Shown here: one piece after another, positions 1-64,000 of the stretch
Layout of the letters: the number at the start of each line of letters is the position of its first letter
Numbering within the stretch: the first letter of the stretch is position 1
Assembly (NCBI RefSeq): GCF_029543125.1
Contig: NZ_JARQWW010000005.1
Location: 186,001 to 250,000 of the forward strand
Length of the DNA: 64,000 bases
Direction: 5' to 3'
Source: Caulobacter segnis
GTDB lineage: Bacteria; Pseudomonadota; Alphaproteobacteria; Caulobacterales; Caulobacteraceae
Translations under genes and position numbers: made by a program
The notes under the pieces: generated by a model
The model's database searches: none
Told to the model about the DNA's origin: nothing
Seen by the model: the letters and a program-made list of their open reading frames with translations, nothing else

Positions 1-330
1 CCAGGTCTGCGGGTGACCGCCCACATCCATGCGCGACTCGCGGATCGCCCGCCCGTTGTCGCGGGTCTCCAGGCTCGCCAGCATCTCGACATTGTCGCGA
101 TAGAGCTCCGCGAACCGGCGCAGGATCGCCGCCCGTTCGTGACCCGGCGTGCGCCGCCATCCCTCGAACGCCTCACGCGCGGCGGCGACGGCGGCGTCGA
201 TGTCCTTGGGACCGCCCATGGCCACGACAGCCCACGGCTTGCCGGTCGATGGGTCGATGCTCTCCACCAAGCCGCCATCCACCGGGGCAAGCCATTCGCC
301 GCCGATGAACAGTCGATCGAACCGTTCCAT
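1..330 (-). CDS. Aldehyde dehydrogenase, N-terminal part (cut by window edge)
   Basis: The first 110 residues of an NAD(P)-dependent aldehyde dehydrogenase; the rest lies left of the window. The start at 330 has a GAGG ribosome site 7 bases upstream. The segment FIGGEWLAPVDGG followed by DPSTGKPWAVVAMGG and the helix DIDAAVAAAREAFEGW is the standard beginning of the betaine/phenylacetaldehyde dehydrogenase group. The catalytic Cys and Glu are outside the window, so substrate cannot be inferred. It is divergent from the CoA-transferase at 414 with an 83-base control region between, suggesting shared regulation and a joint role in organic-acid catabolism. Confidence 0.85.
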   Translation of the reverse strand, partial: MERFDRLFIGGEWLAPVDGGLVESIDPSTGKPWAVVAMGGPKDIDAAVAAAREAFEGWRRTPGHERAAILRRFAELYRDNVEMLASLETRDNGRAIRESRMDVGGHPQTW

Positions 331-342
331 GCGCCACCTCAC

Positions 343-360
343 TATTCATTCACATGAATA
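343..360. promoter_or_regulatory. Perfect inverted repeat, likely operator between divergent genes
   Basis: TATTCAT-TCAC-ATGAATA: 7-base arms, 4-base spacer, in AT-rich sequence 12 bases upstream of the aldehyde dehydrogenase start. A second, 10-base palindrome ACATATATGT follows at 367-376. Both lie between divergent start codons, and the IclR-family gene at 1629 is the nearest candidate regulator. Assignment to that protein is inference. Confidence 0.55.
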
Positions 361-413
361 ATTTGTACATATATGTGACTTCGTCAAATCGAAGCTTTCA
401 AGGAGAAGCCGAG

Positions 414-1619
414 ATGGGCGCGCTCGCCGGCGTTCGGATCGTCGACCTGACCAGCGTGGTGATGGGCCCCTACGCCACCCAGGTGCTGGGTGACTGGGGG
501 GCGGACGTCATCAAGGTGGAGCCGCCGGAAGGCGACGTGGTGCGCGCTATCGGGCCCGGCCGGAACGCGGGCATGGGCTCCCTCTTCCTCAACGCCAACC
601 GCAACAAGCGCAGCCTGTGCTTGGACCTGCGCGAGCCGCGTGGGCGGGATGCCTTTCTGGCGCTGATCATCAAGGCCGACGTGTTCGTGTCGAACGTGCG
701 CCCCCAGGCGCTGCAGCGGCTCGGGCTGGGGCCAGAAGTTCTCGAGGCCGCCAACCCGCGCCTGATCCAGGTGGCCCTGACAGGCTTTGGCTCAGGCGGC
801 CCCTATGCTGGCCAGCCGGCCTATGACGACCTGATCCAAGGAGCGACGGGAATCGCGGCCCTGGGAGAGCGCCAGGGTCAGGACATGCCGCGCTATGCCC
901 CCCTCGCCCTGGCGGACCGCGTCTGCGGCCTCTATGCGGCGGCGGCCATCGGCGCGGCGCTTCATGAGCGGGCGTCATCGGGCAAAGGCCAGCGGGTCGA
1001 AGTCCCGATGTTCGAGACCATGGCCAGCTTCGTGCTGGGCGATCATCTGGGCGGCCAGAGCTTCGACCCGCCGTTGGACGAGGGCGGCTATCAGCGCCTG
1101 CTTTCGAAGGACCGAAGGCCGTTCGAGACCGCGGACGGGCGGATCTGCGCCGTGGTCTACAACGACGCCCAATGGGCCGCCTTCCTGAAGGAGGTCGGCA
1201 TGTCGGACCTGCCCCAGCGCGACGGACGCTTCGACGGCTTCGCCAACCGCACCCGGAATATCGACCACGTCTACGGCTTCCTGGCCGAGACCTTCCGCAC
1301 CCGCACCACCCAGGAATGGCTGACGACCCTCGGCCCGGCCGGCGTGCCGGTGACGCCGATGCATGACCTGAAGTCGCTGCTGGACGATCCTCACCTCGCC
1401 GCTACGGGCTTCTTCAGCGATGTGATCCACCCCAGCGAAGGGCCGATGAAGACGACCGCGCCGCCCACGCGGTGGTCGCGGACGGCGGCGGGGATCAGCC
1501 GTCAGGCCCCCATGCTGGGCGAGCATTCCGCCGAGGTTCTAGGCGAGGCCGGCCTGGACGACGAAACGATCCAGGGCCTGCTCGACGACGGCGTCGTGCG
1601 CGCCAGGCCATCGTGCTAA
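414..1619 (+). CDS. Class III (CaiB/BaiF) CoA-transferase
   Basis: Moves CoA between carboxylic acids in the cytoplasm through an aspartyl-CoA thioester. 401 residues, normal for family III. The N-terminus (LAGVRIVDLTSVVMGPYATQ then GADVIKVEPPEGD) is the classic Rossmann-like opening of the family, and Asp168 in LALADRVCG is placed like the nucleophilic Asp169 of formyl-CoA transferase. I chose the ATG at 414 because AAGGAG lies 8 bases upstream; an in-frame ATG at 354 falls inside the operator and has no ribosome site. The IclR gene starts 9 bases after its stop, so the two are probably co-transcribed. Acyl substrate unknown. Confidence 0.9.
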   Translation: MGALAGVRIVDLTSVVMGPYATQVLGDWGADVIKVEPPEGDVVRAIGPGRNAGMGSLFLNANRNKRSLCLDLREPRGRDAFLALIIKADVFVSNVRPQALQRLGLGPEVLEAANPRLIQVALTGFGSGGPYAGQPAYDDLIQGATGIAALGERQGQDMPRYAPLALADRVCGLYAAAAIGAALHERASSGKGQRVEVPMFETMASFVLGDHLGGQSFDPPLDEGGYQRLLSKDRRPFETADGRICAVVYNDAQWAAFLKEVGMSDLPQRDGRFDGFANRTRNIDHVYGFLAETFRTRTTQEWLTTLGPAGVPVTPMHDLKSLLDDPHLAATGFFSDVIHPSEGPMKTTAPPTRWSRTAAGISRQAPMLGEHSAEVLGEAGLDDETIQGLLDDGVVRARPSC

Positions 1620-1628
1620 GCCCAGCGC

Positions 1629-2369
1629 ATGCACGTCAAACAAGCCGCCAACGTCGTCGATCTGTTGACGTACTTCGCCGAGCGCCGTGAACCGGCCACC
1701 CTGGCGGAGATCGCCGATGACCTCGGCTGGCCCCGGTCGAGCACCTTCAACATCGTCGGCACCCTGGCCGACAAGGGCTTCCTGTACGAGACCCGGGCGC
1801 GGGGCGGCTATTACCCGACACCCCTGTGGCTGACCCTGTCCAGCGCCATCGCGGAGGCGGAACCCCTGCCCCCGGCCCTGCGCGCCGCGGCGGCCGAGGT
1901 CTGCGCCCGCACCGGCGAGACCACGGCGGTGGGGACCGTGGCCGGGTCGCATGTGATGTTCATCGACGTGGCGGAATCGTCCCACCCCATCCGATACTTC
2001 GCCAAGGTCGGCGACCGGGTGCCGATCCACGCCAGCGCGGCGGGCCGCGCCCTGCTCGCCCAATTCTCGCTGGCCGAGCGGGAGGCGATCTATCGCAAGA
2101 TCGACTTTGAACAGTACGGCTCCACCACCCCGATGCGCAGCGAAGAGGTCGAGGCCAAGCTGCGGCGGGCCGAGGCGCGCGGCTATCACCAGAGCGAGGC
2201 GGAGTTCGTGCCGGATCTGGTGGGCGTCGCCCTGCCTATTCCGCTGGCGCAACGCCGACTGTCCATGGTGGTCGCCGGCCCGGCCACGCGCTGCCTGGAG
2301 CGGCGCGAGCAGACCGCCGTCATCCTGCGGGAGACACTGGCCCGTTTCAGCGCCGAACTGGGCAGCTAG
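1629..2369 (+). CDS. IclR-family transcriptional regulator
   Basis: 246 residues: N-terminal winged helix-turn-helix (about residues 4-65, with TLAEIADDLGWPRSSTFNIVGTL cut here as TLAEIADDLGW then PRSSTFNIV) and the C-terminal IclR effector domain (about 75-240, with RVPIHASAAGRALLA and GVALPIPLA). It lies 9 bases downstream of the CoA-transferase, so it probably senses an acid or CoA-pathway intermediate and controls the divergent aldehyde dehydrogenase/CoA-transferase promoters. Its stop codon overlaps the stop of the convergent transporter by four bases (CTAG, read on both strands). Effector unknown. Confidence 0.9.
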   Translation: MHVKQAANVVDLLTYFAERREPATLAEIADDLGWPRSSTFNIVGTLADKGFLYETRARGGYYPTPLWLTLSSAIAEAEPLPPALRAAAAEVCARTGETTAVGTVAGSHVMFIDVAESSHPIRYFAKVGDRVPIHASAAGRALLAQFSLAEREAIYRKIDFEQYGSTTPMRSEEVEAKLRRAEARGYHQSEAEFVPDLVGVALPIPLAQRRLSMVVAGPATRCLERREQTAVILRETLARFSAELGS

Positions 2370-3673
2370 TCGGACGTCGTCGGGCGCGGCAGCAGGGCGA
2401 TGAACAAGGCGGCCGCCACCGCGCCGCCCCCCATCACCATCGAGACCAGCGGCGTTCCCGCGCCCGCGCTGAACAGGCCGCCAGCCAGAATCGGGCCAAC
2501 CGCCGATCCGCCTCGCCCCACCCCGATGACAAAGCCCGTGCCGCCGGCTCGCAACGCCGCCGGGAAGGTGCGCGCCATGATGGGATACATGCCCACCACC
2601 CCGCCGTTGGTGAAGAAGCCGGCGATGGCGACGATGACCGCCAGCACGCCGATCTCGCTGTGCCCCATGCCAAAGACGGTGATGCTGGCGAAGGCGATGA
2701 GCATGGAGCCGATGACGATGGGCTTCAGCGGCGCGCGTTGGGCGATCAGGCCGAGGATCACCGCCCCCAGCAGCCCCCCGACGCTGACGCAGACCAGAAC
2801 ACGGGCGGCCGTAGCCGCGTCGAAGCCCATGTCCACCACCAGCTTCGCCGTCCACTTCTGCAGATAGTAGAAGCTGAGGATCTGGGCGAAGTAGGCCAAG
2901 GTCAGCAGGATCGTGACGCGCCGATAGGCGGGCGAAAACAGAGCCGTGAACGAAGCCTTCTGCACCGGTCCGGACGGCGCCGGCAGTTCCGTCGCCGGCT
3001 CGATCTTCAACCGCGCCAGGGTGCGGTTCACCCGCACCAGCGCGTTGGAGGGGCGGCGGGCGATGAGGAACTCGATCGACTCCGGCAGCCAGAACCACGC
3101 GAAAGGGATCAGGGCTGCGGTCATGCCCGCGCCCAGCAGAAACACCGCCCGCCAGTCACCCGTGGCCGCCAACAGGGTCGAGGCGATCAGTCCGCCTATG
3201 ATCGCGCCCGCCGAATAGCCCGCGATATTGAGCATGACATTGAGGTCCCGGCGGCGGTCATTGGAGTATTCCGCCACCATGGCGCTGGTCGCCGCCAACA
3301 TGCCGCCAATGCCCAGGCCGGTGTAGAGCCGGGTGATCGCCAGCATCAGCACGTCGCCGGACAGCGCCGCCAGCAACATGCCCGACGCCATGACCAGAAG
3401 GCAGGCCAGGATCACCGGCCGCCGCCCCAGCCTGTCAGACAGACCGCCCAGCAGAACCGACCCCACGGCCATGCCGATCAGCTCCATGGACAGGACCACG
3501 CCTAGGGCGACGCGCTCGATGCCCCACTCCGCCGCGATCCCCGGCGCGGCGAAACTGATCGCCAGCACGTCGAAGCCGTCGAGGGCGTTGAGCGTGACGC
3601 ACAGCGCCACCGCCACGATCTGTAGGGCGCGCATGGGCCGTTGCGCGATGGCCGTTCGCGGATCGCCCGCCAT
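2366..3673 (-). CDS. MFS transporter, aromatic acid:H+ symporter (AAHS) type
   Basis: 435 residues with about 12 membrane segments. MFS motif A appears as GGLSDRLGRRPV in the first cytoplasmic loop, and GLGIGGMLAATSAMVAEY resembles the AAHS/metabolite:H+ symporter subgroup. A charged central loop (ARRPSNALVRVNRTLARLKIE) separates the two halves. Start at 3673 chosen for the GGAGGA 5-6 bases upstream; a longer frame exists but has an Arg-rich, non-membrane extension. Likely imports an aromatic or small carboxylic acid for the neighbouring aldehyde dehydrogenase/CoA-transferase set, which is inference from position. No terminator is visible where it meets the IclR gene. Confidence 0.85.
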   Translation of the reverse strand: MAGDPRTAIAQRPMRALQIVAVALCVTLNALDGFDVLAISFAAPGIAAEWGIERVALGVVLSMELIGMAVGSVLLGGLSDRLGRRPVILACLLVMASGMLLAALSGDVLMLAITRLYTGLGIGGMLAATSAMVAEYSNDRRRDLNVMLNIAGYSAGAIIGGLIASTLLAATGDWRAVFLLGAGMTAALIPFAWFWLPESIEFLIARRPSNALVRVNRTLARLKIEPATELPAPSGPVQKASFTALFSPAYRRVTILLTLAYFAQILSFYYLQKWTAKLVVDMGFDAATAARVLVCVSVGGLLGAVILGLIAQRAPLKPIVIGSMLIAFASITVFGMGHSEIGVLAVIVAIAGFFTNGGVVGMYPIMARTFPAALRAGGTGFVIGVGRGGSAVGPILAGGLFSAGAGTPLVSMVMGGGAVAAALFIALLPRPTTSD

Positions 3674-3903
3674 CGAATCCTCCCGGCGGCTTCGCGCCGT
3701 CCTCTTGTGAATGAAGGATGAGGCGGAACCGAGCCCCCGTCTCGCAATACCCGCAGCCGCCTTTCTGCATCGCGGGCGGGCCACCTCTGGACTGACGTCA
3801 CGCGACGCGCGGGCATTGGTCCCCTTGAGATGGTCATTCTTGGATGTTTCAGGTTACCAGTTGAATCCGTCATCTCAGCGTGGATGGAGAAGGATCTCTG
3901 GAC

Positions 3904-5571
3904 ATGATCGATCGTCGCCGACTGATGGGCGCGGGCGCCTTGGCCCTCGCCTCCGCGAACTCTGTCGCCGCGTGGGCGGCGGAGACGGGTCTCGACCTCG
4001 CGCTCATCAACGGACGCGTCTGGACGGGCCGCCCGGGCGCGCCGCTGTCCGATGCGGTCGGGATCACAGCGGGGCGGATCGCCGCCATCGGCGCAGGCGC
4101 TGTTGGGTCCCTGACCACCGCCCGGACGGAGGTGATCGACTTGGCCGGCGCCTTCGTCATGCCGGCCTTCATCGACAACCACACCCACTTCCTGCTGGCC
4201 TCCAACATGCTGGCCCAGCCCGACCTGCTCAGCGCCAAGGACCGGCCAGAGTTCGTCTCGCGCGTCGGCGCCGCGGCCTCGCGTCTGAAGGCGGGCCGCT
4301 GGCTGCATGGCGGATCATGGGATGAGCAGCGCCTGGGCGGCGCCTTGCCGGACCGCCATTGGATCGACGCCGTGACCCCGCAGACGCCGTTCGTGGCCCC
4401 GCGCACAGACCTGCACATGTATCTGGTCAACAGCCTGGCTCTGCGGCTGGCCGGGATCACCCGCGACACGCCCGACCCGGCCGGCGGGGTGATCGACCGG
4501 GACGCCAAGGGTGAGCCCACGGGCATCCTGCGCGACAACGCCAAGGCTTTGGTGGAGCGGGTCATCCCCGCCGTCACGGAGGCGGAGAACGAAGAAGCGA
4601 TGCGCGCCGGCATCGCCCACGGCCTGAGCCACGGGGTCGCCCAGGTCCACGTCCCGGAGATCAACTGGAGCGTCCAGGACACCCTGCTTCGCCTGCGCCA
4701 ACGCGGCGGGACGGACATGCGCTTCTACTCCTTCGTCCCTTTGCAGGACTGGGAGAAGATGGCGGCCTTCGTGGACAGCCACGGGCGCGGCGACGACTGG
4801 GTGCGCTGGGGCGGGGTGAAGGGGCTGTCCGACGGCTCGCTCGGCTCTCGCACCGCCCTGTTCCATGAAGCTTATTCGGATGCGCCGGGCCAGTACGGCA
4901 CGCGAGTGATGGCGCTGGACGATCTGCGCGGGGCGGTTCTGGCCGCCGATAAACGCGGGCTGCAGGTCACGGTCCACGCCATTGGCGACCGGGCCAATGA
5001 CGACGTCCTCGACGTCTTCGATGAAGCCGTGCGTATCAACGGGCAGCGTGATCGCCGCTTCCGCATCGAACACGCCCAGCATGTGCGGCCGGCCGCCATT
5101 CCCCGGTTCGCGCGCCAGCAGGTGATCGCCTCGGTGCAGCCGTTCCACGCCATCGACGACGGCCGATGGGCGGTGAAGCGGATCGGCGAGGCCCGCCTTA
5201 ACGGCACCTATGCCTTCGGCTCCTTCCTCAAGGCCGGCGCCCGCATGACCTTCGGCTCCGACTGGCCCGTGGGACCGCTTGATCCCATCACCGGCATCCA
5301 TGCCGCCGTCGCCCGCCAGACCCTGGACGACGCTAATCCGGGCGGCTGGCTGCCCAATGAAAAGATCACGGTCGAGCAGGCCATGACCGCCTACACCACC
5401 GCCAACGCCCACGCCGGATTCCAGGAAGACCGGTTGGGGCAGCTGACCGTTGGCTATCTGGCGGACATCGTCGTGCTCGATGCCGACCCGCTCTCCGCGC
5501 CGGTCGATAAACTCCGAAAAATCAAAGTTCTGCGGACGATTGTTAATGGCCGACAGAGGTATGGCGCATGA
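3904..5571 (+). CDS. YtcJ-like amidohydrolase (amidohydrolase superfamily), probably Tat-exported
   Basis: 555 residues. Metal-dependent hydrolase of the YtcJ/N-substituted formamide deformylase branch: ADLVL-type start (LDLALINGRVWTG), first metal motif AFIDNHTHFL, then HAIGDRAND, IEHAQH and a late GSDWPVGPLDP supplying the His and Asp ligands, and the C-terminal composite domain (LGQLTVGYLADIVVLD). MIDRRRLMGAGALALASA is a twin-arginine-like signal. ATG 3904 is preceded by AAGGA; a GTG at 3880 is in frame but has no ribosome site. The downstream gene overlaps by 4 bases. A paralogue lies at 10061. Substrate cannot be read from sequence; N-acyl, N-formyl or cyclic amides are typical. Confidence 0.85.
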   Translation: MIDRRRLMGAGALALASANSVAAWAAETGLDLALINGRVWTGRPGAPLSDAVGITAGRIAAIGAGAVGSLTTARTEVIDLAGAFVMPAFIDNHTHFLLASNMLAQPDLLSAKDRPEFVSRVGAAASRLKAGRWLHGGSWDEQRLGGALPDRHWIDAVTPQTPFVAPRTDLHMYLVNSLALRLAGITRDTPDPAGGVIDRDAKGEPTGILRDNAKALVERVIPAVTEAENEEAMRAGIAHGLSHGVAQVHVPEINWSVQDTLLRLRQRGGTDMRFYSFVPLQDWEKMAAFVDSHGRGDDWVRWGGVKGLSDGSLGSRTALFHEAYSDAPGQYGTRVMALDDLRGAVLAADKRGLQVTVHAIGDRANDDVLDVFDEAVRINGQRDRRFRIEHAQHVRPAAIPRFARQQVIASVQPFHAIDDGRWAVKRIGEARLNGTYAFGSFLKAGARMTFGSDWPVGPLDPITGIHAAVARQTLDDANPGGWLPNEKITVEQAMTAYTTANAHAGFQEDRLGQLTVGYLADIVVLDADPLSAPVDKLRKIKVLRTIVNGRQRYGA

Positions 5572-6167
5572 GGCCGTCGCCTTTCGTCCCGGCCCGCCCC
5601 ACCGATGTCGGAGATTTCGTCGAGCAACAGATTCTCGGCCTGGTGATGAGCAGCGGCGAGGCCGCGCATGTCACCCCCCTGCCCCTGCTGGCGGTCCGCA
5701 ACGCCGACGGTGAGGTCGTGGAGTTCTTCGGTCACTTCGGCCGCTCGAACCCGCAGATCCAGGCGCTGGAGGCCGATCCGCGCGCCGTAGTCGTCTTCAT
5801 GGGACCACAGGCCTACATCTCCCCGTCCTGGATCAGCAAACCGAAGTGGGGACCGACCTGGAACTACGCCCTCGCCTACTTCGAGGTCGAGATCCGCTTC
5901 GTTCCAGAGGAGAACGACAAGGCCCTGGCCGATCTGGCGGACGCTTTGGAGCATGGCCGCTGGACGCCTGATCGGCTGGAGGAGCGCTACGACGAGCTGG
6001 CGCCGCACATCCTGGCGTTCAGGGCGCGGGTCGTCCGCCAGACCGCCAAGTTCAAGCTCGGTCAGGACGAGACGCCGACCACGTTCGGCGAGATCCTGGA
6101 TCATCTGGGGAAGTCCTCTCCCCTGGCCGAACTGATGCGCAAGACGCGCGAGCCGGCTGTTCCCTAG
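5568..6167 (+). CDS. PaiB-like FMN-binding protein (pyridoxamine-phosphate-oxidase-like fold)
   Basis: 199 residues. The order ISSGEAAHVTPLPLL-like strand, GHFGRSNPQ, PRAVVVFMGPQAYISPSWI, PTWNYALAYFEVEIRF and VRQTAKFKLGQDE is diagnostic of the PaiB/Protease-synthase-and-sporulation family: a split-barrel flavin fold annotated as a negative regulator in Bacillus and often seen as a lone flavoprotein in proteobacteria. Start overlaps the amidohydrolase stop (ATGA), so the pair is translationally coupled. Whether it acts as a regulator or as an oxidoreductase on the amidohydrolase product is unknown. Confidence 0.8.
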   Translation: MRPSPFVPARPTDVGDFVEQQILGLVMSSGEAAHVTPLPLLAVRNADGEVVEFFGHFGRSNPQIQALEADPRAVVVFMGPQAYISPSWISKPKWGPTWNYALAYFEVEIRFVPEENDKALADLADALEHGRWTPDRLEERYDELAPHILAFRARVVRQTAKFKLGQDETPTTFGEILDHLGKSSPLAELMRKTREPAVP

Positions 6168-6215
6168 ACGAGCGGCAGCCTAAGCTGCGCCTCGATTTGA
6201 GAGGCTGAGACCAGC

Positions 6216-7676
6216 GTGCTGCGACCCTGGAGCATTTCGCTTTCCGAGCGGATCGACGCCACGCGCGACATGCCGCTGTATCTGCAGATCGTCTATGCGC
6301 TGATCCACGAGATTCAGCGCGGGCGCCTGATGCCTGGCGCATTCCTGCCCAGCAGCCGCGAACTGGCCCGCACCCTGCAGGTCAACCGCAAGACCATCGT
6401 ACTCGCCTATGAGGACCTGATCGCTCAGGGCTGGCTTCAATCCGACGCCACGCGCGGGACCCGCGTGGCCTCCAACCTTCCCGACCAGCCCTTCGAACAG
6501 CCGGGCGCCGGGGCGCCGGGAGCCGCCGAGTACCGCTTCAACGCCGTGGACGGACCGCCCTTCGTGCTTTCAGGCGGCGACGCCCTGACCTTTGATCAGG
6601 GGACACCGGACGCGCGGCTTTTCCCGACCGACCTTCTCGCCCGCGCCTATCGCGACGCCATCGTCCAGGCGAACCGGCGCAACCGCCTGCGCTACGGCGA
6701 CCCGCGCGGCTCGCTGATCCTGCGCCAAGCCCTGGCCGACATGCTGGCGGCGCAGCGTGGTCTGCAGGTGGGCGTGAACAACATCTGCCTCACCCGTGGT
6801 TCGCAGATGGGCGTCGCCTTGGCGGCGCGCGCCCTGCTGAAACCGGGCGACGTGGTGCTGATGGAGGCCCTGACCTACGCTCCGGCGGCGCAGGCGTTCC
6901 GGGCCGCCGGCGCGCAGGTGATCGGCTTGCCGCTCGACGCCGACGGCATCGATGTCGATGCGGTCGAGAAGGCCTGCCGCGCTCACCCGGTGCGGGCGGT
7001 GTTCCTGACGCCCCACCACCAGTTCCCGACCACCGTCGCCCTGCGCCCGGAACGACGGCTTCGATTGCTGGAGCTGGCGCGGCAGTTCGCCTTCGCTGTG
7101 ATCGAGGACGACTACGACCACGAGTACCATTTCGAGTCCCAGCCTCTGCTGCCCATGGCCAGCTATGCCCCTAACCGGGTGATCTATGTGGGGTCACTGT
7201 CCAAGCTCACCCTGCCCAGCCTGCGGGTGGGTTATGTAGTGGCTCCGGAAGCCGTGATCGACGCCATGGCGCATGCCGTCATGTCCCTGGACCGCCAAGG
7301 CAATTTGGTGACCGAGGAAGCCGTCGCCGAACTGATGGACTCGGGCGAACTGCGCCGACACATCCGCAAGACGCAGGTCATTTACGACACCCGACGCAGG
7401 GCTTTCGATACGGCGCTGGCGCGGACCTTCGGCGAGACGGTCCAGTATCAAACGCCCGACGGCGGCCTGGCCTTCTGGCTGACCTTTCCCGACCCCGCGG
7501 TTCTGGATCGCATCGACGCGAACGGCGCGGCGGCGGGCGTGCGGTTCGCGCCGTCCAACGCCTATTCGCTCAACTCCAAAGGAGAGCGGGGATTGCGCCT
7601 GGGTTTCGCCAGTCTCACCGATGAGGAAGCCGCCGATGGCCTGGCTCGAATCAAGGTCGCCGCTGGCCAGACCTGA
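6216..7676 (+). CDS. MocR/PdxR-type regulator (GntR wHTH fused to class I aminotransferase)
   Basis: 486 residues. N-terminal GntR winged helix (about 15-85: LYLQIVYALIHEIQRGRL, LPSSRELARTLQVNRKT) joined by a linker to a fold-type I aminotransferase domain (about 110-480). The PLP Lys is Lys330 in GSLSKLTLPSLRVGYVV and IEDDYDHEY carries the cofactor-ring aspartate. Such proteins use PLP or PLP-amino-acid adducts as effectors. GTG start at 6216; the next ATG (6270) would remove the start of the DNA-binding domain. Located 48 bases after the PaiB-like gene and directly upstream of the TonB receptor, whose leader holds repeated TGGGTA boxes. Confidence 0.9.
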   Translation: MLRPWSISLSERIDATRDMPLYLQIVYALIHEIQRGRLMPGAFLPSSRELARTLQVNRKTIVLAYEDLIAQGWLQSDATRGTRVASNLPDQPFEQPGAGAPGAAEYRFNAVDGPPFVLSGGDALTFDQGTPDARLFPTDLLARAYRDAIVQANRRNRLRYGDPRGSLILRQALADMLAAQRGLQVGVNNICLTRGSQMGVALAARALLKPGDVVLMEALTYAPAAQAFRAAGAQVIGLPLDADGIDVDAVEKACRAHPVRAVFLTPHHQFPTTVALRPERRLRLLELARQFAFAVIEDDYDHEYHFESQPLLPMASYAPNRVIYVGSLSKLTLPSLRVGYVVAPEAVIDAMAHAVMSLDRQGNLVTEEAVAELMDSGELRRHIRKTQVIYDTRRRAFDTALARTFGETVQYQTPDGGLAFWLTFPDPAVLDRIDANGAAAGVRFAPSNAYSLNSKGERGLRLGFASLTDEEAADGLARIKVAAGQT

Positions 7677-7698
7677 ACTGAGTAGGATCGTCTGAAGG

Positions 7699-7795
7699 TG
7701 GGTAGGCCCCGCCGCTCGAAAGGGTCGTATCCAACTGGGTATTGCGGCGTCATGACAGTGAGACGCACTTACCCATCTTTGAACGACGTTACCCT
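7699..7795. repeat. TGGGTA boxes upstream of the TonB receptor
   Basis: TGGGTA at 7699-7704 and 7736-7741 on the plus strand, TACCCA at 7770-7775 (same box reversed) and the related TACCCT at 7790-7795. The second and third boxes flank GCGTC (7747-7751) and GACGC (7762-7766), giving a long split dyad. MocR-family regulators bind direct repeats plus an inverted copy, so these are candidate sites for the adjacent regulator. Binding is inference. Confidence 0.4.
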
Positions 7796-7899
7796 GAATA
7801 CAGGAACAAGCCCCTTCAGAGCTTGTGTTGAATACCTCCGGGGAACGTGGCGCGCCAATGCGGCGAATTGCCAAGATCGAGACCAAAGGGGGTATCGTG

Positions 7900-10005
7900 A
7901 TGCTTAAGACCGTCCATCGACGTACGTCTTCCGGACGCCTGCTGGCGGCGCTTATGACGACCTGTGCGCTGACCGCGCCAGTCGCGGCCATGGCGCAGAG
8001 CAATGAGATCGACGAAATCGTCGTCACCGGCGAACGGGCCGCCGCCGCCACCAAGACCGACGCTGCGCTGACAGAGGTGCCGCAGGGAATCAGCGTCGTC
8101 ACAGCCGACGAAATTCAAAGCCGAAGCGTCGTCGATTTCCAGGACGTGTTCCGCTACACGGCCGGTGTGGCCGCCGCGACCAGCGTGGACTCGCGCGGCG
8201 ACTTCGTGGTTTCGCGCGGCTTCGACGCGGCGCAATACCTCGACGGCCTGAAGCGCATGCCGGACTTCATCTACGGCGCGCGCCTCGAACCCTTCACCGT
8301 CCAGAGCGTGGAAGTCCTGCGCGGTCCCTCCTCGGTGCTTTACGGCGCCGGCGGCCCGGGCGGCGTCCTGAACGGCGTCAGCAAGACGCCGCGCTTCGAG
8401 ACCGCCGGTGAAGTCGGCGTTGTCGTCGGCACAGATGACCGCATCCAGGGCCAGCTCGACTACACCACGCCCCTCAACGACAAGCTGGCCGTCCGCATGG
8501 TCAGCGTCTGGCGCGACGGCAAGACCCAATGGGGCACGCCGGACGACCGCTTGGTCCTGAACCCGTCCGTGAAGTTCGAGATCACACCGAAGACCGACAT
8601 CACGCTGATCGGCCTGTACCAGAAGGACAAGCAGGGCTCGCTCGGCTACGTGCCGCTGTTCAAGTCCTTCCTGGCGGACAACGACGCCGAGAAGCTGCCC
8701 TTCAACTTCTGGCAGGGCGAGAAGGATTTCAACAAGATGGACACCGAGTTCACGTCCATCGGCGCGATCTTCAACCACCGATTCAGCGACAACATCTCGT
8801 TCCGCAGCGCCACGCGCTACAGCGACATGAACACGGACTACCAGGAGGTCTACACAAACTACACGGCCGAGCCGTGGGCGGACGCCGCCGAGACCCTGCT
8901 GCGCCGCGAGTTCTATGTGAACTACGAGAACAGCCAGGTCCTCAACACCGACAACAACGTCAATGTGGCCTTCAAGACCGGTCCCATCTCGCACAAGGTC
9001 CTGGTCGGCCTGGACTACCTCTGGTTCAAGCAGAACAAGGACGAGGGCTTTTCGTACCTGAACTTCTACCCGTTCCCTTCGCCGCCGCCGATCAACGCCT
9101 ACAACCCGCAACCGACCGGGCCCTTCCCGTTCGGCGCGTTCAACTTCCTCGACTATCGCAGCACGCAGCTGGGCCTTTACGTGCAGGACCAGATGAGCTT
9201 CGCGGACCGCGTCCATATCGTCCTCGGCCTGCGCCGGGATGAAGCGGGTTCGCGCCGCAACGGCGTGGATGAAGCCGATCAGGTGAAGTGGTCTTTCCGC
9301 GGCGGGATCATCGCCGAGGTGGTGAAGGGTCTGTCCCCCTACTTCAACTACGCGGAATCCTTCCTGCCCGTGCCGGGCGGCGACTTCTTCGGCAATCCCT
9401 ACACGCCGCGGACCGCACGCCAGTACGAAGGGGGCGTCAAATGGGAGCCGGTGCGCGGCGCGCTGTTCACGGCCTCCTATTTCGACATCGAGGAGAGCAA
9501 CTTCATCTCCCAGGACCCGACCAACGTTCAAAACTTCATCCAGGGCGGCGTGGTCGGCTCGAAGGGCTTTGAAGCCGAAGCGGTCATCCGCATGCCCAGG
9601 GACTTCGACGTCACCGCGTCCTACAGCTACATCGACGCCAAGGTGCTGGAGTCCAGCACCACCCTGACCGCAGGCAACCGCATCGCGGCTCAGCCCCGCG
9701 AGCTCGCTTCGCTGTGGGGCACCAAGACGTTCAAGCTCGGCAACGAGTGGACGATCCGCGCCGGCGGCGGCGTGCGCCATGTGGGCGATCGGATCGACGC
9801 CGGCATGCTCCTGAAGCAGCCTTCAGTGACGCTGTTCGACGCCATGTTCACCGCCTTCTACCAGGACTGGGAGTTCTCGGTGACGTCGAGCAACCTGTTC
9901 AACAAGCAGTACTACGACATCTGCAATGTCTACGGGCCGAACTCCGGCACCTGCGTCGCGGCGAAGGACCGTACCGTCCTCGCCTCGGTGCGCCGCCGGT
10001 TCTGA
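7900..10005 (+). CDS. TonB-dependent siderophore-type receptor
   Basis: 701 residues; outer-membrane active transporter driven by TonB-ExbBD. Signal peptide MLKTVHRRTSSGRLLAALMT... cut near AMAQ (about residue 33). TonB box-like DEIVVTG then the plug (TEVPQGISVVTADEIQSRSV to VEVLRGPSSVLYGAGGPGGVLNGVSK) and a 22-strand barrel ending in the aromatic RRRF typical of outer-membrane proteins. Plug wording matches the siderophore subgroup, but no N-terminal signalling domain is present and I see no Fur box upstream, so the ligand may not be a ferric siderophore. ATG 7900 has GGGGG 6-8 bases upstream. The amidohydrolase 55 bases downstream is probably co-transcribed. Confidence 0.9.
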   Translation: MLKTVHRRTSSGRLLAALMTTCALTAPVAAMAQSNEIDEIVVTGERAAAATKTDAALTEVPQGISVVTADEIQSRSVVDFQDVFRYTAGVAAATSVDSRGDFVVSRGFDAAQYLDGLKRMPDFIYGARLEPFTVQSVEVLRGPSSVLYGAGGPGGVLNGVSKTPRFETAGEVGVVVGTDDRIQGQLDYTTPLNDKLAVRMVSVWRDGKTQWGTPDDRLVLNPSVKFEITPKTDITLIGLYQKDKQGSLGYVPLFKSFLADNDAEKLPFNFWQGEKDFNKMDTEFTSIGAIFNHRFSDNISFRSATRYSDMNTDYQEVYTNYTAEPWADAAETLLRREFYVNYENSQVLNTDNNVNVAFKTGPISHKVLVGLDYLWFKQNKDEGFSYLNFYPFPSPPPINAYNPQPTGPFPFGAFNFLDYRSTQLGLYVQDQMSFADRVHIVLGLRRDEAGSRRNGVDEADQVKWSFRGGIIAEVVKGLSPYFNYAESFLPVPGGDFFGNPYTPRTARQYEGGVKWEPVRGALFTASYFDIEESNFISQDPTNVQNFIQGGVVGSKGFEAEAVIRMPRDFDVTASYSYIDAKVLESSTTLTAGNRIAAQPRELASLWGTKTFKLGNEWTIRAGGGVRHVGDRIDAGMLLKQPSVTLFDAMFTAFYQDWEFSVTSSNLFNKQYYDICNVYGPNSGTCVAAKDRTVLASVRRRF

Positions 10006-10015
10006 TAACGGTAAG

Positions 10016-10039
10016 CCGGAGGCGCTCAGGCGTCTCCGG
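10016..10039. terminator. Intercistronic hairpin between receptor and amidohydrolase
   Basis: Nine-base arms CCGGAGGCG and CGTCTCCGG (one G-U pair) with loop CTCAGG, just after the receptor stop. No T-run follows, so it is more likely an mRNA-stabilising or attenuating hairpin than a full terminator. Confidence 0.4.
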
Positions 10040-10060
10040 CGCCACCTCGGAGTATTTCGA

Positions 10061-11812
10061 ATGAAGTCCAAGCCTGGCTCGGTTCCGTTCCAGCATTCTC
10101 GCGCGGTCGCTGCGGCGTCCGCGTTTTTTGTTTTCGCGGCAGGCGGCGCCCTGGCTGCGCCCAAGGCCGATCTCGTGCTCACCAATGCGCGGATCTACAC
10201 GGTCGACGACAAGCAGCCCTGGGCCGAAGCCGTTGCGATCAGCGGCGGCAAGATCGTCGCCGTCGGCCCCAAGGCCTCGGTCGACAGCTATGTGAAGCGC
10301 GGCGCGAAGGTGGTCGATCTGGGCGGGCGGCTGGTGCTGCCGGCCTTCGGCGACGCCCACGTCCACCCGGTCTTTGGCGGCATGGCCTTCACCCGCTGCT
10401 CGCTCCACGCCGGACGCAGCGTCGAGGACTATCAGAAGATCATCAAGGGCTGTGTGGCTGCAGCCCCGGGAACCGGAACCATCCATGGCGTGGGCTGGGA
10501 GGATTCCCTGTTTCCGCCCAATGGCGTGCCCCGCAAGGAAGTGCTGGACGCCATCTCCACCGACCGGCCGCTGGTCTTCGGATCTGTCGGCGGCCACACC
10601 TTCTGGGTGAACTCCAAGGCGCTGGCCCTGGCCAACATCACCCGCGACACGCCCAATCCGCCCAATGGCGAGATCAACCGCGATCCGACCACGGGCGAAC
10701 CGGTCGGCTCTCTCCAGGAGTCGGCCATGGATCTGGTCGCCCCCCTGGTGCCCAAGCCGTCGTCCGAGGACATGCAGGCCTCGATCCTCTACGTGGGAAA
10801 ACTGTTCAACAGCCTGGGCCTGACGGGCTGGCACGACGCCGGGATCGACCTTTCGGCCGAGGGCGGCAGCGAGATGCTGGCGGCGTACAAGGCGCTGCAC
10901 GACAAGGGCGCCCTGCCCGCGCACATCACCCTGGCCTTCAAGTGGGAGAACGAGCGCGGCCTGGAGCAGGTCGACACCATCATCGCCGCCTCCCGCGCGG
11001 CCGCTCAACAAGGCCTGCGCGCCAAGACCGTGAAGTTCTACGTGGACGGGGTCATCCCGCAACAGACCGCGGCGATGATCGCCCCCTATGAGGGAACCAC
11101 CTCGCGCGGTGTGCTGCAGATCGATCCCGAGGTGCTGAAGACCGCCGTGACGCGCCTCGGCGCCGCCGGCTTCCAGCCCTATGTCCACGCCATCGGCGAC
11201 GGCGCCGTGCGTGTCGGGCTGGATGCGTTCGAGGCGGCGATCAAGGCCAACGGCTCTCTGGACCGGCCGATGATCACCCACCTGAATGTCATCGATCCAC
11301 AGGACCAGCCGCGCTTCGGCAAGCTGGGCGTGATAGCGCAGTTCCAGCCTACCTGGTCGTCCAACTACCCGTACATGGACCTGACCAAGCAGGCGATCGG
11401 CGCGAAGCGTTCGGAGTACATCTATCCCACCGGCAGCATCCTGCGCGGCGGCGGGATCATCGCCTTCGGCGCCGACTGGCCCGTGGCGACCGCCAACCCG
11501 CTGGAGGGCCTGCAAGTCGCCGTGACACGCGTGAACTACGAGGCGACGGAGACCCCACCCCTCCTGGCCGACGAAGCGATCACCCTGCCCCAGGCGGTGA
11601 AGGCTCACACCCTGAACGCCGCCCTGGCCAACGGGACGGCTGACATCACTGGCTCGGTGCAGACCGGCAAGAGCGCCGATCTGGTCGTTCTGGATCAGGA
11701 CATCTTCAAGATCGACCCAATGCAGATCGGCAAGACCAAGGTGCTGCTGACCCTGTTCAAGGGCGCCCCCGTCCATGGCGAGCTCGGCGGCCTAGCGCCC
11801 GCGCGCCCCTGA
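10061..11812 (+). CDS. YtcJ-like amidohydrolase, secreted
   Basis: 583 residues, paralogue of the protein at 3904. Sec signal in residues 1-32 (AVAAASAFFVFAAGGALAA), then ADLVLTNARIYTVD. Metal ligands visible: FGDAHVHPVFGG, a late HAIGDGAVRVGLDA, MITHLNVID and FGADWPVATANP; the composite-domain ending is GSVQTGKSADLVVLDQD. ATG at 10061 has GGAG 8 bases upstream; longer in-frame versions run into the receptor. Being exported and sitting behind a TonB receptor, it may process whatever the receptor brings into the periplasm. Exact substrate unknown. Confidence 0.85.
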   Translation: MKSKPGSVPFQHSRAVAAASAFFVFAAGGALAAPKADLVLTNARIYTVDDKQPWAEAVAISGGKIVAVGPKASVDSYVKRGAKVVDLGGRLVLPAFGDAHVHPVFGGMAFTRCSLHAGRSVEDYQKIIKGCVAAAPGTGTIHGVGWEDSLFPPNGVPRKEVLDAISTDRPLVFGSVGGHTFWVNSKALALANITRDTPNPPNGEINRDPTTGEPVGSLQESAMDLVAPLVPKPSSEDMQASILYVGKLFNSLGLTGWHDAGIDLSAEGGSEMLAAYKALHDKGALPAHITLAFKWENERGLEQVDTIIAASRAAAQQGLRAKTVKFYVDGVIPQQTAAMIAPYEGTTSRGVLQIDPEVLKTAVTRLGAAGFQPYVHAIGDGAVRVGLDAFEAAIKANGSLDRPMITHLNVIDPQDQPRFGKLGVIAQFQPTWSSNYPYMDLTKQAIGAKRSEYIYPTGSILRGGGIIAFGADWPVATANPLEGLQVAVTRVNYEATETPPLLADEAITLPQAVKAHTLNAALANGTADITGSVQTGKSADLVVLDQDIFKIDPMQIGKTKVLLTLFKGAPVHGELGGLAPARP

Positions 11813-11835
11813 CGATGCGGCGGGCGAAGCGGGGC

Positions 11836-12705
11836 TTACGGCCACTGCTTCGCCCAACGCAGGGCGGCTGTGATCGAACGATGAGGGACCGTCAGGTGCC
11901 CTTCGTCGTCCAGCACCATGAACTCGCTGCGCAGCCCGTACCGTGAAAGCTCGGCCAGCCGCTGGGCGAGCAGACGGTTCTCCGTCACCATCACCGGCAT
12001 CTCCTCGTTCTCGCCCACGGCGAGCAGGACGCGTGCGGGACGGATCGCGCCCTTGCCGGCGGCGAGCTTGGCGCGGAACGCCTCCTCCTCCTGAAGGATC
12101 ATCTGGTCGTCCCACCAGAGCGCAGCGCTTGTGGCGATGATGGTGTGAAACGCCTCCGGCCGCGCATACAGCATGTGCATGGCGAACAGCCCGCCCAGCG
12201 AATGGCCGAACAGAGACTGGCGCGCGGCGTTGACGGGATAACGGCGGGCCAGCTCCGGTCGAAGCTTGTCGATCAGGAAACTCTCGAAGCGGTCGCGTCC
12301 GCCTTGCGGGTCCTTGGCGTGAAAACTGGCCAGGGCCGCATTCTTGATCGGGGGCGTGAAATCGCCGACACGCCGCCCCTCATAAAGCCGCCCGCCCGGA
12401 TAGCCGACGCCGACGATGATCATCTTGTCCGCACCGCCGGCATAGACGCTTTGGATGCGCCGCCCCTCGGCGAAGCCGCCGAACATGGCGTTGCCGTCGA
12501 GTACGTAGAGGACGGGATACCCCTCCTTCGGCGCCTCGCCCTGCGGCCGGGAGATGTAGATGCGATAGACCTGACCTTCGTCTGCAGTCAGGTCCCACCA
12601 TTCGGTTTCCGGCATGACGTAGCCGGCTTCGAGCGCTGGCGACGCCGCCGCGGCCGGCGCCCCGATCAGGGCCGCGGCGCATAGCAGCAGCAGGGTGCGT
12701 TTCAT
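11836..12705 (-). CDS. Secreted alpha/beta-hydrolase, esterase (COG2819/IroE-Fes-like)
   Basis: 289 residues with a Sec signal (MKRTLLLLCAAALIGAPAAAA). Alpha/beta-hydrolase fold of the esterase-D-like group: YPVLYVLDGNAMFGG after strand 1, nucleophile elbow FGHSLGGLFA, and the late MVLDDEGHLTVPH supplying the catalytic His. Relatives hydrolyse enterobactin-type or other acyl esters in the periplasm. It is the last gene of the minus-strand operon beginning at 16699, 13 bases after the permease. Its role in that hydantoin-like pathway is unclear; it may release an acyl or ester group from the substrate before uptake. Confidence 0.8.
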   Translation of the reverse strand: MKRTLLLLCAAALIGAPAAAASPALEAGYVMPETEWWDLTADEGQVYRIYISRPQGEAPKEGYPVLYVLDGNAMFGGFAEGRRIQSVYAGGADKMIIVGVGYPGGRLYEGRRVGDFTPPIKNAALASFHAKDPQGGRDRFESFLIDKLRPELARRYPVNAARQSLFGHSLGGLFAMHMLYARPEAFHTIIATSAALWWDDQMILQEEEAFRAKLAAGKGAIRPARVLLAVGENEEMPVMVTENRLLAQRLAELSRYGLRSEFMVLDDEGHLTVPHRSITAALRWAKQWP

Positions 12706-12718
12706 CGGCCGTCTCCGG

Positions 12719-13984
12719 TCAGATCAGTTTCTTGAACCTCAGCAGCGTCAGGTAACCGGCGGCGGCCAGCAGCGTGGCGTCCAGCGTCGGAACCGTGGTC
12801 AGGGTCACCCCATAGGCGGTGGCCGGCAGGGTGATCACCAGCGACCCCAGCCAGACGGCGATCGCTTCCCAGCGAAAGGCTTGGAACACCGGCGCCGAGC
12901 CCTTGCGGCCGAAGATGGTGAAGCCGTCGATCACATAGATCGCCGCGATGGGCGGAATGATCAGACCAAGCGTGACCAGGAACGGGATGAAGGCGTTGAT
13001 GATCCCCATCAGGGCGAAGGCGCACCCGATGGCCCCGCCGCCGATCGTGAACGCCCACTGCGGGATTTTCGGGAACGTCGCCGCCATGGACAGCCCCGCC
13101 GAATAGAGATTCAGCGAGTTCATCGTCCAGACCGAGAACAGCAGCATGGCCAGCGCCGGCGCGCCCAGGCCATAGCCGACCACCAGCTGCATGATGTCCG
13201 TCTGCAGGGTCGCCAGCGCGATCACTGCGGAGATCACCATCAGCAGCGGCGTGGCGATGGGATAGGACAGCACCATTCCGGCGACGGCCCCGCGCTCGCT
13301 GCGGATGAAGCGCGACAGGTCCGGCATGGTGGCGACGGCGAGCATGTTGCTGCCGACCAGAGCCGACAGGGCGACCCCGAAGCTCATGGGCACGGGCGGC
13401 TTGGCCGCCGGCGCCAGATTGGGAACGCCGCCCGCGTGCAGGGCCAGACCGCAGACCAGGAACAGGATGGCGATCACCAGCGGCACCGCGATCATCGCCA
13501 GACGATCGAGCGTCTTGAAGCCGTAGATGGTCGAGATGGCGATGACGATGCTGCCGGCGATGACGAACAGGTTGAAGTCGCCCGGCACGCCGTAGCCCTG
13601 GGTCTGGGCCGCGACCAGCGCGTCACCCAGGAAGGAGACGTTCACCCCGAACCAGCAGTAATGGATCACCGCCATGACCAAGTTGACCAGGGCCGCGCCC
13701 TTCACCCCGAACGACCGCTGAACCAGCATGTAGGTGGTCAACCGCGTGCGGACGCTGACGATGGCGGTGAAGGCCGCACCCACGCACAGGACCACGCCCG
13801 ACAGGAACGCCGCCAGGACCGACGGCCAGAAGCCCAAGGCCAGACCAGTCTGGGCGGAGTTGAGAAACCCCGGCAGGGACAGGGTGAAGCTGGCGAGGAT
13901 CAGCGCGACCCGCCACCCTGGGATGGTCATGCTCTCCGGCAGAGGTGCGCTGGCATAGGCGTCGTTGGGCGCGTGCGCACTCAT
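12719..13984 (-). CDS. NCS1-family permease (nucleobase/hydantoin:cation symporter)
   Basis: 421 residues, about 12 membrane helices, CodB/PucI-like. The beginning (ESMTIPGWRVALILASFTLSLPGF shown here in part) and NLVMAVIHYCWFGVNVSFLG are NCS1 features; the WFG motif lies in the substrate-binding helix region of this family. NCS1 includes the hydantoin transporter Mhp1/HyuP as well as cytosine and allantoin permeases. Its start overlaps the DUF917 stop by 4 bases (ATGA), and the partner genes (HyuA and DUF917) act on hydantoin-type rings, so a hydantoin-like compound is the best guess for the cargo. Confidence 0.8.
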   Translation of the reverse strand: MSAHAPNDAYASAPLPESMTIPGWRVALILASFTLSLPGFLNSAQTGLALGFWPSVLAAFLSGVVLCVGAAFTAIVSVRTRLTTYMLVQRSFGVKGAALVNLVMAVIHYCWFGVNVSFLGDALVAAQTQGYGVPGDFNLFVIAGSIVIAISTIYGFKTLDRLAMIAVPLVIAILFLVCGLALHAGGVPNLAPAAKPPVPMSFGVALSALVGSNMLAVATMPDLSRFIRSERGAVAGMVLSYPIATPLLMVISAVIALATLQTDIMQLVVGYGLGAPALAMLLFSVWTMNSLNLYSAGLSMAATFPKIPQWAFTIGGGAIGCAFALMGIINAFIPFLVTLGLIIPPIAAIYVIDGFTIFGRKGSAPVFQAFRWEAIAVWLGSLVITLPATAYGVTLTTVPTLDATLLAAAGYLTLLRFKKLI

Positions 13985-15084
13985 GAACGGGTCTCTGGGT
14001 TCAGGTGTTCGACCGGGATGAAGCTGGTCTCGTAGCCGAAGGCTTCCGGACCCACGAATGACAGGGCCACCGCGTCACGCAACTGCGCCGGCGCGGCGGC
14101 GGCGACCACCTTCACCCTTTGCCCGTACTTCAAGCGTTCCGTGGTGATGGTGTCGGCGGTCTCGCTGTCCATGATCGTGATCAGGTCAGGCACCATCGCC
14201 CGCAGGACACCGTCATGCCAGGCGACCAGATTTTCATTCTGGAATTCGATGGTCATGTGGCCGGGCGACTTCAGCCCCTCGACGGTGACCTTGCCGACGG
14301 AGAAGCCGCCGCGCGTCTCGCGCTCCAGGTCGACGATCTTGCCATCAAACAGCACGCGGCAATGAGGATAGAGGCCGGTGGCCTCCACCGCCGCCGCCAA
14401 GGCCTCGAAGGGATCACCTTGAGCCGCCCTCGCCTCGCGGACCGCCTTGCCGATGGCGATGGCGGTGCTGATGCTGCCGGGGATGGCGGTCGCCTTGGCC
14501 TGAGCGCCCGACAAGGGATACTCCACCATGTGGGCGATGCCGCCCAGGGCCACGGACAGCGCCCGGGCGATGCGTTCGTGCTTGTTGTTGTCGTCGGTCT
14601 CGATCACCGACAGCGCCCCGCAGGCCGCGGTGACCACCGACGGACAAGCCGACAGGCCGCGGATGTTGAAGATCGCCATCTGGGACTCTGGGAAGGCCCG
14701 GCCCATGCCGTCGCAGTCCACGACTGGAACACCCATCTCCGCCGCGGCGATGAAGGGCGCCAAGCCGTTGGAGCCGCCGATCTCGATGGGCAGGACGGCG
14801 TCGATGCGCCGGCCCATCAGGGTCTCCAGCCGGCGCAGGCCGTCCACGGCCTCGCGACCGTTCGGCAGCTTCTCGACGGAGACGGTCGGCGCACCGACCC
14901 ATCCGCACGGCGCCAGCAGCGCATCGTCCGCCACGTCGTCCAGAGAAACCAACTCAAAGCCGTCCGAGCGCTCGAACGCCGCCTCGGCCAGCAACAGGCT
15001 GTAATAGGGATCGCCGCCGCCGCCCGAGCCCAGAAAGGCCGCGCCGAATGCGAGGTCCGGCAGAGCCGACCGTTCAATACGCAT
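13981..15084 (-). CDS. DUF917 / S-methyl-thiohydantoin desulfurase family protein
   Basis: 367 residues. Begins LAFGAAFLGSGGGGDPYYS, the glycine-rich motif of the DUF917 family; VLPIEIGGSNGLAPFIAAAEMGVPVVDCDGMGRAFPES (shown in blocks) and the metal-rich centre are also typical. Family members are often fused to or encoded next to hydantoinase A, exactly as here. Named activity for the family is removal of sulfur from S-methylated thiohydantoins; this member is untested. ATG 15084 chosen: it lies 11 bases inside the end of the hydantoinase gene, while a longer frame adds only an Arg-rich stretch overlapping it. Confidence 0.8.
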   Translation of the reverse strand: MRIERSALPDLAFGAAFLGSGGGGDPYYSLLLAEAAFERSDGFELVSLDDVADDALLAPCGWVGAPTVSVEKLPNGREAVDGLRRLETLMGRRIDAVLPIEIGGSNGLAPFIAAAEMGVPVVDCDGMGRAFPESQMAIFNIRGLSACPSVVTAACGALSVIETDDNNKHERIARALSVALGGIAHMVEYPLSGAQAKATAIPGSISTAIAIGKAVREARAAQGDPFEALAAAVEATGLYPHCRVLFDGKIVDLERETRGGFSVGKVTVEGLKSPGHMTIEFQNENLVAWHDGVLRAMVPDLITIMDSETADTITTERLKYGQRVKVVAAAAPAQLRDAVALSFVGPEAFGYETSFIPVEHLNPETRS

Positions 15085-16699
15085 GATGAATGTCCGCCAT
15101 AGCCGCTGGCGCTTCACCGCCCGCCGCCTCTTCAAGATCGCAGACCGCCTTCAGCCGGACCTGCGCGGATCGTCCCGGCAGATAGCTGAGGAAGATCTCG
15201 TCCACATCCACGACTTCAAAACTGGACGGCGCACCGCCGGCCTCGATGAGCGCCGCCTTCGCCTCTCCGCGCAGACGGGCCAGCGCCTCGTCTCGGGGGG
15301 CGTGGTCGTAGTCCACGATCTGCTCCAGCTGCACGCCGACCTGGGCGATGGCCGCCCCCACGGCGTTGGCGACCTCCGCATGGGGCGGGCGGACAACAGT
15401 GCTCGCGCCCGGCATGTCGTCGGCGACGAGGAAGTGGCCGCCGCCGACGGCGATGATCGTCGCGTCGCCGGGCGCGGTCTTCATCACATCGAGACCGTTG
15501 GCCAGGACCGCCTGCATCTGGCTCCAGATCGTCCGGCGAACGGCGTCGCTCATTTCCGGCAGAGCCAGCGGGTCGCCAAAGCTGGCGTATCCCGACCCGA
15601 CCGCGACGTCGCTGGCGGTCAGGGTGTCGCCGCCGAACACCCGGCTCTCGCTGGTGATCCGATAGCCCGTTGAGTCCGGGCCGATCCGAAGCGCCCCTTC
15701 ATCAAGACGATCCGCCGTATAGAGCGCCGGATCGAGGTGGATGCGCGTGCCGCCACCAAGGCCGATCGCCAGGATGTCCGGCATGCGGAAATTGGTGCGC
15801 ACCCCGCCGATGTCGACAGCGATGGAGGACTCCCTTGGGAAGCCCTTCGCCAGGACACCGATGTCGCAGGTCGTGCCGCCGACATCCATGACGATCGCGT
15901 TCTGCAGGCCGGTCAGGAAAGCGGCTCCGCGCATGCTGTTCGTCGGTCCCGACCCGATGGTCATGACCGGATAGCGGGCGGCGCTGTCAGACGAAGTCAG
16001 GGTCCCGTCGTTCTGCGAGATATAGAGCGGTGCGCGCACGCCCAGATCGACAAGGGCCTCGACGAAGGACGCCATCACCTGCCGCGCCAGGGTGGACAGC
16101 GCCGCGTTCAGGATGGTCCCGTTCTCCCGCTCGATGATGCCCAGACGGCCGATGGCGTGAGACGAGCTGATCCTTGCTTCGGGATGTTCGCTGAGAATCA
16201 GTTCGGCCGCGCGCTCCTCCATGGCGCCGTTCATCGGCGCGAAGGCGCTGCTGACCGCGATGGAGGTGACGCCTTCTTCGCGCAGGGCGCGGGCGGCGGC
16301 GCGAACAGCCGCTTCATCCAGCGGGGAGATTTCGCGCCCATCGACCTCATAGCCGCCGGGAAGGAGGAACAGGCGGCGACCGATGCGCTCGACCAGCGCC
16401 TCAGGCCAACCGGTGAGCGGCGGAAGCGCCTCGCCCGACGGCGAGGCCAGGCGGATGATCCCGACGCGATCCAGGCTGTTTCGCTCGACCAGGGCGTTGG
16501 TGAAATGGGTAGTGCCGATCATCACGGAGCGGACGGCCTGAGAGGCCACGCCAGCCTGCGCCAGAACCGCGGCGATCGCGCCGGCCACGCCGGTGCGCAC
16601 GTCGCTGGAGGTCGGCTGTTTCGTCGAGGCCAGGATGCGGGCCCCGTCAATCAGTACGGCGTCGGTGTTCGTTCCGCCTACATCGACACCAATACGCAC
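15074..16699 (-). CDS. HyuA-type hydantoinase/oxoprolinase
   Basis: 541 residues. ATP-dependent ring-opening hydrolase family (N-methylhydantoinase A, oxoprolinase, acetone carboxylase beta). N-terminal phosphate-1 motif GVDVGGTNTDAVLIDG, later MIGTTHFTNALVERN, and the second nucleotide motif IVMDVGGTTCDIGVL confirm the ASKHA-like fold. It is shorter than classical HyuA (about 680 residues) and no HyuB partner follows; DUF917 takes that place. First gene of a four-gene operon (HyuA, DUF917, NCS1 permease, esterase), divergent from the MalT-like regulator at 16913. Confidence 0.85.
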   Translation of the reverse strand: MRIGVDVGGTNTDAVLIDGARILASTKQPTSSDVRTGVAGAIAAVLAQAGVASQAVRSVMIGTTHFTNALVERNSLDRVGIIRLASPSGEALPPLTGWPEALVERIGRRLFLLPGGYEVDGREISPLDEAAVRAAARALREEGVTSIAVSSAFAPMNGAMEERAAELILSEHPEARISSSHAIGRLGIIERENGTILNAALSTLARQVMASFVEALVDLGVRAPLYISQNDGTLTSSDSAARYPVMTIGSGPTNSMRGAAFLTGLQNAIVMDVGGTTCDIGVLAKGFPRESSIAVDIGGVRTNFRMPDILAIGLGGGTRIHLDPALYTADRLDEGALRIGPDSTGYRITSESRVFGGDTLTASDVAVGSGYASFGDPLALPEMSDAVRRTIWSQMQAVLANGLDVMKTAPGDATIIAVGGGHFLVADDMPGASTVVRPPHAEVANAVGAAIAQVGVQLEQIVDYDHAPRDEALARLRGEAKAALIEAGGAPSSFEVVDVDEIFLSYLPGRSAQVRLKAVCDLEEAAGGEAPAAMADIHHAY

Positions 16700-16802
16700 T
16701 CCAACCCCCTGATGGCCTCGCCCCGTCTCGAATTAGAGGCCGCCGCTACGGAAGGGTGCAATGAGTAAAACGGGTGCGAAATCCGCCTGGAGGGGTAATG
16801 AA

Positions 16803-16832
16803 ATGACCACGACGGGTAAGACGTTCGCTTGA
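16803..16832 (+). other. Possible 9-codon leader peptide
   Basis: An ATG at 16803 opens nine codons (MTTTGKTFA) behind a strong GGAGGGG at 16789-16795, 80 bases before the MalT-like gene. A second ATG at 16798 stops after two codons. Could be a translated leader; could equally be chance in a region where the true promoter is unknown. Confidence 0.2.
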
Positions 16833-16912
16833 ACGGCGCCCGGCGTTTTGCGTCTGGCGTCACATGACCGTAGTCTCTCTGTCTTGGAACGAGGCAAGGT
16901 TCGAGGCGACCG

Positions 16913-19627
16913 TTGGGCCGTTTGAACGACGTATTGGCCGCGAAGTTCGACCCGCCGATCTGGATTGGGGACCAGATCCGCCGTGACCCTTTGCTCGAGC
17001 GTCTGGATGACGCGCTGAAGCATCGCCTGACCATCATCCACGCCCCCGCCGGATACGGTAAGACCAGCCTCCTGGCGCAGTGGCGGGACAGTCTGCCCAA
17101 GTCCGCCGTTCGGACCGCGTGGCTGACGCTCGAACGCGACGACCGGGATGTGAAGCGGCTGGTCCGCTACCTGCTCATGGCGGTGCACGGCAGCGATCCC
17201 AGCCGGCCTCGCAGGGGACATACCGGCGACCTGCCTTTGCGCGCCGCTCTGTCGGCGCTGCTCAACGACCTGGGCCGGGTCGATCAACCGTTCATCCTGA
17301 TCCTCGACGATCTGCACCACGCCGACAGCGAGGCCGTGACGAGCTTCCTGCAGTCTATGGTCCGGCTGGCGCCAGCCAACTGCCACTTCGTGTTCGCCTC
17401 GCGTGACTATCCCTCCATCGGCCAGTCGATCCTCGCCGCCGAGGAGCAGCTTCTGGAGATCGGCGCCGCCGACCTCCGCTTCACGGACCATGAGGCCGAA
17501 ACCCTGCTGGCCCGGGCCGGCCGGAGCCTGCAAGCCGACGACATCGACAAGATCCTGGAACGCACCGAGGGCTGGCCCATCGCGGTGCAGCTCACCGGCC
17601 TGTCGCTCAAGCGGGGCATGCCGCAGGACGAGGCCATGGCCCGCTTCTCCGGACCCAGCGTCGAGCTTGCACGCTATCTCTCCGAGCAGGTCTTCATGAC
17701 CTTGCCGGACGAGACCCGGCAGGTGGTTCTGGAGACAGCCCTCCTTGACCGCCTGACGGGCGAGTTGGTCAACTTCCTCTGCGATCGCGCAGATGGGGGA
17801 CTGCTGCTGGAACAGTTGGAGCAGCAGGGCGTGTTCCTGACGCCGGTGACGCCCGGGCGCGAAGAATATCGCTACCACCAACTGTTCGCGGAATACCTGC
17901 GCGACCGGCTGCTGCGGGTGAACCGGGACCGCTACGCCGAGCTTCAGCGCCGGGCCGCGCACTGGTTCGCCATGCGCGACCGCGTCGCGGATGCGATCAA
18001 TCACGCTCTTCTCGCCTCTGACCAGATGCTGGTGGCCGAGCTCCTGGAAGAGGCCGGCGGCTGGCGGCTGATCCCGCGCGGGCTTCAGGGCGTCGTCGAA
18101 CGCGGCCTGGCAGACTTGTCCAAGTCGGTGATCGCCGCGCGCCCCCGCCTCGCCCTCGCTCAGGTCTATCTGCAGATCAAGGTGGGCGAGCTCGGCCTAG
18201 CCCGGGCCTCCTTCGACAGCTTCCTGGCCAATGCGCCAAAGGACGGCTTTTCCGCCGACCTCCAGACGGAAGTTCAGGTCGTGGGCGACACCCTGAACGA
18301 TTATGAGAACCAGCCGGTGACGCTGGAGGATCTGCTGGCGCGCGAGGCCTTGCTGCGTAAGCTGCCCGCCAACGATCATCTGGTGCTGGCGAACATCAGC
18401 GAAACCCTCGGCGCCAAATACTTCGAGGGCGGCTGGCTGGAGCGCGCCTTGCAACCCACTCTGGCCGCGCGTGACCATTATCAGGCGTTCGGGTCGATCT
18501 ATAGCGACCTCTTCACCCGCTTTCTTGAGTCGCGGATCAAGCGGGCCCAGGGGCGGTCGATTGAAGCGACCACGATCCTGGACCAGTCCTGGGGCCGGAT
18601 CCTGACCAACTTCGGCACGCAGTCCGACCTGGCCGCCAACTGCGCCGCCTTTCAAGCCGTGCAGTTCTACGAGCAGAACCGGCCCGATGAGGCCCGCGCT
18701 CTGCTTGCCTGGGCCCTGCCGCACATGGAGCGCTCCGACGGCTGGGTGGATGTATATGCCGCCGCCTACCTGACCGAAGCGCGCGCCCTCGCCGGCGGCG
18801 GCGCTTTTGAGGAGGCAATGGAGGTCATCGAGCGGGCGCGCCGGACGGCGATGCGGCGACGACATCGTCAGCTCGAACTGCTGGCGGATGTCTGCAGGGT
18901 GGAGCTTCATCTGCTGCATGGCGCGTCGCTGGAAGCGGCGCTCGAACGCGCGGAAGCCATTGATCTGGACGCCCTGGCCGATGGGATGGCCGAAGACTCG
19001 CCGCAGTACCGGCCCGTCGCGGTGGCCGCCTCCCTATGCCGCGTCCAGCTGCGTCTTCATGAAGGCGAGGACGCCGCCGCGCTGGACGAACTGAAGCTCC
19101 TCAAGAGCTGGGCGGAACAGCGCGGGGCCGGACGGCTGCTGATCGACGTCAACATCCTGCTCGCCTCATGCTTCCGCAGCATGGGCGCGGCGGCCCAAGC
19201 CAAGGCCGCCTTTGACGAAGCTGTCGGCATCGCGATGTTCCAGAACTTGTCGCGGCCGTTCGTCGACGCCCGCCATTTCGTTCAGCCGCTGCTGGAGGAG
19301 GCCTTGGCCTCTGGGACAAGCATCGACCGCTTCCGGGACCAGTTTCTGAAGGCGCTGTCCAGATCCATGCCGACCGCTCGGAGCAACGGCGCATCCCACA
19401 GCGTGCTCAGCGAGGCCGAGAGCGACGTGCTCTACTATCTGAGCCTCGGTCACTCCAACAAGGAGATCGCCCGGATCATCGGCATGTCGCCGGATACGGT
19501 GAAGTACCGCCTCAAGGCCGTCTTCCGGAAGATCGGCGTCAGCAAGCGCCGGGACGCGGTGCGCATTTCGGCCGAGCGCGGCCTGATCCCTTCTGTCACG
19601 GCGCCGGAGCCGCCTGCGCACGGCTAG
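16913..19627 (+). CDS. MalT-like LuxR-family regulator (LAL type)
   Basis: 904 residues. STAND-type NTPase: Walker A HAPAGYGKTSLLAQW with Lys50, Walker B FILILDDLHHADS near 130; long TPR-like helical middle (about 350-820); C-terminal LuxR helix-turn-helix (about 840-895) with LSEAESDVLYYLSLGHSNKEI shown in part and SPDTVKYRLKAVFRKIGVSKR. Such proteins are ligand- and ATP-dependent activators. The start is a TTG at 16913 with GAGG 6 bases upstream; other weak starts are close by. Divergent from the hydantoinase operon (213-base gap), its most likely target. Inducer unknown. Confidence 0.88.
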   Translation: MGRLNDVLAAKFDPPIWIGDQIRRDPLLERLDDALKHRLTIIHAPAGYGKTSLLAQWRDSLPKSAVRTAWLTLERDDRDVKRLVRYLLMAVHGSDPSRPRRGHTGDLPLRAALSALLNDLGRVDQPFILILDDLHHADSEAVTSFLQSMVRLAPANCHFVFASRDYPSIGQSILAAEEQLLEIGAADLRFTDHEAETLLARAGRSLQADDIDKILERTEGWPIAVQLTGLSLKRGMPQDEAMARFSGPSVELARYLSEQVFMTLPDETRQVVLETALLDRLTGELVNFLCDRADGGLLLEQLEQQGVFLTPVTPGREEYRYHQLFAEYLRDRLLRVNRDRYAELQRRAAHWFAMRDRVADAINHALLASDQMLVAELLEEAGGWRLIPRGLQGVVERGLADLSKSVIAARPRLALAQVYLQIKVGELGLARASFDSFLANAPKDGFSADLQTEVQVVGDTLNDYENQPVTLEDLLAREALLRKLPANDHLVLANISETLGAKYFEGGWLERALQPTLAARDHYQAFGSIYSDLFTRFLESRIKRAQGRSIEATTILDQSWGRILTNFGTQSDLAANCAAFQAVQFYEQNRPDEARALLAWALPHMERSDGWVDVYAAAYLTEARALAGGGAFEEAMEVIERARRTAMRRRHRQLELLADVCRVELHLLHGASLEAALERAEAIDLDALADGMAEDSPQYRPVAVAASLCRVQLRLHEGEDAAALDELKLLKSWAEQRGAGRLLIDVNILLASCFRSMGAAAQAKAAFDEAVGIAMFQNLSRPFVDARHFVQPLLEEALASGTSIDRFRDQFLKALSRSMPTARSNGASHSVLSEAESDVLYYLSLGHSNKEIARIIGMSPDTVKYRLKAVFRKIGVSKRRDAVRISAERGLIPSVTAPEPPAHG

Positions 19628-19646
19628 GTGATTACGCAACCTTAGT

Positions 19647-19661
19647 TGCGAATCATTATCA
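19647..19661. promoter_or_regulatory. Fur box
   Basis: TGCGAAT-C-ATTATCA matches the 7-1-7 Fur consensus TGATAAT-C-ATTATCA at 13 of 15 bases, the right arm perfectly. It lies about 50 bases upstream of the small gene at 19712 and just after the MalT-like stop, so iron repression of that gene is likely. Confidence 0.65.
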
Positions 19662-19711
19662 ACTTTGATACTGCGGGCCCGCCGGATCGTTTCGGCGCGA
19701 TGGAGCCTGTG

Positions 19712-20077
19712 ATGCTTGATCAAGCCGGCCTCGTGACGGCCGCCGCGCGCTGCTGGCGCATGGCGCGCGACGAGCGCCAGCCGACTCAACGCAGCCTCTA
19801 TGCGCTTCTGCAGCCTTTGGATGCCGAACTGCTCGCGCCCGTCTTCGACAGCCTGATGACGCTGTGTGAGAGCGCCATGGACCGCCCGTTCAAGGTCGGC
19901 GACGCCGCCGGCCCGTCAACCGACGAGGCGCTTCTGCTGGGCCTGCTAGATGGCTCGCGTCGCCGCGACGCCTGCATTGATTGCGCGCAAGGCGCCGCGA
20001 CGGCGCTGAACTGCGCGATCTGCTCGACACGGATCATGATGGCGCTCGTGGCCGAGCCCTCAAGAACCGTGCAGTAG
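19712..20077 (+). CDS. Small Fur-box-associated protein with CX2C-X9-CX2C motif, function unknown
   Basis: 121 residues, no signal peptide. I do not recognise the family. The N-terminal two thirds are helical (LDQAGLVTAAARCWRMARDE, PLDAELLAPVFDSLMTL); near the C-terminus two cysteine pairs, CIDC and CAIC, are separated by nine residues, which could hold zinc, iron or an Fe-S cluster. ATG 19712 is preceded by GGAG at 6 bases; an earlier in-frame ATG (19700) lacks one, and a TTG at 19646 would sit in the Fur box. The Fur box suggests expression in iron starvation. Its stop is one base from the stop of the convergent permease. Confidence 0.6.
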   Translation: MLDQAGLVTAAARCWRMARDERQPTQRSLYALLQPLDAELLAPVFDSLMTLCESAMDRPFKVGDAAGPSTDEALLLGLLDGSRRRDACIDCAQGAATALNCAICSTRIMMALVAEPSRTVQ

Positions 20078-20078
20078 A

Positions 20079-21374
20079 TCAGGCCGCCGCGCGCCTCCCC
20101 GCACCCCAGGCATACCAGGCCATGCCAAGGGCCAGCCAGATCAGCAGCATGCCGTACGGCCGCCAATCGGTCCCGAACCCAAGCGCGGCGATCACAACCG
20201 CGGCCACGCAGCCCAAGGCGGCCAGCACTTTCACCGTGCCCTGGCTGAACTTCAGCCGAGCCGCTGCGTGGACCTCCGGATGCGACTTGGCGACATTGAA
20301 AGCCGCCAGGCAGGTGCCGAAGTACTTCATCATGGTCGGCACGTTCACCGCCAGCAGCAGGAACAGCAGGCTGGACGGCAGGAACACGGCCGTCACACAG
20401 CCGCACAGGGCGACGATGCTGGCCACATGCGGCGTGCCGAACTTCGGATGCACACGGCCCAGGGCGGCCGGCAGGACCCCTGCCCGTCCCATGGCGAAGA
20501 GGAAGCGCGCATAGACGAGGAAGACCGCATTCATCGACTTGGCCAGGGCGAAGACCGCGGCCGTGACGATCAGCGGCGTGGCCACCGGGCCGAGCACCGC
20601 CTTGGCGGCGTCGAGCAGCGGGGCCTTGCTGACGGCCAGCACCTCCGGCCCCACGGCGCTCATGGCGGCGAAGGTCACCGCCAGATAGACGACGACAGTC
20701 AGGGTCAGCGCGCCGGCCATGCCGAGCGGAATCTTGCGTTCAGCGTCCGCGACTTCCTCGCCGACCTCGGTCGCGGTCTCGATGCCTAGGAAAAGTTGGA
20801 TCATCAGCGGCAGCGCCGCCAGGATCGGCAGGATTCCGCCCTCCGTCGCCTTGACGAAGAGCTGCGGATCAAACTTCGGCGCCGCCGCGAAGACGAAGAT
20901 GCTCAAGGCGCCGAGCAGCAGGATCATCAGGATCGTCTGCGCCCGCGCCGCCACCGCCACGCCGATGTAGTTCAGCGCGAAAATCAGGGCGAAGAAGCCG
21001 AGAATGGTCGGCGTCGCCGGCAGGGGCAGCACCATCGACAGATAGCTGATCAGCACCCGCGCCAGGACGATCATCACCACCGCGTTGGACAACACGCGCA
21101 TCCAGACGATGGCGAAGGCCAGAGCCGGGCTGGTGAACTGCCGCTGCCACTCGAAGGACGCCGCCGTCCGGGGCGCGGTGGAGGCCAGATAGGCATAGAC
21201 CACCGCGAACAGGCCCATGGGCAGGGCCGCCAGGATGGTGGCGATCAGCACGCCGTAGCCGCCGACCTTCGCCGCCGGCCCGAGGACGGTGAAGATCGCC
21301 GCGCCGATGGCGGTCCCCGCCCCCAGCATGACGAGATCGATCAGGCGGACGCTGTGGCGGAGGTTTGCGGTCAT
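20079..21374 (-). CDS. APC-superfamily amino acid permease
   Basis: 431 residues, about 12 helices. The opening LIDLVMLGAGTAIGAAIFTVLGPAAK (in parts) is the conserved TM1 substrate-binding segment (GxGxxIG...G) of the amino acid-polyamine-organocation family. Likely imports amino acids across the inner membrane. It is the last gene of the minus-strand operon S10 - amidohydrolase - M61 - M61 - APC starting at 28095, 13 bases after the M61 gene, so it would take up the amino acids or dipeptides those exported enzymes release. Confidence 0.85.
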   Translation of the reverse strand: MTANLRHSVRLIDLVMLGAGTAIGAAIFTVLGPAAKVGGYGVLIATILAALPMGLFAVVYAYLASTAPRTAASFEWQRQFTSPALAFAIVWMRVLSNAVVMIVLARVLISYLSMVLPLPATPTILGFFALIFALNYIGVAVAARAQTILMILLLGALSIFVFAAAPKFDPQLFVKATEGGILPILAALPLMIQLFLGIETATEVGEEVADAERKIPLGMAGALTLTVVVYLAVTFAAMSAVGPEVLAVSKAPLLDAAKAVLGPVATPLIVTAAVFALAKSMNAVFLVYARFLFAMGRAGVLPAALGRVHPKFGTPHVASIVALCGCVTAVFLPSSLLFLLLAVNVPTMMKYFGTCLAAFNVAKSHPEVHAAARLKFSQGTVKVLAALGCVAAVVIAALGFGTDWRPYGMLLIWLALGMAWYAWGAGRRAAA

Positions 21375-21387
21375 CGAAGGTCCGTTG

Positions 21388-23076
21388 TCAGAACTGGCAG
21401 GCCGAAGCCGGGGCCGCGGGAACCCGCGTGAAGGCGTAGCCCTCGCGCGCCGCGCCCCGGGGCAGATAGGTGATGGTCTTCAACTCGGTCCCACGCCGCA
21501 CCACAAGGCGAAGCGTGCGGGTCTCGTCCTTGCGGACTTCATCGACGGGATCCGTCTCGACGATCACGTCGCCGTTCTGGACGCCAGCGGCGGCGGCCGT
21601 CGAACCGGCGATGAGATCACGGACCACACGGGCATCGTTCAGCGAGGCCCGCGCGAAGCCGAGTTCAAACGGGCGGCTGGATTTCGGAACGACCGTGAAG
21701 CACGAGGCGAACCGATCGGCAGGCTTCAGCAGGCCGCCGGCGGCCATGTGGTCGTAGTCGGCGCGAGCGCGATCGGCGCCGATCTCGGCCCCGACCAGGG
21801 CGAGCCATTCGGCGAGGCCGAAGCTCTGCCCCGCCACGTCACGGGCGCGCATGGCCTTGGCGATGTCATCGAGACTGCGGCGTCCGCCGGAAGCCTGGCG
21901 GATCGCCGCGTCGGTGTTCAGCAGGTAGAAGAAGCCCCGTCCGTAGGGGATCGTCTGGGCGATAGGATCGGTCCAGAACAGCTTGGCCCCCTCGGCATTG
22001 CTGAGCCCGCGATAGGGGTTCGAGTAGTAGGCGGCGGCCTTGTCGTTGAGGGTCTCGAACAGCCGGTCAGCCGGCAGCACTCCGGCGCGATGCGACAGCA
22101 TCACTGAATAGTACTCGGCCATGCCCTCGCTGTACCAGGCGGTGTCGCCGTGCTCGCCCTGCATGCGAGGCCAGTTGTGCGCCATCTCGTGGGCGATCAG
22201 GCCCTGCAAGTCATCCACGCCCGGCTTGGCTGGCGGGTGGTAGCCGAACATGAAGGAGCGGCCGAGCGCGCTGCCGCCCATGCCCTTGTACGGGTTCTGG
22301 CGCATGAAGACGCGATAGTCGCCGCCCTGATCGTTGAAGAAGGCGGACATGGATTCAAAGAGCGCCTCGGTGCGCTCACCGAGCACGGCGGCGTCAAACG
22401 GAGGCTCGCCCAGCCAGTAAAGCGAGAAACCCTTCGCCTCGGCCGGGTGGCTCTTCAGGGCGCCAGCGGCGTAGTAGCTGAAGGACAGAGCCTCGGACGG
22501 AAGGATGGTGTCCACCGCGCCTTCGCCGTAGGTCCACGCCCCGCGCGAACCAGCCGGCGCCGCCGACAGGTCCCAACGCAGCTTCACCTTCCACGGACCC
22601 GAAGCGACGGGCGTCGCCAGAAAACCGACGCCGGCGCCGATGAAGCCCTCCCCCTCCTGACGCAGGTCGAACAGGGGCCCATTGTTGGTTGCGGCGGTCA
22701 CGGCGCGCGGCGGCGCCGAGTAGCGAACCACCACGTCGCCCTTGGTGGGACGGCCGACATTCCAGCGGCGATAGACGCCCTGCGGCGTCGGCGGCTCCTC
22801 CGATTGGGTCAGCGGGATGGGGCCGGCCTCGTCCGAAGCGGTCAGGGTGTCGCCGTCATAGCGGGCGCTGGGAATGCCGACGAGGATCAGCGGCAGTCGC
22901 ACCAGGCCCTCGCCGGCCTTCAGGTCCGGGCTGGTCACCGTCATGCGCACGTCCATGCGGCTGGCCGCCGGTTTGGGCGTGAACACGATCTCCAGCGGCT
23001 GCGGCCCGGCCGCCTGGGCCGGAAGCGCGAATGTCAGGGCGGCGAACGCGGAGAGGACCAGACGGCGCATGATCAC
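21388..23076 (-). CDS. Secreted M61-like metallopeptidase with PDZ domain
   Basis: 562 residues; signal peptide to about QAAG (residue 23). N-terminal beta domain, then a thermolysin-like zinc site HEMAH at 296-300 with Glu317 in YSEGMAEYY as third ligand, as in glycyl aminopeptidase (M61). A C-terminal PDZ-like segment (about 475-540: LNDARVVRDLIAGSTAAAAGVQNGDVIV) follows and the protein ends GYAFTRVP...ACQF. Start overlaps the stop of the upstream paralogue (ATGA). Expected to trim peptides in the periplasm; substrate preference unknown. Confidence 0.82.
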   Translation of the reverse strand: MIMRRLVLSAFAALTFALPAQAAGPQPLEIVFTPKPAASRMDVRMTVTSPDLKAGEGLVRLPLILVGIPSARYDGDTLTASDEAGPIPLTQSEEPPTPQGVYRRWNVGRPTKGDVVVRYSAPPRAVTAATNNGPLFDLRQEGEGFIGAGVGFLATPVASGPWKVKLRWDLSAAPAGSRGAWTYGEGAVDTILPSEALSFSYYAAGALKSHPAEAKGFSLYWLGEPPFDAAVLGERTEALFESMSAFFNDQGGDYRVFMRQNPYKGMGGSALGRSFMFGYHPPAKPGVDDLQGLIAHEMAHNWPRMQGEHGDTAWYSEGMAEYYSVMLSHRAGVLPADRLFETLNDKAAAYYSNPYRGLSNAEGAKLFWTDPIAQTIPYGRGFFYLLNTDAAIRQASGGRRSLDDIAKAMRARDVAGQSFGLAEWLALVGAEIGADRARADYDHMAAGGLLKPADRFASCFTVVPKSSRPFELGFARASLNDARVVRDLIAGSTAAAAGVQNGDVIVETDPVDEVRKDETRTLRLVVRRGTELKTITYLPRGAAREGYAFTRVPAAPASACQF

Positions 23077-24572
23077 CAGGCCTTGCAGGCGGCATCAGAG
23101 ACACCGGGTTTGCGGATGAAGGCGTAGCCCTCCAGCGTCTCGCCGGCCTGGGTGTAGGTCTTCGGCGTCAGGCTGAAGCAGGGACCGAAGGCGTTAGAGT
23201 TCGGCTTGAACAAAACACCCTCCAGAATGCGCTCTTCGAATTCCTTGTCGGCGCCGGGGCCGATCTCTCGGACCACGAAGGCTTTCCAGGCGGCGTGATC
23301 GAACCGCTGCCCGGCTTCGCGCGCTTTGAATAGGGGTTGCAGCGCGTCCTCCAGCCGGCGCTTGCCGCCAGACTTGGCGCGGATGCGGGCGTCCAGGTCG
23401 GCGAAGTACAGCGCGCCACGATTATAGGGCACGTGGCGGATGTGCTCGTCGCCGAAGCCGGCCTTGGCGATCTTCTCGGCCGACCAGGTGCGTGCGGCGA
23501 CCCCGTAATAGCCCTCGGCGATCTGGTTCAATTCATCCGCATAGTCGGCGATGGACCTGAAGCCGCCGCGCTTGGGCACCACGGCGGTCAGATACGTGTT
23601 GAGACCCTCGCTGAACCAACTGGAGACCCCCTGTGGCGCTTCGACGCCGCCGGTCCACTGGTGCATCATCTCGTGCGCCAGGGTCTGGCGCGGGCCGCTC
23701 GCCTTCGGGTCGCGCGGGGCGGAAGCCTGGGACAGCATGAAGGAGTTCGGCAGCGCCGTGCCCCCGCCCACCGGCGGCGTGTCGAGAAAGCGCATGAACA
23801 CCCGATATGGCGGAGGCGGCTGCAGGTAGCGCAGGTCTTTGGCGATGTAGGTGTAGAGCTTCGCCGCCCAGGCGGACTCCGCCGCCGGATCGAAGGGCGA
23901 CGTGCCGAGCCAGGCGGCGCTGAAGCCGTGGTCCTGCCCCTTGGCCGGGTAACGGCCCACCGGACCGGCGATGTACCAGGACTGCATCAGCCGCGACGGC
24001 GGTCCCTTCACCTCGGCCGCGCCCTCGCCGAAGGAGGCGATGCCGGTCGAACCGGCGGGCATGTCGCTGAGGTCCCAGCGGACCTTGGAGACGCCGCCGC
24101 GGATGTGGGTAGGGATCACCAGGAAGCCCGAACCCGCGCCGCTGACGCCGCCGCCGGACGGACGGATGCCGAAGGGCGGCCCCTGGCGCGAACCCACCGG
24201 CTGAACCAACGAGCGGTAGCTGATGCTCACCGGATAGCTGACCTCGCGGCCCGCCTTCCAATGACGGAAGTAGGGAAAGCCGCCGGGCGCCGCCGGATCG
24301 TCGGACGAAGTCAGCGGCACCTGCCCCTGTGCGTCGGTGACAATCAGGTCCTCCACGCGGTCAGCGATGCCGGGGACGCCGGCATAGACCACCGGCGCCG
24401 ACAGGCTGAAGGCCCCTGCCCCGGGCGCGTCGCTCAGGGTCGAGCGGACCTCGATCGCCGTGACCTCGCCGTCCTTGCGGACCGGCTTGAAGACAGCCTC
24501 GAAAGTCTGAGCCTCGGCGGCGGCGGAAAGCGCGGCCAGACTCGCGCCCAGCAGGATCGCGTTTCGGATCAT
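23073..24572 (-). CDS. Secreted M61-like metallopeptidase lacking the PDZ domain
   Basis: 499 residues, tandem paralogue of the gene at 21388. Signal peptide ending AAAEAQ; zinc site HEMMH at 300-304 followed by WFSEGLNTYL with the third-ligand Glu. The C-terminus goes directly from FGPCFSLTPK to GYAFIRKPG...AACKAW: the segments flanking the PDZ in the sister protein are kept while the domain is missing. Overlaps its neighbours by 4 bases on both sides, so translation is coupled through the operon. Confidence 0.82.
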   Translation of the reverse strand: MIRNAILLGASLAALSAAAEAQTFEAVFKPVRKDGEVTAIEVRSTLSDAPGAGAFSLSAPVVYAGVPGIADRVEDLIVTDAQGQVPLTSSDDPAAPGGFPYFRHWKAGREVSYPVSISYRSLVQPVGSRQGPPFGIRPSGGGVSGAGSGFLVIPTHIRGGVSKVRWDLSDMPAGSTGIASFGEGAAEVKGPPSRLMQSWYIAGPVGRYPAKGQDHGFSAAWLGTSPFDPAAESAWAAKLYTYIAKDLRYLQPPPPYRVFMRFLDTPPVGGGTALPNSFMLSQASAPRDPKASGPRQTLAHEMMHQWTGGVEAPQGVSSWFSEGLNTYLTAVVPKRGGFRSIADYADELNQIAEGYYGVAARTWSAEKIAKAGFGDEHIRHVPYNRGALYFADLDARIRAKSGGKRRLEDALQPLFKAREAGQRFDHAAWKAFVVREIGPGADKEFEERILEGVLFKPNSNAFGPCFSLTPKTYTQAGETLEGYAFIRKPGVSDAACKAW

Positions 24573-26596
24573 TTGGCTTCACCGGCGGCGGGCGTCACCG
24601 GCGGCGGCGGCGCGAACGGCTTGATGCTGAAGTGTTGGTAGATCTCGGACGGGTAGTAGGCGACGCCGCCGACCATGGTCATGCGTACGTTGCGGATGTT
24701 CGAGATGTCCTTAGTCGGATCACCCGACACCAGCAGGAAGTCGGCTAGTTTACCCCGCTCGATCGAACCGAGCTGCTGGTCCCGGCCGAAGTAGGTCTCG
24801 CTGTCCAGGGTGGCGAGGCGCAGGGCCTTGGCCGCTGGGATGCCCGCCTTCACATAGAGCTCCAGCTCACGATGCAGGGTGAAGCCCGTGCCGTCGTCGG
24901 TGCCCGGCAGAAGCTGGACGCCCTTGTCGTCGAGCAGCTTCAGCACCTCCAGCACCCGCTCGAAACCGCCTTGGTAGCGCTCATCGTCGTGCGGGTGGGC
25001 AAGGGTGACGAACCCGCGCTTGCGGTAGCGCTGGTAACCGATCGGCACGTGGTCGAGATACGGCGCGTCGCCAGCGTTCACCTGGCCGGCGCGGCTGAGC
25101 ATCAGGCGCTCCAGGATCACGGCCGTGGTGTCGAGCGCGACGCCCTTCTGCTGCATCAGCGCCACGGTGGCCTGCACCTTGGGCGACTTCAGGTCGAGAT
25201 CGGTCCCCCGCGCCATGCCGGTCAGGCGCAGCGGCGTGCGGGTGTCCTCTTCCGGCGACAGGATCCAGCCGAGCATGAGCTGGTTCACGTGGGCGATATC
25301 GTTGTATCCGTCCTTGATCACCCGGTCGGGCGAGGAGAAGGCCGGCACGTGGCCGCTGACGCCCATGCCCAGGCGATGCGCCTCGGCGGCGACGGGCGCG
25401 ACCCAATCGGGGTTGAAGCTGTTGTAGATCTTGATCTGCCAATAGCCGTGGTCGGCGTACCAGCGGACGTCGTTCAACGCGTCCTCAAGGCTGTCGGCGA
25501 TGAAGCCGTTGCGCGCCGAATAGGGGCTGCGGCCTTCCAGGAAACCGTTGCGGACGATGCGCGGCCCTGCGATCTCGCCCGCCTCCAGCATCTTGATGCG
25601 GGCCAGCAGCTCGTCGTTGTCATTGCCCTGGTCGCGGATGGAGGTGACGCCCGCCGCGAGGTTGAACAGGTTCGACGACAGCGACGCGTGATGGTGCATG
25701 TCGTGCAGGCCGGGGACCAGAACCCCGCCCTGGGCGTCGATGATCGTCTCGCCCTTGATCGCGGGACCTGTGCGGGCCGCCTCGATGCTGACGACGCGGT
25801 CCTCGTAGATCACCACCTCCGACAACTCGCCGACCTTCATGGCCTTGGGGTCGAAGATGCGGGCGTTCTTGATCCGGACCGGGCCGGTGAACTTGTGAGC
25901 CAGCTTGGCGCTGGCGGCCTTGGCGCTCTGTAGGGCGAGCTCCTGGCTCATCTTCTGCAGGACCTTGAACTCTTCCTCGTAGCCTTCGCGGACAAGGCCC
26001 CCGAGCGAGAACAGCTCGCCCTTGTCGTCCAGCACGACGATGCCGGGCTGAAGGTCGAGACCGCTGAGCTCGTAGACCGTGAGCTTCACGGCCTTGGCGC
26101 CCTCGCCCAGGGTCAGCTTGCGCAGTTCATCCAGGCGCGCCGTGCCGGACGGCAAAACCGGAAGCGTCCGGTTCGGGGCCTTCAGCAGCGCCCGGGCGAA
26201 CTGGCCGTCCATCCACGGGCTGGCGTCGGCTGGCGCGTAGAAGATCGGCTGAGCCGCCTTGACCGTCCCCTGATCGGGCGCGCTGACCCACTTGGCGGTC
26301 CCCGCGCTCCAGTCGAAGGTCTCGTTAACCGGATTGCCGAACAGGGAGGAGCCCTCGATCGTCCACTTCACCGGACGGCCGTCCGGTGACAGGGTGATGT
26401 TCTCCTTGGCCTTGGGGCCGCGGCCGTTGTTGCTGACGGCGTAGTCGATGGACACGTTCGTCCCGTCCACCTCTGCGGTCAGATGGCCGACCTTCTCGCC
26501 GTTGGCGATCACCACATAGCGTTCCGTGGCGGCGAAGGCCTGGCCCGCGAGGGCGAGAACGGCGACGCCGGCGAGTGCGATGGAACGGAAGGTCAT
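24569..26596 (-). CDS. Secreted amidohydrolase (COG1228 prolidase-like) with extra N-terminal domain
   Basis: 675 residues, signal peptide to AFA (residue 23). Residues about 24-235 form an extra beta-rich domain (ATERYVVIANGEKVGHL...) not part of the catalytic barrel. The amidohydrolase barrel carries DMHHHA, the likely carboxylated Lys in WQIKIYNSF, SGHVPAF, IAHVNQ and LPGTDDGTG, a full binuclear metal set. COG1228 enzymes from Caulobacter act as Xaa-Pro or Xaa-Arg/Lys dipeptidases, so a dipeptidase role fits the peptidase operon. ATGA overlap downstream, one-base TGATG overlap upstream. Confidence 0.82.
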   Translation of the reverse strand: MTFRSIALAGVAVLALAGQAFAATERYVVIANGEKVGHLTAEVDGTNVSIDYAVSNNGRGPKAKENITLSPDGRPVKWTIEGSSLFGNPVNETFDWSAGTAKWVSAPDQGTVKAAQPIFYAPADASPWMDGQFARALLKAPNRTLPVLPSGTARLDELRKLTLGEGAKAVKLTVYELSGLDLQPGIVVLDDKGELFSLGGLVREGYEEEFKVLQKMSQELALQSAKAASAKLAHKFTGPVRIKNARIFDPKAMKVGELSEVVIYEDRVVSIEAARTGPAIKGETIIDAQGGVLVPGLHDMHHHASLSSNLFNLAAGVTSIRDQGNDNDELLARIKMLEAGEIAGPRIVRNGFLEGRSPYSARNGFIADSLEDALNDVRWYADHGYWQIKIYNSFNPDWVAPVAAEAHRLGMGVSGHVPAFSSPDRVIKDGYNDIAHVNQLMLGWILSPEEDTRTPLRLTGMARGTDLDLKSPKVQATVALMQQKGVALDTTAVILERLMLSRAGQVNAGDAPYLDHVPIGYQRYRKRGFVTLAHPHDDERYQGGFERVLEVLKLLDDKGVQLLPGTDDGTGFTLHRELELYVKAGIPAAKALRLATLDSETYFGRDQQLGSIERGKLADFLLVSGDPTKDISNIRNVRMTMVGGVAYYPSEIYQHFSIKPFAPPPPVTPAAGEAK

Positions 26597-28095
26597 CAGT
26601 GGTCCCCCTGCGGCCGAACAAACTTGCGCACGGCCTCGGCCAGGGCTGCGCGATTACCTTCTTCCGTGAAGACCGAATGGCCGCCCGGAAACTGAGCCGC
26701 GGTCAGGCGGTCGGCGGGCACGCCGGCCTGATCCAGGGCGTAGCGCCCGCGATAGGCGGGCGTGGTGATGTCGTAGAGGCCCGAGGCCCAGAACAGCCGC
26801 AGCTTCGGATCAGCCTGCATGGCCTGGCCGAGGAAGACATTGGCGTCGCCCATGCCCTCATGGTTCCAGGCGGCGTTCACCTCGAGGTTCAGCGAGTTGT
26901 AGGTCTCGGGGCTCTCGAAGCCGAGGGTCTTGCGGAAGTAGATCTCCACCGCCGTGGACTCGCCTTTGCCCACAGGCACGGCGATGTCGGGGCGGACCAG
27001 CTTGGGCGCGGGCGGCGCCTTCTCCAGCGAGAAGGACAGGCCCGGATCGTCATAGGGCGGACGCTGCGCCGGGGCGTCGAGGCGGCGCGTGGCGCGGCCG
27101 TCCAGCTGGCCGGTGCGCAGCCCCTGATCCTTCAGCAGCTCGAACATGAAGTCGCGGTTCGACAGCCGCAGATCCTTGGACAGGATGTAGTCGGCGGGCA
27201 GGCCGATCATCGCCGACATCTTCGCGGCGACCTTGCGCTTCTCGTCGGCGGGCAGGCTGGAGCCCTGGATCAGCGCGGCCACATAGTCGGTGCGCGCATA
27301 GCGGACCGCTTCGTCGTAGGTCTGCTCGACCGAGCGTCCACCACGGTCGATGCGCTGGTGCCACCACGCCACCGTGGCGAAGCTGGGCAGGCTGGTGACG
27401 AAAGGCATCTCTCGCCCCTCGCTCGCGCCCACCAGAGCGAACAGCAGCACCCCGTCCAGCTTGAGCGCCGCCGCGTCCTTGGCGATCAGGGCCGCCCGCG
27501 TGGTGCCATAGCTCTGGCCCAGGATATAGCGCGGCGAAGCCTCGCGGCCGTGGGCCTTCAGCCACTGCTCGATCACATAGCGGACCGAGGCCGCGTCGCC
27601 CGTGCGGCTCCAGAAGGCCTTGCCGTCTTCCGGCGTGAAGGGGCGGCTGTAGCCGGTGCCGATGGGGTCGATGAAGACCAAGTCCGTGGCGTCGAGCGGG
27701 CTGACCGGATTATCGATCAGCGTCTGCTCGGCCCCCTCGCCCACCCGTCGCTTCGGTCCGAAGGCGCCGAAGTGCAGCGGGGTCGTCGAAGCCCCAGGCC
27801 CGCCGTTGAAGATGAACATCACCGGCCGCGCGGCGCCCTTAACATCCGTGCGGATGTAGGAGGTGGTGACGATGGAGCCCTTGGCCGCGCCCGAAGCGCT
27901 CGGGACGAAGGTCTCGGCGACCACCGCCCGATAGGCCACCTTCTGATCGTTGAAGCGGCCCGTATGTCGCGTCTCCGCCGACAAAGGGCGACGCTCGGCC
28001 GAGGCGGCCGGCGAAGTCTGCGAGACCTGCGCATGAAGGGGTCCGGCAGAGCCCAAAAGCAGCAGAGCGGCGAGAACGGCGGGTCGTAGCACCAT
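26596..28095 (-). CDS. Secreted S10 serine carboxypeptidase
   Basis: 499 residues with a Sec signal (LRPAVLAALLLLGSAGPLHAQ). Oxyanion motif FIFNGGPGAST, nucleophile ILGQSYGTTRAA, catalytic Asp in WASGLYDITTP and His in FPGGHSVF: the complete S10 triad. ATG 28095 has GGGGGA 7-8 bases upstream; a longer frame begins in the leader. First gene of the operon S10 - amidohydrolase - M61 - M61 - APC. Removes C-terminal residues from peptides in the periplasm. Confidence 0.88.
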   Translation of the reverse strand: MVLRPAVLAALLLLGSAGPLHAQVSQTSPAASAERRPLSAETRHTGRFNDQKVAYRAVVAETFVPSASGAAKGSIVTTSYIRTDVKGAARPVMFIFNGGPGASTTPLHFGAFGPKRRVGEGAEQTLIDNPVSPLDATDLVFIDPIGTGYSRPFTPEDGKAFWSRTGDAASVRYVIEQWLKAHGREASPRYILGQSYGTTRAALIAKDAAALKLDGVLLFALVGASEGREMPFVTSLPSFATVAWWHQRIDRGGRSVEQTYDEAVRYARTDYVAALIQGSSLPADEKRKVAAKMSAMIGLPADYILSKDLRLSNRDFMFELLKDQGLRTGQLDGRATRRLDAPAQRPPYDDPGLSFSLEKAPPAPKLVRPDIAVPVGKGESTAVEIYFRKTLGFESPETYNSLNLEVNAAWNHEGMGDANVFLGQAMQADPKLRLFWASGLYDITTPAYRGRYALDQAGVPADRLTAAQFPGGHSVFTEEGNRAALAEAVRKFVRPQGDH

Positions 28096-28217
28096 CTGAA
28101 ATTCCCCCGATCCGTGAGTGAACACGGAGTCTGCATCATCCTACCCGTAGGCCTCGGCATTTCTATTCGAAGTACGATCGTCGCCGGGTGGATGTGACAA
28201 ATTCAATGCAGAAACGA

Positions 28218-28248
28218 GGCGTCGGCGCGCATAGCCTATGCCGACGCC
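28218..28248. repeat. Nine-base inverted repeat enclosing a putative Lrp-type site
   Basis: GGCGTCGGC at 28218-28226 and its complement at 28240-28248, between two divergent S10 genes. The same arms recur in the hairpin at 49634-49662. Inside lies the perfect palindrome GCATAG-C-CTATGC. Confidence 0.5.
28227..28241. promoter_or_regulatory. Shared dyad, site 1 (GCGCATAGCCTATGC)
   Basis: Located between the divergent S10 genes, 132 bases upstream of the start at 28095 and 90 bases upstream of the start at 28331. It matches three further sites at 39198, 40487 and 41034, all in control regions of the peptidase locus. Confidence 0.5.
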
Positions 28249-28330
28249 CCTCAGCCAAACCTGCCATTCGAAAAGAAAATCCGTCGCGCCTTGGCTAGGC
28301 TGATTGTGAAGCGATGAAATGGGGGACGGG

Positions 28331-29815
28331 ATGACTTCGATCACCAAGCGTCAATGGCTGGCGGGCGCGGCTTCGGTCGTGGGACTGACGGCGGCGAGCG
28401 GAGCTTTCGCGCAATCTAGCGCAGAGGCCGGCGGCCCCTTCGTCACCCGGCACAGCGGCGTCTTCAACGGCCGCAAGCTCAACTACACGGCCACGGTCGG
28501 CGCGACGATCCTGCACGACGCCGCCGGAACGCCGACCGCGCGGTTCGTCAGCACGTCCTATGTTCGCGACAAGGTCGATGCCGCGCGCCCTGTCATCTTC
28601 GCCTTCAACGGCGGCCCGAGCAGTTCCTCCCAGACCCTGCACATGATGGCCCTGGGCCCGAAGCGTCCGCCGGTGGCGCAGGACCCGCGCACGCCTGAGC
28701 CGACGCCGAGCCTGATCGACAACACCTACAGCGTCCTCGACGCCGCCGACATCGTCATGGTCGACCCGGCCGAGACGGGCTTCAGCCGCGTCCTGCCCGG
28801 CGGCAAGCGGGAGTACTTCTATTCCGTCGAGGGCGACTCCCAATCGGTGTCGGACTTCGTGACCGCCTGGTGCAAGGCGAACGGCCGCGAGGCCTCGCCG
28901 AAGTACGTGCTGGGTGAAAGCTACGGCACCCTGCGCGCCGCCTTCATGGCGGGACAACTGGCCAAGACCATGCCGCTGGACGGCGTGTTCATCTTCGGCC
29001 AGGCGGTGAACATGATCGAGACCAGCCAGCGGGCGAAGAACGCGGTCTCCTACGCCACCAACATCACCGCCCTCGCCGCCATCGCCGCCTATCACGGCAA
29101 GGCCGAGCGCAGCGACCGGCCGATGAACCAGATCATCGACGAGGCCTACGCCTTCGGCATGGACGAGTATCTGCAGGCCCTGGTTCGCGGAAACGACCTG
29201 CCGGCCGCCGAGCGTCAGGCCCTGGCCAAGAAGCTGCAGGCCATCACCGGGATCAGCGCAGAATACTATCTCGCCAACGGCCTGGTGATCACCAAGATGG
29301 CCTTCCAGCGTGAACTGCTGAAGGCCGACGGCCTGATGCTGGGCATGTACGACGCCCGCTATGTGGGCCCGCTGCCCAAGCCGGGCGAGCGCCTGCCCGA
29401 CCCGTCGTTCAAGCCCATGGCGGCCATCGGCCCGATGATGCTGGAGCACTACGCCAAGAACCTGGGCGTGACCTGGCCGGCGTCCGACTACCGCTCCTCC
29501 GCCCCGCAGACGGGCGGCTGGACCTGGGCGCCGACGCTGGGCCCGGGCGGGCCGTTCTACGACTTCGACTATCCGTCGCAGATCACCACGGCCTTCGAGG
29601 CCAATCCGAAGTTCCGCCTGATGGTCGGGACCGGCATCTTCGACCTGACCACCACGGTCGGGCCGGCGCGCTATCTGGTGACCCAGAGCGACTATCCGCG
29701 CGACCGGGTCATCCAGCGTCAGTACGTGGGCGGCCACATGGCCTACACCAACGAGCCGACCTTGAAGGCCTTCAACGACGACGTGCGCACCTTCGTCACC
29801 GGCGGGCGGTTCTGA
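28331..29815 (+). CDS. Secreted S10 serine carboxypeptidase
   Basis: 494 residues. Signal MTSITKRQWLAGAASVVGLT ending near AFAQ, with a Tat-like KRxWL stretch. IFAFNGGPSSSS (Gly-Pro-Ser variant of the oxyanion motif), nucleophile VLGESYGTLRAA, Asp in GTGIFDLTT, His in YVGGHMAY. Start choice: ATG 28331 with GGGGGA 4 bases upstream; ATG 28319 is also in frame. Single gene on the plus strand, divergent from the S10-led operon and convergent with the S10 at 29838. Confidence 0.87.
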   Translation: MTSITKRQWLAGAASVVGLTAASGAFAQSSAEAGGPFVTRHSGVFNGRKLNYTATVGATILHDAAGTPTARFVSTSYVRDKVDAARPVIFAFNGGPSSSSQTLHMMALGPKRPPVAQDPRTPEPTPSLIDNTYSVLDAADIVMVDPAETGFSRVLPGGKREYFYSVEGDSQSVSDFVTAWCKANGREASPKYVLGESYGTLRAAFMAGQLAKTMPLDGVFIFGQAVNMIETSQRAKNAVSYATNITALAAIAAYHGKAERSDRPMNQIIDEAYAFGMDEYLQALVRGNDLPAAERQALAKKLQAITGISAEYYLANGLVITKMAFQRELLKADGLMLGMYDARYVGPLPKPGERLPDPSFKPMAAIGPMMLEHYAKNLGVTWPASDYRSSAPQTGGWTWAPTLGPGGPFYDFDYPSQITTAFEANPKFRLMVGTGIFDLTTTVGPARYLVTQSDYPRDRVIQRQYVGGHMAYTNEPTLKAFNDDVRTFVTGGRF

Positions 29816-29837
29816 ACCACCCGCCGACGCGCGGCGC

Positions 29838-31319
29838 TCAGCCGAGGGCCGCGCGGTAGAAGGCGCGAAGATCGTCCGTCGCCTGGCTGCGGCTGGCGGC
29901 GTCCGAGAACACCGCGTGTCCCGCCCGATAGACCCGGTGCGTGAACCGCCCCTTGGGCAGGTCGGCGGCCAGATACTCCTCCAGCGGCCCCGCATAGGGT
30001 ATCGTCAGGTCGTAGTAGCCGAGCATCAGGGTCACCTTCAGGCCCGGATCACCCGCCATCAGATCCTTGAACATCAGCGGCATGGCCACCGGCCCACGCG
30101 CCACCTTGTGGTTCCACTGCTCGTTGGCCGGATAGGACAGGCGGATGTAGCCGCTGGCCGGGCGATAGCCGAACTCGTTCCGGAACAGCCCCTCCACCGC
30201 CTTGGTCAGGTCGTACTTCAGCGTGTAGGGCGAGGTGGACGGATCGTCATAGGGCGCCTTGCGCGTATCCGTGATGCTGCGCGGCGCCTTGGCCCGCGCG
30301 TCGGAGCCGCCGATGCGCTCCCCGGTGTCGGACAGCAGCTCGCGGACGAAACGATCGCCAGGAACTTTCAACCCGCCCGCCTGAACCGCCTCGACGGAAA
30401 AGCCCGTGAAAGCGGCCACTTGCGCGGCGATCTTCGAGGCTTCGGCTGGCGGCAGAGCGGCGCCCTTGGCCAGGGCTTCGGCATAGGGACCAGACGCGAA
30501 GCGATGTGCGTCGCCGGCCACCGCCTCGACGGTGCGGTCGCCGTAAGCGCCCTTCTTATGGAACCATGCGGCGGCCGCTTGGCTGGGCAAGGCGCGTACG
30601 GCCGGGTCGGCCGGCCCCGCCAGCGGCGCGCGGCCCCGCGTCGATGTGGAAGGCGAGACCAGCACCACGCCGTTCATCTTGATCGGCTGCGCGCCCTGCG
30701 CCAGCAGCTCGGTGACAAAGCCGACGCGCACGCCGGCATAGCTCTCGCCCACCAGGAACTTCGGAGAGGCCGTGCGGCCGTTTTCGGCGAGCCAGGTCCG
30801 GATGAAGGCGGCGACGGCACGCGCGTCCTCCTCCACGCCCCAGAACTCGCGCTCGGACCCTGGCGTCAGGAAGCGGCTGTAGCCGACGCCCGGCGGGTCC
30901 ACGAACACCAGGTCGCTCTGGTCCAGCAGGCTGTGCGGGTTATCGACAAAGGCGAAACCGTCGGCGCTGTCGGCGTTGACCGTGATGCGCGGTCCCAGGC
31001 CCTCGCGCAGGGCGATGGTGGCGCCGCCGGGGCCGCCGTTGAACAGGAAGGTCACCGGCCGCTTGGCCGGGTCCGCCCCCTCCTCCAGATAAGCCGCCGA
31101 GAAGATGGTCGTGCCCGGCGCGCCGACGGCGTTGGGCAGCGCGATCTCCGACGCCACGCCCCGATAGGCGATGGAGCGTCCCCGGATCTTGACCGTCCCG
31201 CGCATGGTGGCGGGGACCGGAACGCCGGCCGCCTGAGCCGCCGCCGGCGAAAGGCTTCCGGCGCCGAGCCAGAAGATCGAGGCGGCGGCGCCGAACGCCC
31301 TTCGCGTGGGTCGGGACAT
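29838..31319 (-). CDS. Exported S10 serine carboxypeptidase (Tat signal)
   Basis: 493 residues; RPTRRAFGAAASIFWLGAG is a good twin-arginine signal. FLFNGGPGGATIALREGLGP, nucleophile LVGESYAGVRVG, Asp in LGYYDLTIP, His in RAGHAVFSD. Last gene of the long minus-strand run that begins with the TonB receptor at 39035 (receptor, two ornithine cyclodeaminase homologues, two amidohydrolases, this peptidase). 23 bases separate it from the amidohydrolase at 31343. Confidence 0.87.
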   Translation of the reverse strand: MSRPTRRAFGAAASIFWLGAGSLSPAAAQAAGVPVPATMRGTVKIRGRSIAYRGVASEIALPNAVGAPGTTIFSAAYLEEGADPAKRPVTFLFNGGPGGATIALREGLGPRITVNADSADGFAFVDNPHSLLDQSDLVFVDPPGVGYSRFLTPGSEREFWGVEEDARAVAAFIRTWLAENGRTASPKFLVGESYAGVRVGFVTELLAQGAQPIKMNGVVLVSPSTSTRGRAPLAGPADPAVRALPSQAAAAWFHKKGAYGDRTVEAVAGDAHRFASGPYAEALAKGAALPPAEASKIAAQVAAFTGFSVEAVQAGGLKVPGDRFVRELLSDTGERIGGSDARAKAPRSITDTRKAPYDDPSTSPYTLKYDLTKAVEGLFRNEFGYRPASGYIRLSYPANEQWNHKVARGPVAMPLMFKDLMAGDPGLKVTLMLGYYDLTIPYAGPLEEYLAADLPKGRFTHRVYRAGHAVFSDAASRSQATDDLRAFYRAALG

Positions 31320-31342
31320 GGCGGTCTCCTTGTCTGGAACGG

Positions 31343-32641
31343 TCAGGACTCGGGCGCGGCCTTGGCCGGACGCACCGCGTCGATGTAGCGGTCGCGAAGC
31401 TGGCGGCTGCGCGAGGTCATGGGTTGCTCGACGCCGCCGATCAGCACCCTGCGGGCCACCGTGGTGGTCTCCAGCGGATCACCGCTCCACAGCACGAGGT
31501 CGGCGTCCTTGCCTGGCGCGATGGAGCCTTTCGCCCCGTCGAAGCCGAAGATGCGCGCCGGATTGACGGTGATCGCCGCCAAGGCGGCCTCCCACGGCAG
31601 GCCGTAGGGCACCGTGCGGCCGGCCAGATAGCGCGGCGTGCGGATCAGGAAGACGATCCGAGCGATGCCTGGCTTGAAGGCGACCAGTACGCCCGCCTGA
31701 TTGAGGATCGCGGCGTTGCGATAGGTGGCGTTCAGGCTGTCGAAGGTGAAGGCCTGGTTGTCCTCGGCGTCGAGGATCACCGGAACCTTGGCCGCGGCGA
31801 TCTCCTTCGCCAACAGCCACGCCTCGGCCCCGCCCGAGATGACGATGCGGATGTTCTCCTCGCGCGCCGTCGCCAGGGCGAGACGGATGTCAGAGGCGCG
31901 GTTCGCCTCGACGACCAGCGGCTGGCGGCGGTCCACGATCGGCGCCAGGGCCTCCATGTCGGCGCGGGACAGCGACAGGGCCTCCAGCTTGCCCTCGTCC
32001 ACACGGCCTGCGCGGTAGTCGCGGGCCAGGGCCAGGGATTGCTTGATCAGGCCGCGCCAGGCCCCTCGCCCGCCTCCGGCGGTCGAGGTCGAACCTTCAC
32101 CCAGCGCCGTCAGTACAGCCACGTGCGGAGCCACCAGATAGTCGCCGCTGTCGGAAAGCTGGATCACCCCCAGCTGACCACCGAACACCTTGCGCGGCGC
32201 GCCTGCCGCCGCCGAAGCGGGAGTGGGCGCGAGCACGGCGGCGGTGACGCCTTCCACTCGCGCCTCGGGAATCTGCGGCGAGTTCGGATCAACGTCATAG
32301 GCCACGTCGAACCCGGCGCTCAGGCGAGGATCGGTGGAGCCGCGGCCGGGCCATCCGCTGCCGATGGTGTCATTTAGGCCGAGCGGCGAGATGGTCGCCA
32401 CCAGACCAGGCGTCAGGGTCTGTCCCGCCGCGTCGATCACACGGGCGTCAGACGGGATGCGGACGGATGCCCCGACGTCGACGATCTTGCCGTCCCGCAC
32501 GAGAACGGCGCCGCGCGGCAGGTCCCCGGCCGCGCCGAGGCTGACGACACGGGCGTTGACGATGGCCAGGGTTTCGGCGGCCGCAGGTGATGCGGCGGCC
32601 AGGACCAGCAGAGCGGCGAGGATGGACTTGCGGCGGATCAT
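31343..32641 (-). CDS. Secreted amidohydrolase-like protein lacking metal ligands (pseudoenzyme)
   Basis: 432 residues with Sec signal (SILAALLVLAAASPAAAE). The composite beta domain is well kept at both ends (LAIVNARVVSLGAAG; KGSIAPGKDADLVLWSGDPLE), so it belongs to the imidazolonepropionase-like amidohydrolases. But the position of the HxH motif reads TLTPGLVATISPLGLND, with no histidine, and I find only one His in the whole protein. Catalysis by the usual metal centre is therefore unlikely. ATGA overlap with the active-looking homologue upstream suggests the two are made in equal amounts and may form a heteromer. Confidence 0.8.
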   Translation of the reverse strand: MIRRKSILAALLVLAAASPAAAETLAIVNARVVSLGAAGDLPRGAVLVRDGKIVDVGASVRIPSDARVIDAAGQTLTPGLVATISPLGLNDTIGSGWPGRGSTDPRLSAGFDVAYDVDPNSPQIPEARVEGVTAAVLAPTPASAAAGAPRKVFGGQLGVIQLSDSGDYLVAPHVAVLTALGEGSTSTAGGGRGAWRGLIKQSLALARDYRAGRVDEGKLEALSLSRADMEALAPIVDRRQPLVVEANRASDIRLALATAREENIRIVISGGAEAWLLAKEIAAAKVPVILDAEDNQAFTFDSLNATYRNAAILNQAGVLVAFKPGIARIVFLIRTPRYLAGRTVPYGLPWEAALAAITVNPARIFGFDGAKGSIAPGKDADLVLWSGDPLETTTVARRVLIGGVEQPMTSRSRQLRDRYIDAVRPAKAAPES

Positions 32642-34053
32642 TTCGACGCCTCCGGACGCTTCTGAAGTCCCAGTTCGAAATCGGAGCGCGGCTGCGACGG
32701 CGGCTTGCTCCGGTCGTGCATGACCGCACCATCGACGAGCACGAGATCGGGCAGGCTGTAGACGCTGAACGGATCGGCGCTCCACACCACCACGTCAGCG
32801 TCCTTGCCCACCTCCAGCGAGCCGGAGCGCGCTTCGATGCCCAGGATTTTCGCCGGGTTGAGGGTCAGCCAGCGGATGGCGTCCTCGTAGGTCACGTTCA
32901 GACCCGCCTCGCGCGCGGCGGTCATGGCCCGCGACGCCTCCTGATTGAGGTGCTGCATGATCATGACGTTGTCGGAGTGCATGGCGACCACGCCGCCCGC
33001 GGCCTCGAGGATGCCCGCGTTCTCCATGATGGAGTCGTAGGCCTCCATCTTGTAGCCGGACCAGTCGCCGGCCCAGGTGGCGACCGGGATGCCTTCACGC
33101 GCCAGGACCGGCGCGATCTTGAAGGCCTCCAGCGCGTGGTGGAAGGCGGCGATCTTGAAGCCGAACTCATGCGACAGATCGATCATCTGCAGCATCTCGT
33201 CGGCGCGGTAGCAGTGGATCTGGACCTTGACCTGGCCTTCCAGCGCGGCGGCCACGGTCTCCAGGGCCAAGTCGCGGCGCGGCGCCTGGGCGGGCTGGTC
33301 GGCCGCGACCTTGCGGCGATACTCGCGAACCTGATCGGCATAGGCGGCTGCAGCGGCGAAGGTGGTGCGATAGCCGAGCATGCCGCCCGCGCGGGTGCCG
33401 GGCTTGCCGGGACCGCCGCCCGTGGGGTTCTCGCCGCAGGCGATCTTCAGGCCATAGGGCGCGCCCGGCATCTTCATGCCCTGCGGCGAAAGCGCTGGGG
33501 TGGTCTTCAGGGTCACGGTGCGGCCGTTGAACAGGTTGGCCGATCCGGGAAGGATCATGGTGGTGGTGACGCCCGCCGCCAGAGCCCGCTCGAACATCGG
33601 GTCCTGCGGCCAGACGGCGTGCTCGACCCAGATGCCGGCGGCGTTGGGACCGGACTCGTTGGAGCCGTCGCCATTGGCCTCGCCCGGGCTGGAGCCGACA
33701 CCGATGTGCGAGTGCGGATCGATGATGCCCGGGGTCACCCAGCGCCCCTTGGCGTCGATGACCTGCACGCCCGCGGGGACCGCCACATCGCGACCCACGG
33801 CCGCCACCTTGCCGTCACGAAGCAGCAGCACGCCGTTGTCGATGCGCGGGCCGGCTGCGGTCAGGATGGTCGCGTTGATGATCGCCGTCGGCACGGACGG
33901 CGCCGGACGGTAGGTGGACGGAAACGCATCGACGCCGAAGCTGGGATCGAGACCCGCGCGCGGCGCTGAAGGCTGGGCCAGCGCCCCGCCCGCACATCCG
34001 GCAAGCACCGCGCCCGCCAGCAAGGCGGCCCGCCGCCATCGACGCATGGTCAT
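32638..34053 (-). CDS. Amidohydrolase, predicted lipoprotein
   Basis: 471 residues. The signal ALLAGAVLAGC has a lipobox (LAGC), so it is probably anchored to a membrane. Metal ligands present: TPGIIDPHSHIG, VQIHCYRAD, AAFHHALEA and VVAMHSDNV, matching the binuclear amidohydrolase pattern; the late composite domain is GSLEVGKDADVVVWSADP. Start at 34053: AAGGAG lies 9 bases upstream and the preceding stop is one base away (TAGGATG), so it is coupled to the cyclodeaminase gene. Partner of the ligand-less homologue downstream. Substrate probably a dipeptide or N-acyl amino acid, by context. Confidence 0.83.
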   Translation of the reverse strand: MTMRRWRRAALLAGAVLAGCAGGALAQPSAPRAGLDPSFGVDAFPSTYRPAPSVPTAIINATILTAAGPRIDNGVLLLRDGKVAAVGRDVAVPAGVQVIDAKGRWVTPGIIDPHSHIGVGSSPGEANGDGSNESGPNAAGIWVEHAVWPQDPMFERALAAGVTTTMILPGSANLFNGRTVTLKTTPALSPQGMKMPGAPYGLKIACGENPTGGGPGKPGTRAGGMLGYRTTFAAAAAYADQVREYRRKVAADQPAQAPRRDLALETVAAALEGQVKVQIHCYRADEMLQMIDLSHEFGFKIAAFHHALEAFKIAPVLAREGIPVATWAGDWSGYKMEAYDSIMENAGILEAAGGVVAMHSDNVMIMQHLNQEASRAMTAAREAGLNVTYEDAIRWLTLNPAKILGIEARSGSLEVGKDADVVVWSADPFSVYSLPDLVLVDGAVMHDRSKPPSQPRSDFELGLQKRPEASK

Positions 34054-34054
34054 C

Positions 34055-35002
34055 CTACGCAACTCCTTGGGTGTAGAGCGCCTGGGCGGCGGCGAGGTCC
34101 TGCACGACATGGCCCAGCGACTTGTAGACGGTGATCTGATCCGGCGACTGGCGGCCTTCAAGGTCGCCTGCCAGAACCTGGCCGATCTCGCCGACTAAAT
34201 GATCATCGGTCACGAGGCCCGCCGCCTTGGCGAGCAGGAATTCCGCCCCCTGGGCCAGAACGCCCTCGCGGCTGTCGGCGATGAAGCGGGAGCCGACGAC
34301 CACATCGTGATCCGCCTCGGTCGGCCCGGCATAGCTGGAGCCTACGAGATTGACGTGCGTCCCCGGCGCCAGCCACGCGCCCCGCAGTATCGGCTCACGC
34401 GCGGCGCTGACGGTGCAGATGATCTCCGCGTTCTCGACCGCGGCCTGAGATGAAGACGCGGCCGCAACCTCAATCCCAAGCTCGGTTTTCAGCTTGTCAG
34501 CCAGGCTGGCGGCGCGCTCGGTCGAGCGGCCCCAGACGGTGATGGACGACAGGGCCCGCACCTTGCTGATCGCCCGCGCGTGGGTCAGCGCCTGTTCGCC
34601 ATAGCCGAGGATGGCGAGGCGCGAAGCGTCGGGCCTCGCCAGGGTGTCGGTGGCCACCGCGCTGGCGGCGGCGGTGCGGATGGCGGTGATCTCGCCGGCA
34701 TGGGCGACGCAGACCGGCGCGCCGCTTTCGCCATCAAACAGGACCACGACGCCCTGATGGGATTGGAGGCCCTTCTCGAAGTTCTCGGGGAATACGCTGA
34801 CCAGCTTGGCGCCAAACACCGCCCGCTCGCCGAGCGCGCCGGGCATGATGCCGAACATGCGCCCTGCCCCGAGCGGAAGGATCGAGCGCAGCAGTTGCCG
34901 CGTCTCGCCCCTGGAGAAGGCGATCATCGCGTCCCGGACCAGCGGGATGCAGACTTCATAGGTCAGGCGGCGAGCGACTTCCTCACGGTCGATGACACGC
35001 AT
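34055..35002 (-). CDS. Ornithine cyclodeaminase / mu-crystallin family enzyme
   Basis: 315 residues, NAD(P)-dependent, cytoplasmic. Substrate-side GAKLVSVFPEN with the conserved Lys, Rossmann segment RLAILGYGEQALTHARAI, and EIICTVSAAREPIL then HVNLVGSSYAG. Family activities include ornithine cyclodeaminase, alanine dehydrogenase and ketimine reductase. Tandem duplicate of the next gene upstream: start and stop share one base (TGATG). It would act on amino acids or imines liberated by the exported peptidases. I cannot tell the substrate. Confidence 0.85.
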   Translation of the reverse strand: MRVIDREEVARRLTYEVCIPLVRDAMIAFSRGETRQLLRSILPLGAGRMFGIMPGALGERAVFGAKLVSVFPENFEKGLQSHQGVVVLFDGESGAPVCVAHAGEITAIRTAAASAVATDTLARPDASRLAILGYGEQALTHARAISKVRALSSITVWGRSTERAASLADKLKTELGIEVAAASSSQAAVENAEIICTVSAAREPILRGAWLAPGTHVNLVGSSYAGPTEADHDVVVGSRFIADSREGVLAQGAEFLLAKAAGLVTDDHLVGEIGQVLAGDLEGRQSPDQITVYKSLGHVVQDLAAAQALYTQGVA

Positions 35003-35961
35003 CAGGCGGCCCTCCCGTTCAGCCAGGCGACGCAGGCGATGTCCTGCACCGCATGACCCAGCGACTTGTAGACAGTGACTTGCTCGTCCCCCGTTCGGCC
35101 GGGGATTTCGCCAGACAGTATCTGGCCGATCTCGGCGGCGATGTGGTCGTCGCCGACCAGACCCGCCGCCTTGGCGCGCAGGAACTCTCCCCCGTGAACC
35201 AGGACGTGCTCGCGGTGATCGACCACATAACGGCTGCGCGCGACGAGGGCGCCGTCCGTCTCGGCCTGGGCGGGGCCGCTGGAGCCCACGAGGTTCACAT
35301 GTGCGCCCGGCGACACCCAGCCGCCCAGCAGGATTGGCTCGGCGGCCGCCGTCACGGTGCAGATGATGTCCGCCCCCTCGACCGCCCGTCGGGCGTCGCA
35401 GACGGCCATGCAAGCGACGCCGGTCAGACGAGTCATGCGCGCTGCGAACTCCGTGGTTCGGCCGGCTTCACGCCCCCACACCACAACGCTTTCGAGATCG
35501 CGCACCAGGGCGATGGCTTGAATATGGGTTTCGGCCTGACGTCCCATGCCCAGAACCGCCAGACGCCGCGCATCGGGCCGCGCCAGGGCGTCGGTGGCGA
35601 CCGCGCTGGCGGCGGCTGTGCGGATAGCGGTGACCTCGCCGGCGTCGGCCAGGCAGACAGGCGCGCCGTCAGCGCCGTCGAAAAGGACAACGAGGCCCTC
35701 ATGAGCCTTGCGGCCCCGACCATCGTTGAAAACGCTGACAAGCTTGGCGCCGAACGCCCCGGGGCTTTCGAAGGCGGCCGGCATGATGGCGAAGGTGCGC
35801 CCAGGGCCCAGGCCGATGAAGGACCGCAACTCTTGGCGGACGCGGCCGGTGGACAGGGCGATCATTGCCTCGCGCACCAGGGGCATCGCCGCCTCATAGG
35901 TCAGGGCCGACCGCACCGCGGCGACATCCAGAACCCGAAGGCCGGCGATGGTCGCATCCAT
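35002..35961 (-). CDS. Ornithine cyclodeaminase / mu-crystallin family enzyme (second copy)
   Basis: 319 residues, same architecture as its neighbour: FGAKLVSVFNDGRG, RLAVLGMGRQAETHIQAI (the nucleotide loop GMGRQA against GYGEQA in the sister), DIICTVTAAAEPIL, HVNLVGSSGPAQAE, and the family ending TVYKSLGHAVQDIA. The differences near the nucleotide loop and after GSS suggest diverged substrate or cofactor preference. AAGGGA lies about 10 bases upstream of the ATG. A 98-base gap containing a hairpin separates it from the TonB receptor. Confidence 0.85.
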   Translation of the reverse strand: MDATIAGLRVLDVAAVRSALTYEAAMPLVREAMIALSTGRVRQELRSFIGLGPGRTFAIMPAAFESPGAFGAKLVSVFNDGRGRKAHEGLVVLFDGADGAPVCLADAGEVTAIRTAAASAVATDALARPDARRLAVLGMGRQAETHIQAIALVRDLESVVVWGREAGRTTEFAARMTRLTGVACMAVCDARRAVEGADIICTVTAAAEPILLGGWVSPGAHVNLVGSSGPAQAETDGALVARSRYVVDHREHVLVHGGEFLRAKAAGLVGDDHIAAEIGQILSGEIPGRTGDEQVTVYKSLGHAVQDIACVAWLNGRAA

Positions 35962-35990
35962 CTTGAACTTATCCCTTAATCAACCAGACG

Positions 35991-36016
35991 GACGGCGCGC
36001 CCTTTGACGCGCCGTC
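35991..36016. terminator. Hairpin after the TonB receptor gene
   Basis: GACGGCGCG (35991-35999) and its perfect complement (36008-36016) with an 8-base loop, 44 bases after the receptor stop on the minus strand. No T-run follows, so it may reduce rather than stop read-through into the cyclodeaminase genes. Confidence 0.4.
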
Positions 36017-36059
36017 GCCGGATAGTCCGGGCCGGACCGTAGCCCGACCCGTAGCAAGC

Positions 36060-39035
36060 TTAGAAGCTGGCTTTCAGGCCGACGAAGTAGCGGCGGCCCA
36101 GGATGTCGCCGTAGCTGCGCGTCGGGAACGACGGCTCCTCGTCAGTCAGGTTGGTGACCCCGCCCCGGATCGTATAGTTCCGGAAGTCGTAGGAAGCGGC
36201 CACGTTGTGGCGCAGGTTTTCCTTCACGTTCGGGGTCGGCCAGTTCTCGATGGTCGAGGTGGCGTTGAACTTCACCGCCGACAGATAGTTGGCCGTATAG
36301 GTGAAGCGGAACGGCCCCTTGCGGTAGCGCATGTCGAACTTGGCCGACAGGTCCGGAGACGGGCCAAAGTCGGTGGTCGAGGACGTATTGTCGATCCGCG
36401 TGCGGTCGACGCCGGTCACCGACATCTCATACTTCTCGATGCGCGTGGCTTCGAGATTCAACTCCAGTTCGCCCAGATCGCGGTCGCCGAAGTAGCGGCC
36501 GATCGGGAAGGCGTAGTTGACGTTGTAGACCTCGCCGCGGAACGTGATGCTGCCCGCATTGAAGGTGGTCCGCAGGGCCGTCAGCGTGTTGCCCTGGGCG
36601 TCACGCGTGAAGGTGCTGCAGATGTCGGCCGGCTGCGGCGAGCTGTCGTAGCAGGTCGACATGAAGCTTTCCGGCGAGAAGGCCGAAAGGCCATCCGTCA
36701 GGTCCACCTCGATGCGGTCGGCGACAATGCTCAGGCCCGGGATGAAGGTCGGCTGGAACACGAACCCGAACGTCCAGGTCTTGGAGACCTCGTTGCGCAG
36801 GTCGGGATTGCCGCCCGTCGTCACGTTGGCGACGCTGAAGTTCTCCGCCTGATTCTGGAACGTCGACAGCGGACCGTAGCCGGGGTTGGCGGCGAACAGG
36901 GCCTGGCAGTTAGCCAGACGCACCGACGGGTTCGGGCCGTTGGCGATCCGGTCCGCGTCGCAGGGGTCAAAGCCGGTGTTGCTGAGAGCTGTGCGTTGCG
37001 GCGCGAACAATTGCTCCAGCGTGGGAGCGCGGAAGTTGCGGCTGCGCGAGACGCGAGCGGTCAGGCCCTGGAAAATCTCCCAGCGGCCGCCCAGGCCCCA
37101 GATGTCCTCCGTGCCGGCGATCGAGTGATCGACACGGCGGAAGGCGCCGTTCAGTTCAACCGAGCGGGCGAACGGCAGGCTGAAGTCGCCGCCCAGGACG
37201 GGCACCAGGATTTCGCCCGAGAGCTCGTCGGTGTTGTACTTGCCGCTCGTGGCCGCCGTAGGCACCTGCGAGCCGATCAGGCCCAACCGGTTGGCGGTCA
37301 TGGGCTTGAACTTAGCCTCTTCCGAGCGGTGCTCGTAAGCGGCGCTGAACTGCACGGCGCCGGCCGGCAGGTTGAAGAGGTCGCCGCCGATGGTGGCCAG
37401 GAAATCGCCTTGGGTGTTGAGGTATTCCTCCCCAGCTCGGATCGTCGAGTAAGCGCGCGCTTCCGGCGACACGTTGCCCACGCCGAACGGATTGATCGGG
37501 GCGCAGTTGGGGTCGTCGTTGGCGGTCGTCGCGTCAGCGTTGATGCCGCAGACGATGGCGCCCGCGCTGTTGCGAACGGCGTTGATCGCGTTGTTGAAGC
37601 GCGCGGTATAGACGCCGTAGCCCTCTTCCTCGCCCGCCGTCTGGGCGAGGCTGTAGGACAGGCTCCAGTAGAAGTTGCGATCAGCGTAGTCGAAGTCGCC
37701 TTCCAGCGAGAGCGCCGCCCGCACCGTGTCGGTGCGCGAGATGACCTCACGGGTCGGCAGAAGGTCGGTCCAGAACTTGGACAGGGTCAGCGGCGCGCCT
37801 GCTGGGCCAAGCACCGCGGTCACGGCCGGAGACAGGTAAGGGTTTGTGCGCGAGACGCTGATGGCGCCCGAACCGCTGGCGGCGTTGTTCAGGACCGTGT
37901 TGCTGGCCTGATTGCCGTAGGGATCACGGCCTTCGACGCGCGACACGAAGAACTCGCCCGACAGCTTGACGCGGTCGGTGAGGTCGTAGTGGCCGATCGC
38001 CGTGCCGTTCCAGCGCTCGACGCCGGTGAACAGCGCAGCGAGCTCCTGGTAGGGATTGCCGTCGCCGCCGCTGGTGAAAGGCGGGACGTTCGGGTTTTTC
38101 AGGGTGCCGATGTCATAGGCGATCAGGCCCGTGCCGGCGGCGTTGAACTGCTGCGGAATCCCGTTGACGCGATAGATCGAGCTGGCGAACGGCGGGCCCG
38201 GATTGAACAGCACGCCGTTGGCGTTGAAGCTCACAAAGCGCGAGTTCAGGTTCTCGATCAGCGAAGGAATGCCGTCCGAATTGCTCGTGTTGGCCGGATT
38301 GTTGACGTTCACGCGGCCCAGGTTGGAGCGCGGACGGTCATAGTCGAGCAGCGAGTCCGTCTTGGACCACTCGAAATTGAACGCCACGTTGCCGCGATCG
38401 TCGGCGAAGTTGCGGCCGCCGGTGACGCGCACGCTCGGCGTCTCATAATCGTTGCGCGAAGAGATGCCGTACTGGAGGTCGACCTCCAGACCTTCGAAGT
38501 CGTCACGCAGGATGTAGTTGACCACCCCGGCGATGGCGTCCGAGCCGTAGACGGCGGCGCCGCCCGCCTGGGCGACTTCGACGCGGGCGATAAGGCCCGC
38601 CGGGATGACGTTGGTGTCGACCGTCTGGTCGCCCAGGCCCGAGGACGAGGTCACCATGCGGCGGCCGTTGACCAGGGTCAGGGTGCGCCCGGCGCCGAGA
38701 CCGAAGAGGTTTGGAAACTGCTGGCCGTTGCCCGCCGCCGAGCCGCTGCCGGCGGCCATGGCGAATTGCGGCATGTTGGCCGTCAGTTCGTTGAGCGCCT
38801 GGCCGACCTGGATGAAACCACGGTCCTGCATCGCCTGTGCGTCGATCACCGCGACCGGAGCCTCGGTCGTGGTTTCGGCGCGACGAATGCGCGAGCCGGT
38901 GACGACGATTTCTTCGATCGCCACATCATCCGCCGCCTGAGCGAAGGCGGATTGAACCGGCACGGCGGAAAGCACGCCGGCGCCGACCATCATCGTAGAA
39001 GCGCAGAGCCAACCGCGCATAGAAAAACGCTTCAT
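36060..39035 (-). CDS. TonB-dependent outer-membrane receptor
   Basis: 991 residues. Signal peptide to about AFAQA (residue 34), TonB box region IEEIVVTGSRIRR, plug domain (EAPVAVIDAQAMQDRGFIQV to GRTLTLVNGRRMV and VEVAQAGGAAVYGSDAIAGVVNYIL, in parts), then a large barrel ending YFVGLKASF. This is the Caulobacter/Sphingomonas-type receptor used for large organic ligands rather than a siderophore type. GGGGGA sits 6 bases upstream of the ATG. As first gene of a run of amino-acid and peptide enzymes it probably imports oligopeptides; that is inference. Confidence 0.9.
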   Translation of the reverse strand: MKRFSMRGWLCASTMMVGAGVLSAVPVQSAFAQAADDVAIEEIVVTGSRIRRAETTTEAPVAVIDAQAMQDRGFIQVGQALNELTANMPQFAMAAGSGSAAGNGQQFPNLFGLGAGRTLTLVNGRRMVTSSSGLGDQTVDTNVIPAGLIARVEVAQAGGAAVYGSDAIAGVVNYILRDDFEGLEVDLQYGISSRNDYETPSVRVTGGRNFADDRGNVAFNFEWSKTDSLLDYDRPRSNLGRVNVNNPANTSNSDGIPSLIENLNSRFVSFNANGVLFNPGPPFASSIYRVNGIPQQFNAAGTGLIAYDIGTLKNPNVPPFTSGGDGNPYQELAALFTGVERWNGTAIGHYDLTDRVKLSGEFFVSRVEGRDPYGNQASNTVLNNAASGSGAISVSRTNPYLSPAVTAVLGPAGAPLTLSKFWTDLLPTREVISRTDTVRAALSLEGDFDYADRNFYWSLSYSLAQTAGEEEGYGVYTARFNNAINAVRNSAGAIVCGINADATTANDDPNCAPINPFGVGNVSPEARAYSTIRAGEEYLNTQGDFLATIGGDLFNLPAGAVQFSAAYEHRSEEAKFKPMTANRLGLIGSQVPTAATSGKYNTDELSGEILVPVLGGDFSLPFARSVELNGAFRRVDHSIAGTEDIWGLGGRWEIFQGLTARVSRSRNFRAPTLEQLFAPQRTALSNTGFDPCDADRIANGPNPSVRLANCQALFAANPGYGPLSTFQNQAENFSVANVTTGGNPDLRNEVSKTWTFGFVFQPTFIPGLSIVADRIEVDLTDGLSAFSPESFMSTCYDSSPQPADICSTFTRDAQGNTLTALRTTFNAGSITFRGEVYNVNYAFPIGRYFGDRDLGELELNLEATRIEKYEMSVTGVDRTRIDNTSSTTDFGPSPDLSAKFDMRYRKGPFRFTYTANYLSAVKFNATSTIENWPTPNVKENLRHNVAASYDFRNYTIRGGVTNLTDEEPSFPTRSYGDILGRRYFVGLKASF

Positions 39036-39058
39036 GCTTTATCCCCCAAAGCTACAGA

Positions 39059-39095
39059 ACCGCGACTACCCCAGACCCCCGTCTGTGCGGTTTTT
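39059..39095. other. Leader hairpin upstream of the TonB receptor
   Basis: CAGAC-CCCC-GTCTG (39072-39085) nested in ACCGC (39059-39063) and GCGGT (39087-39091), with a T5 run at 39091-39095 on the plus strand. On the plus strand it looks like an intrinsic terminator that would stop antisense transcription; on the minus strand it would be in the receptor's 5' leader. Confidence 0.35.
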
Positions 39096-39103
39096 GGCCT
39101 TCA

Positions 39104-39114
39104 ACTAGACTAGT
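39104..39114. promoter_or_regulatory. Palindrome ACTAG-A-CTAGT
   Basis: Perfect 11-base palindrome 69 bases upstream of the TonB receptor start, in AT-richer sequence that probably contains its promoter. Regulator unknown. Confidence 0.3.
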
Positions 39115-39197
39115 CCAACGACCACGGATTTTCTTTGCGTTGTGGCCGCTCTCTCCTCACCGTCGCAAATTGGTCATGCAAGCGGATGGCCCGAGAC

Positions 39198-39212
39198 GCA
39201 TGACCTATGCGC
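39198..39212. promoter_or_regulatory. Shared dyad, site 2
   Basis: Reads GCATGACCTATGCGC on the plus strand (GCGCATAGGTCATGC reversed), 12 of 15 identical to site 1. A second half-site GGTCATGC at 39172-39179 forms an inverted repeat with 39198-39205. Lies upstream of the TonB receptor gene. Confidence 0.5.
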
Positions 39213-39217
39213 ATTCC

Positions 39218-40363
39218 TCAGCCCCGACCGCTTAGGGCTTGCGCCAATCGCGCCAGCCCTCGATCCAAGGCTTCAACGTCGCCGCCCATGCCGATGCGGA
39301 TGTGCCCCGGCAGGCCGAAGAACTCCCCCGGCGCCACGAGCAGGCGATGCTCATCCCACAGCCGCTCCGACAGGGCCAGGGTGTCGTCAACGTCGATCAC
39401 GCGCGGGAAATACATGCAGCCATACGGCGGCAGATCGCCCTCGATCAGCCCGGCTGAGATCATGTCGCGCGCATGGCGCTCCACAACCGATCGCGCCGCG
39501 CCCAAGGCTGATCGCCAATGCGCGTCGAACGGCGCCAGATCCTCCAGAACCAGCGCGGCGACCGCATGAGTCAGCTTGGAGACCGCCAGGTCGCCCTGAG
39601 AATTCGCCGCCTCGATACGCGCGATGTTCTCCCGCGAGGCCGTCAGCCAACCGCAGCGCAGCGTGAAAAGCCCGTGAACCTTGGAAAGACTGTTGGCGAC
39701 GATGAACTGTCGCCCCATGGGCAGGAACGCCTGCGAACCGATGAAGTCAGCATAGACGGCGTCGACGACAACCGGGACCCCTGCCCGTTCGGCCACCTCG
39801 CCGATCCTGGCGAGAACCTCCGGCTGCAAGGCGACGCCTGACGGATTGTGCAGCTGGGTCAGAAGGATCAGGCGGGTGTCCCGGCGAATGGCCGCCGCCA
39901 GCGCATCCGGATCGACCGAGAAATCCGGTGCGCGTCGCGGCAGATCGTCGACGATCGCTCCGGCCTCACGGACCAGCGTGGAAAGAAGATCAAAACCCGG
40001 CGTCTCGACGAGAACGCGCTCGCCCGGACGGACGAAGGCGCGGATCGCCATGGCGATGGCGCTGGTGGCGCTGCTTGCGCTGATGACTTGATCCGGCTCG
40101 ACGCCATAACGCTTGGCGACGGCCGCGGTGACGAAGCTGTTGCCCGACGAGAAGACGCTCTCATAGCGATCCGTGATCGGCTGGGCGAAGGCGCGACGGA
40201 CCACGCCCGCCAGCAATTCCGTGGGCTCGCGGATCGTGGAGTCGAAGAGGATGATTGCTTCGGACTCTTCAGCGGCGCGCGTCAGGGCGGTGCGGACCCA
40301 CCGAGGGTAGCTTTGTCCAGGCGCGGTCGCGGCGCGTTGCGCCCGCACGTTCGAGACTGTCAA
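39218..40363 (-). CDS. PLP-dependent aminotransferase, class I/II
   Basis: 381 residues, cytoplasmic. Fold-type I features: SSATSAIAMAIRAFV before the cofactor pocket, LLTQLHNPSGVAL (the conserved NPSG), VVVDAVYADF with the ring-binding Asp, and the Schiff-base Lys in VANSLSKVHGLFTLRCGW. It transaminates or beta-eliminates an amino acid; substrate unknown. The start appears to be a TTG at 40363 with AGGGGG about 9 bases upstream; no ATG is available before the cofactor-binding region. Divergent from lrp, the classic layout of a local Lrp regulator and its target. Confidence 0.82.
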   Translation of the reverse strand: MTVSNVRAQRAATAPGQSYPRWVRTALTRAAEESEAIILFDSTIREPTELLAGVVRRAFAQPITDRYESVFSSGNSFVTAAVAKRYGVEPDQVISASSATSAIAMAIRAFVRPGERVLVETPGFDLLSTLVREAGAIVDDLPRRAPDFSVDPDALAAAIRRDTRLILLTQLHNPSGVALQPEVLARIGEVAERAGVPVVVDAVYADFIGSQAFLPMGRQFIVANSLSKVHGLFTLRCGWLTASRENIARIEAANSQGDLAVSKLTHAVAALVLEDLAPFDAHWRSALGAARSVVERHARDMISAGLIEGDLPPYGCMYFPRVIDVDDTLALSERLWDEHRLLVAPGEFFGLPGHIRIGMGGDVEALDRGLARLAQALSGRG

Positions 40364-40470
40364 AGCCGCCGCCCCCTATGCTCACTGCCTGTGTGGCGAC
40401 CAAAGAACGCTCGTCACGACACCACAGCGATCGTAATCCGTCGGACTGGATTTTCTTGTCTTTGTCCTGC

Positions 40471-40500
40471 TTGACGCGGAGCGATTGCGCATCCGCTATG
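40471..40500 (+). promoter_or_regulatory. Probable lrp promoter
   Basis: TTGACG at 40471-40476 and GCTATG at 40495-40500, 18 bases apart, about 28 bases before the ATG of the Lrp-family gene. It resembles the alphaproteobacterial housekeeping promoter (TTGAC ... GCTA). The shared dyad site 3 overlaps the -10 element, implying autorepression. Confidence 0.5.
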
Positions 40501-40501
40501 C
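40487..40501. promoter_or_regulatory. Shared dyad, site 3 (GCGCATCCGCTATGC)
   Basis: 13 of 15 identical to site 1. Overlaps the probable -10 element of the lrp promoter, in the region between lrp and the divergent aminotransferase. A GCATAG half-site is also present on the minus strand next to the aminotransferase ribosome site. Confidence 0.5.
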
Positions 40502-40528
40502 ACGAGTAACAAGAAACGGACATAAGCT

Positions 40529-41011
40529 ATGTCGGCGAAACTCGACGCCATCGACCTGCGCATCCTCACCCTCATGCAGCGCGACGCCTCCATGTCGACG
40601 GCGGAGCTGGCCGAACGTGTAGGCCTTTCGCAGTCACCCTGCTGGCGGCGGATTCAGCGCCTGCGCGAGGATGGCTACATCACCTCCGTGGTCGCCATCG
40701 TCGATCCACGGAAGCTCGGCTTCACCATGCAGATCTTCGCTCAGGTGAAGATGACGACCCTGACCGAGAAGGAGCGGGCCGACTTCTACCGTCAGGTCGA
40801 GAACATCCCCGAGATTCTCGAGTGCTGGACGGTCTTCGGCGAGATGGACGCCATGATGAAGATTCTGGCCCCCGACGTGGTCTGGTACCAGGATTTCGTC
40901 TTCGCGGTGCTGCTGAAGCTGCCTGGGGTGGTGGATGTAAGATCCATCGTCACCCTCGCCGAATCCAAGAGCACCACGGCCGTGCCGCTCAAGGCGCGTC
41001 AATTCCGCTGA
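40529..41011 (+). CDS. Lrp/AsnC-family transcriptional regulator
   Basis: 160 residues. Winged helix-turn-helix (about 8-60: AIDLRILTLMQRDASMSTAE, LAERVGLSQSPCWRRIQRLRE) followed by the RAM effector domain (about 70-150) that binds amino acids and builds the octamer. Divergent from the aminotransferase gene and 114 bases upstream of the class V aminotransferase/S10 operon. I infer that it is the local regulator of the peptidase locus because a common dyad overlaps its own promoter and recurs in the other control regions. Confidence 0.9.
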   Translation: MSAKLDAIDLRILTLMQRDASMSTAELAERVGLSQSPCWRRIQRLREDGYITSVVAIVDPRKLGFTMQIFAQVKMTTLTEKERADFYRQVENIPEILECWTVFGEMDAMMKILAPDVVWYQDFVFAVLLKLPGVVDVRSIVTLAESKSTTAVPLKARQFR

Positions 41012-41013
41012 CA

Positions 41014-41029
41014 CGGCGGAGCTTCGCCG
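41014..41029. terminator. Small hairpin after lrp
   Basis: CGGCG-GAGCTT-CGCCG two bases after the lrp stop. No T-run; weak terminator or stabilising hairpin. Confidence 0.3.
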
Positions 41030-41033
41030 AACT

Positions 41034-41048
41034 GCATAAATCATTCGC
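41034..41048. promoter_or_regulatory. Shared dyad, site 4 (weaker)
   Basis: GCATAAATCATTCGC on the plus strand (GCGAATGATTTATGC reversed): 10 of the 11 consensus positions of GCGCAT-N4-TATGC. It lies 78 bases upstream of the class V aminotransferase/S10 operon. Confidence 0.4.
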
Positions 41049-41125
41049 TGAGGACGCGCGGCCGCGCTCTCAACGAAAGGACAATTCGAGGCGCCGCCGA
41101 TAGGCTTTCGGCGCTAGGAGGCCTG

Positions 41126-42370
41126 ATGACGTTCACCCGACGCGCCCTGATCGCGGCAGCCGCCGCAGGCCCTATGGTCGCCGAAAAGGCCGCCGCCCTG
41201 GCGCCCGCGGCCTCGCCCTTGCCGGCCAAGGCCGCCTTCGCAGCCATGCCCTATGTCTATCTGGACGCCGGCTCGACCCACCCCATGCCGCTGGGCGCCC
41301 GCGCGGCCCTTGAAGGCTACCTGCGCTACAAGACCCGCGCCGCCGACGCGCCCGAACTCGACATGGGAGCCAAGGAACGCAACGTCCTGGCGACTTTCGG
41401 CGCGCTGGTCGGCGCGGCGCCGGACGAACTCAGCATCGTGCAGTCGACGACCATGGGCGAGAACCTCGTCCTGCAGGCCCTCGGCTACCCGGACGAGAAA
41501 GCACGCATCGTCACCGACGCCCTGCACTTCTTCGGCTCGTTCTACACCTATGGCGAGATGAAGCGCCTCGGCGTCGACGTCGTGACCCTGCGCATGACGC
41601 GTGACGGACGGATCGACATGGACCAGATGGCCGCCGCCGTGACCACCGGCACGCGCCTAGTGTCGATCAGCGCCGTCTCGACCACCAACGGCTTCGAACA
41701 CGATCTCAAGAAGGTCTGCGACATCGCCCACGCCAAGGGCGCTTATGTCTATGTGGACCTGGCCCACGCGGCGGGGGCAGTGCCGGTGGACCTGCGCGCC
41801 GCCGGCGTCGATTTCGCGGCGACCTCTTCCTACAAGTGGCTGATGGGCGATTTCGGCCTCGGCTTCCTCTATGTGCGCAAGGAAGTGCAGTCGAAGATCA
41901 AGCGCCCCTGGTGGGGCTATCACCAGATCGGCCGCTTCCAGAGCCACGTGTTCCCATATGACGCCCCGGGTGAATCTGTCGCCGACTACGCCGCCCGCCC
42001 CGACGCGACCGGCGTGTTCGCCATGGGCACCACGTCATGGACCGGCGTCGTGCAGCTCGACCAAACCTTGCCCTGGATTCAGTCCATCGGGGTCGAGCGG
42101 ATTCAGGCCTGGCGGCAGCCGCTGATCGACACGGTTCAGACCGAACTGCGCCAGCGCGGCTACGAGCCTCTGACGCCGCAAGACAGCCGCACGCCCCTCG
42201 TCGCCTTCGCTCTGAAGGACGCGCGCGCCAAGCTGGCCGAGCCCCTGTCCAAGGGGGCGGTGCGCATGACCGTCTCGCAAAACCGCTTCCGCGTCTCGGT
42301 GGCGATCTTCAACGATATGAATGACATCGACCGACTTTTGAACGTCCTGCCGAAAGCTCCGCCCGCATGA
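41126..42370 (+). CDS. Exported class V aminotransferase-fold PLP enzyme (isopenicillin-N-epimerase-like)
   Basis: 414 residues. MTFTRRALIAAAAAGPMVAE is a twin-arginine-type signal, which would deliver the folded, PLP-loaded protein to the periplasm. The body is the NifS/isopenicillin-N epimerase fold: VYLDAGSTHPMP, STTMGENLVLQAL, VSISAVSTTNGF, YVDLAHAAGAVPVDL, and the PLP Lys in ATSSYKWLMGDFGLGF. AGGAGG lies 4 bases before the ATG. The stop overlaps the start of an S10 peptidase (ATGA). Epimerase or lyase action on free amino acids or peptide ends is likely; a desulfurase is less likely in the periplasm. Confidence 0.8.
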   Translation: MTFTRRALIAAAAAGPMVAEKAAALAPAASPLPAKAAFAAMPYVYLDAGSTHPMPLGARAALEGYLRYKTRAADAPELDMGAKERNVLATFGALVGAAPDELSIVQSTTMGENLVLQALGYPDEKARIVTDALHFFGSFYTYGEMKRLGVDVVTLRMTRDGRIDMDQMAAAVTTGTRLVSISAVSTTNGFEHDLKKVCDIAHAKGAYVYVDLAHAAGAVPVDLRAAGVDFAATSSYKWLMGDFGLGFLYVRKEVQSKIKRPWWGYHQIGRFQSHVFPYDAPGESVADYAARPDATGVFAMGTTSWTGVVQLDQTLPWIQSIGVERIQAWRQPLIDTVQTELRQRGYEPLTPQDSRTPLVAFALKDARAKLAEPLSKGAVRMTVSQNRFRVSVAIFNDMNDIDRLLNVLPKAPPA

Positions 42371-43920
42371 ACCGCATCCTGCTTGGCGCTCTGTGCCTGT
42401 TGGCCGCCAGCCCCGCCCTCGCTCAGTCCGAGCCGCCGATTCAGCTGGCCGTCTCACAGACCGCCAACCAACCGACCGCCAAACCCGCGCCGCCGCAACG
42501 GTTTGTCACCAAGCATCGCACGACCATCCGCGGTCGGAAGATCGACTACACGGCCACGGCCGGTGAAATCTACCTGACCACGCTGTCCGGCGAACCGACC
42601 GCCAGCATCTTCAGCTTCGCCTACGTCAAGGACGGCCCGCGCGATCTCAATCGCCCGGTGATGTTCGTGTTCAACGGCGGGCCTGGCTCGTCATCGCTGT
42701 GGCTGCACATGGGCGTAGTGGGTCCGCGCCGGGTCGTCCTCGACCGCGAGGTCAACCCCAGCAACGTCCCGCCCTTCGGCGTCGCCGACAATCCCGACAG
42801 CCTGCTGGACGTCGCCGACCTGGTGTTCATCGATCCAGTCGGCACCGGCTTCAGCCGCGCCGTAGGCTCCGGCAAGGCCGAGGACTTCTGGGGCGTGGAT
42901 CAGGACGCCGACTCCGTGGCCCAGTTCATCGAGCTCTGGCTGACCGAGAACGGCCGCTGGACCTCGCCGAAATTCATCATGGGCGAGAGCTATGGCAGCG
43001 TCCGCGCCGCCCTGATGCCACGCGCCCTGATGGGCGGCCCAACCTATCTGGGCATGATGCGCGGCATCACCGTCAACGGCATCGTCCTGCTGGGCACCAC
43101 CCTCGAGAGCCGCGACGGCCCGCCGAAGCCGGAGGCCGCCTTTACCTCCGCCGCCAACGACCTGACCGCCCAGGCGGCGACGGCGTGGGCCCATGGCCGC
43201 ACGGCGCATCAAGGCAAGACCCTGGCCGACTTCCAGGCCGAGGTGGATCGTTTCGCCGCCGGTGAATACGAGGACGCCCTGCGCCGCAATGCGGCCTCTC
43301 CCCTGCCCCCGGCCGAGCGCCAGGCCTTGGTCGCCAAACTCAGCGGCTACACCGGCCTGCCGGCCGACGCCTATGCTCAGGATCTGAAGGTCCCCACGGG
43401 CCTGTTCGCCCGCCGGCTGCTGGCTGACAAGGGACTCAGCGTCGGCCTCTATGACGGCCGCTACACCTTGCCGACCAAGGGCTCCGGCAATGAGCCGGTG
43501 GCGGATGATCCCGCCATGGGGCGCTACGTGCCGGGCTTCGTCGCCGCGTTCCACCAGATGCTGCATGACGATCTGAAGGTCGGCATGGAGCGGCCCTACG
43601 GCGCCATCGTCTGGCGGGACCTGCTGTCCAAATGGAAATGGAGCCGCGCCCAGGTGCCGCAAGGCCAGAGCTTCGCGGTGGATATCGCCACGGCGATGCG
43701 CCGCAACGAACGCCTCCAGGTGCTTGTGGCCTCCGGCAGCTACGATCTGGTGACCACGCCCGCCGCCGCACGCCGCAGCCTGCAGGCGGCCGACCTGCCG
43801 ACGGACCGCGTCACCTTCCGGGACTATCCGTCGGGCCACATGCTCTATCTGGGCGACACGGCCGCCGCGTTTTCGGACGACGTGCGCGCTCTGATCCAGC
43901 GGACAAGCGGCGCAAACTGA
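42367..43920 (+). CDS. Secreted S10 serine carboxypeptidase
   Basis: 517 residues; Sec signal NRILLGALCLLAASPALAQ. FVFNGGPGSSSLWLHMGVVGP, nucleophile IMGESYGSVRAA, Asp in VASGSYDLVTTP, His in YPSGHMLYL: complete S10 triad and the fourth S10 gene of the window. Translationally coupled to the exported PLP enzyme by a 4-base overlap. Convergent with ilvD, 21 bases apart, with no clear terminator. Confidence 0.88.
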   Translation: MNRILLGALCLLAASPALAQSEPPIQLAVSQTANQPTAKPAPPQRFVTKHRTTIRGRKIDYTATAGEIYLTTLSGEPTASIFSFAYVKDGPRDLNRPVMFVFNGGPGSSSLWLHMGVVGPRRVVLDREVNPSNVPPFGVADNPDSLLDVADLVFIDPVGTGFSRAVGSGKAEDFWGVDQDADSVAQFIELWLTENGRWTSPKFIMGESYGSVRAALMPRALMGGPTYLGMMRGITVNGIVLLGTTLESRDGPPKPEAAFTSAANDLTAQAATAWAHGRTAHQGKTLADFQAEVDRFAAGEYEDALRRNAASPLPPAERQALVAKLSGYTGLPADAYAQDLKVPTGLFARRLLADKGLSVGLYDGRYTLPTKGSGNEPVADDPAMGRYVPGFVAAFHQMLHDDLKVGMERPYGAIVWRDLLSKWKWSRAQVPQGQSFAVDIATAMRRNERLQVLVASGSYDLVTTPAAARRSLQAADLPTDRVTFRDYPSGHMLYLGDTAAAFSDDVRALIQRTSGAN

Positions 43921-43941
43921 TCGCGCCGCTGCTTCTCTCGC

Positions 43942-45792
43942 CTATCGTTCGAGCTGGCTGATGTCGCGGACCGCGCCCTTGGCGGCATTGGTGGTCATGG
44001 CGGCGTAGGCCCGCAGGGCCGGACTGACCTCACGCTTGCGGTCCAGCGGCTTCCAGGCGCCCGAGCCGCGCGCGAGCATGGCCGCGCGACGCTCGGCGAG
44101 AACCCCGTCCGAAACCTCAAGATTGATGCCGCGATTGGGGATGTCGATCAGGATCGAGTCCCCCGTCTCCACCAGAGCGATCAGGCCGCCTTCGCCCGCT
44201 TCCGGCGACACGTGGCCGATCGACAGGCCCGAGGTGCCGCCCGAGAAGCGACCATCGGTGATCAGGGCGCAGGCCGCGCCAAGACCCTTCGATTTCAGAT
44301 AGGTGGTCGGATAGAGCATCTCCTGCATGCCCGGCCCGCCCTTGGGCCCCTCATAGCGGATGACCACCACCTCGCCGGCCTTCACCTGGCCGCCCAGGAT
44401 GCCGCTGACGGCGGTCTCCTGGCTTTCGAACACACGCGCAGTGCCGCGGAAGGTCAGGATGGATTCGTCCACCCCGGCGGTCTTCACGATGCAGCCTTCC
44501 GGCGCGAGGTTGCCGAACAGGACCGCCAGTCCGCCGTCCTTGGAGAACGGGTGCTCGACAGAGCGGATGACGCCCTTCTCGCGGTCCAGATCCAGCTCCT
44601 CCCAGCGCGCCGCCTGGCTGAAGGCGACCTGGGTCGGCTTGCCGCCCGGCGCGGCTCGGAAGAACTCATGAGCCGTTGCGCTGTTGGTGCGTCCGATGTC
44701 CCAGCGGGCCAGGGCCTCGGCCATGGTCGTGGCGTGAACGGTAGGCTGGCTGGTGTCGATCAAACCGCCCTTCTCCAGCTCGCCCAGGATCGCCATGACG
44801 CCGCCGGCGCGGTGGACGTCCTCCATGTGGACGTCGCTCTTGGCGGGCGCGACCTTCGACAGACACGGCACCTTGCGCGACAGGCGGTCGATGTCCTCCA
44901 TCTTGAAGTCGACCCCGCCTTCCTGAGCCGCCGCCAGCAGGTGCAGCACCGTGTTGGTGGAGCCGCCCATGGCGATGTCCAGGCTCATGGCGTTCTCGAA
45001 CGCTTCACGCGTGGCGATGCCGCGCGGCAGGGCCGTGGGGTCCTCCTGCTCGTACCAGCGCTGGCAGAGGTCGACGACCAGACGGCCGGCTTCCTTGAAC
45101 AGCGCCTCGCGGTCAGCGTGGGTCGCCAGGACCGAGCCGTTGCCCGGCAGCGACAGGCCCAGCGCCTCGGTCAGGCAGTTCATGGAGTTGGCGGTGAACA
45201 TGCCCGAGCACGAGCCGCAGGTCGGGCAAGCCGCCTTCTCGATCGCGGCGACTTCCTCGTCCGTGTACTTGTCGTCGGCGGCGACGACCATGGCGTCGAC
45301 CAGGTCCAGCGCACGGATCGCGCCCTTCACCTGCACCTTGCCGGCCTCCATCGGCCCGCCGGAGACGAACACCACCGGGATGTTCAGACGCATGGCGGCC
45401 ATCAGCATGCCGGGCGTGATCTTGTCGCAATTGGAGATGCAGACGATGGCGTCGGCGCAGTGCGCGTTGACCATGTACTCGACGCTGTCGGCGATCAGCT
45501 CGCGGCTAGGCAGCGAGTACAGCATCCCGCCGTGACCCATGGCGATGCCGTCATCCACGGCGATGGTGTTGAACTCCTTGGCCACGCCCCCGGCCGCCTC
45601 GATCTCGCGCGCGACGAGCTGACCCAGGTCCTTCAGGTGGACGTGACCCGGGACGAACTGGGTGAAGCTGTTGGCGACGGCGATGATCGGCTTGCCGAAG
45701 TCCTCGTCCTTCATGCCCGTGGCGCGCCACAGGCCCCGGGCGCCAGCCATGTTGCGGCCGTGGGTGGAGGTTCTCGAACGATAGGCGGGCAT
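43942..45792 (-). CDS. ilvD: Dihydroxy-acid dehydratase
   Basis: 616 residues, full length. Dehydrates 2,3-dihydroxy-isovalerate and -methylvalerate to the 2-keto acids of valine and isoleucine synthesis. Fe-S and Mg ligands are in [15 protein letters not shown] and [18 protein letters not shown], with the conserved [19 protein letters not shown] and the C-terminal [19 protein letters not shown]. Divergent from a LysR-type gene across a 94-base region, an arrangement known for ilvD/ilvR in Caulobacter. Unrelated to the peptidase locus by function, although the amino acid theme is shared. Confidence 0.97.
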
Positions 45793-45847
45793 CAGTCTGG
45801 TTCCGGCACGATTAAGCGGCGACGGATGCCTGACTTAAAAGCCTTTG

Positions 45848-45863
45848 TGAAATATATTATTCA
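45848..45863. promoter_or_regulatory. AT-rich dyad between ilvD and the LysR gene
   Basis: TGAA-N8-TTCA (TGAAATATATTATTCA) in the middle of the divergent region, with the T-N11-A symmetry expected for LysR-type sites. It stands out as the only AT-rich stretch nearby. Likely binding site of the LysR-type regulator. Confidence 0.5.
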
Positions 45864-45886
45864 GCAACAACAAGGTCGCCGCATAG

Positions 45887-46789
45887 ATGACAATCGAAAC
45901 CCGCCAACTCCGGCACTTCGCCGCCGTCGCCGACACGCTACACTTCGGACGGGCGGCCGAGCGCCTCGGCATGACCCAGCCGCCGCTCAGCCAATCGGTG
46001 ATGGCGCTGGAGAAGACACTGGGCGTGGCGCTTTTCATCCGGACCAAACGCAGCGTCCGGCTGTCTCCTTTCGGCGAGCAATGGCTGCCCCAGGTTCGGG
46101 CCGCCCTGGCGACGCTGGACGCCCTGCCCGACAGCGCGCACCGTTTGCGCAGCGGCCTCAGCGGCCATCTGTCGCTATCTTTCGTCAGCACCGCCGACTA
46201 CAGCGTCCTGCCCGATCTGGTCCGGCGCTATGCCGAGGCGTTCCCGGATGTGGAGATTCGTCTCGTCGAGGCGACCAGCGATGTCCAGATCCCGGCGATC
46301 CTGGCCGGCGAACGGCACGTCGGCATCATCATCCCGCCACATAGCCAAGGCTTGCCGGACACCCTCGCCTATCGACAGCTGGTGTCGGAGCCGCTGATCG
46401 CCGCCGTCCCCGCCGCCTGGATCGAGGATGGAAGACTGGCCGTGGAGAACGACGTGCTGGCGCCGCAAGCGCTGACCGCCGCGCCGCTTATCCTGTTCCC
46501 CAGAACCGTGGCGCCCGCTTTCCACGATCTCGTCACCGGCTATTTCAAGACCCAAGGGCGCCCCGCACGGATCGTGCAGGAGGCCATCCAGATGCAGACC
46601 ATCATCAGCTTGGTCTCGGCCGGCCTGGGCGTCGCCCTGGTGCCGGCGTCCCTGCGCAACCTGGCGCGGGCGGGGGTCCGCTATGTGGACATCAAGGACC
46701 CGCCGATGCTCGAGACGGGTCTGGTCTGGCGGCGCGACGACGACACCCCCACCCTGCGCGAAATGCTGCAGATCGTGGACGTCGCCTGA
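45887..46789 (+). CDS. ilvR: LysR-family regulator, probably of ilv genes
   Basis: 300 residues. N-terminal winged helix (ETRQLRHFAAVADTLHFGRA, AERLGMTQPPLSQSVMALE, LGVALFIRTKRSVRLS) and the periplasmic-binding-protein-like effector domain from about residue 92 (LSLSFVSTADYSVLPDLVRRY in parts). Divergent from ilvD, like the Caulobacter ilvR gene, whose product controls branched-chain amino acid synthesis. The symbol rests on that layout, not on sequence comparison. Confidence 0.75.
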   Translation: MTIETRQLRHFAAVADTLHFGRAAERLGMTQPPLSQSVMALEKTLGVALFIRTKRSVRLSPFGEQWLPQVRAALATLDALPDSAHRLRSGLSGHLSLSFVSTADYSVLPDLVRRYAEAFPDVEIRLVEATSDVQIPAILAGERHVGIIIPPHSQGLPDTLAYRQLVSEPLIAAVPAAWIEDGRLAVENDVLAPQALTAAPLILFPRTVAPAFHDLVTGYFKTQGRPARIVQEAIQMQTIISLVSAGLGVALVPASLRNLARAGVRYVDIKDPPMLETGLVWRRDDDTPTLREMLQIVDVA

Positions 46790-47497
46790 TCAGAACTCCT
46801 TGATCAGGCGCAGCCCTGCCCGGGGTCGCCAGACCTCGCCGTCGGCCTTCACCGCGCCCACGCCGGCCTGGACGTTCAGTCCTTCAGCGAGCTTCTGGTG
46901 GATCTGCGGCATGAGCAGCGCGTAGCGGTCGGCGCCGGTGCGGAGATTGAACTCCAGACCGAGGGTCGTGGTCTCCGACGCATCGTAGAAGGTCGTGTGG
47001 TTGAAGATGAAGTTGCTGCCTTCATCCCCGTCGATCGTCACATCGCCGATCCCCACCATGCTCATGGTGCTGAAGCGCTCTCCGAAACGATGGCCGATGA
47101 GATAGAGGGCCGTGTTCTCCCAGCGACGGCTCTCACGGTTGTAGAGCCCCAGATACTGGATCCCGTGGACGCCCCGACCGCCGTTGAAAGTCCCCAGCGT
47201 GCCCTGAAGGCCCATCTTGTAGTCGGTGATCGTCCGGTTCTCGATGGGAAGCTCGAACTCGATCGCCATGCCCTGTGCGAAGGCGATCTCGATCTCTGGC
47301 GCCCATTCGACCGCGTCATGACGCCCCGAGAGGTTCCTCTGCGCGAGCGTGTTGACCTCAAGCTCGCCGCGGCTCGCCCCCAACGGCCGCACCATGTCGA
47401 ACACCATCGGCTCGGGAATGTGCGGATAGGCGTCGGCCCGCGCACACAGCGGAGAGAGGCTCACCAGAAGAGCGAAGAAGGCGGTATAGGATCGCAT
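46790..47497 (-). CDS. Secreted beta-barrel-like protein of unknown function
   Basis: 235 residues; signal peptide MRSYTAFFALLVSLSPLCARADA. The rest alternates hydrophobic and polar residues in short strands (WAPEIEIAFAQGMAIEFELP, TTLGLEFNLRTGADRYALL) and ends in Phe (LRLIKEF), as outer-membrane barrels do. No family recognised. It is divergent from a two-component system 126 bases away, so it may be that system's target. Its stop abuts the stop of the LysR gene without overlap. Confidence 0.65.
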   Translation of the reverse strand: MRSYTAFFALLVSLSPLCARADAYPHIPEPMVFDMVRPLGASRGELEVNTLAQRNLSGRHDAVEWAPEIEIAFAQGMAIEFELPIENRTITDYKMGLQGTLGTFNGGRGVHGIQYLGLYNRESRRWENTALYLIGHRFGERFSTMSMVGIGDVTIDGDEGSNFIFNHTTFYDASETTTLGLEFNLRTGADRYALLMPQIHQKLAEGLNVQAGVGAVKADGEVWRPRAGLRLIKEF

Positions 47498-47623
47498 GGT
47501 CGGCGGGTCATCCGGTTGCGCCTGGACCGTTCGTCGCGATGAAGCCGCGCACGCCGGCCCGGGCTGGGTTGGCCGCCCGCAAGACCGCAGCCTGGATTAC
47601 GGCGTCCTTACAGTGGAGGGGTC

Positions 47624-48301
47624 ATGCGTTTGCTGATCGTCGAGGACCATGACGAACTGGCCGAGCTGATCATAGGACGGCTCGAACAGGCGGGGTTCCC
47701 GAGCGATCATGTGGCCAGTGCGGAGGACGCCAGGCTTCTGATCGACGGCGGCGACTATGCCGGCCTGCTGCTGGACCTTGGGCTTCCCGATGGCGACGGG
47801 ATCGACCTGCTGGAGTGGCTGCGCGGGCGGAACAAGACGCTGCCTGTGCTGATCCTGACCGCGCGCTCGGCCCTTCGTGACCGGATCGCCGGCCTGGACG
47901 CCGGCGCCGACGACTATCTAGGCAAGCCCTTCGCCACGGACGAACTGATCGCCCGCGTCAGGGCGCTGATGCGGCGAGCGACGGCGGGCGGCGCCGCTAC
48001 GTTGACCTGCGGCCGGTTGACCTATGACGCCGCTGCGCGCCTTGCCCAGGTCGGTGACGCCCCGCTCAGCCTGTCACGGAGGGAAGCCCAACTTCTGGAG
48101 CTTCTGCTGCGCCATCGCGACAAGGTCGTGCGCAAGACGCAGATCGAGACCCTGTTCTTCGGCTTCGGCGAAGAGTTCTCATCCAACGCGGTGGAGGTCG
48201 GGGTCCACCGGCTGCGCAAGCGGCTCGACCAGCTGGAGGCCGGGGTCGAGGTCGTCACCATGCGGGGTGTCGGCTATCTGCTTCGCGAGCAGGCCGCATG
48301 A
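47624..48301 (+). CDS. OmpR-family response regulator
   Basis: 225 residues. Receiver domain (1-120) with acidic pocket VEDHDE, phospho-acceptor Asp51 in LLLDLGLPDGDG, Thr in LILTARSA and Lys in DYLGKPFA; C-terminal OmpR winged helix with SLSRREAQLLELLLRH and the recognition region VGVHRLRKRL and GVGYLL. Resembles the QseB/TctD branch. GGAGGGG lies 3 bases before the ATG. Overlaps the kinase gene by 4 bases (ATGA). Confidence 0.92.
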   Translation: MRLLIVEDHDELAELIIGRLEQAGFPSDHVASAEDARLLIDGGDYAGLLLDLGLPDGDGIDLLEWLRGRNKTLPVLILTARSALRDRIAGLDAGADDYLGKPFATDELIARVRALMRRATAGGAATLTCGRLTYDAAARLAQVGDAPLSLSRREAQLLELLLRHRDKVVRKTQIETLFFGFGEEFSSNAVEVGVHRLRKRLDQLEAGVEVVTMRGVGYLLREQAA

Positions 48302-49632
48302 TCCGGGGGCGCTCCATCCTATCAAGGGTCCTGCTGCTGCACGCCTGCGCGACGCTGGTGACCGCCATCGTCGTGGCGGCGGGGGTCTGGATTCTGCTGG
48401 AGACGACCAGCGAACGGCTGCAACGCCAGACGCTCTCGGCCTATGGCGAGACCTTGAAGACCGGACTGCGCGGCGAGCGTGGGCGCTGGGCGCTGACCGA
48501 CCAGGCGCGCCACGCCCTGCATGGCGGCGGCGACAGCTTCACCTTCGGTCTGTTGGAGAACGGCCGCCTCGTCAGCATCGGGGACCTGGCGAGCCCCCCG
48601 CCCCTGCGCATGCCGACCGACGGCCAGGCGGCCTTCTTCGAGCGGGTGCAAGGCGCCAAGCTCTATTCCGGGCTCAGTGCGCCTTTGGACGGACGGCCAA
48701 ACCTCCGTGTCGTGGTCGTCCAGGACCTTGACCACCCGGACGTCATCTTCGACGACGTGATCACCCAGGTGCTGCTGGTGGCGGCGCTGCTGATCCTGGT
48801 GCTGCTCGGCCTGCAGCTCGCCATCGACGTCTGGATCGTGCGACGCACCTTGGCGCCGGTGCGTCGGGCTTCGGAAGAAGTGGCCGCCATTCATCCTCAC
48901 GCTCTCGATGCGCGGATCGGCGTGGCGGACCTGCCGGCCGAGGTTCTACCGCTGGGCAATGCATTCAACAGCGCGCTGGACCGCGTCACCGAGGCCTACC
49001 GCATCGAGCGTGACTTCGCCGCTGACGCCGCCCATGAACTGCGCACGCCCCTATCGGTCCTGCAGCTCCGCGCCGAGGATGCAGCCGATCCCGCGCTGCG
49101 CGAACGCCTTCTCGCCCAGATCGGACACATCCGGAACATCGTCGAAAGACTTCTGCTGATCGCCGAGATCGACGCCAACACCCCCTCCCCCTCCGCGCGC
49201 GTCGAACTGAGGCAAGTGGTCGAGGAACGGGTGGCGGCGATCACGTCGTTGGCCCTGGCCAAGAGCCAGTCCATCACGGTCGCCGGAGTGGAGCATGCGG
49301 TCGTGTCCGGCGAGGCCGAGCGCGTGGCGCGCGCGATCGACGCCCTGCTGGAAAATGCTGTTCTGCACACCCCGGCGGGCACATCCATCGAGCTCGAGGT
49401 GACCTCGAACGCGATCCACGTCAGCGACGACGGACCGGGTGTCGGCGATGTTTCGCAGGCCGACCTCTTCCGCCGCTTCTGGCGCGGCCATCGGCAAAGC
49501 GGTGACGGCTCAGGCTTGGGCCTGTCCATTGCAGCGCGGATCATGGAGCAGTTAGGCGGGACGGCCAGCGTCAGCCAGCGCAGGCGCGGCGTCACGTTCT
49601 CACTGACCTTCCCGAAAAGCCGGGAAAGCTGA
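48298..49632 (+). CDS. Sensor histidine kinase (QseC/TctE-like)
   Basis: 444 residues, inner membrane. TM1 about 9-32, a periplasmic sensor of about 120 residues, TM2 about 157-180, HAMP-like linker, H-box AADAAHELRTPLSVLQL with His246, N-box ALLENAVLHTP, G1 VSDDGPGVG and G2 GSGLGLSIAARIME. Partner of the response regulator in the same operon. The signal is unknown; a divergent outer-membrane-like gene suggests envelope or metal/nutrient sensing. Confidence 0.92.
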   Translation: MIRGRSILSRVLLLHACATLVTAIVVAAGVWILLETTSERLQRQTLSAYGETLKTGLRGERGRWALTDQARHALHGGGDSFTFGLLENGRLVSIGDLASPPPLRMPTDGQAAFFERVQGAKLYSGLSAPLDGRPNLRVVVVQDLDHPDVIFDDVITQVLLVAALLILVLLGLQLAIDVWIVRRTLAPVRRASEEVAAIHPHALDARIGVADLPAEVLPLGNAFNSALDRVTEAYRIERDFAADAAHELRTPLSVLQLRAEDAADPALRERLLAQIGHIRNIVERLLLIAEIDANTPSPSARVELRQVVEERVAAITSLALAKSQSITVAGVEHAVVSGEAERVARAIDALLENAVLHTPAGTSIELEVTSNAIHVSDDGPGVGDVSQADLFRRFWRGHRQSGDGSGLGLSIAARIMEQLGGTASVSQRRRGVTFSLTFPKSRES

Positions 49633-49633
49633 C

Positions 49634-49662
49634 GGCGTCGGCGCGCTAAGCACGCCGACGCC
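49634..49662. terminator. Hairpin between convergent genes
   Basis: GGCGTCGGCG and its perfect complement with a 9-base loop, right after the kinase stop and before the convergent DUF885 stop at 49671. Strong 10-pair GC stem; no T-run on the plus side, a short TTT on the minus side. Probably a bidirectional terminator. The 9-base arm is shared with 28218-28248. Confidence 0.55.
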
Positions 49663-49670
49663 ATAGTTCA

Positions 49671-51485
49671 TCAGGCGGCCTTGCGCTCGGCCACCCAGCG
49701 GTCGACGCGCGTCTCCAGGACCGACAGCGGCAGGGCGCCGGCGCTGAGGACCGTGTCGTGGAAGCCTTTCAGGTCGAAACGGTCGCCCAGGGACTCACGA
49801 GCCTTTGCGCGCAGGGCCAGGATCTTGACCATCCCGACCTTGTAAGAAGTCGCCTGGCCGGGGTTCACGAAGTAGCGGCGGATTTCCGAGCGGATCTTGC
49901 CCACCGGCTGCGGCGAGTTGGCGGTATAGAACTCCAGCGCCTGCGCCTCGCTCCAGCCCTTGGCGTGGATGCCGGTGTCGACGACCAGGCGGATGGCGCG
50001 CCAGATCTCACGGCCCAGGCGGCCGAAGTCGCTGTAGGCGTCCTGATAGAAGCCGGCCTCCTTGGCCAGCAGTTCCACATACAGACCCCAGCCCTCCACA
50101 TAGGCGCCGTAGCCCGTCTGGGTGCGGAACACGGGCACGCCGGTCATCTCCTGGGCCAGGGAGATCTGCATGTGATGGCCCGGCCAGCCTTCGTGATAGC
50201 TGGTCCCCTCGATCTCGTAGATCGGCGTGGCGCGGATGTCCGACAGGTGGACGTAGAAGACGCCCGGACGCGAACCGTCCGGCGCGCCCGAGCTGTAGTG
50301 CGCGGCGCCGCCCGGCTCTTCGCGGAAGGACTCCACGCGCTTGACGATGAGGTTCGAGCGCGGAATGCGATTGAAGTATTTGGGCAGCTCGGCCTTCATC
50401 GCGGCCAGATATTCCTCCGACATCTTCAGATACCGCGCCCGGCCCGCGTCGTCGTCGCTGACATAAAAGCGGTCGTCGGTGCGCATGAAGACGAAGAACT
50501 CCTCCAGCGTCCCCTTGAAGCCGATCTTGGCCTTCAGCGTCTCCATCTCGCCACGGATGCGTTTGACCTCGGCCAGGCCCAGGTCGTGGATCTGGTCGGC
50601 GGTCATGTCGGTGGTCGTCTGCTGGCGCAGCATCGCGTTGTAGTAGGCCACGCCGTCCGGCAGGGAGACCGCGCCCTTCGGCTCCGGCGAGGTGTGCGCC
50701 ACATCCGCCTTCAGCCAGACGGCGAGACGGTCATAGGCCGGCTTCATCTTGACGGTCATGGCGTCGGCGACCGCCTTTTCGAAGGCGGCGGCCTGGGCGT
50801 CGTCGATCTTGCCGCTGGCCTTCAGCTTGCCGATCTTGGTCTTGGCGTCAGCGAACAGGGCGGTCTCGCCCTCGCCCGCGAACGGCGCGCCGGTCATCAG
50901 ACGGCCGACCTCGTCCAGGGATTGCTCATAGGAGAAGCGCGGCGCGCGGACGCCCGCCGCCGCCGAACGCTTGGCGCGCTCAAGCTGGACGTCGAGCGCC
51001 GGCCCGATCGCCGCCACACGGGACACATAGGCCTGCATGTCGGCGGGCGTATCCACGCGGTGCGCATTGATCAGGAAGTTCGGCAGACCGGCGTGCGGTC
51101 CGCCGCGGCCGAAGACATAGCTGTGGCCGCGCCAGCGGTTGGCTTCCTCGGCCCGGGTCAGCTCCAGCTCCCACATTTCGAAGGAGGTGCGGGCGTCCTC
51201 GCCCAGCTTCTTCGGGTCGAAGCGCCGCTTCATCTCCGCGACGCTCTGCCTGCGCCAGGCCAGGCGCTTGGCAACCGCGGCGTCGCTGCGGTCCGACAGT
51301 TGGTCGTTCAGGGTCTTGCGGCCCAGACGCGTCAGACGCTCCGGGTCCTGCGACAGATCCTGCTCGAACGCTGCGTCGAGATAGGTCGTCAGTTGCTTGT
51401 CGAGATCGCTCTGCGCGCTCGCCAGAGCGGGCGCCAGGGCCGCCGCCGCCACACCAAATCCAAAGCCGCGCCGCGAAAGCCTCAT
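49671..51485 (-). CDS. DUF885 family protein, Tat-exported putative metallopeptidase
   Basis: 604 residues. MRLSRRGFGFGVAAAALAPA is a clear twin-arginine signal. The DUF885 hallmark SYHEGWPGHHMQISLA (HE...HH) followed by TGYGAYVEGWGLYVE is present near residues 430-470 and resembles a zinc peptidase site, though family activity is poorly characterised. ATG 51485 has GGGGAA about 7 bases upstream; a longer frame adds six codons. Lone gene between the kinase and lldD; it adds to the window's exported peptidase set but has no shared dyad nearby. Confidence 0.85.
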   Translation of the reverse strand: MRLSRRGFGFGVAAAALAPALASAQSDLDKQLTTYLDAAFEQDLSQDPERLTRLGRKTLNDQLSDRSDAAVAKRLAWRRQSVAEMKRRFDPKKLGEDARTSFEMWELELTRAEEANRWRGHSYVFGRGGPHAGLPNFLINAHRVDTPADMQAYVSRVAAIGPALDVQLERAKRSAAAGVRAPRFSYEQSLDEVGRLMTGAPFAGEGETALFADAKTKIGKLKASGKIDDAQAAAFEKAVADAMTVKMKPAYDRLAVWLKADVAHTSPEPKGAVSLPDGVAYYNAMLRQQTTTDMTADQIHDLGLAEVKRIRGEMETLKAKIGFKGTLEEFFVFMRTDDRFYVSDDDAGRARYLKMSEEYLAAMKAELPKYFNRIPRSNLIVKRVESFREEPGGAAHYSSGAPDGSRPGVFYVHLSDIRATPIYEIEGTSYHEGWPGHHMQISLAQEMTGVPVFRTQTGYGAYVEGWGLYVELLAKEAGFYQDAYSDFGRLGREIWRAIRLVVDTGIHAKGWSEAQALEFYTANSPQPVGKIRSEIRRYFVNPGQATSYKVGMVKILALRAKARESLGDRFDLKGFHDTVLSAGALPLSVLETRVDRWVAERKAA

Positions 51486-51558
51486 GTCGATTCCCCAAGC
51501 CAAAACGGATGGGCGGGAAGCTAGTCAGCTTTCAAGCGGCGCGATAGCGATTGCGGAA

Positions 51559-52689
51559 TCAAACGGCGGTATGCGACCCGATGTCGGCGATGGACTTGGC
51601 GCCGGTGAGCGTCATGGCCACCCACATCTCCTTCTCCATCAGGTCGAGCAGGTTGGCCACGCCCGCCTGCCCATCCGCGGCCAGGGCGTAGACGAACGGC
51701 CGGCCGATCATCACCGCATCGGCGCCCAGCGCGATAGCCCGCACCACGTCGAGACCGTTGCGGACGCCGGAGTCCAGCAGGATGCGGATGTCGCCCTTCA
51801 CCGCCTCGGCGATGGGCGGAAGCGCCCGGGCTGAAGACAGCACGCCGTCCAGCTGTCGCCCGCCATGGTTGGAGACCACGATGCCGTCGGCGCCAAAGGC
51901 CACCGCATCGCGGGCGTCCTTCGGATCCAGCACGCCCTTGATGATCATCGGGCCGTCCCAGAAGTCGCGGATCCACTGCAGATCGCGCCAGGAGATGGAC
52001 GGGTCGAAGTTCGCGCCCAGCCAGCCGATGTAGTCGGCCAAGCCCGTCGCCTTGCCCAGGTAGCGGGAGACATTGCCCAGGTCGTGAGGGCGTCCGTTCA
52101 GACCAACATCCCAGGCCCAAGCCGGATGCGTCGCGGCCTGCAACATGCGGCGCAGGGGGGCGTTCGGCCCGCTCATGCCCGAATGAGCGTCGCGATAACG
52201 CGCGCCGGGAACCGGCATGTCGACGGTGAAGACCAGAGTCTTCACGCCCGCTTCCTTCGCCCGCTCCAGGGCGTTCTTCATGAAGCCCCGGTCGCGCAGG
52301 ACGTAGAGCTGGAACCACATGGGCCGGTCGATGACGGACGCCACCTCCTCGATCGCGCAGACCGAGACAGTGGACAGCGTAAAGGGCACGCCGCGCGAGG
52401 CCGCGGCCTTGGCCGCCTGCACTTCGCCGCGACGGGCGTACATGCCGGTCAGGCCCACCGGCGCCAGGATCACCGGCAGACGCAGGGTCTCGTCGAACAG
52501 CTTGGTCTCGACGCTGATGTCGCCGACGCCCTGCAGCACGCGTTGGCGCAGGGCGATGGCCCGGAAGTCCTCGACGTTCCGATTCAGCGTCTGCTCGGCG
52601 TAGGCGCCGCCGTCGATGTAATGGAACAGGAACGGCGGCAGCTTGCGCCGCGCCGCTTCGCGATAATCGTCAGGCGAAGAGATGATCAC
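51559..52689 (-). CDS. lldD: L-lactate dehydrogenase (FMN, respiratory)
   Basis: 376 residues. FMN-dependent alpha-hydroxy-acid oxidase family; oxidises L-lactate to pyruvate and feeds electrons to the quinone pool at the inner membrane. Begins [20 protein letters not shown], with [19 protein letters not shown] and the catalytic His275 in [11 protein letters not shown], the same residue number as in E. coli LldD; C-terminal [20 protein letters not shown]. Eight bases after the rhamnose dehydrogenase gene, so co-transcribed. The rhamnose pathway here ends in pyruvate plus L-lactate, which explains its location. Confidence 0.92.
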
Positions 52690-52697
52690 GGCGCGCC

Positions 52698-53459
52698 TTA
52701 CTGGAAGTTGGCGAAGGCGCCGCCATCGACCAGCAGCGCCGCGCCGGACATGTAGCCCGCCATGTCCGAGGCCAGGAAGGCGACGACGCTGGCGATGTCT
52801 TCCGGACGGCCCAGACGGCCCAGCGGAATGCGGCCTTCCATGTATTCCCGCTTCTTCGGGTCGGCGAGATCGTCCTTGTTGATGTCCGTGGCGATCGTGC
52901 CCGGCAGGACCGAATTGCAGCGGATGCCGTGCTTGCCCAGCGCCACCGCGCAGGACTGCATCAGGCTGTGAACGCCGGCCTTGGTCGGGGTGTAGTGAGT
53001 CTGCATCTCACCGCCCACCAGGGCGGAGATGGAGCTGATCGCCACGATCGAACCGCCCTGCCCCTGCTTCACCATCTCGTTCGCGGCGGCCTGGGTCATG
53101 AAGTAGGCGCCGTGGAGATTGACCTCCATGGTCCGGCGCAGGGTCTCGACCGGCATGTCGAGGAAGGCATGGAACGGGCAGATGCCGGCGTTGGAGACAA
53201 AGACGTCCACACGGCCGAACGCCTCGACCGCCTTGTCCACGAAACCCGTAGCGCTTTCCGGCAGGGCGACGTCGGCATCGAACACCACCGCCTTGCGGCC
53301 CAGGGCTTCGACCTCGGCCACCACTTCGGCGGCGACCGCGTCGTCGCGGAAGGTGTTGATGGCGACATTGGCGCCCTGGCGCGCCGCCTCGATGGCTGTC
53401 GCCCGACCGATACCCCGCGAAGCGCCCGTGACCAGGACGACCTTGTTCTCAAGCAGCAT
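52698..53459 (-). CDS. lra1: L-rhamnose 1-dehydrogenase (SDR)
   Basis: 253 residues. Short-chain dehydrogenase: cofactor loop [15 protein letters not shown] motif [16 protein letters not shown], catalytic [16 protein letters not shown] with TPTK (Tyr-x3-Lys), ending [15 protein letters not shown]. The stretches [14 protein letters not shown] and [20 protein letters not shown] are as I remember them from characterised L-rhamnose dehydrogenases (LRA1). Oxidises L-rhamnose to the lactone. Ribosome site GGAG 7 bases upstream. Between the IclR gene and lldD in one minus-strand operon. Confidence 0.85.
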
Positions 53460-53483
53460 GCGGGCTCCGGATTTCTTTGAACT

Positions 53484-54290
53484 CTAGGACTTGGGGTTCC
53501 AGCCCATTTCGGCGCTGATGGCGTGGGCCGTGTCAGTGACGACCTTGGTCAGCTCCGACATGCGGGCGTCGGACATGTATTGCGCGGCCGAGGAGAGGCT
53601 GATGGCGGCGACAATCTTGCCGTCCACCGACCGGATCGGCGCGGCGACGCAGCGGATCTGGTCTTCGTTCTCTTCAAGATCGAAGGCGTAGCCCTTCTGG
53701 GCGTAGCCGCGCATGCGCTCCAGCCACACGGCGCGTGAGGCGGAATCCAGCGGCTGCCCTTCGGGACCGTAGAACTCGATCCACTCGGGCTCGGTCTTGT
53801 CGAGGATCAGGGCCTTGCCCAGGCCCGTCGAGGCGATGGGGTGACGCTCGCCCAGTCGCGAGCCGATGTTGACGCGGCGACGCCCGGGAACCTTGTCCAG
53901 ATATAGAGCGTGACGGCCGTCGAGCACGCCCAGATGCACCGTATCTTCGGTGGCGGCGGAGAGTTGCTCCAGCCACGGGCGGGCCAGGCGCGGCAGATGC
54001 ATCTGCTGGCTGGCGGCATGGCCGAGCTCAAGCAGCTTCGGGCCGAGGCTGTAGCCTTCACGCGGGCGGAACGACAGCAGGCGGCGGTCCACCAGGGCCG
54101 AGGCCAGGCGGTGCGTCGTGCTGCGCGTCAGCTCCAGTTTCTCGGAAAGCTCGGCGAGGGGCAGAGGGCCGTCGATCAGCGCATCGACGACATCGAGCCC
54201 ACGAAGAAGGGTCTGGCTGCCGGACGCTTTCGCGCCGGTTTCCTCATCCGCTTCGACCTGCGTGGACTTGATTGACGCCGTCCGTCCCAT
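53484..54290 (-). CDS. IclR-family regulator of the rhamnose cluster
   Basis: 268 residues. Winged helix ([39 protein letters not shown]) and IclR effector domain ([53 protein letters not shown] in parts). ATG 54290 has GAGG 8 bases upstream; a TTG further upstream is also in frame. Divergent from rhmD across 140 bases with two dyads, and first gene of the operon with lra1 and lldD. Likely repressor that responds to a rhamnose-derived acid; the effector is inference. Confidence 0.88.
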
Positions 54291-54302
54291 TTCGTAAGCC
54301 TC

Positions 54303-54340
54303 ATTCTCAGAATATAGCAAAACGCGCAAGTCACCGCGTT
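54303..54340. promoter_or_regulatory. Two dyads between the IclR gene and rhmD
   Basis: ATTCT-C-AGAAT at 54303-54313 and AACGCG (54321-54326) facing CGCGTT (54335-54340) with an 8-base spacer. Both lie just upstream of the IclR start and within the divergent control region; candidate operators. Confidence 0.45.
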
Positions 54341-54430
54341 ATCGGATGGGGACTTTGGCGCGCCGCTCGGAGGAAAGCCAGTGCCATCCCGATATATGGG
54401 AGAAAATTGCCATATGAGGAGCATCGCGCA

Positions 54431-55624
54431 GTGAGCCGGCTTCCCAAGATCAAGCATGTCCGCGCCTTCGTCGTGAAGAACGACGGCAAGGGCGGCGGCG
54501 CCGACTATCACGACCAGGGCGACGGCCACTGGATCGACGATCACATCGCCACGCCGATGGCGAAGTATCCTGAGTACCGCCAGAGCCGCCGCAGCTTCGG
54601 CATCAACGTGCTGGGCACGCTGGTGGTGGAGATCGAGGCCGAGAACGGCGTCGTCGGCTTCGCGGTGACCACCGGCGGCGAGCCCGCCGCCTACATCGTC
54701 GAAAAGCACCTGGCCCGCTTCCTGGAAGGCCGTGATCCGTCCGAGGTCGAGAAGATCTGGGACCAGATGTACTTCTCCACCCAGTACTATGGCCGCAAGG
54801 GTCTGGTCGTGAACGCCATCTCCGGCGTCGACCTGGCGCTGTGGGATCTGCTGGGCCGCCTGCGCCAGGAGCCGGTGTTCGCCATGCTCGGCGGCGCGGT
54901 GCGCGACGAGCTGCAATTCTACGCCACCGGCGCCCGTCCCGACAAAGCCAAGGAGCTCGGCTTCATCGGCGGCAAGATGCCCCTGCACCACGGCCCGGCC
55001 GAGGGTGAGGAAGGCCTGAAGAAGAACCTGGCCGAACTCGAAGCCATGCGGAACGCATGCGGCGACGACTTCTGGCTGATGTTCGACTGCTGGATGGCGC
55101 TGGACCTGAACTACGCCACCAAGCTCGCCCACGCCGCCCACAAGTACGGGCTGAAGTGGATCGAGGAATGCCTCAGCCCCGACGACTACTGGGGCTATCA
55201 GGCGCTGAAGAAGAACGCCCCTGACGGCATGCTGGTCACCACGGGCGAGCACGAAGCCACCCGCTGGGGCTTCCGCATGCTGCTGGAGATGGAGTGCTGC
55301 GACATCATCCAGCCGGATGTGGGCTGGTGCGGCGGCGTCACCGAGCTGATCAAGATCTCCGCCATGGCCGACGCCAAGGGGGTGCTGATGATCCCGCACG
55401 GTTCGTCGGTCTACAGCTACCACTTCGTCGTCACGCGCCATAACAGCCCGTTCGCCGAGTTCCTGATGATGGCGCCCAAGGCCGACGAAGTCGTGCCGAT
55501 GTTCCATCCGCAGCTGATCGGCGAGCCGGTCCCGGTGAACGGCCGCCTGAAGGTGCCGGACACCCCGGGCTTCGGCGTCGAACTCAACCGCGACATCGCC
55601 CTCCATCGCCCCTACGCGCGATAA
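54431..55624 (+). CDS. rhmD: L-rhamnonate dehydratase
   Basis: 397 residues, enolase superfamily. Dehydrates L-rhamnonate to 2-keto-3-deoxy-L-rhamnonate. Sequence blocks [96 protein letters not shown] and [11 protein letters not shown] match the E. coli RhmD pattern as I remember it; the Asp, Glu, Glu metal ligands and the catalytic His are in MFDCW, WIEEC, TTGEH and IPHGSS. The start is GTG 54431 with GAGGAG 9 bases upstream. First gene of the plus-strand rhamnose operon. Confidence 0.93.
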
Positions 55625-55642
55625 CCAAAGGCTCCTCCCCGA

Positions 55643-56506
55643 ATGAAACTCCTGCGTTACGGCCCCAAGGGCCAGGAAAAGCCGGGCCTGCTGGATGCGG
55701 AAGGCCGCATCCGCGACCTGTCCGCTCATGTGGCCGACATCACCCCCGCCCAGCTGTACGGCGAGGAACTCGCCAAGCTGAAGGCGATCGATCCGACCAC
55801 CCTGCCCGTCGTCGAGGGTGAGCCCCGCTACGGCGTGCCGGTGAACGGCAGCCGCAAGTTCATCGCCATCGGCCTGAACTTCGCGGACCACGCCGCTGAA
55901 TCCAACCTGCCGATCCCGGAAGAGCCGGTGGTCTTCACCAAGGCCATCTCCTGCCTGACCGGCCCGAACGATCCCGTGGTCATCCCTCGCGGTTCGCTGA
56001 AGACCGACTGGGAAGTCGAACTGGGCATCGTCATCGGCAAGGCCGCCTCCTACGTCGAGCAGGCCGACGCCCTGGATCACGTGGCCGGCTACGTGCTGAT
56101 CAATGACGTGTCCGAGCGCGCCTTCCAGACCGAGCGCGGCGGCACCTGGGACAAGGGCAAGGGTTGCGACACCTTCGGCCCCGTCGGTCCGTGGATCGTG
56201 ACCACCGATGAAGTCGGCGACGTCCAGAAGCTGGACATGTGGCTCGACCTGAACGGCAAGCGCATGCAGACCGGCAACACCAAGACGATGATCTTCGGCA
56301 TCGCCGAGATCGTCTCCTATGTCAGCCAGTTCATGACCCTGGAGCCGGGCGACCTGATCACCACGGGCACGCCTCCGGGCGTGGGCCTCGGCCAGAAGCC
56401 GGAGCCGTTCTACCTGAAGGCCGGCGACGTCATGACGCTGGGCATCGAAAAGCTCGGCCAGCAGCGCCAAGACGTCATCGCCTGGTCGAAGGAAGCTGTT
56501 TCGTGA
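55643..56506 (+). CDS. lra6: 2,4-diketo-3-deoxy-L-rhamnonate hydrolase (FAH family)
   Basis: 287 residues. Fumarylacetoacetate-hydrolase fold: IAIGLNFADHAAE, LTGPNDPVVIPRG, metal-binding TDWEVELGIVIGKAA, GYVLINDVSER, and TTGTPPGVGLG. In the LRA5/LRA6 branch this enzyme cleaves the diketo acid to pyruvate and L-lactate. The order after rhmD and before an LRA5-like dehydrogenase supports that role over a generic FAH hydrolase. Start 19 bases after rhmD; its stop overlaps the next start (GTGA). Confidence 0.87.
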   Translation: MKLLRYGPKGQEKPGLLDAEGRIRDLSAHVADITPAQLYGEELAKLKAIDPTTLPVVEGEPRYGVPVNGSRKFIAIGLNFADHAAESNLPIPEEPVVFTKAISCLTGPNDPVVIPRGSLKTDWEVELGIVIGKAASYVEQADALDHVAGYVLINDVSERAFQTERGGTWDKGKGCDTFGPVGPWIVTTDEVGDVQKLDMWLDLNGKRMQTGNTKTMIFGIAEIVSYVSQFMTLEPGDLITTGTPPGVGLGQKPEPFYLKAGDVMTLGIEKLGQQRQDVIAWSKEAVS

Positions 56507-57252
56507 GCGTGTACCAAGGACGTTTCTCCGGCCGCACGGCCGTCGTCACCGGCGGCGCATCGGGCCTGGGCAAGGCCTCGGCCGCGCGCATCATCGCCGA
56601 GGGCGGCCAGGTCTGCCTCTGGGACCTGAACGCCGACGCCCTGGCCAAGGCCGCTGAAGAGATCGGCGCCAAGCACGTCGTCGCTCTCGACGTCGCCGAT
56701 CCGGCCGCCGTCGCCGCGGCCGCCAAGGAATCGAACGAAGTCCTGGGCCGCATCGACATCCTGGTCGCCTCGGCCGGCATCACCGGCGCCACCGTTCCGG
56801 TGCAGGACTTCCCGATCGACAGCTGGCAGCGCGTCATCGACATCAACCTGAACGGCGTCTTCTACTGCTGCCGCGAAGTCGTGCCCTTCATGCTGGCGAA
56901 CGGCTACGGCCGCATCGTCAACGTGGCCTCGGTCGCGGGCAAGGAAGGCAACCCCAACGCCAGCGCCTATTCGGCGTCGAAGGCGGGGGTCATCGGCCTG
57001 ACCAAGTCGCTGGGCAAGGAGCTCGCGGGCAAGGGCGTCATCGCCAACAGCCTGACGCCGGCCACCTTCGAGAGCCCGATCCTGGAGCAGCTTCCGCAGA
57101 GCCAGGTCGACTACATGCGCTCGAAGATCCCCATGGGCCGCCTGGGCGAAGTGAACGAAAGCGCCGCCATGGTCTGCTTCATGGCGTCCGAGGAATGCAG
57201 CTTCACCACCGCCTCGACCTTCGATACGTCGGGCGGACGGACGACCTACTAG
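56503..57252 (+). CDS. lra5: 2-keto-3-deoxy-L-rhamnonate 4-dehydrogenase (SDR)
   Basis: 249 residues from a GTG overlapping the previous stop by 4 bases; a longer frame has no ribosome site. SDR features: VVTGGASGLGKASA, ASAGITGATVPV, NVASVAGKEGNPNASAY with SASK, and the ending STFDTSGGRTTY. Oxidises C4 of 2-keto-3-deoxy-L-rhamnonate with NAD, producing the substrate of the FAH hydrolase. Function is assigned from family resemblance and gene order. Confidence 0.85.
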   Translation: MSVYQGRFSGRTAVVTGGASGLGKASAARIIAEGGQVCLWDLNADALAKAAEEIGAKHVVALDVADPAAVAAAAKESNEVLGRIDILVASAGITGATVPVQDFPIDSWQRVIDINLNGVFYCCREVVPFMLANGYGRIVNVASVAGKEGNPNASAYSASKAGVIGLTKSLGKELAGKGVIANSLTPATFESPILEQLPQSQVDYMRSKIPMGRLGEVNESAAMVCFMASEECSFTTASTFDTSGGRTTY

Positions 57253-57259
57253 GAACCCA

Positions 57260-58165
57260 ATGGTGGACCGCGAACCGCGCATCGTCGATCCGCATGTCCA
57301 CCTTTGGGACCTGTCGCGCGCCCGTTATGGGTGGTTGCAGGATGATCCCCTGCCGAACAATCCGGCGGGGGACATGTCCCCCATCGCGCATCGCGACTAC
57401 CTGCTGAAGGACTACCTCGCGGACGTCGGCCCCTGGCGGGTCGAGAAGATCGTCCATGTGGAGGCCGGCATGCCGCGTGGCCTGCAACTGGGCGAGACCG
57501 ACTGGCTGCAGGCCATCGCCGATCAGCAAGGCTATCCGATCGGCATCGTCGCCGGGGCGGACATGCTCGATCCGGATCTCGACGCCCTGCTGGAGGCGCA
57601 CGCCCAGCGCGCCAATGTGCGCGGCGTGCGCCAGATCATCTGCTGGCACGCCGATCCGCTGAAGACCTACAACGACCGCGACCTGCTGGACGACCCGGTC
57701 TGGGAAGCGGGCTTCGCCCTGCTGGCCAAGCACAAGCTGTCCTTCGACCTGCAGCTCTATCCCTCGCAGATGGCCAAGGCGGCGGCTCTGGCGACGCGCT
57801 ATCCCGACATTCCGCTGATCATCAATCACGCCGGCCTGCCGACGGATCGCGACGAAGCCGGCATGAAGCTCTGGCGCGACGGCCTGCGCCTGCTGGCCGC
57901 CCATCCGCAGGTCTCGATCAAGATCTCCGGCCTCGGCATCACCGACCGCGCCTGGACGCTGGAGTCCATCCGTCCGATCGTCCTGGAATGCATCGACATC
58001 TTCGGGACCGACCGGGCGATGTTCGCCAGCGACTTCCCGGTCGAGAAGGTTCACGGGACTTTCGACGCCTTCTTCGCCGCCTTCCACGCCATCACGGCCG
58101 GTTTCGGCCACACGGAACGTGACAACCTCTTCGCGGCGAACGCGGAGAGAATCTATCGCATCTGA
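57260..58165 (+). CDS. lra2: L-rhamnono-lactonase (amidohydrolase-2 family)
   Basis: 301 residues, cytoplasmic, no signal. Amidohydrolase-2 (TIM-barrel) lactonase: IVDPHVHLWDLSRARYGWLQ (HxH), VEKIVHVEAGM, GVRQIICWHADP, PLIINHAGLP, SIKISGLGI and MFASDFPVEKV with the metal Asp. Opens the lactone made by the rhamnose dehydrogenase to L-rhamnonate. Seven bases after the LRA5-like gene. The same family includes fuconolactonase, so specificity rests on context. Confidence 0.83.
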   Translation: MVDREPRIVDPHVHLWDLSRARYGWLQDDPLPNNPAGDMSPIAHRDYLLKDYLADVGPWRVEKIVHVEAGMPRGLQLGETDWLQAIADQQGYPIGIVAGADMLDPDLDALLEAHAQRANVRGVRQIICWHADPLKTYNDRDLLDDPVWEAGFALLAKHKLSFDLQLYPSQMAKAAALATRYPDIPLIINHAGLPTDRDEAGMKLWRDGLRLLAAHPQVSIKISGLGITDRAWTLESIRPIVLECIDIFGTDRAMFASDFPVEKVHGTFDAFFAAFHAITAGFGHTERDNLFAANAERIYRI

Positions 58166-58224
58166 ATTCATCCGCCGACGCCGCATGAAGACGGCCAGGC
58201 CCTGAGGACACCAGGAGACAGCAC

Positions 58225-59484
58225 ATGGTCATCGAGACCGACGCCGCGCACACCAAGGGCGGCCTCGCCATGCCCGCGGGAAACCTCAAGGGTCCCCTCG
58301 CCTTCGCCATCGCCTGCTTCCTGATCTGGGGCTTGGCCTACGGCCTGCTGGACGTGCTGAACAAGCACTTCCAGGAAACCCTGAGCATCAGCCAGGCCGA
58401 CAGCGCGTGGCTGCAGATCGCCTATTTCGGCGCCTATCTGCTGCTGTCCATTCCCGCCGGCATGCTGCTGCACGCCCGGGGCTACAAGTTCGGGATCGTC
58501 ACCGGCCTGATCGTCACGGCCATCGGCGCCCTGCTGTTCATCCCCGCCGCCGGCATGGGCCAGTTCGCGCCCTTCGTGGGCTCCATGTTCGTGCTCGCCG
58601 CCGGCCTGTGCGTGCTGGAGACCTCGGCCGACACCTACGTCAACGTCCTGGGTGACCCGGCCAAGGCCTCGCAACGCCTGAACCTGGCGCAGTCGTTCAA
58701 CGCCCTGGGCGTGTTCTTCGGACCGCTGATCGGCGGCGCGGTGTTCTTCAGCCCGACCACCACCGAAGCCCTGGGCGGCGCGACCCGTTCGATCCAGATC
58801 GTCTATGGCCTGATCGCCGCCGCCGTGGTCGCCTTCGCCATCGCCGTGTGGCGCGCCCGGCTGCCCGAGACCGGCCTGGCCGATCACGGCGAAGGCGCCG
58901 GCGACGGCCCTGCCCGCCCCCTGTCCCAGCAGCCGCACTTCATCGCCGGCGTCCTGACCCAGGCGCTGTACGTGGGCGCCCAGGTCGGCATCGGCGCCTA
59001 CTTCATCAATCTGGCCACCTACAATTGGCAGGGCCTGACTTCTCAACAGGGCGCCTTCATGCTGTCCCTGGCCGCGGTCGGCTATCTGGTCGGCCGCTTC
59101 GCCGCCACGGCCTTGCTGCTGCGCGTCAAGCCGCGCGCCCTGCTGACCGCCTACGGGATCATCAACGTCATCCTGACGCTGATCGTGGCCGCGGGGATCG
59201 ACAAGGTCTCGCCGATCGCCCTGATCGCCGTGTTCTTCTTCATGTCGACCATGTTCGCGACCATCTTCGCCCTGGGCACCACCGGCCTGGGCGCATCGAC
59301 CAAGAAGGCCTCGTCCCTGATGGTCATGGCCATCGGCGGCGGCGTGCTGCTGCCCTGGCCCATGGGCAAGGTCGCCGACCTGTACGGCGCCAATGTCGCC
59401 TTCCTGATGCCGGCCGCCTGCTTCGCGGTCGTCGCCTGGTACGGTTGGAAGGGCGCGGGCCTGGGCCGCAAGGAGACCGTCTGA
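58225..59484 (+). CDS. FucP-family MFS sugar transporter
   Basis: 419 residues, about 12 helices. FAIACFLIWGLAYGLLDVLNKHFQ and AYFGAYLLLSIPAGMLLHARGYKFGIV (in parts) match the fucose:H+ symporter branch, with the late MVMAIGGGVLLPWPMGKVAD. Expected to import L-rhamnose or a rhamnosyl oligosaccharide across the inner membrane. Stop and next start share a base (TGATG). Confidence 0.87.
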   Translation: MVIETDAAHTKGGLAMPAGNLKGPLAFAIACFLIWGLAYGLLDVLNKHFQETLSISQADSAWLQIAYFGAYLLLSIPAGMLLHARGYKFGIVTGLIVTAIGALLFIPAAGMGQFAPFVGSMFVLAAGLCVLETSADTYVNVLGDPAKASQRLNLAQSFNALGVFFGPLIGGAVFFSPTTTEALGGATRSIQIVYGLIAAAVVAFAIAVWRARLPETGLADHGEGAGDGPARPLSQQPHFIAGVLTQALYVGAQVGIGAYFINLATYNWQGLTSQQGAFMLSLAAVGYLVGRFAATALLLRVKPRALLTAYGIINVILTLIVAAGIDKVSPIALIAVFFFMSTMFATIFALGTTGLGASTKKASSLMVMAIGGGVLLPWPMGKVADLYGANVAFLMPAACFAVVAWYGWKGAGLGRKETV

Positions 59485-61763
59485 TGCAGCTGAGGACCGC
59501 CCTGGCCGCCTTCACCCTGCTCGTCACCCCGGCCGCCGCCATGGCCCAGACGACTTCCGCCAGCGCGACCGTCGCTCCTGCGGCGAAGATCGACCGCAAG
59601 GCTCTGGTCTCTCGCCACAACCCGACGCTGACGGCCGTGGACCGCCATGCGCCGGTCATGCTGGGCAATGGCGACATCGGCTTCACCGCCGACATCACCG
59701 GCCTCCAGACCTTTCCCGAGCAGTACTCCGAGCTGGCGCCGCTGCTGACCATGGCCCAGTGGGCCTGGCACAGCTTTCCGAACCCCAAGGGCTATACCGA
59801 GCAGAACGGCCTGGTGAACGTGCCGGTCGCCGGGCGGGGCGAGCAGCCGTACGCCTGGATGAAATCCTGGAACGACGCCGAGACCAACCCGGCCTTCACT
59901 TGGCTGCGGGCCAACCCGCATCGGTTCTCGCTGGGCCGCGTCGGCCTGATCTTCGCTGACGGCCTGGCGCTCGACTTCGCCAAGGTGTCGAAGCCGCATC
60001 AGACGCTGGACCTGTGGACCGGAACGCTGAGCAGCCGCTTCACCTATGACGGCCAGCCCGTGACCGTGACCACGCGCGTCCATCCTGAACTCGACATGGT
60101 GATGGTCGAGGTCGCTTCCCCCCTCGTCGCCAAGCGCGGCCTGGGCGTGCAGGTGCGCTATCCGACCGTGAACCCGGCGATCAATCCGGATCCGACCAGC
60201 TTCGACAAGCAGGGCGCGCAGAGCCTGACGGTCCTGTCGGCCAAGGACGGCGAGACGCGCATCCGCCGCACAATCGACGAGACGACCTATTTTTCGACCA
60301 TCACCGCCAACGGTCACGTGAAACCGGCTGGCGACAGCTTCCAGGTCGCGGCGGCGAAGGGTCAGAGCCTTCAGCTCACGGTCCGCTTCGACGAGGCCGA
60401 CAACGCCGCCGCCTCGCCGGCCTACGCCGACGGCGTGAAGGCGGCGACGACCCGCTGGAACGATTTCTGGAGCAAGGGCGGCGCGGTCGACTTCTCCGGC
60501 AGCACCGATCCCCGCGCCAAGGAGCTGGAGCGCCGCGTGGTGCTGTCCCAGTACCTGTCGGCGGTGAACGGCGCCGGCGAACTGCCGCCTCAGGAAGAAG
60601 GCCTCTTCTCCAACAGTTGGTACGGCAAGTTCCATCTGGAGATGCACCCCTGGCATTCCGGCTGGCAGGCCATGTGGGGTCACGCCGACCTGCTGGAGCG
60701 CAGCCTGCCTTGGTACGTCTCCAACCTGCCGAACGCTCGCGCCGAAGCGGCGCGTCACGGCGTGAAGGGCGCCTGGTGGCCGAAGATGGCCGGGCCCGAG
60801 GGCCGCAACAGCCCCAGCCTCGTCTCGCCCTTCATCATGTGGCAGCAGCCGCACCCCATCCTGATGGCCGAGCTGGTCTGGCGCGCGGAGAAGAACCCCG
60901 AGGTTCTGAATCGCTATGGCGAGGTGGTGGAGTCCACCGCTGATCTGCTGGCCTCCTGGCCTCTGGAGCACAACGGCCGCCTGAACCTCGGCCCGCCGCT
61001 GATCCCGGCGCAGGAGAACTACGACCCGCTGACCACGGTGAACCCGACCTTCGAGGTCGAGTACTTCCGCTGGGCCCTGCAGACCGCCCAGGCCTGGCGT
61101 GAACGTCAGGGTCAGGCGCGCCGCGCGGATTGGGACGCGGCTCTCGCCAAGATCGCGCCGCCCGCCACCAGGGACGGCCTCTACCTGCCGGTGGAGAACG
61201 TGCCGGACTTCTGGACCACGGCCATGTCCGAGGCCTGCCGCAACCACGCCTCGGCGGCGCAGTGCAAGAACCGCGACCACCCGTCGTTCCTGATGGCCTA
61301 TGGGTTCATCCCCGGCGAGCGGATCGACAAGGACGCGATGAAGCGCACCTTCGCGGCGGTCGAGGCCAACTGGGACGTGCGCCAGACCTGGGGCTGGGAC
61401 TTCCCGATGATGGCCATGACGGCGGCCCGCCTGGGCCAACCGGAAAAGGCCGTCGACTGGCTGTTCGCCGATCTGAAGAACAACCAGTGGGGCGTCACCG
61501 GCATGACCCCGCGCGTCCACCTGGACGAGCACGCCGACGATCTGGTGCCGGCCTCCGCCGGCGCCGGCGGTGTGAAGATGACGGTCAATCCGGACGGCGC
61601 CGGCTATCGCCGCGCGGCCGAGACCTACTTCCCGTCCAACGGCTCCCTGCTGATGGCGGTGGGCCTGATGGCGGGCGGTTGGGACGGCTCGACCGGCCAC
61701 GCTCCCGGCTTCCCGAAGTCGGGCTGGACCGTGCGCGTCGAAGGCCTGACGCCCGCGCCCTGA
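59484..61763 (+). CDS. Secreted GH65-like six-hairpin glycosidase-fold protein, activity unknown
   Basis: 759 residues; Sec signal LRTALAAFTLLVTPAAAMAQ. N-terminal beta-rich part (RHAPVMLGNGDIGFTADITG, LQTFPEQY, QWAWHSFPNP) resembles the GH65-like N domain; the rest is a long alpha-helical part with WYGKFHLEMHPWHSGWQAMWGHADLLERSLPWY (in parts), typical of (alpha/alpha)6 barrels. I cannot place it in a named GH family and see no clear catalytic pair. By context it would act on a rhamnose-containing oligosaccharide in the periplasm. Coupled to the transporter upstream (TGATG); 35 bases before the PL22-like gene. Confidence 0.7.
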   Translation: MQLRTALAAFTLLVTPAAAMAQTTSASATVAPAAKIDRKALVSRHNPTLTAVDRHAPVMLGNGDIGFTADITGLQTFPEQYSELAPLLTMAQWAWHSFPNPKGYTEQNGLVNVPVAGRGEQPYAWMKSWNDAETNPAFTWLRANPHRFSLGRVGLIFADGLALDFAKVSKPHQTLDLWTGTLSSRFTYDGQPVTVTTRVHPELDMVMVEVASPLVAKRGLGVQVRYPTVNPAINPDPTSFDKQGAQSLTVLSAKDGETRIRRTIDETTYFSTITANGHVKPAGDSFQVAAAKGQSLQLTVRFDEADNAAASPAYADGVKAATTRWNDFWSKGGAVDFSGSTDPRAKELERRVVLSQYLSAVNGAGELPPQEEGLFSNSWYGKFHLEMHPWHSGWQAMWGHADLLERSLPWYVSNLPNARAEAARHGVKGAWWPKMAGPEGRNSPSLVSPFIMWQQPHPILMAELVWRAEKNPEVLNRYGEVVESTADLLASWPLEHNGRLNLGPPLIPAQENYDPLTTVNPTFEVEYFRWALQTAQAWRERQGQARRADWDAALAKIAPPATRDGLYLPVENVPDFWTTAMSEACRNHASAAQCKNRDHPSFLMAYGFIPGERIDKDAMKRTFAAVEANWDVRQTWGWDFPMMAMTAARLGQPEKAVDWLFADLKNNQWGVTGMTPRVHLDEHADDLVPASAGAGGVKMTVNPDGAGYRRAAETYFPSNGSLLMAVGLMAGGWDGSTGHAPGFPKSGWTVRVEGLTPAP

Positions 61764-61798
61764 TCCGCGCGACCTGAGTACGATTGAGAGGACCGCCG

Positions 61799-63244
61799 AT
61801 GACGACTTCCCGCCGCGACGCGCTCAAGGCCCTTTGGGCCCTTCCGGCCGCTGGAGCCGCCCTTGCCTCGGCCCCAGCCCAGGCGCAGACCACCTCAGCG
61901 CCCGCCGCCGCACCTGGCGAAGCGCCGCGCTGGCCCGCGCCCAACACCGCGCCACCTTCCACTCAGGAGACGCCCCTCCCGGCCCAGCCGGTCTGGTCGG
62001 GTCCCGTGCCGACCGAATGGGTTGATCAGAAGACGGGCCATCGCATCCGCCGGGTGTCGCCCGACGGCGGCGGCGGCAAGCCGTACTTCTACAAGAACAT
62101 GTTCCTGCCGGGCGGCGACTTGATGGTCATCTCCTCGCCGGAAGGCATCTCGACGGTCGACCTGCGCACCTGGGCGGTGAAGCCCCTAGTGAACGACGCC
62201 AAGGCCGATCTGATGTTCACCGGCCGCAAGACCCGCAGCGTCTATTATTCCGTCATCGAGCCGGGCGACGGCCAGCCGATGGACCGTCCGCGCACGATCT
62301 ACGCGATCGACGTCGACACTCGGAAGACGCGGACCATCTGCAAGCTGCCCAACGGCCAGATCAACTCGGTCAACGCCGACGAGACCCTGCTGCTGGGTTT
62401 CGTGGCCTATGGCTCCCAGCCGCTGCAGCCCACCGTCACGGACAACCGCAACCGCCGCTTCGACCAGGCCGAGTACGCGGCCAACGGCCCTGACGGCAAG
62501 CCGTTGAACTTCGCTCGGGCCAAGGGCGTGCGGATGCTGCAGCGCTGGGCCGCGCGCTATCCGATGGAGATCTTCGTCGTCGACGTGAAGACCGGCCAGC
62601 GCCGCGTGATCCACAAGACCAACGAGTGGATCGGGCACACCCAGTTCTCACCCACCGATCCGCAGCAGATCATCTTCTGCCACGAAGGTCCGTGGCACCG
62701 GGTCGACCGCATGTGGGCCATTCGCGCCGACGGTTCGGGTCTGCGCAAGACCCACGAGCGGACCATGAACTTCGAGATCTTCGGCCACGAGTGGTTCAGC
62801 CCGGACGGCAAGCAGGTGCTCTACGATCTGCAGACACCGCGCGGCCAGGTGTTCTGGGTGGCCTCCGTCGATCTGGAGACCGGCAAGCGCGTCTGGCGGC
62901 GGGTCGAACAGAACGACTGGTCGGTGCACTACAACGTATCGCCGGACGGCACCCTGTTCGCGGGTGACGGCGGCGACGCCGACATGGTCGCCCATGCGCA
63001 GAACGCCAAATGGCTGAAGCTGCTGCGGCCGGAAGCCGTGGTGGACGCCGATCCGAGCAGCGATAAGGCCGAACTGATCGACGTGCAGTACATGCGGTCG
63101 GAGCCGCTGGTGGACATGGCGAACCACGACTACCGGCTGGAGCCGAACCTGACCTTCACACCAGATGCCAAGTGGGTTGTGTTCGTGTCCAACATGCACG
63201 GCAAGAACCACGTGTATGCCGTCGAAGTGGCGAAAGCGGCCTGA
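61799..63244 (+). CDS. Tat-exported PL22-like beta-propeller (oligogalacturonate-lyase family)
   Basis: 481 residues. MTTSRRDALKALWALPAAGA is a twin-arginine signal. The body is a seven-bladed-propeller-like repeat protein with the PL22 signature FCHEGPWHRVDRMWAIRADG and GHEWFSPDGKQVLYD. In oligogalacturonate lyase a late His-x-His/Gln site helps bind Mn; here the matching segment reads RLEPNLTFTPD, so Glu and Asn replace the histidines. It may cut unsaturated uronic-rhamnose oligosaccharides rather than oligogalacturonides. ATG 61799 has GAGAGGA upstream; a TTG at 61784 is also in frame. Confidence 0.75.
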   Translation: MTTSRRDALKALWALPAAGAALASAPAQAQTTSAPAAAPGEAPRWPAPNTAPPSTQETPLPAQPVWSGPVPTEWVDQKTGHRIRRVSPDGGGGKPYFYKNMFLPGGDLMVISSPEGISTVDLRTWAVKPLVNDAKADLMFTGRKTRSVYYSVIEPGDGQPMDRPRTIYAIDVDTRKTRTICKLPNGQINSVNADETLLLGFVAYGSQPLQPTVTDNRNRRFDQAEYAANGPDGKPLNFARAKGVRMLQRWAARYPMEIFVVDVKTGQRRVIHKTNEWIGHTQFSPTDPQQIIFCHEGPWHRVDRMWAIRADGSGLRKTHERTMNFEIFGHEWFSPDGKQVLYDLQTPRGQVFWVASVDLETGKRVWRRVEQNDWSVHYNVSPDGTLFAGDGGDADMVAHAQNAKWLKLLRPEAVVDADPSSDKAELIDVQYMRSEPLVDMANHDYRLEPNLTFTPDAKWVVFVSNMHGKNHVYAVEVAKAA

Positions 63245-63257
63245 TAACCGGCTTTGA

Positions 63258-63283
63258 CTCGGCCCGGATAGCTCCGGGTCGAG
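63258..63283. terminator. Hairpin after the PL22-like gene
   Basis: CTCGGCCCGGA and TCCGGGTCGAG (one G-U pair) with a 4-base loop, 13 bases after the stop. Strong stem, no following T-run; probably ends or trims the rhamnose operon transcript. Confidence 0.5.
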
Positions 63284-63388
63284 CGCTAAGAATACCTATG
63301 TTTCGTAATTCGAGAGCGTGTTTCGCAAAGCGGGCCGCATGGGAAACTGCGGCCAGTTTTCGACAAACTATTGAGTAAAAACAGAAAA

Positions 63389-63410
63389 CTTCAAACCCGC
63401 GGGTTTGAAG
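63389..63410. promoter_or_regulatory. Perfect 22-base palindrome
   Basis: Arm CTTCAAACCCG followed directly by its exact complement, 164 bases upstream of the TonB receptor start. No spacer, so more like an operator than an RNA hairpin, although on the minus strand it is followed by T-rich sequence and could act as a terminator there. Confidence 0.5.
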
Positions 63411-63574
63411 GAAATGCTTGCCACACACGGTTTGGTAACGCCGATCGTGGCGTATTGCAAAAATCGAGAAGCTGTTGCAAGAAGTGGAACGCAATCGCGT
63501 TCGAACATACGCGACAATGTATCAAAAAATGACACCGGTGCCATATGCGGCTCCGGAGGGGAGAGAGAGAAATC

Positions 63575-64000
63575 ATGCGACGCTCCACGCAAACTCGGAT
63601 TCTGTGCGCCGCCTCGGTGTCGGTTCTCGCGCTTATGGCTGCGCCTGCGTTCGCGCAGACGGACGCCGCGGCTCCTGTCTCGACGGCCCAGACCGGCGAT
63701 GACGGCGTGACCGAAGTCGAAGACATTGTCGTCACCGGCTTCCGCTCGAGCCTGCAGCAGGCTCTGAACATCAAGCGCGAAGAGGCTGGCGCGGTCGACA
63801 CCATCCTGGCTGAAGACATCGCCGACTTCCCGGACCTGAACCTCGCCGAGTCGATCCAGCGCCTGCCGGGCGTCACCATCGACCGCGAAGGCGGCCAGGG
63901 CCGTACGATCTCGGTCCGTGGTCTGGGCGCCGACTTCACCCGCACCCGCATCAACGGCCTGGAAGCCCAGGCCGCCTACGGCAGCAACCGCAGCCGCGGC
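63575..64000 (+). CDS. TonB-dependent receptor, N-terminal part (cut by window edge)
   Basis: First 142 residues of an outer-membrane receptor. Signal MRRSTQTRILCAASVSVLAL ending AFAQ; TonB box region VEDIVVTGFRSSLQQ; plug ADFPDLNLAESIQRLPGVTI, GQGRTISVRGLGADFTRTRI, NGLEAQ. This is the Caulobacter/Xanthomonas carbohydrate-type subgroup. GGAGGGGAGAGA lies upstream of ATG 63575. It follows the rhamnose operon in the same direction, so it likely imports the rhamnose-containing oligosaccharide across the outer membrane. Confidence 0.9.
   Translation, partial: MRRSTQTRILCAASVSVLALMAAPAFAQTDAAAPVSTAQTGDDGVTEVEDIVVTGFRSSLQQALNIKREEAGAVDTILAEDIADFPDLNLAESIQRLPGVTIDREGGQGRTISVRGLGADFTRTRINGLEAQAAYGSNRSRG

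Follow-up and report, generated by a model that had tools for sequence, protein, structure and literature searches.

The 64,000-nt window, the whole stretch of Caulobacter segnis DNA that was analyzed, contains a peptidase locus. Two divergent genes code for serine carboxypeptidases with Peptidase_S10 domains, S10a (26596..28092, minus strand; searched as 26596-28125) and S10b (28331..29815, plus strand). Domain searches also identified genes for a TonB-dependent receptor (36060..39035, minus strand), the class I/II aminotransferase AT1 (39218..40363, minus strand), the class-V PLP enzyme AT5 (41126..42370, plus strand) and the serine carboxypeptidase S10d (42367..43920, plus strand), whose start is overlapped by AT5, forming an operon. 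Divergent from AT1 is lrp (40529..41011, plus strand), whose 160-aa product (P0001) was assigned to the Lrp/AsnC family by Pfam and solved-chain matches. Both domains of the family, PF13404 (HTH_AsnC-type, 1.4e-18) and PF01037 (AsnC_trans_reg, 3.7e-15), were detected, and the best solved chains were 3i4p and E. coli Lrp (2gqq). The protein thus belongs to the same two-domain family as E. coli Lrp; with 110.9 bits against the NCBIfam model NF008370, whose cutoff is 233, it is not an E. coli Lrp equivalog.

The initial annotation described a 15-bp dyad, GCGCAT-N4-TATGC, in four control regions of the locus, and all four 15-mers were found at the positions and on the strands it gave (28227-28241; 39198-39212, minus strand; 40487-40501; 41034-41048, minus strand). 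The symmetric core, a 13-bp dyad GCAT-N5-ATGC, turned out to be the better motif. Between the S10 genes, the dyad GCATAGCCTATGC (28229..28241) is proximal for S10b and distal for S10a; a partner half-dyad, ACAAATTCAATGC (28197..28209), lies 32 bp from it, compared to 31 bp in the relatives G058 and L115. The distal dyad of the TonB receptor gene, GCATAGGTCATGC (39198..39210, minus strand), has a weak partner, GCATGACCAATTT (39167..39179, minus strand), 31 bp closer to the gene. Dyad GCATCCGCTATGC (40489..40501) lies over the likely lrp -10 element and is proximal (slot 2) for AT1, while its partner ACATAAGCTATGT (40520..40532), 31 bp on, overlaps the lrp start codon and is distal (slot 1) for AT1. 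A weaker dyad, GCATAAATCATTC (41034..41046), is located upstream of AT5. In the 3,522 nt of window DNA that our own simple gene caller left as intergenic, a dyad with at most one mismatch was present only at these four places, as had been noticed by eye. The initial annotation had missed the partner dyads at 31 bp, the fixed-distance box described below and the sharing of dyads between divergent genes.

Exact matches to GCGCATN4TATGC occur twice in the 4.08-Mb genome, both times inside the peptidase locus; with at most one mismatch 48 rows were obtained, compared to 15 for the reversed pattern. At up to two mismatches the excess of the 15-bp motif in the window alone is not clear (28 matches versus 20.6 expected; at least 28 in 7 of 100 shuffles). 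Exact GCAT-N5-ATGC is found at 37 sites genome-wide, three of them in the four control regions (687 nt together; 0.006 expected, Poisson P 4e-8). The 34 exact single dyads outside the locus comprise 28 inside called genes and six in intergenic DNA, none of the six with a partner at 31 or 32 bp. They were taken as background, and a scan for single dyads was rejected as a way of finding regulon members. A motif as frequent within genes as between them, which had been named as an argument against a regulon, is what was observed outside the locus.

Lrp similarity was the criterion for fetching related loci, several of which come from the same genomes as those of the family survey below. Dyads, pairs and box offsets were counted in 28 of 34 stretches (the window, L033-L057 and L112-L119), leaving out close relatives of kept loci (L047, L052, L053) and adjoining stretches that lie beyond the cluster or at its edge (L113, L114, L116); near-duplicates (L043/L044, L034/L036) were retained, so the counts are not independent. 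The dyad was found again upstream of the same target genes. Among all 4-mer dyads upstream of cluster genes GCAT-N5-ATGC ranked first, with 33 sites there and 26 at lrp versus four in 305 kb of coding DNA; the same arms with other spacers gave 0-4 sites. A second dyad at 31 bp, three turns of DNA, was counted 37 times (including three pairs counted from both ends), and no other distance between 14 and 70 was counted more than three times.

For the lrp promoter, 31 upstream rows were compared (at least 69% identity, L047 left out), with the dyad sought only between -46 and -34. It was exact in 22 of them, at -39 to -41, and its spacer, mostly CCGYT, was conserved nearly as well as the arms. TTGAC was present 18 nt upstream of the dyad in 21 of the 31 rows, placing the dyad over the likely -10; in the window the likely -35 is TTGACG (40471..40476, plus strand). 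Where AT1 is divergent, 11 of 12 rows have the start-codon dyad in register, compared to none of eight where TonB is divergent and seven of 11 with neither, so the idea that it exists for AT1 only was not borne out. No dyad with at most one mismatch was found near -40 at the second Lrp copies of Nitrospirillum/Azospirillum (67-69%) and Brevundimonas L055 (67%). Pseudomonas homologues (~48%) with the same recognition helix have, by eye, GAAT-like dyads near the same place in another gene context.

Target promoters are associated with an AAGAAAAWCC box whose first base lies 44 nt downstream of that of the proximal dyad, or 75 nt downstream of that of the distal one; a TANNNT -10 element usually follows the box 13 nt on. 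AAGAAAATCC is the box of AT1 (40448..40457, minus strand), of TonB (39126..39135, minus strand) and of S10b (28273..28282, plus strand); the corresponding -10 elements are TAGTCT (39107-39112) for TonB and TAGGCT (28296-28301) for S10b, and AT1 has a -10-like TACGAT (40430-40435) one base off the common register. S10a is a weaker case (28138..28166, minus strand), with box-like ATAGAAATGC from 28166 and TAGGAT at 28138-28143; relatives have TAGAA at the same offset. The AT5 promoter (41078..41106, plus strand) has a degenerate box, AGGACAATTC (41078-41087), and a -10 element, TAGGCT (41101-41106), in register, where the spacing at the other promoters would place it; the AT5 upstream regions aligned were seven chosen ones. 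L112 and L115 have a dyad with at most one mismatch at the same place as the AT5 site. This dyad and the -10 element in register support the fourth, weaker site of the initial annotation.

Outside aligned genes of the 28 stretches, 31 of 46 AAGAAAA sequences had a dyad with at most one mismatch at 44 or 75 nt, and no other offset occurred more than once. For the S10b promoter, two of 30 loci were set aside (the scan of L238 missed the right position, and L260 lacks DNA upstream), leaving 28. A dyad was present at -99 to -108 in 13 of these, with TANNNT in register in 12 and one base earlier in L259. Of three Brevundimonas S10b loci, two had one-mismatch dyads only and no box in register, and one had no dyad. 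AAGAAAAWCC itself occurs 20 times in the genome. Dyads accompany only the three copies in the locus; the 17 others all lack TANNNT at 13 nt, and AAGAAAAWCC as a general promoter class of this genome was rejected on this ground.

In a survey of 390 genomes of the bacterial family, modules were sought by their pattern, independently of lrp. At least two modules were found in 35 of 38 genomes with an Lrp orthologue (at least 69% identity) versus two of 352 others. The exceptions are G014, G034 and G347, with the orthologue and fewer than two modules, and G102 and G384, with two module hits and no orthologue. All 31 genomes in which an S10b orthologue was found also had this Lrp or a relative at 57-63%, and no genome with S10b and without the regulator was found at E ≤1e-150. 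Co-occurrence therefore cannot separate the regulator from the locus; the peptidase locus travels as a unit. In G046, S10b lies ~19 kb from lrp and retains its module.

The lrp dyad, the recurrence of the same targets in relatives and the 31-bp pairing support the local autoregulated Lrp-type regulon suggested initially. We consider it quite likely that a local Lrp-family regulator represses itself and activates the promoters of the S10, TonB, aminotransferase and PLP-enzyme genes; binding, wrapping, the sign of regulation and an amino acid or peptide effector are what we infer from the DNA. The dyads would be operators of the protein encoded at 40529, with dimers of an Lrp multimer bound to GCAT-N5-ATGC dyads at 31 bp on one DNA face, wrapping the DNA. 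Its targets would be S10b, TonB, AT1, AT5-S10d and probably S10a. Taking AAGAAA as the -35, the target dyads would be centred near -104 and -73, and one more step of 31 bp, the third, in which no dyad is clear, would end at the AAGAAAAWCC box. Since this -35 is non-consensus and TANNNT follows 17 bp after AAGAAA, target transcription probably needs the bound regulator. At lrp, the promoter has a good TTGAC -35, with one dyad over the -10 region and a second over the start codon, which probably makes the protein a repressor of its own gene. A single dyad pair would serve two divergent promoters at both lrp/AT1 and S10a/S10b. A more specific version is tentative, at somewhat less than even chances: the multimer, in exact 31-bp steps, may replace the -35, the array positioning RNA polymerase, or the box may be the site of a second obligatory partner. 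With such rigid architecture the third step would end at the box, and divergent promoters would read one dyad pair in two registers.

The same operators could instead serve an Lrp protein whose main role is to repress the entire locus until a peptide or amino acid relieves this, with AAGAAAAWCC only a weak -35 or an A-tract easing wrapping. Geometry alone gives no sign. RNA polymerase could be blocked by DNA wrapped from about -110 to -36, and excerpts of PMC8707732 describe PA2577, a local Lrp/AsnC protein that represses a gene next to its own. However, the dyads of target promoters are upstream of the -35, which is non-consensus at the targets and good at lrp, and only at lrp is the core promoter covered by a dyad; we regard general repression as unlikely. 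That the dyads are bound by another regulator, such as the LysR-type protein at 45887, is highly improbable. It is true that conservation and gene neighbourhood are what link protein and motif, and that the related loci contain lrp because they were selected by Lrp similarity. Yet neither the LysR nor the IlvD protein had a match among those listed (E ≤1e-10) in the related loci with 10-kb flanks, the module pattern found without lrp marks orthologue-bearing genomes, and a 31-bp array is as reported for Lrp proteins in the available part of PMC8707732. The probability that the TATGC half is merely a housekeeping -10, the palindrome being incidental, is close to nil. The conserved lrp spacer is what would be expected if polymerase also read it, but the dyads at TonB, S10, AT1 and AT5 lie ~67 or 98 nt before the -10 with spacers differing from that of lrp, both arms are conserved, and the dyads are paired at 31 bp; a plain -10 box was rejected on these grounds.

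The mechanism of local activation with autorepression is of a known kind; the regulon itself was not found in print, and nothing fitting this locus was found in open-licence literature. Caulobacter crescentus is an alphaproteobacterium of the same order as this organism. Its PutR is an Lrp-like activator of a catabolic gene that controls putA, as given in the accessible portion of PMC6168545, in which the terms "motif", "binding site", "operator" and "footprint" do not occur; no proline dehydrogenase domain was found among 19 scanned ORFs around lrp. BarR of Acidianus/Sulfolobus, according to excerpts of PMC10201364, is a beta-alanine-responsive Lrp-type regulator that acts from a control region common to its own gene, which it represses, and a divergent aminotransferase gene, which it activates, as proposed here. 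The same excerpts describe several dyads two or three helical turns apart, where our locus has 31-bp pairs, and an octamer with wrapped DNA. BarR is archaeal with a 15-bp motif (one site is TTGTACTTTTTACAA), whereas the promoters in the window are bacterial, carry an AAGAAAAWCC box at a fixed distance and include about four more targets in the locus. The arrangement of genes and sites at lrp/AT1 fits a BarR-type dual switch, by analogy and not homology. For E. coli Lrp, PMC10201364 (in part) likewise gives three-turn spacers, of 27-29 bp; a difference is that the paired dyads here sit in one locus, and no intergenic exact dyad elsewhere in the genome is paired. PA2577 of Pseudomonas aeruginosa is also a local Lrp/AsnC regulator, but it represses a transporter gene, and ChIP-seq gave no specific motif in the part of PMC8707732 available, which cites periodicities of 7-8, 18 or 30-31 bp for Lrp/AsnC sites. 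Short dyads in phase, about two or three turns apart and also at the own promoter, a trait of this family, are present in our locus at the sequence level. Family members also form octamers or multimers that wrap DNA and respond to an amino acid effector, as the protein encoded at 40529 may do.

These results provide a precise candidate code for the regulation of an uncharacterised cluster for peptide uptake and peptidases; the regulator of this cluster (at least 69% identity) is present in 38 of 390 genomes of the family. Natural variants differ in the number of dyads (one or two), in whether AT1 or TonB is the gene divergent from lrp, and in dyad spacing (31 or 32 bp); they form a ready mutant set for studying the action of Lrp arrays where a good -35 is missing. 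Further genes, such as S10b of G046, can be placed in the regulon by means of the code.

The locus encodes S10 serine carboxypeptidases (S10a, S10b), amidohydrolases, two ornithine-cyclodeaminase-like proteins, a TonB receptor, a class I/II aminotransferase (AT1) and an Lrp/AsnC protein (lrp, 40529..41011, plus strand); a class-V PLP enzyme (AT5) forms an operon with another S10. Lrp/AsnC domains are clear in the protein encoded at 40529, and its assignment as an equivalog of E. coli Lrp was rejected by the equivalog test. Two tandem amidohydrolases (31343-33894) gave weak scores to many amidohydrolase models. Related genes surround Lrp relatives of 52-83% identity in Phenylobacterium, other Caulobacteraceae, Nitrospirillum, Maricaulis, Sphingomonadaceae and others.

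The initial annotation had proposed a 15-bp motif, GCGCATN4TATGC, at 28227, 39198, 40487 and 41034, and all four 15-mers are present exactly there. A scan of the whole 4.08 Mb genome found two exact copies, both within the locus. In the window alone, no clear excess was seen with up to two mismatches (28 against 20.6 expected; 7 of 100 shuffles reach 28); within the window the motif is striking by position rather than by count. Its symmetric core is the 13-bp dyad GCAT-N5-ATGC, with 37 exact copies in the genome, three of them in the four control regions, which total 687 nt and would by chance contain 0.006 (P 4e-8). The concern that the motif might be frequent within genes applies to single dyads elsewhere in the genome, 28 of 34 outside the locus being intragenic. 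In the window's 3,522 nt of intergenic DNA, as defined by our own simple gene caller (94.6% coding), the dyad with up to one mismatch is confined to the four sites, as had been remarked.

Inspection of the same regions in relatives, which had been put forward as a check, revealed the dyad upstream of both cluster genes and lrp. In 28 of 34 stretches, the window among them, the DNA upstream of cluster genes (31,983 nt) was surveyed for every 4-mer dyad of the form w-N(0-16)-rc(w), and GCAT-N5-ATGC ranks first. Outside the lrp promoters it has 33 sites, where its density in coding DNA (4 in 305,025 nt) predicts 0.5, and at lrp it has 26; the same arms with other spacer lengths occur 0-4 times each. 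Upstream of lrp, the best-matching dyad in the interval −46 to −34 was exact in 22 of 31 rows (at least 69% identity, L047 left out), with one mismatch in seven and two in two; TTGAC lies 18 nt ahead of it in 21 of the 31.

Not all more distant or second Lrp copies have the dyad: none was found with up to one mismatch near −40 of the second copies in Nitrospirillum/Azospirillum loci or in locus L055. Loci L043, L044, L048 and L049 contain two Lrp paralogues per cluster, possibly a subfunctionalised pair, each with a GCATNNNNNATGC dyad at −39/−40 from the start. In Peristeroidobacter soli (L050:10001-10480) a 75% identical Lrp with dyad GCATGCGTTATAC at −41 adjoins OCD and AT1 relatives of 40-45%, which may reflect transfer between classes. 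In loci L069-L111 (mostly Pseudomonas), a GAAT-like dyad was seen by eye near −40, in the ~100 nt preceding the lrp homologue, often with a TATTTTTTCGCTATGAT stretch. The recognition helix there is the same, SQSPCWRRIQR, partly as a consequence of the search pattern, and no other cluster gene was found next to the homologue except for a weak TonB match in L077.

The dyads are paired. When exact dyads lying outside aligned genes are taken as reference, a partner with up to two mismatches stands 31 bp away in 37 counts, three pairs entering twice, once from either end; there are three counts at 32 bp and at most three at each remaining distance from 14 to 70 bp. In the window the pairs are 39167+39198, 40489+40520 and 28197+28229, the last 32 bp apart (31 in genome G058). 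The tandem pattern with up to two mismatches gave 14 matches, 12 at the locus, in five same-genus genomes with the Lrp orthologue, 27 in 70 such genomes without it, and 4 in all 75 when reversed. One near-identical sequence matching it recurs in eight genomes (G012, G013, G024, G029, G034, G038, G061, G064), perhaps inside a conserved gene, and was treated as background.

TonB, AT1 and S10b, plus S10a in L038, are preceded by a box, AAGAAAAWCC, at a fixed distance: counted from start to start, it follows the proximal dyad by 44 nt and the distal dyad by 75 nt. In an open 7-mer count over all offsets, AAGAAAA ranks second at 75 and sixth at 44, among overlapping 7-mers of the box; outside aligned genes 31 of its 46 copies stand 44 or 75 nt from a dyad, and any other offset accounts for at most one. 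TANNNT follows 13 nt beyond the box (TAGGCT at S10b, TAGTCT at TonB). The AT1 counterpart, TACGAT, is one base off this register; AT5 (TAGGCT) and S10a (TAGGAT) are in register with degenerate boxes. Of the S10b loci, 28 were scanned in the correct position, and in 13 of them a dyad falls at −99 to −108, with TANNNT in register in 12 and a base earlier in one; the remaining 15 show a different arrangement, weaker dyads or no dyad. In L201/L233 (G046:C1:3346792), S10b lies ~19 kb from lrp and retains the dyad, a AGGAAAAACC box and TAGGCT. The box was rejected as a general promoter element: only three of its 20 genome copies, at the locus, have dyads, and none of the 17 others has TANNNT at 13 nt.

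Across the family, the pattern of distal dyad plus box (up to two mismatches) gave 133 matches in 67 of 390 genomes, and its reverse four. At least two matches were found in 35 of the 38 genomes whose Lrp orthologue has at least 69% identity, versus 2 of 352 others (G102, G384; Fisher 6e-44, ignoring kinship), and, in one genus group, in 32 of 33 versus 0 of 68. Eleven further family genomes have a 57-67% Lrp relative. The S10b orthologue (E ≤1e-150), present in 31 of 390 genomes, is accompanied in all 31 by this Lrp or a 57-63% relative; the locus thus travels whole, and co-occurrence cannot prove which protein binds.

With AAGAAA read as a −35 element 17 bp from the −10, the dyads would have their centres at about −104 and −73; one further 31-bp step, at about −42, would carry no clear dyad and finish at the box. 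Since the dyads stand upstream of a poor −35, the arrangement suggests activation of the target promoters, while at lrp a good −35 (TTGAC) with a dyad over the −10 region is suggestive of self-repression. The pair at lrp would also serve AT1, in the opposite direction, and 28197/28229 both S10a and S10b. Where AT1 is divergent from lrp, the start-codon dyad keeps its register in 11 of 12 rows, L050 deviating by one base; where TonB is divergent, it does so in none of eight. Since 7 of the other 11 rows also keep it, this dyad probably has a role for lrp itself or for further neighbours as well.

Searches of open-licence papers found no account of this regulon, motif, box or geometry. Passages of published accounts describe Lrp sites two or three turns apart (PMC2995911), periodicities including 30-31 bp as usual among many homologues (PMC8707732), and Ah-BarR, which represses the gene that encodes it, activates an aminotransferase gene divergent from it and apparently has the DNA wrapped round an octamer (PMC10201364). 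At lrp/AT1 the order of the genes and the placing of the dyads would be compatible with a switch of that kind. Given these precedents, the mechanism would be of a known kind.
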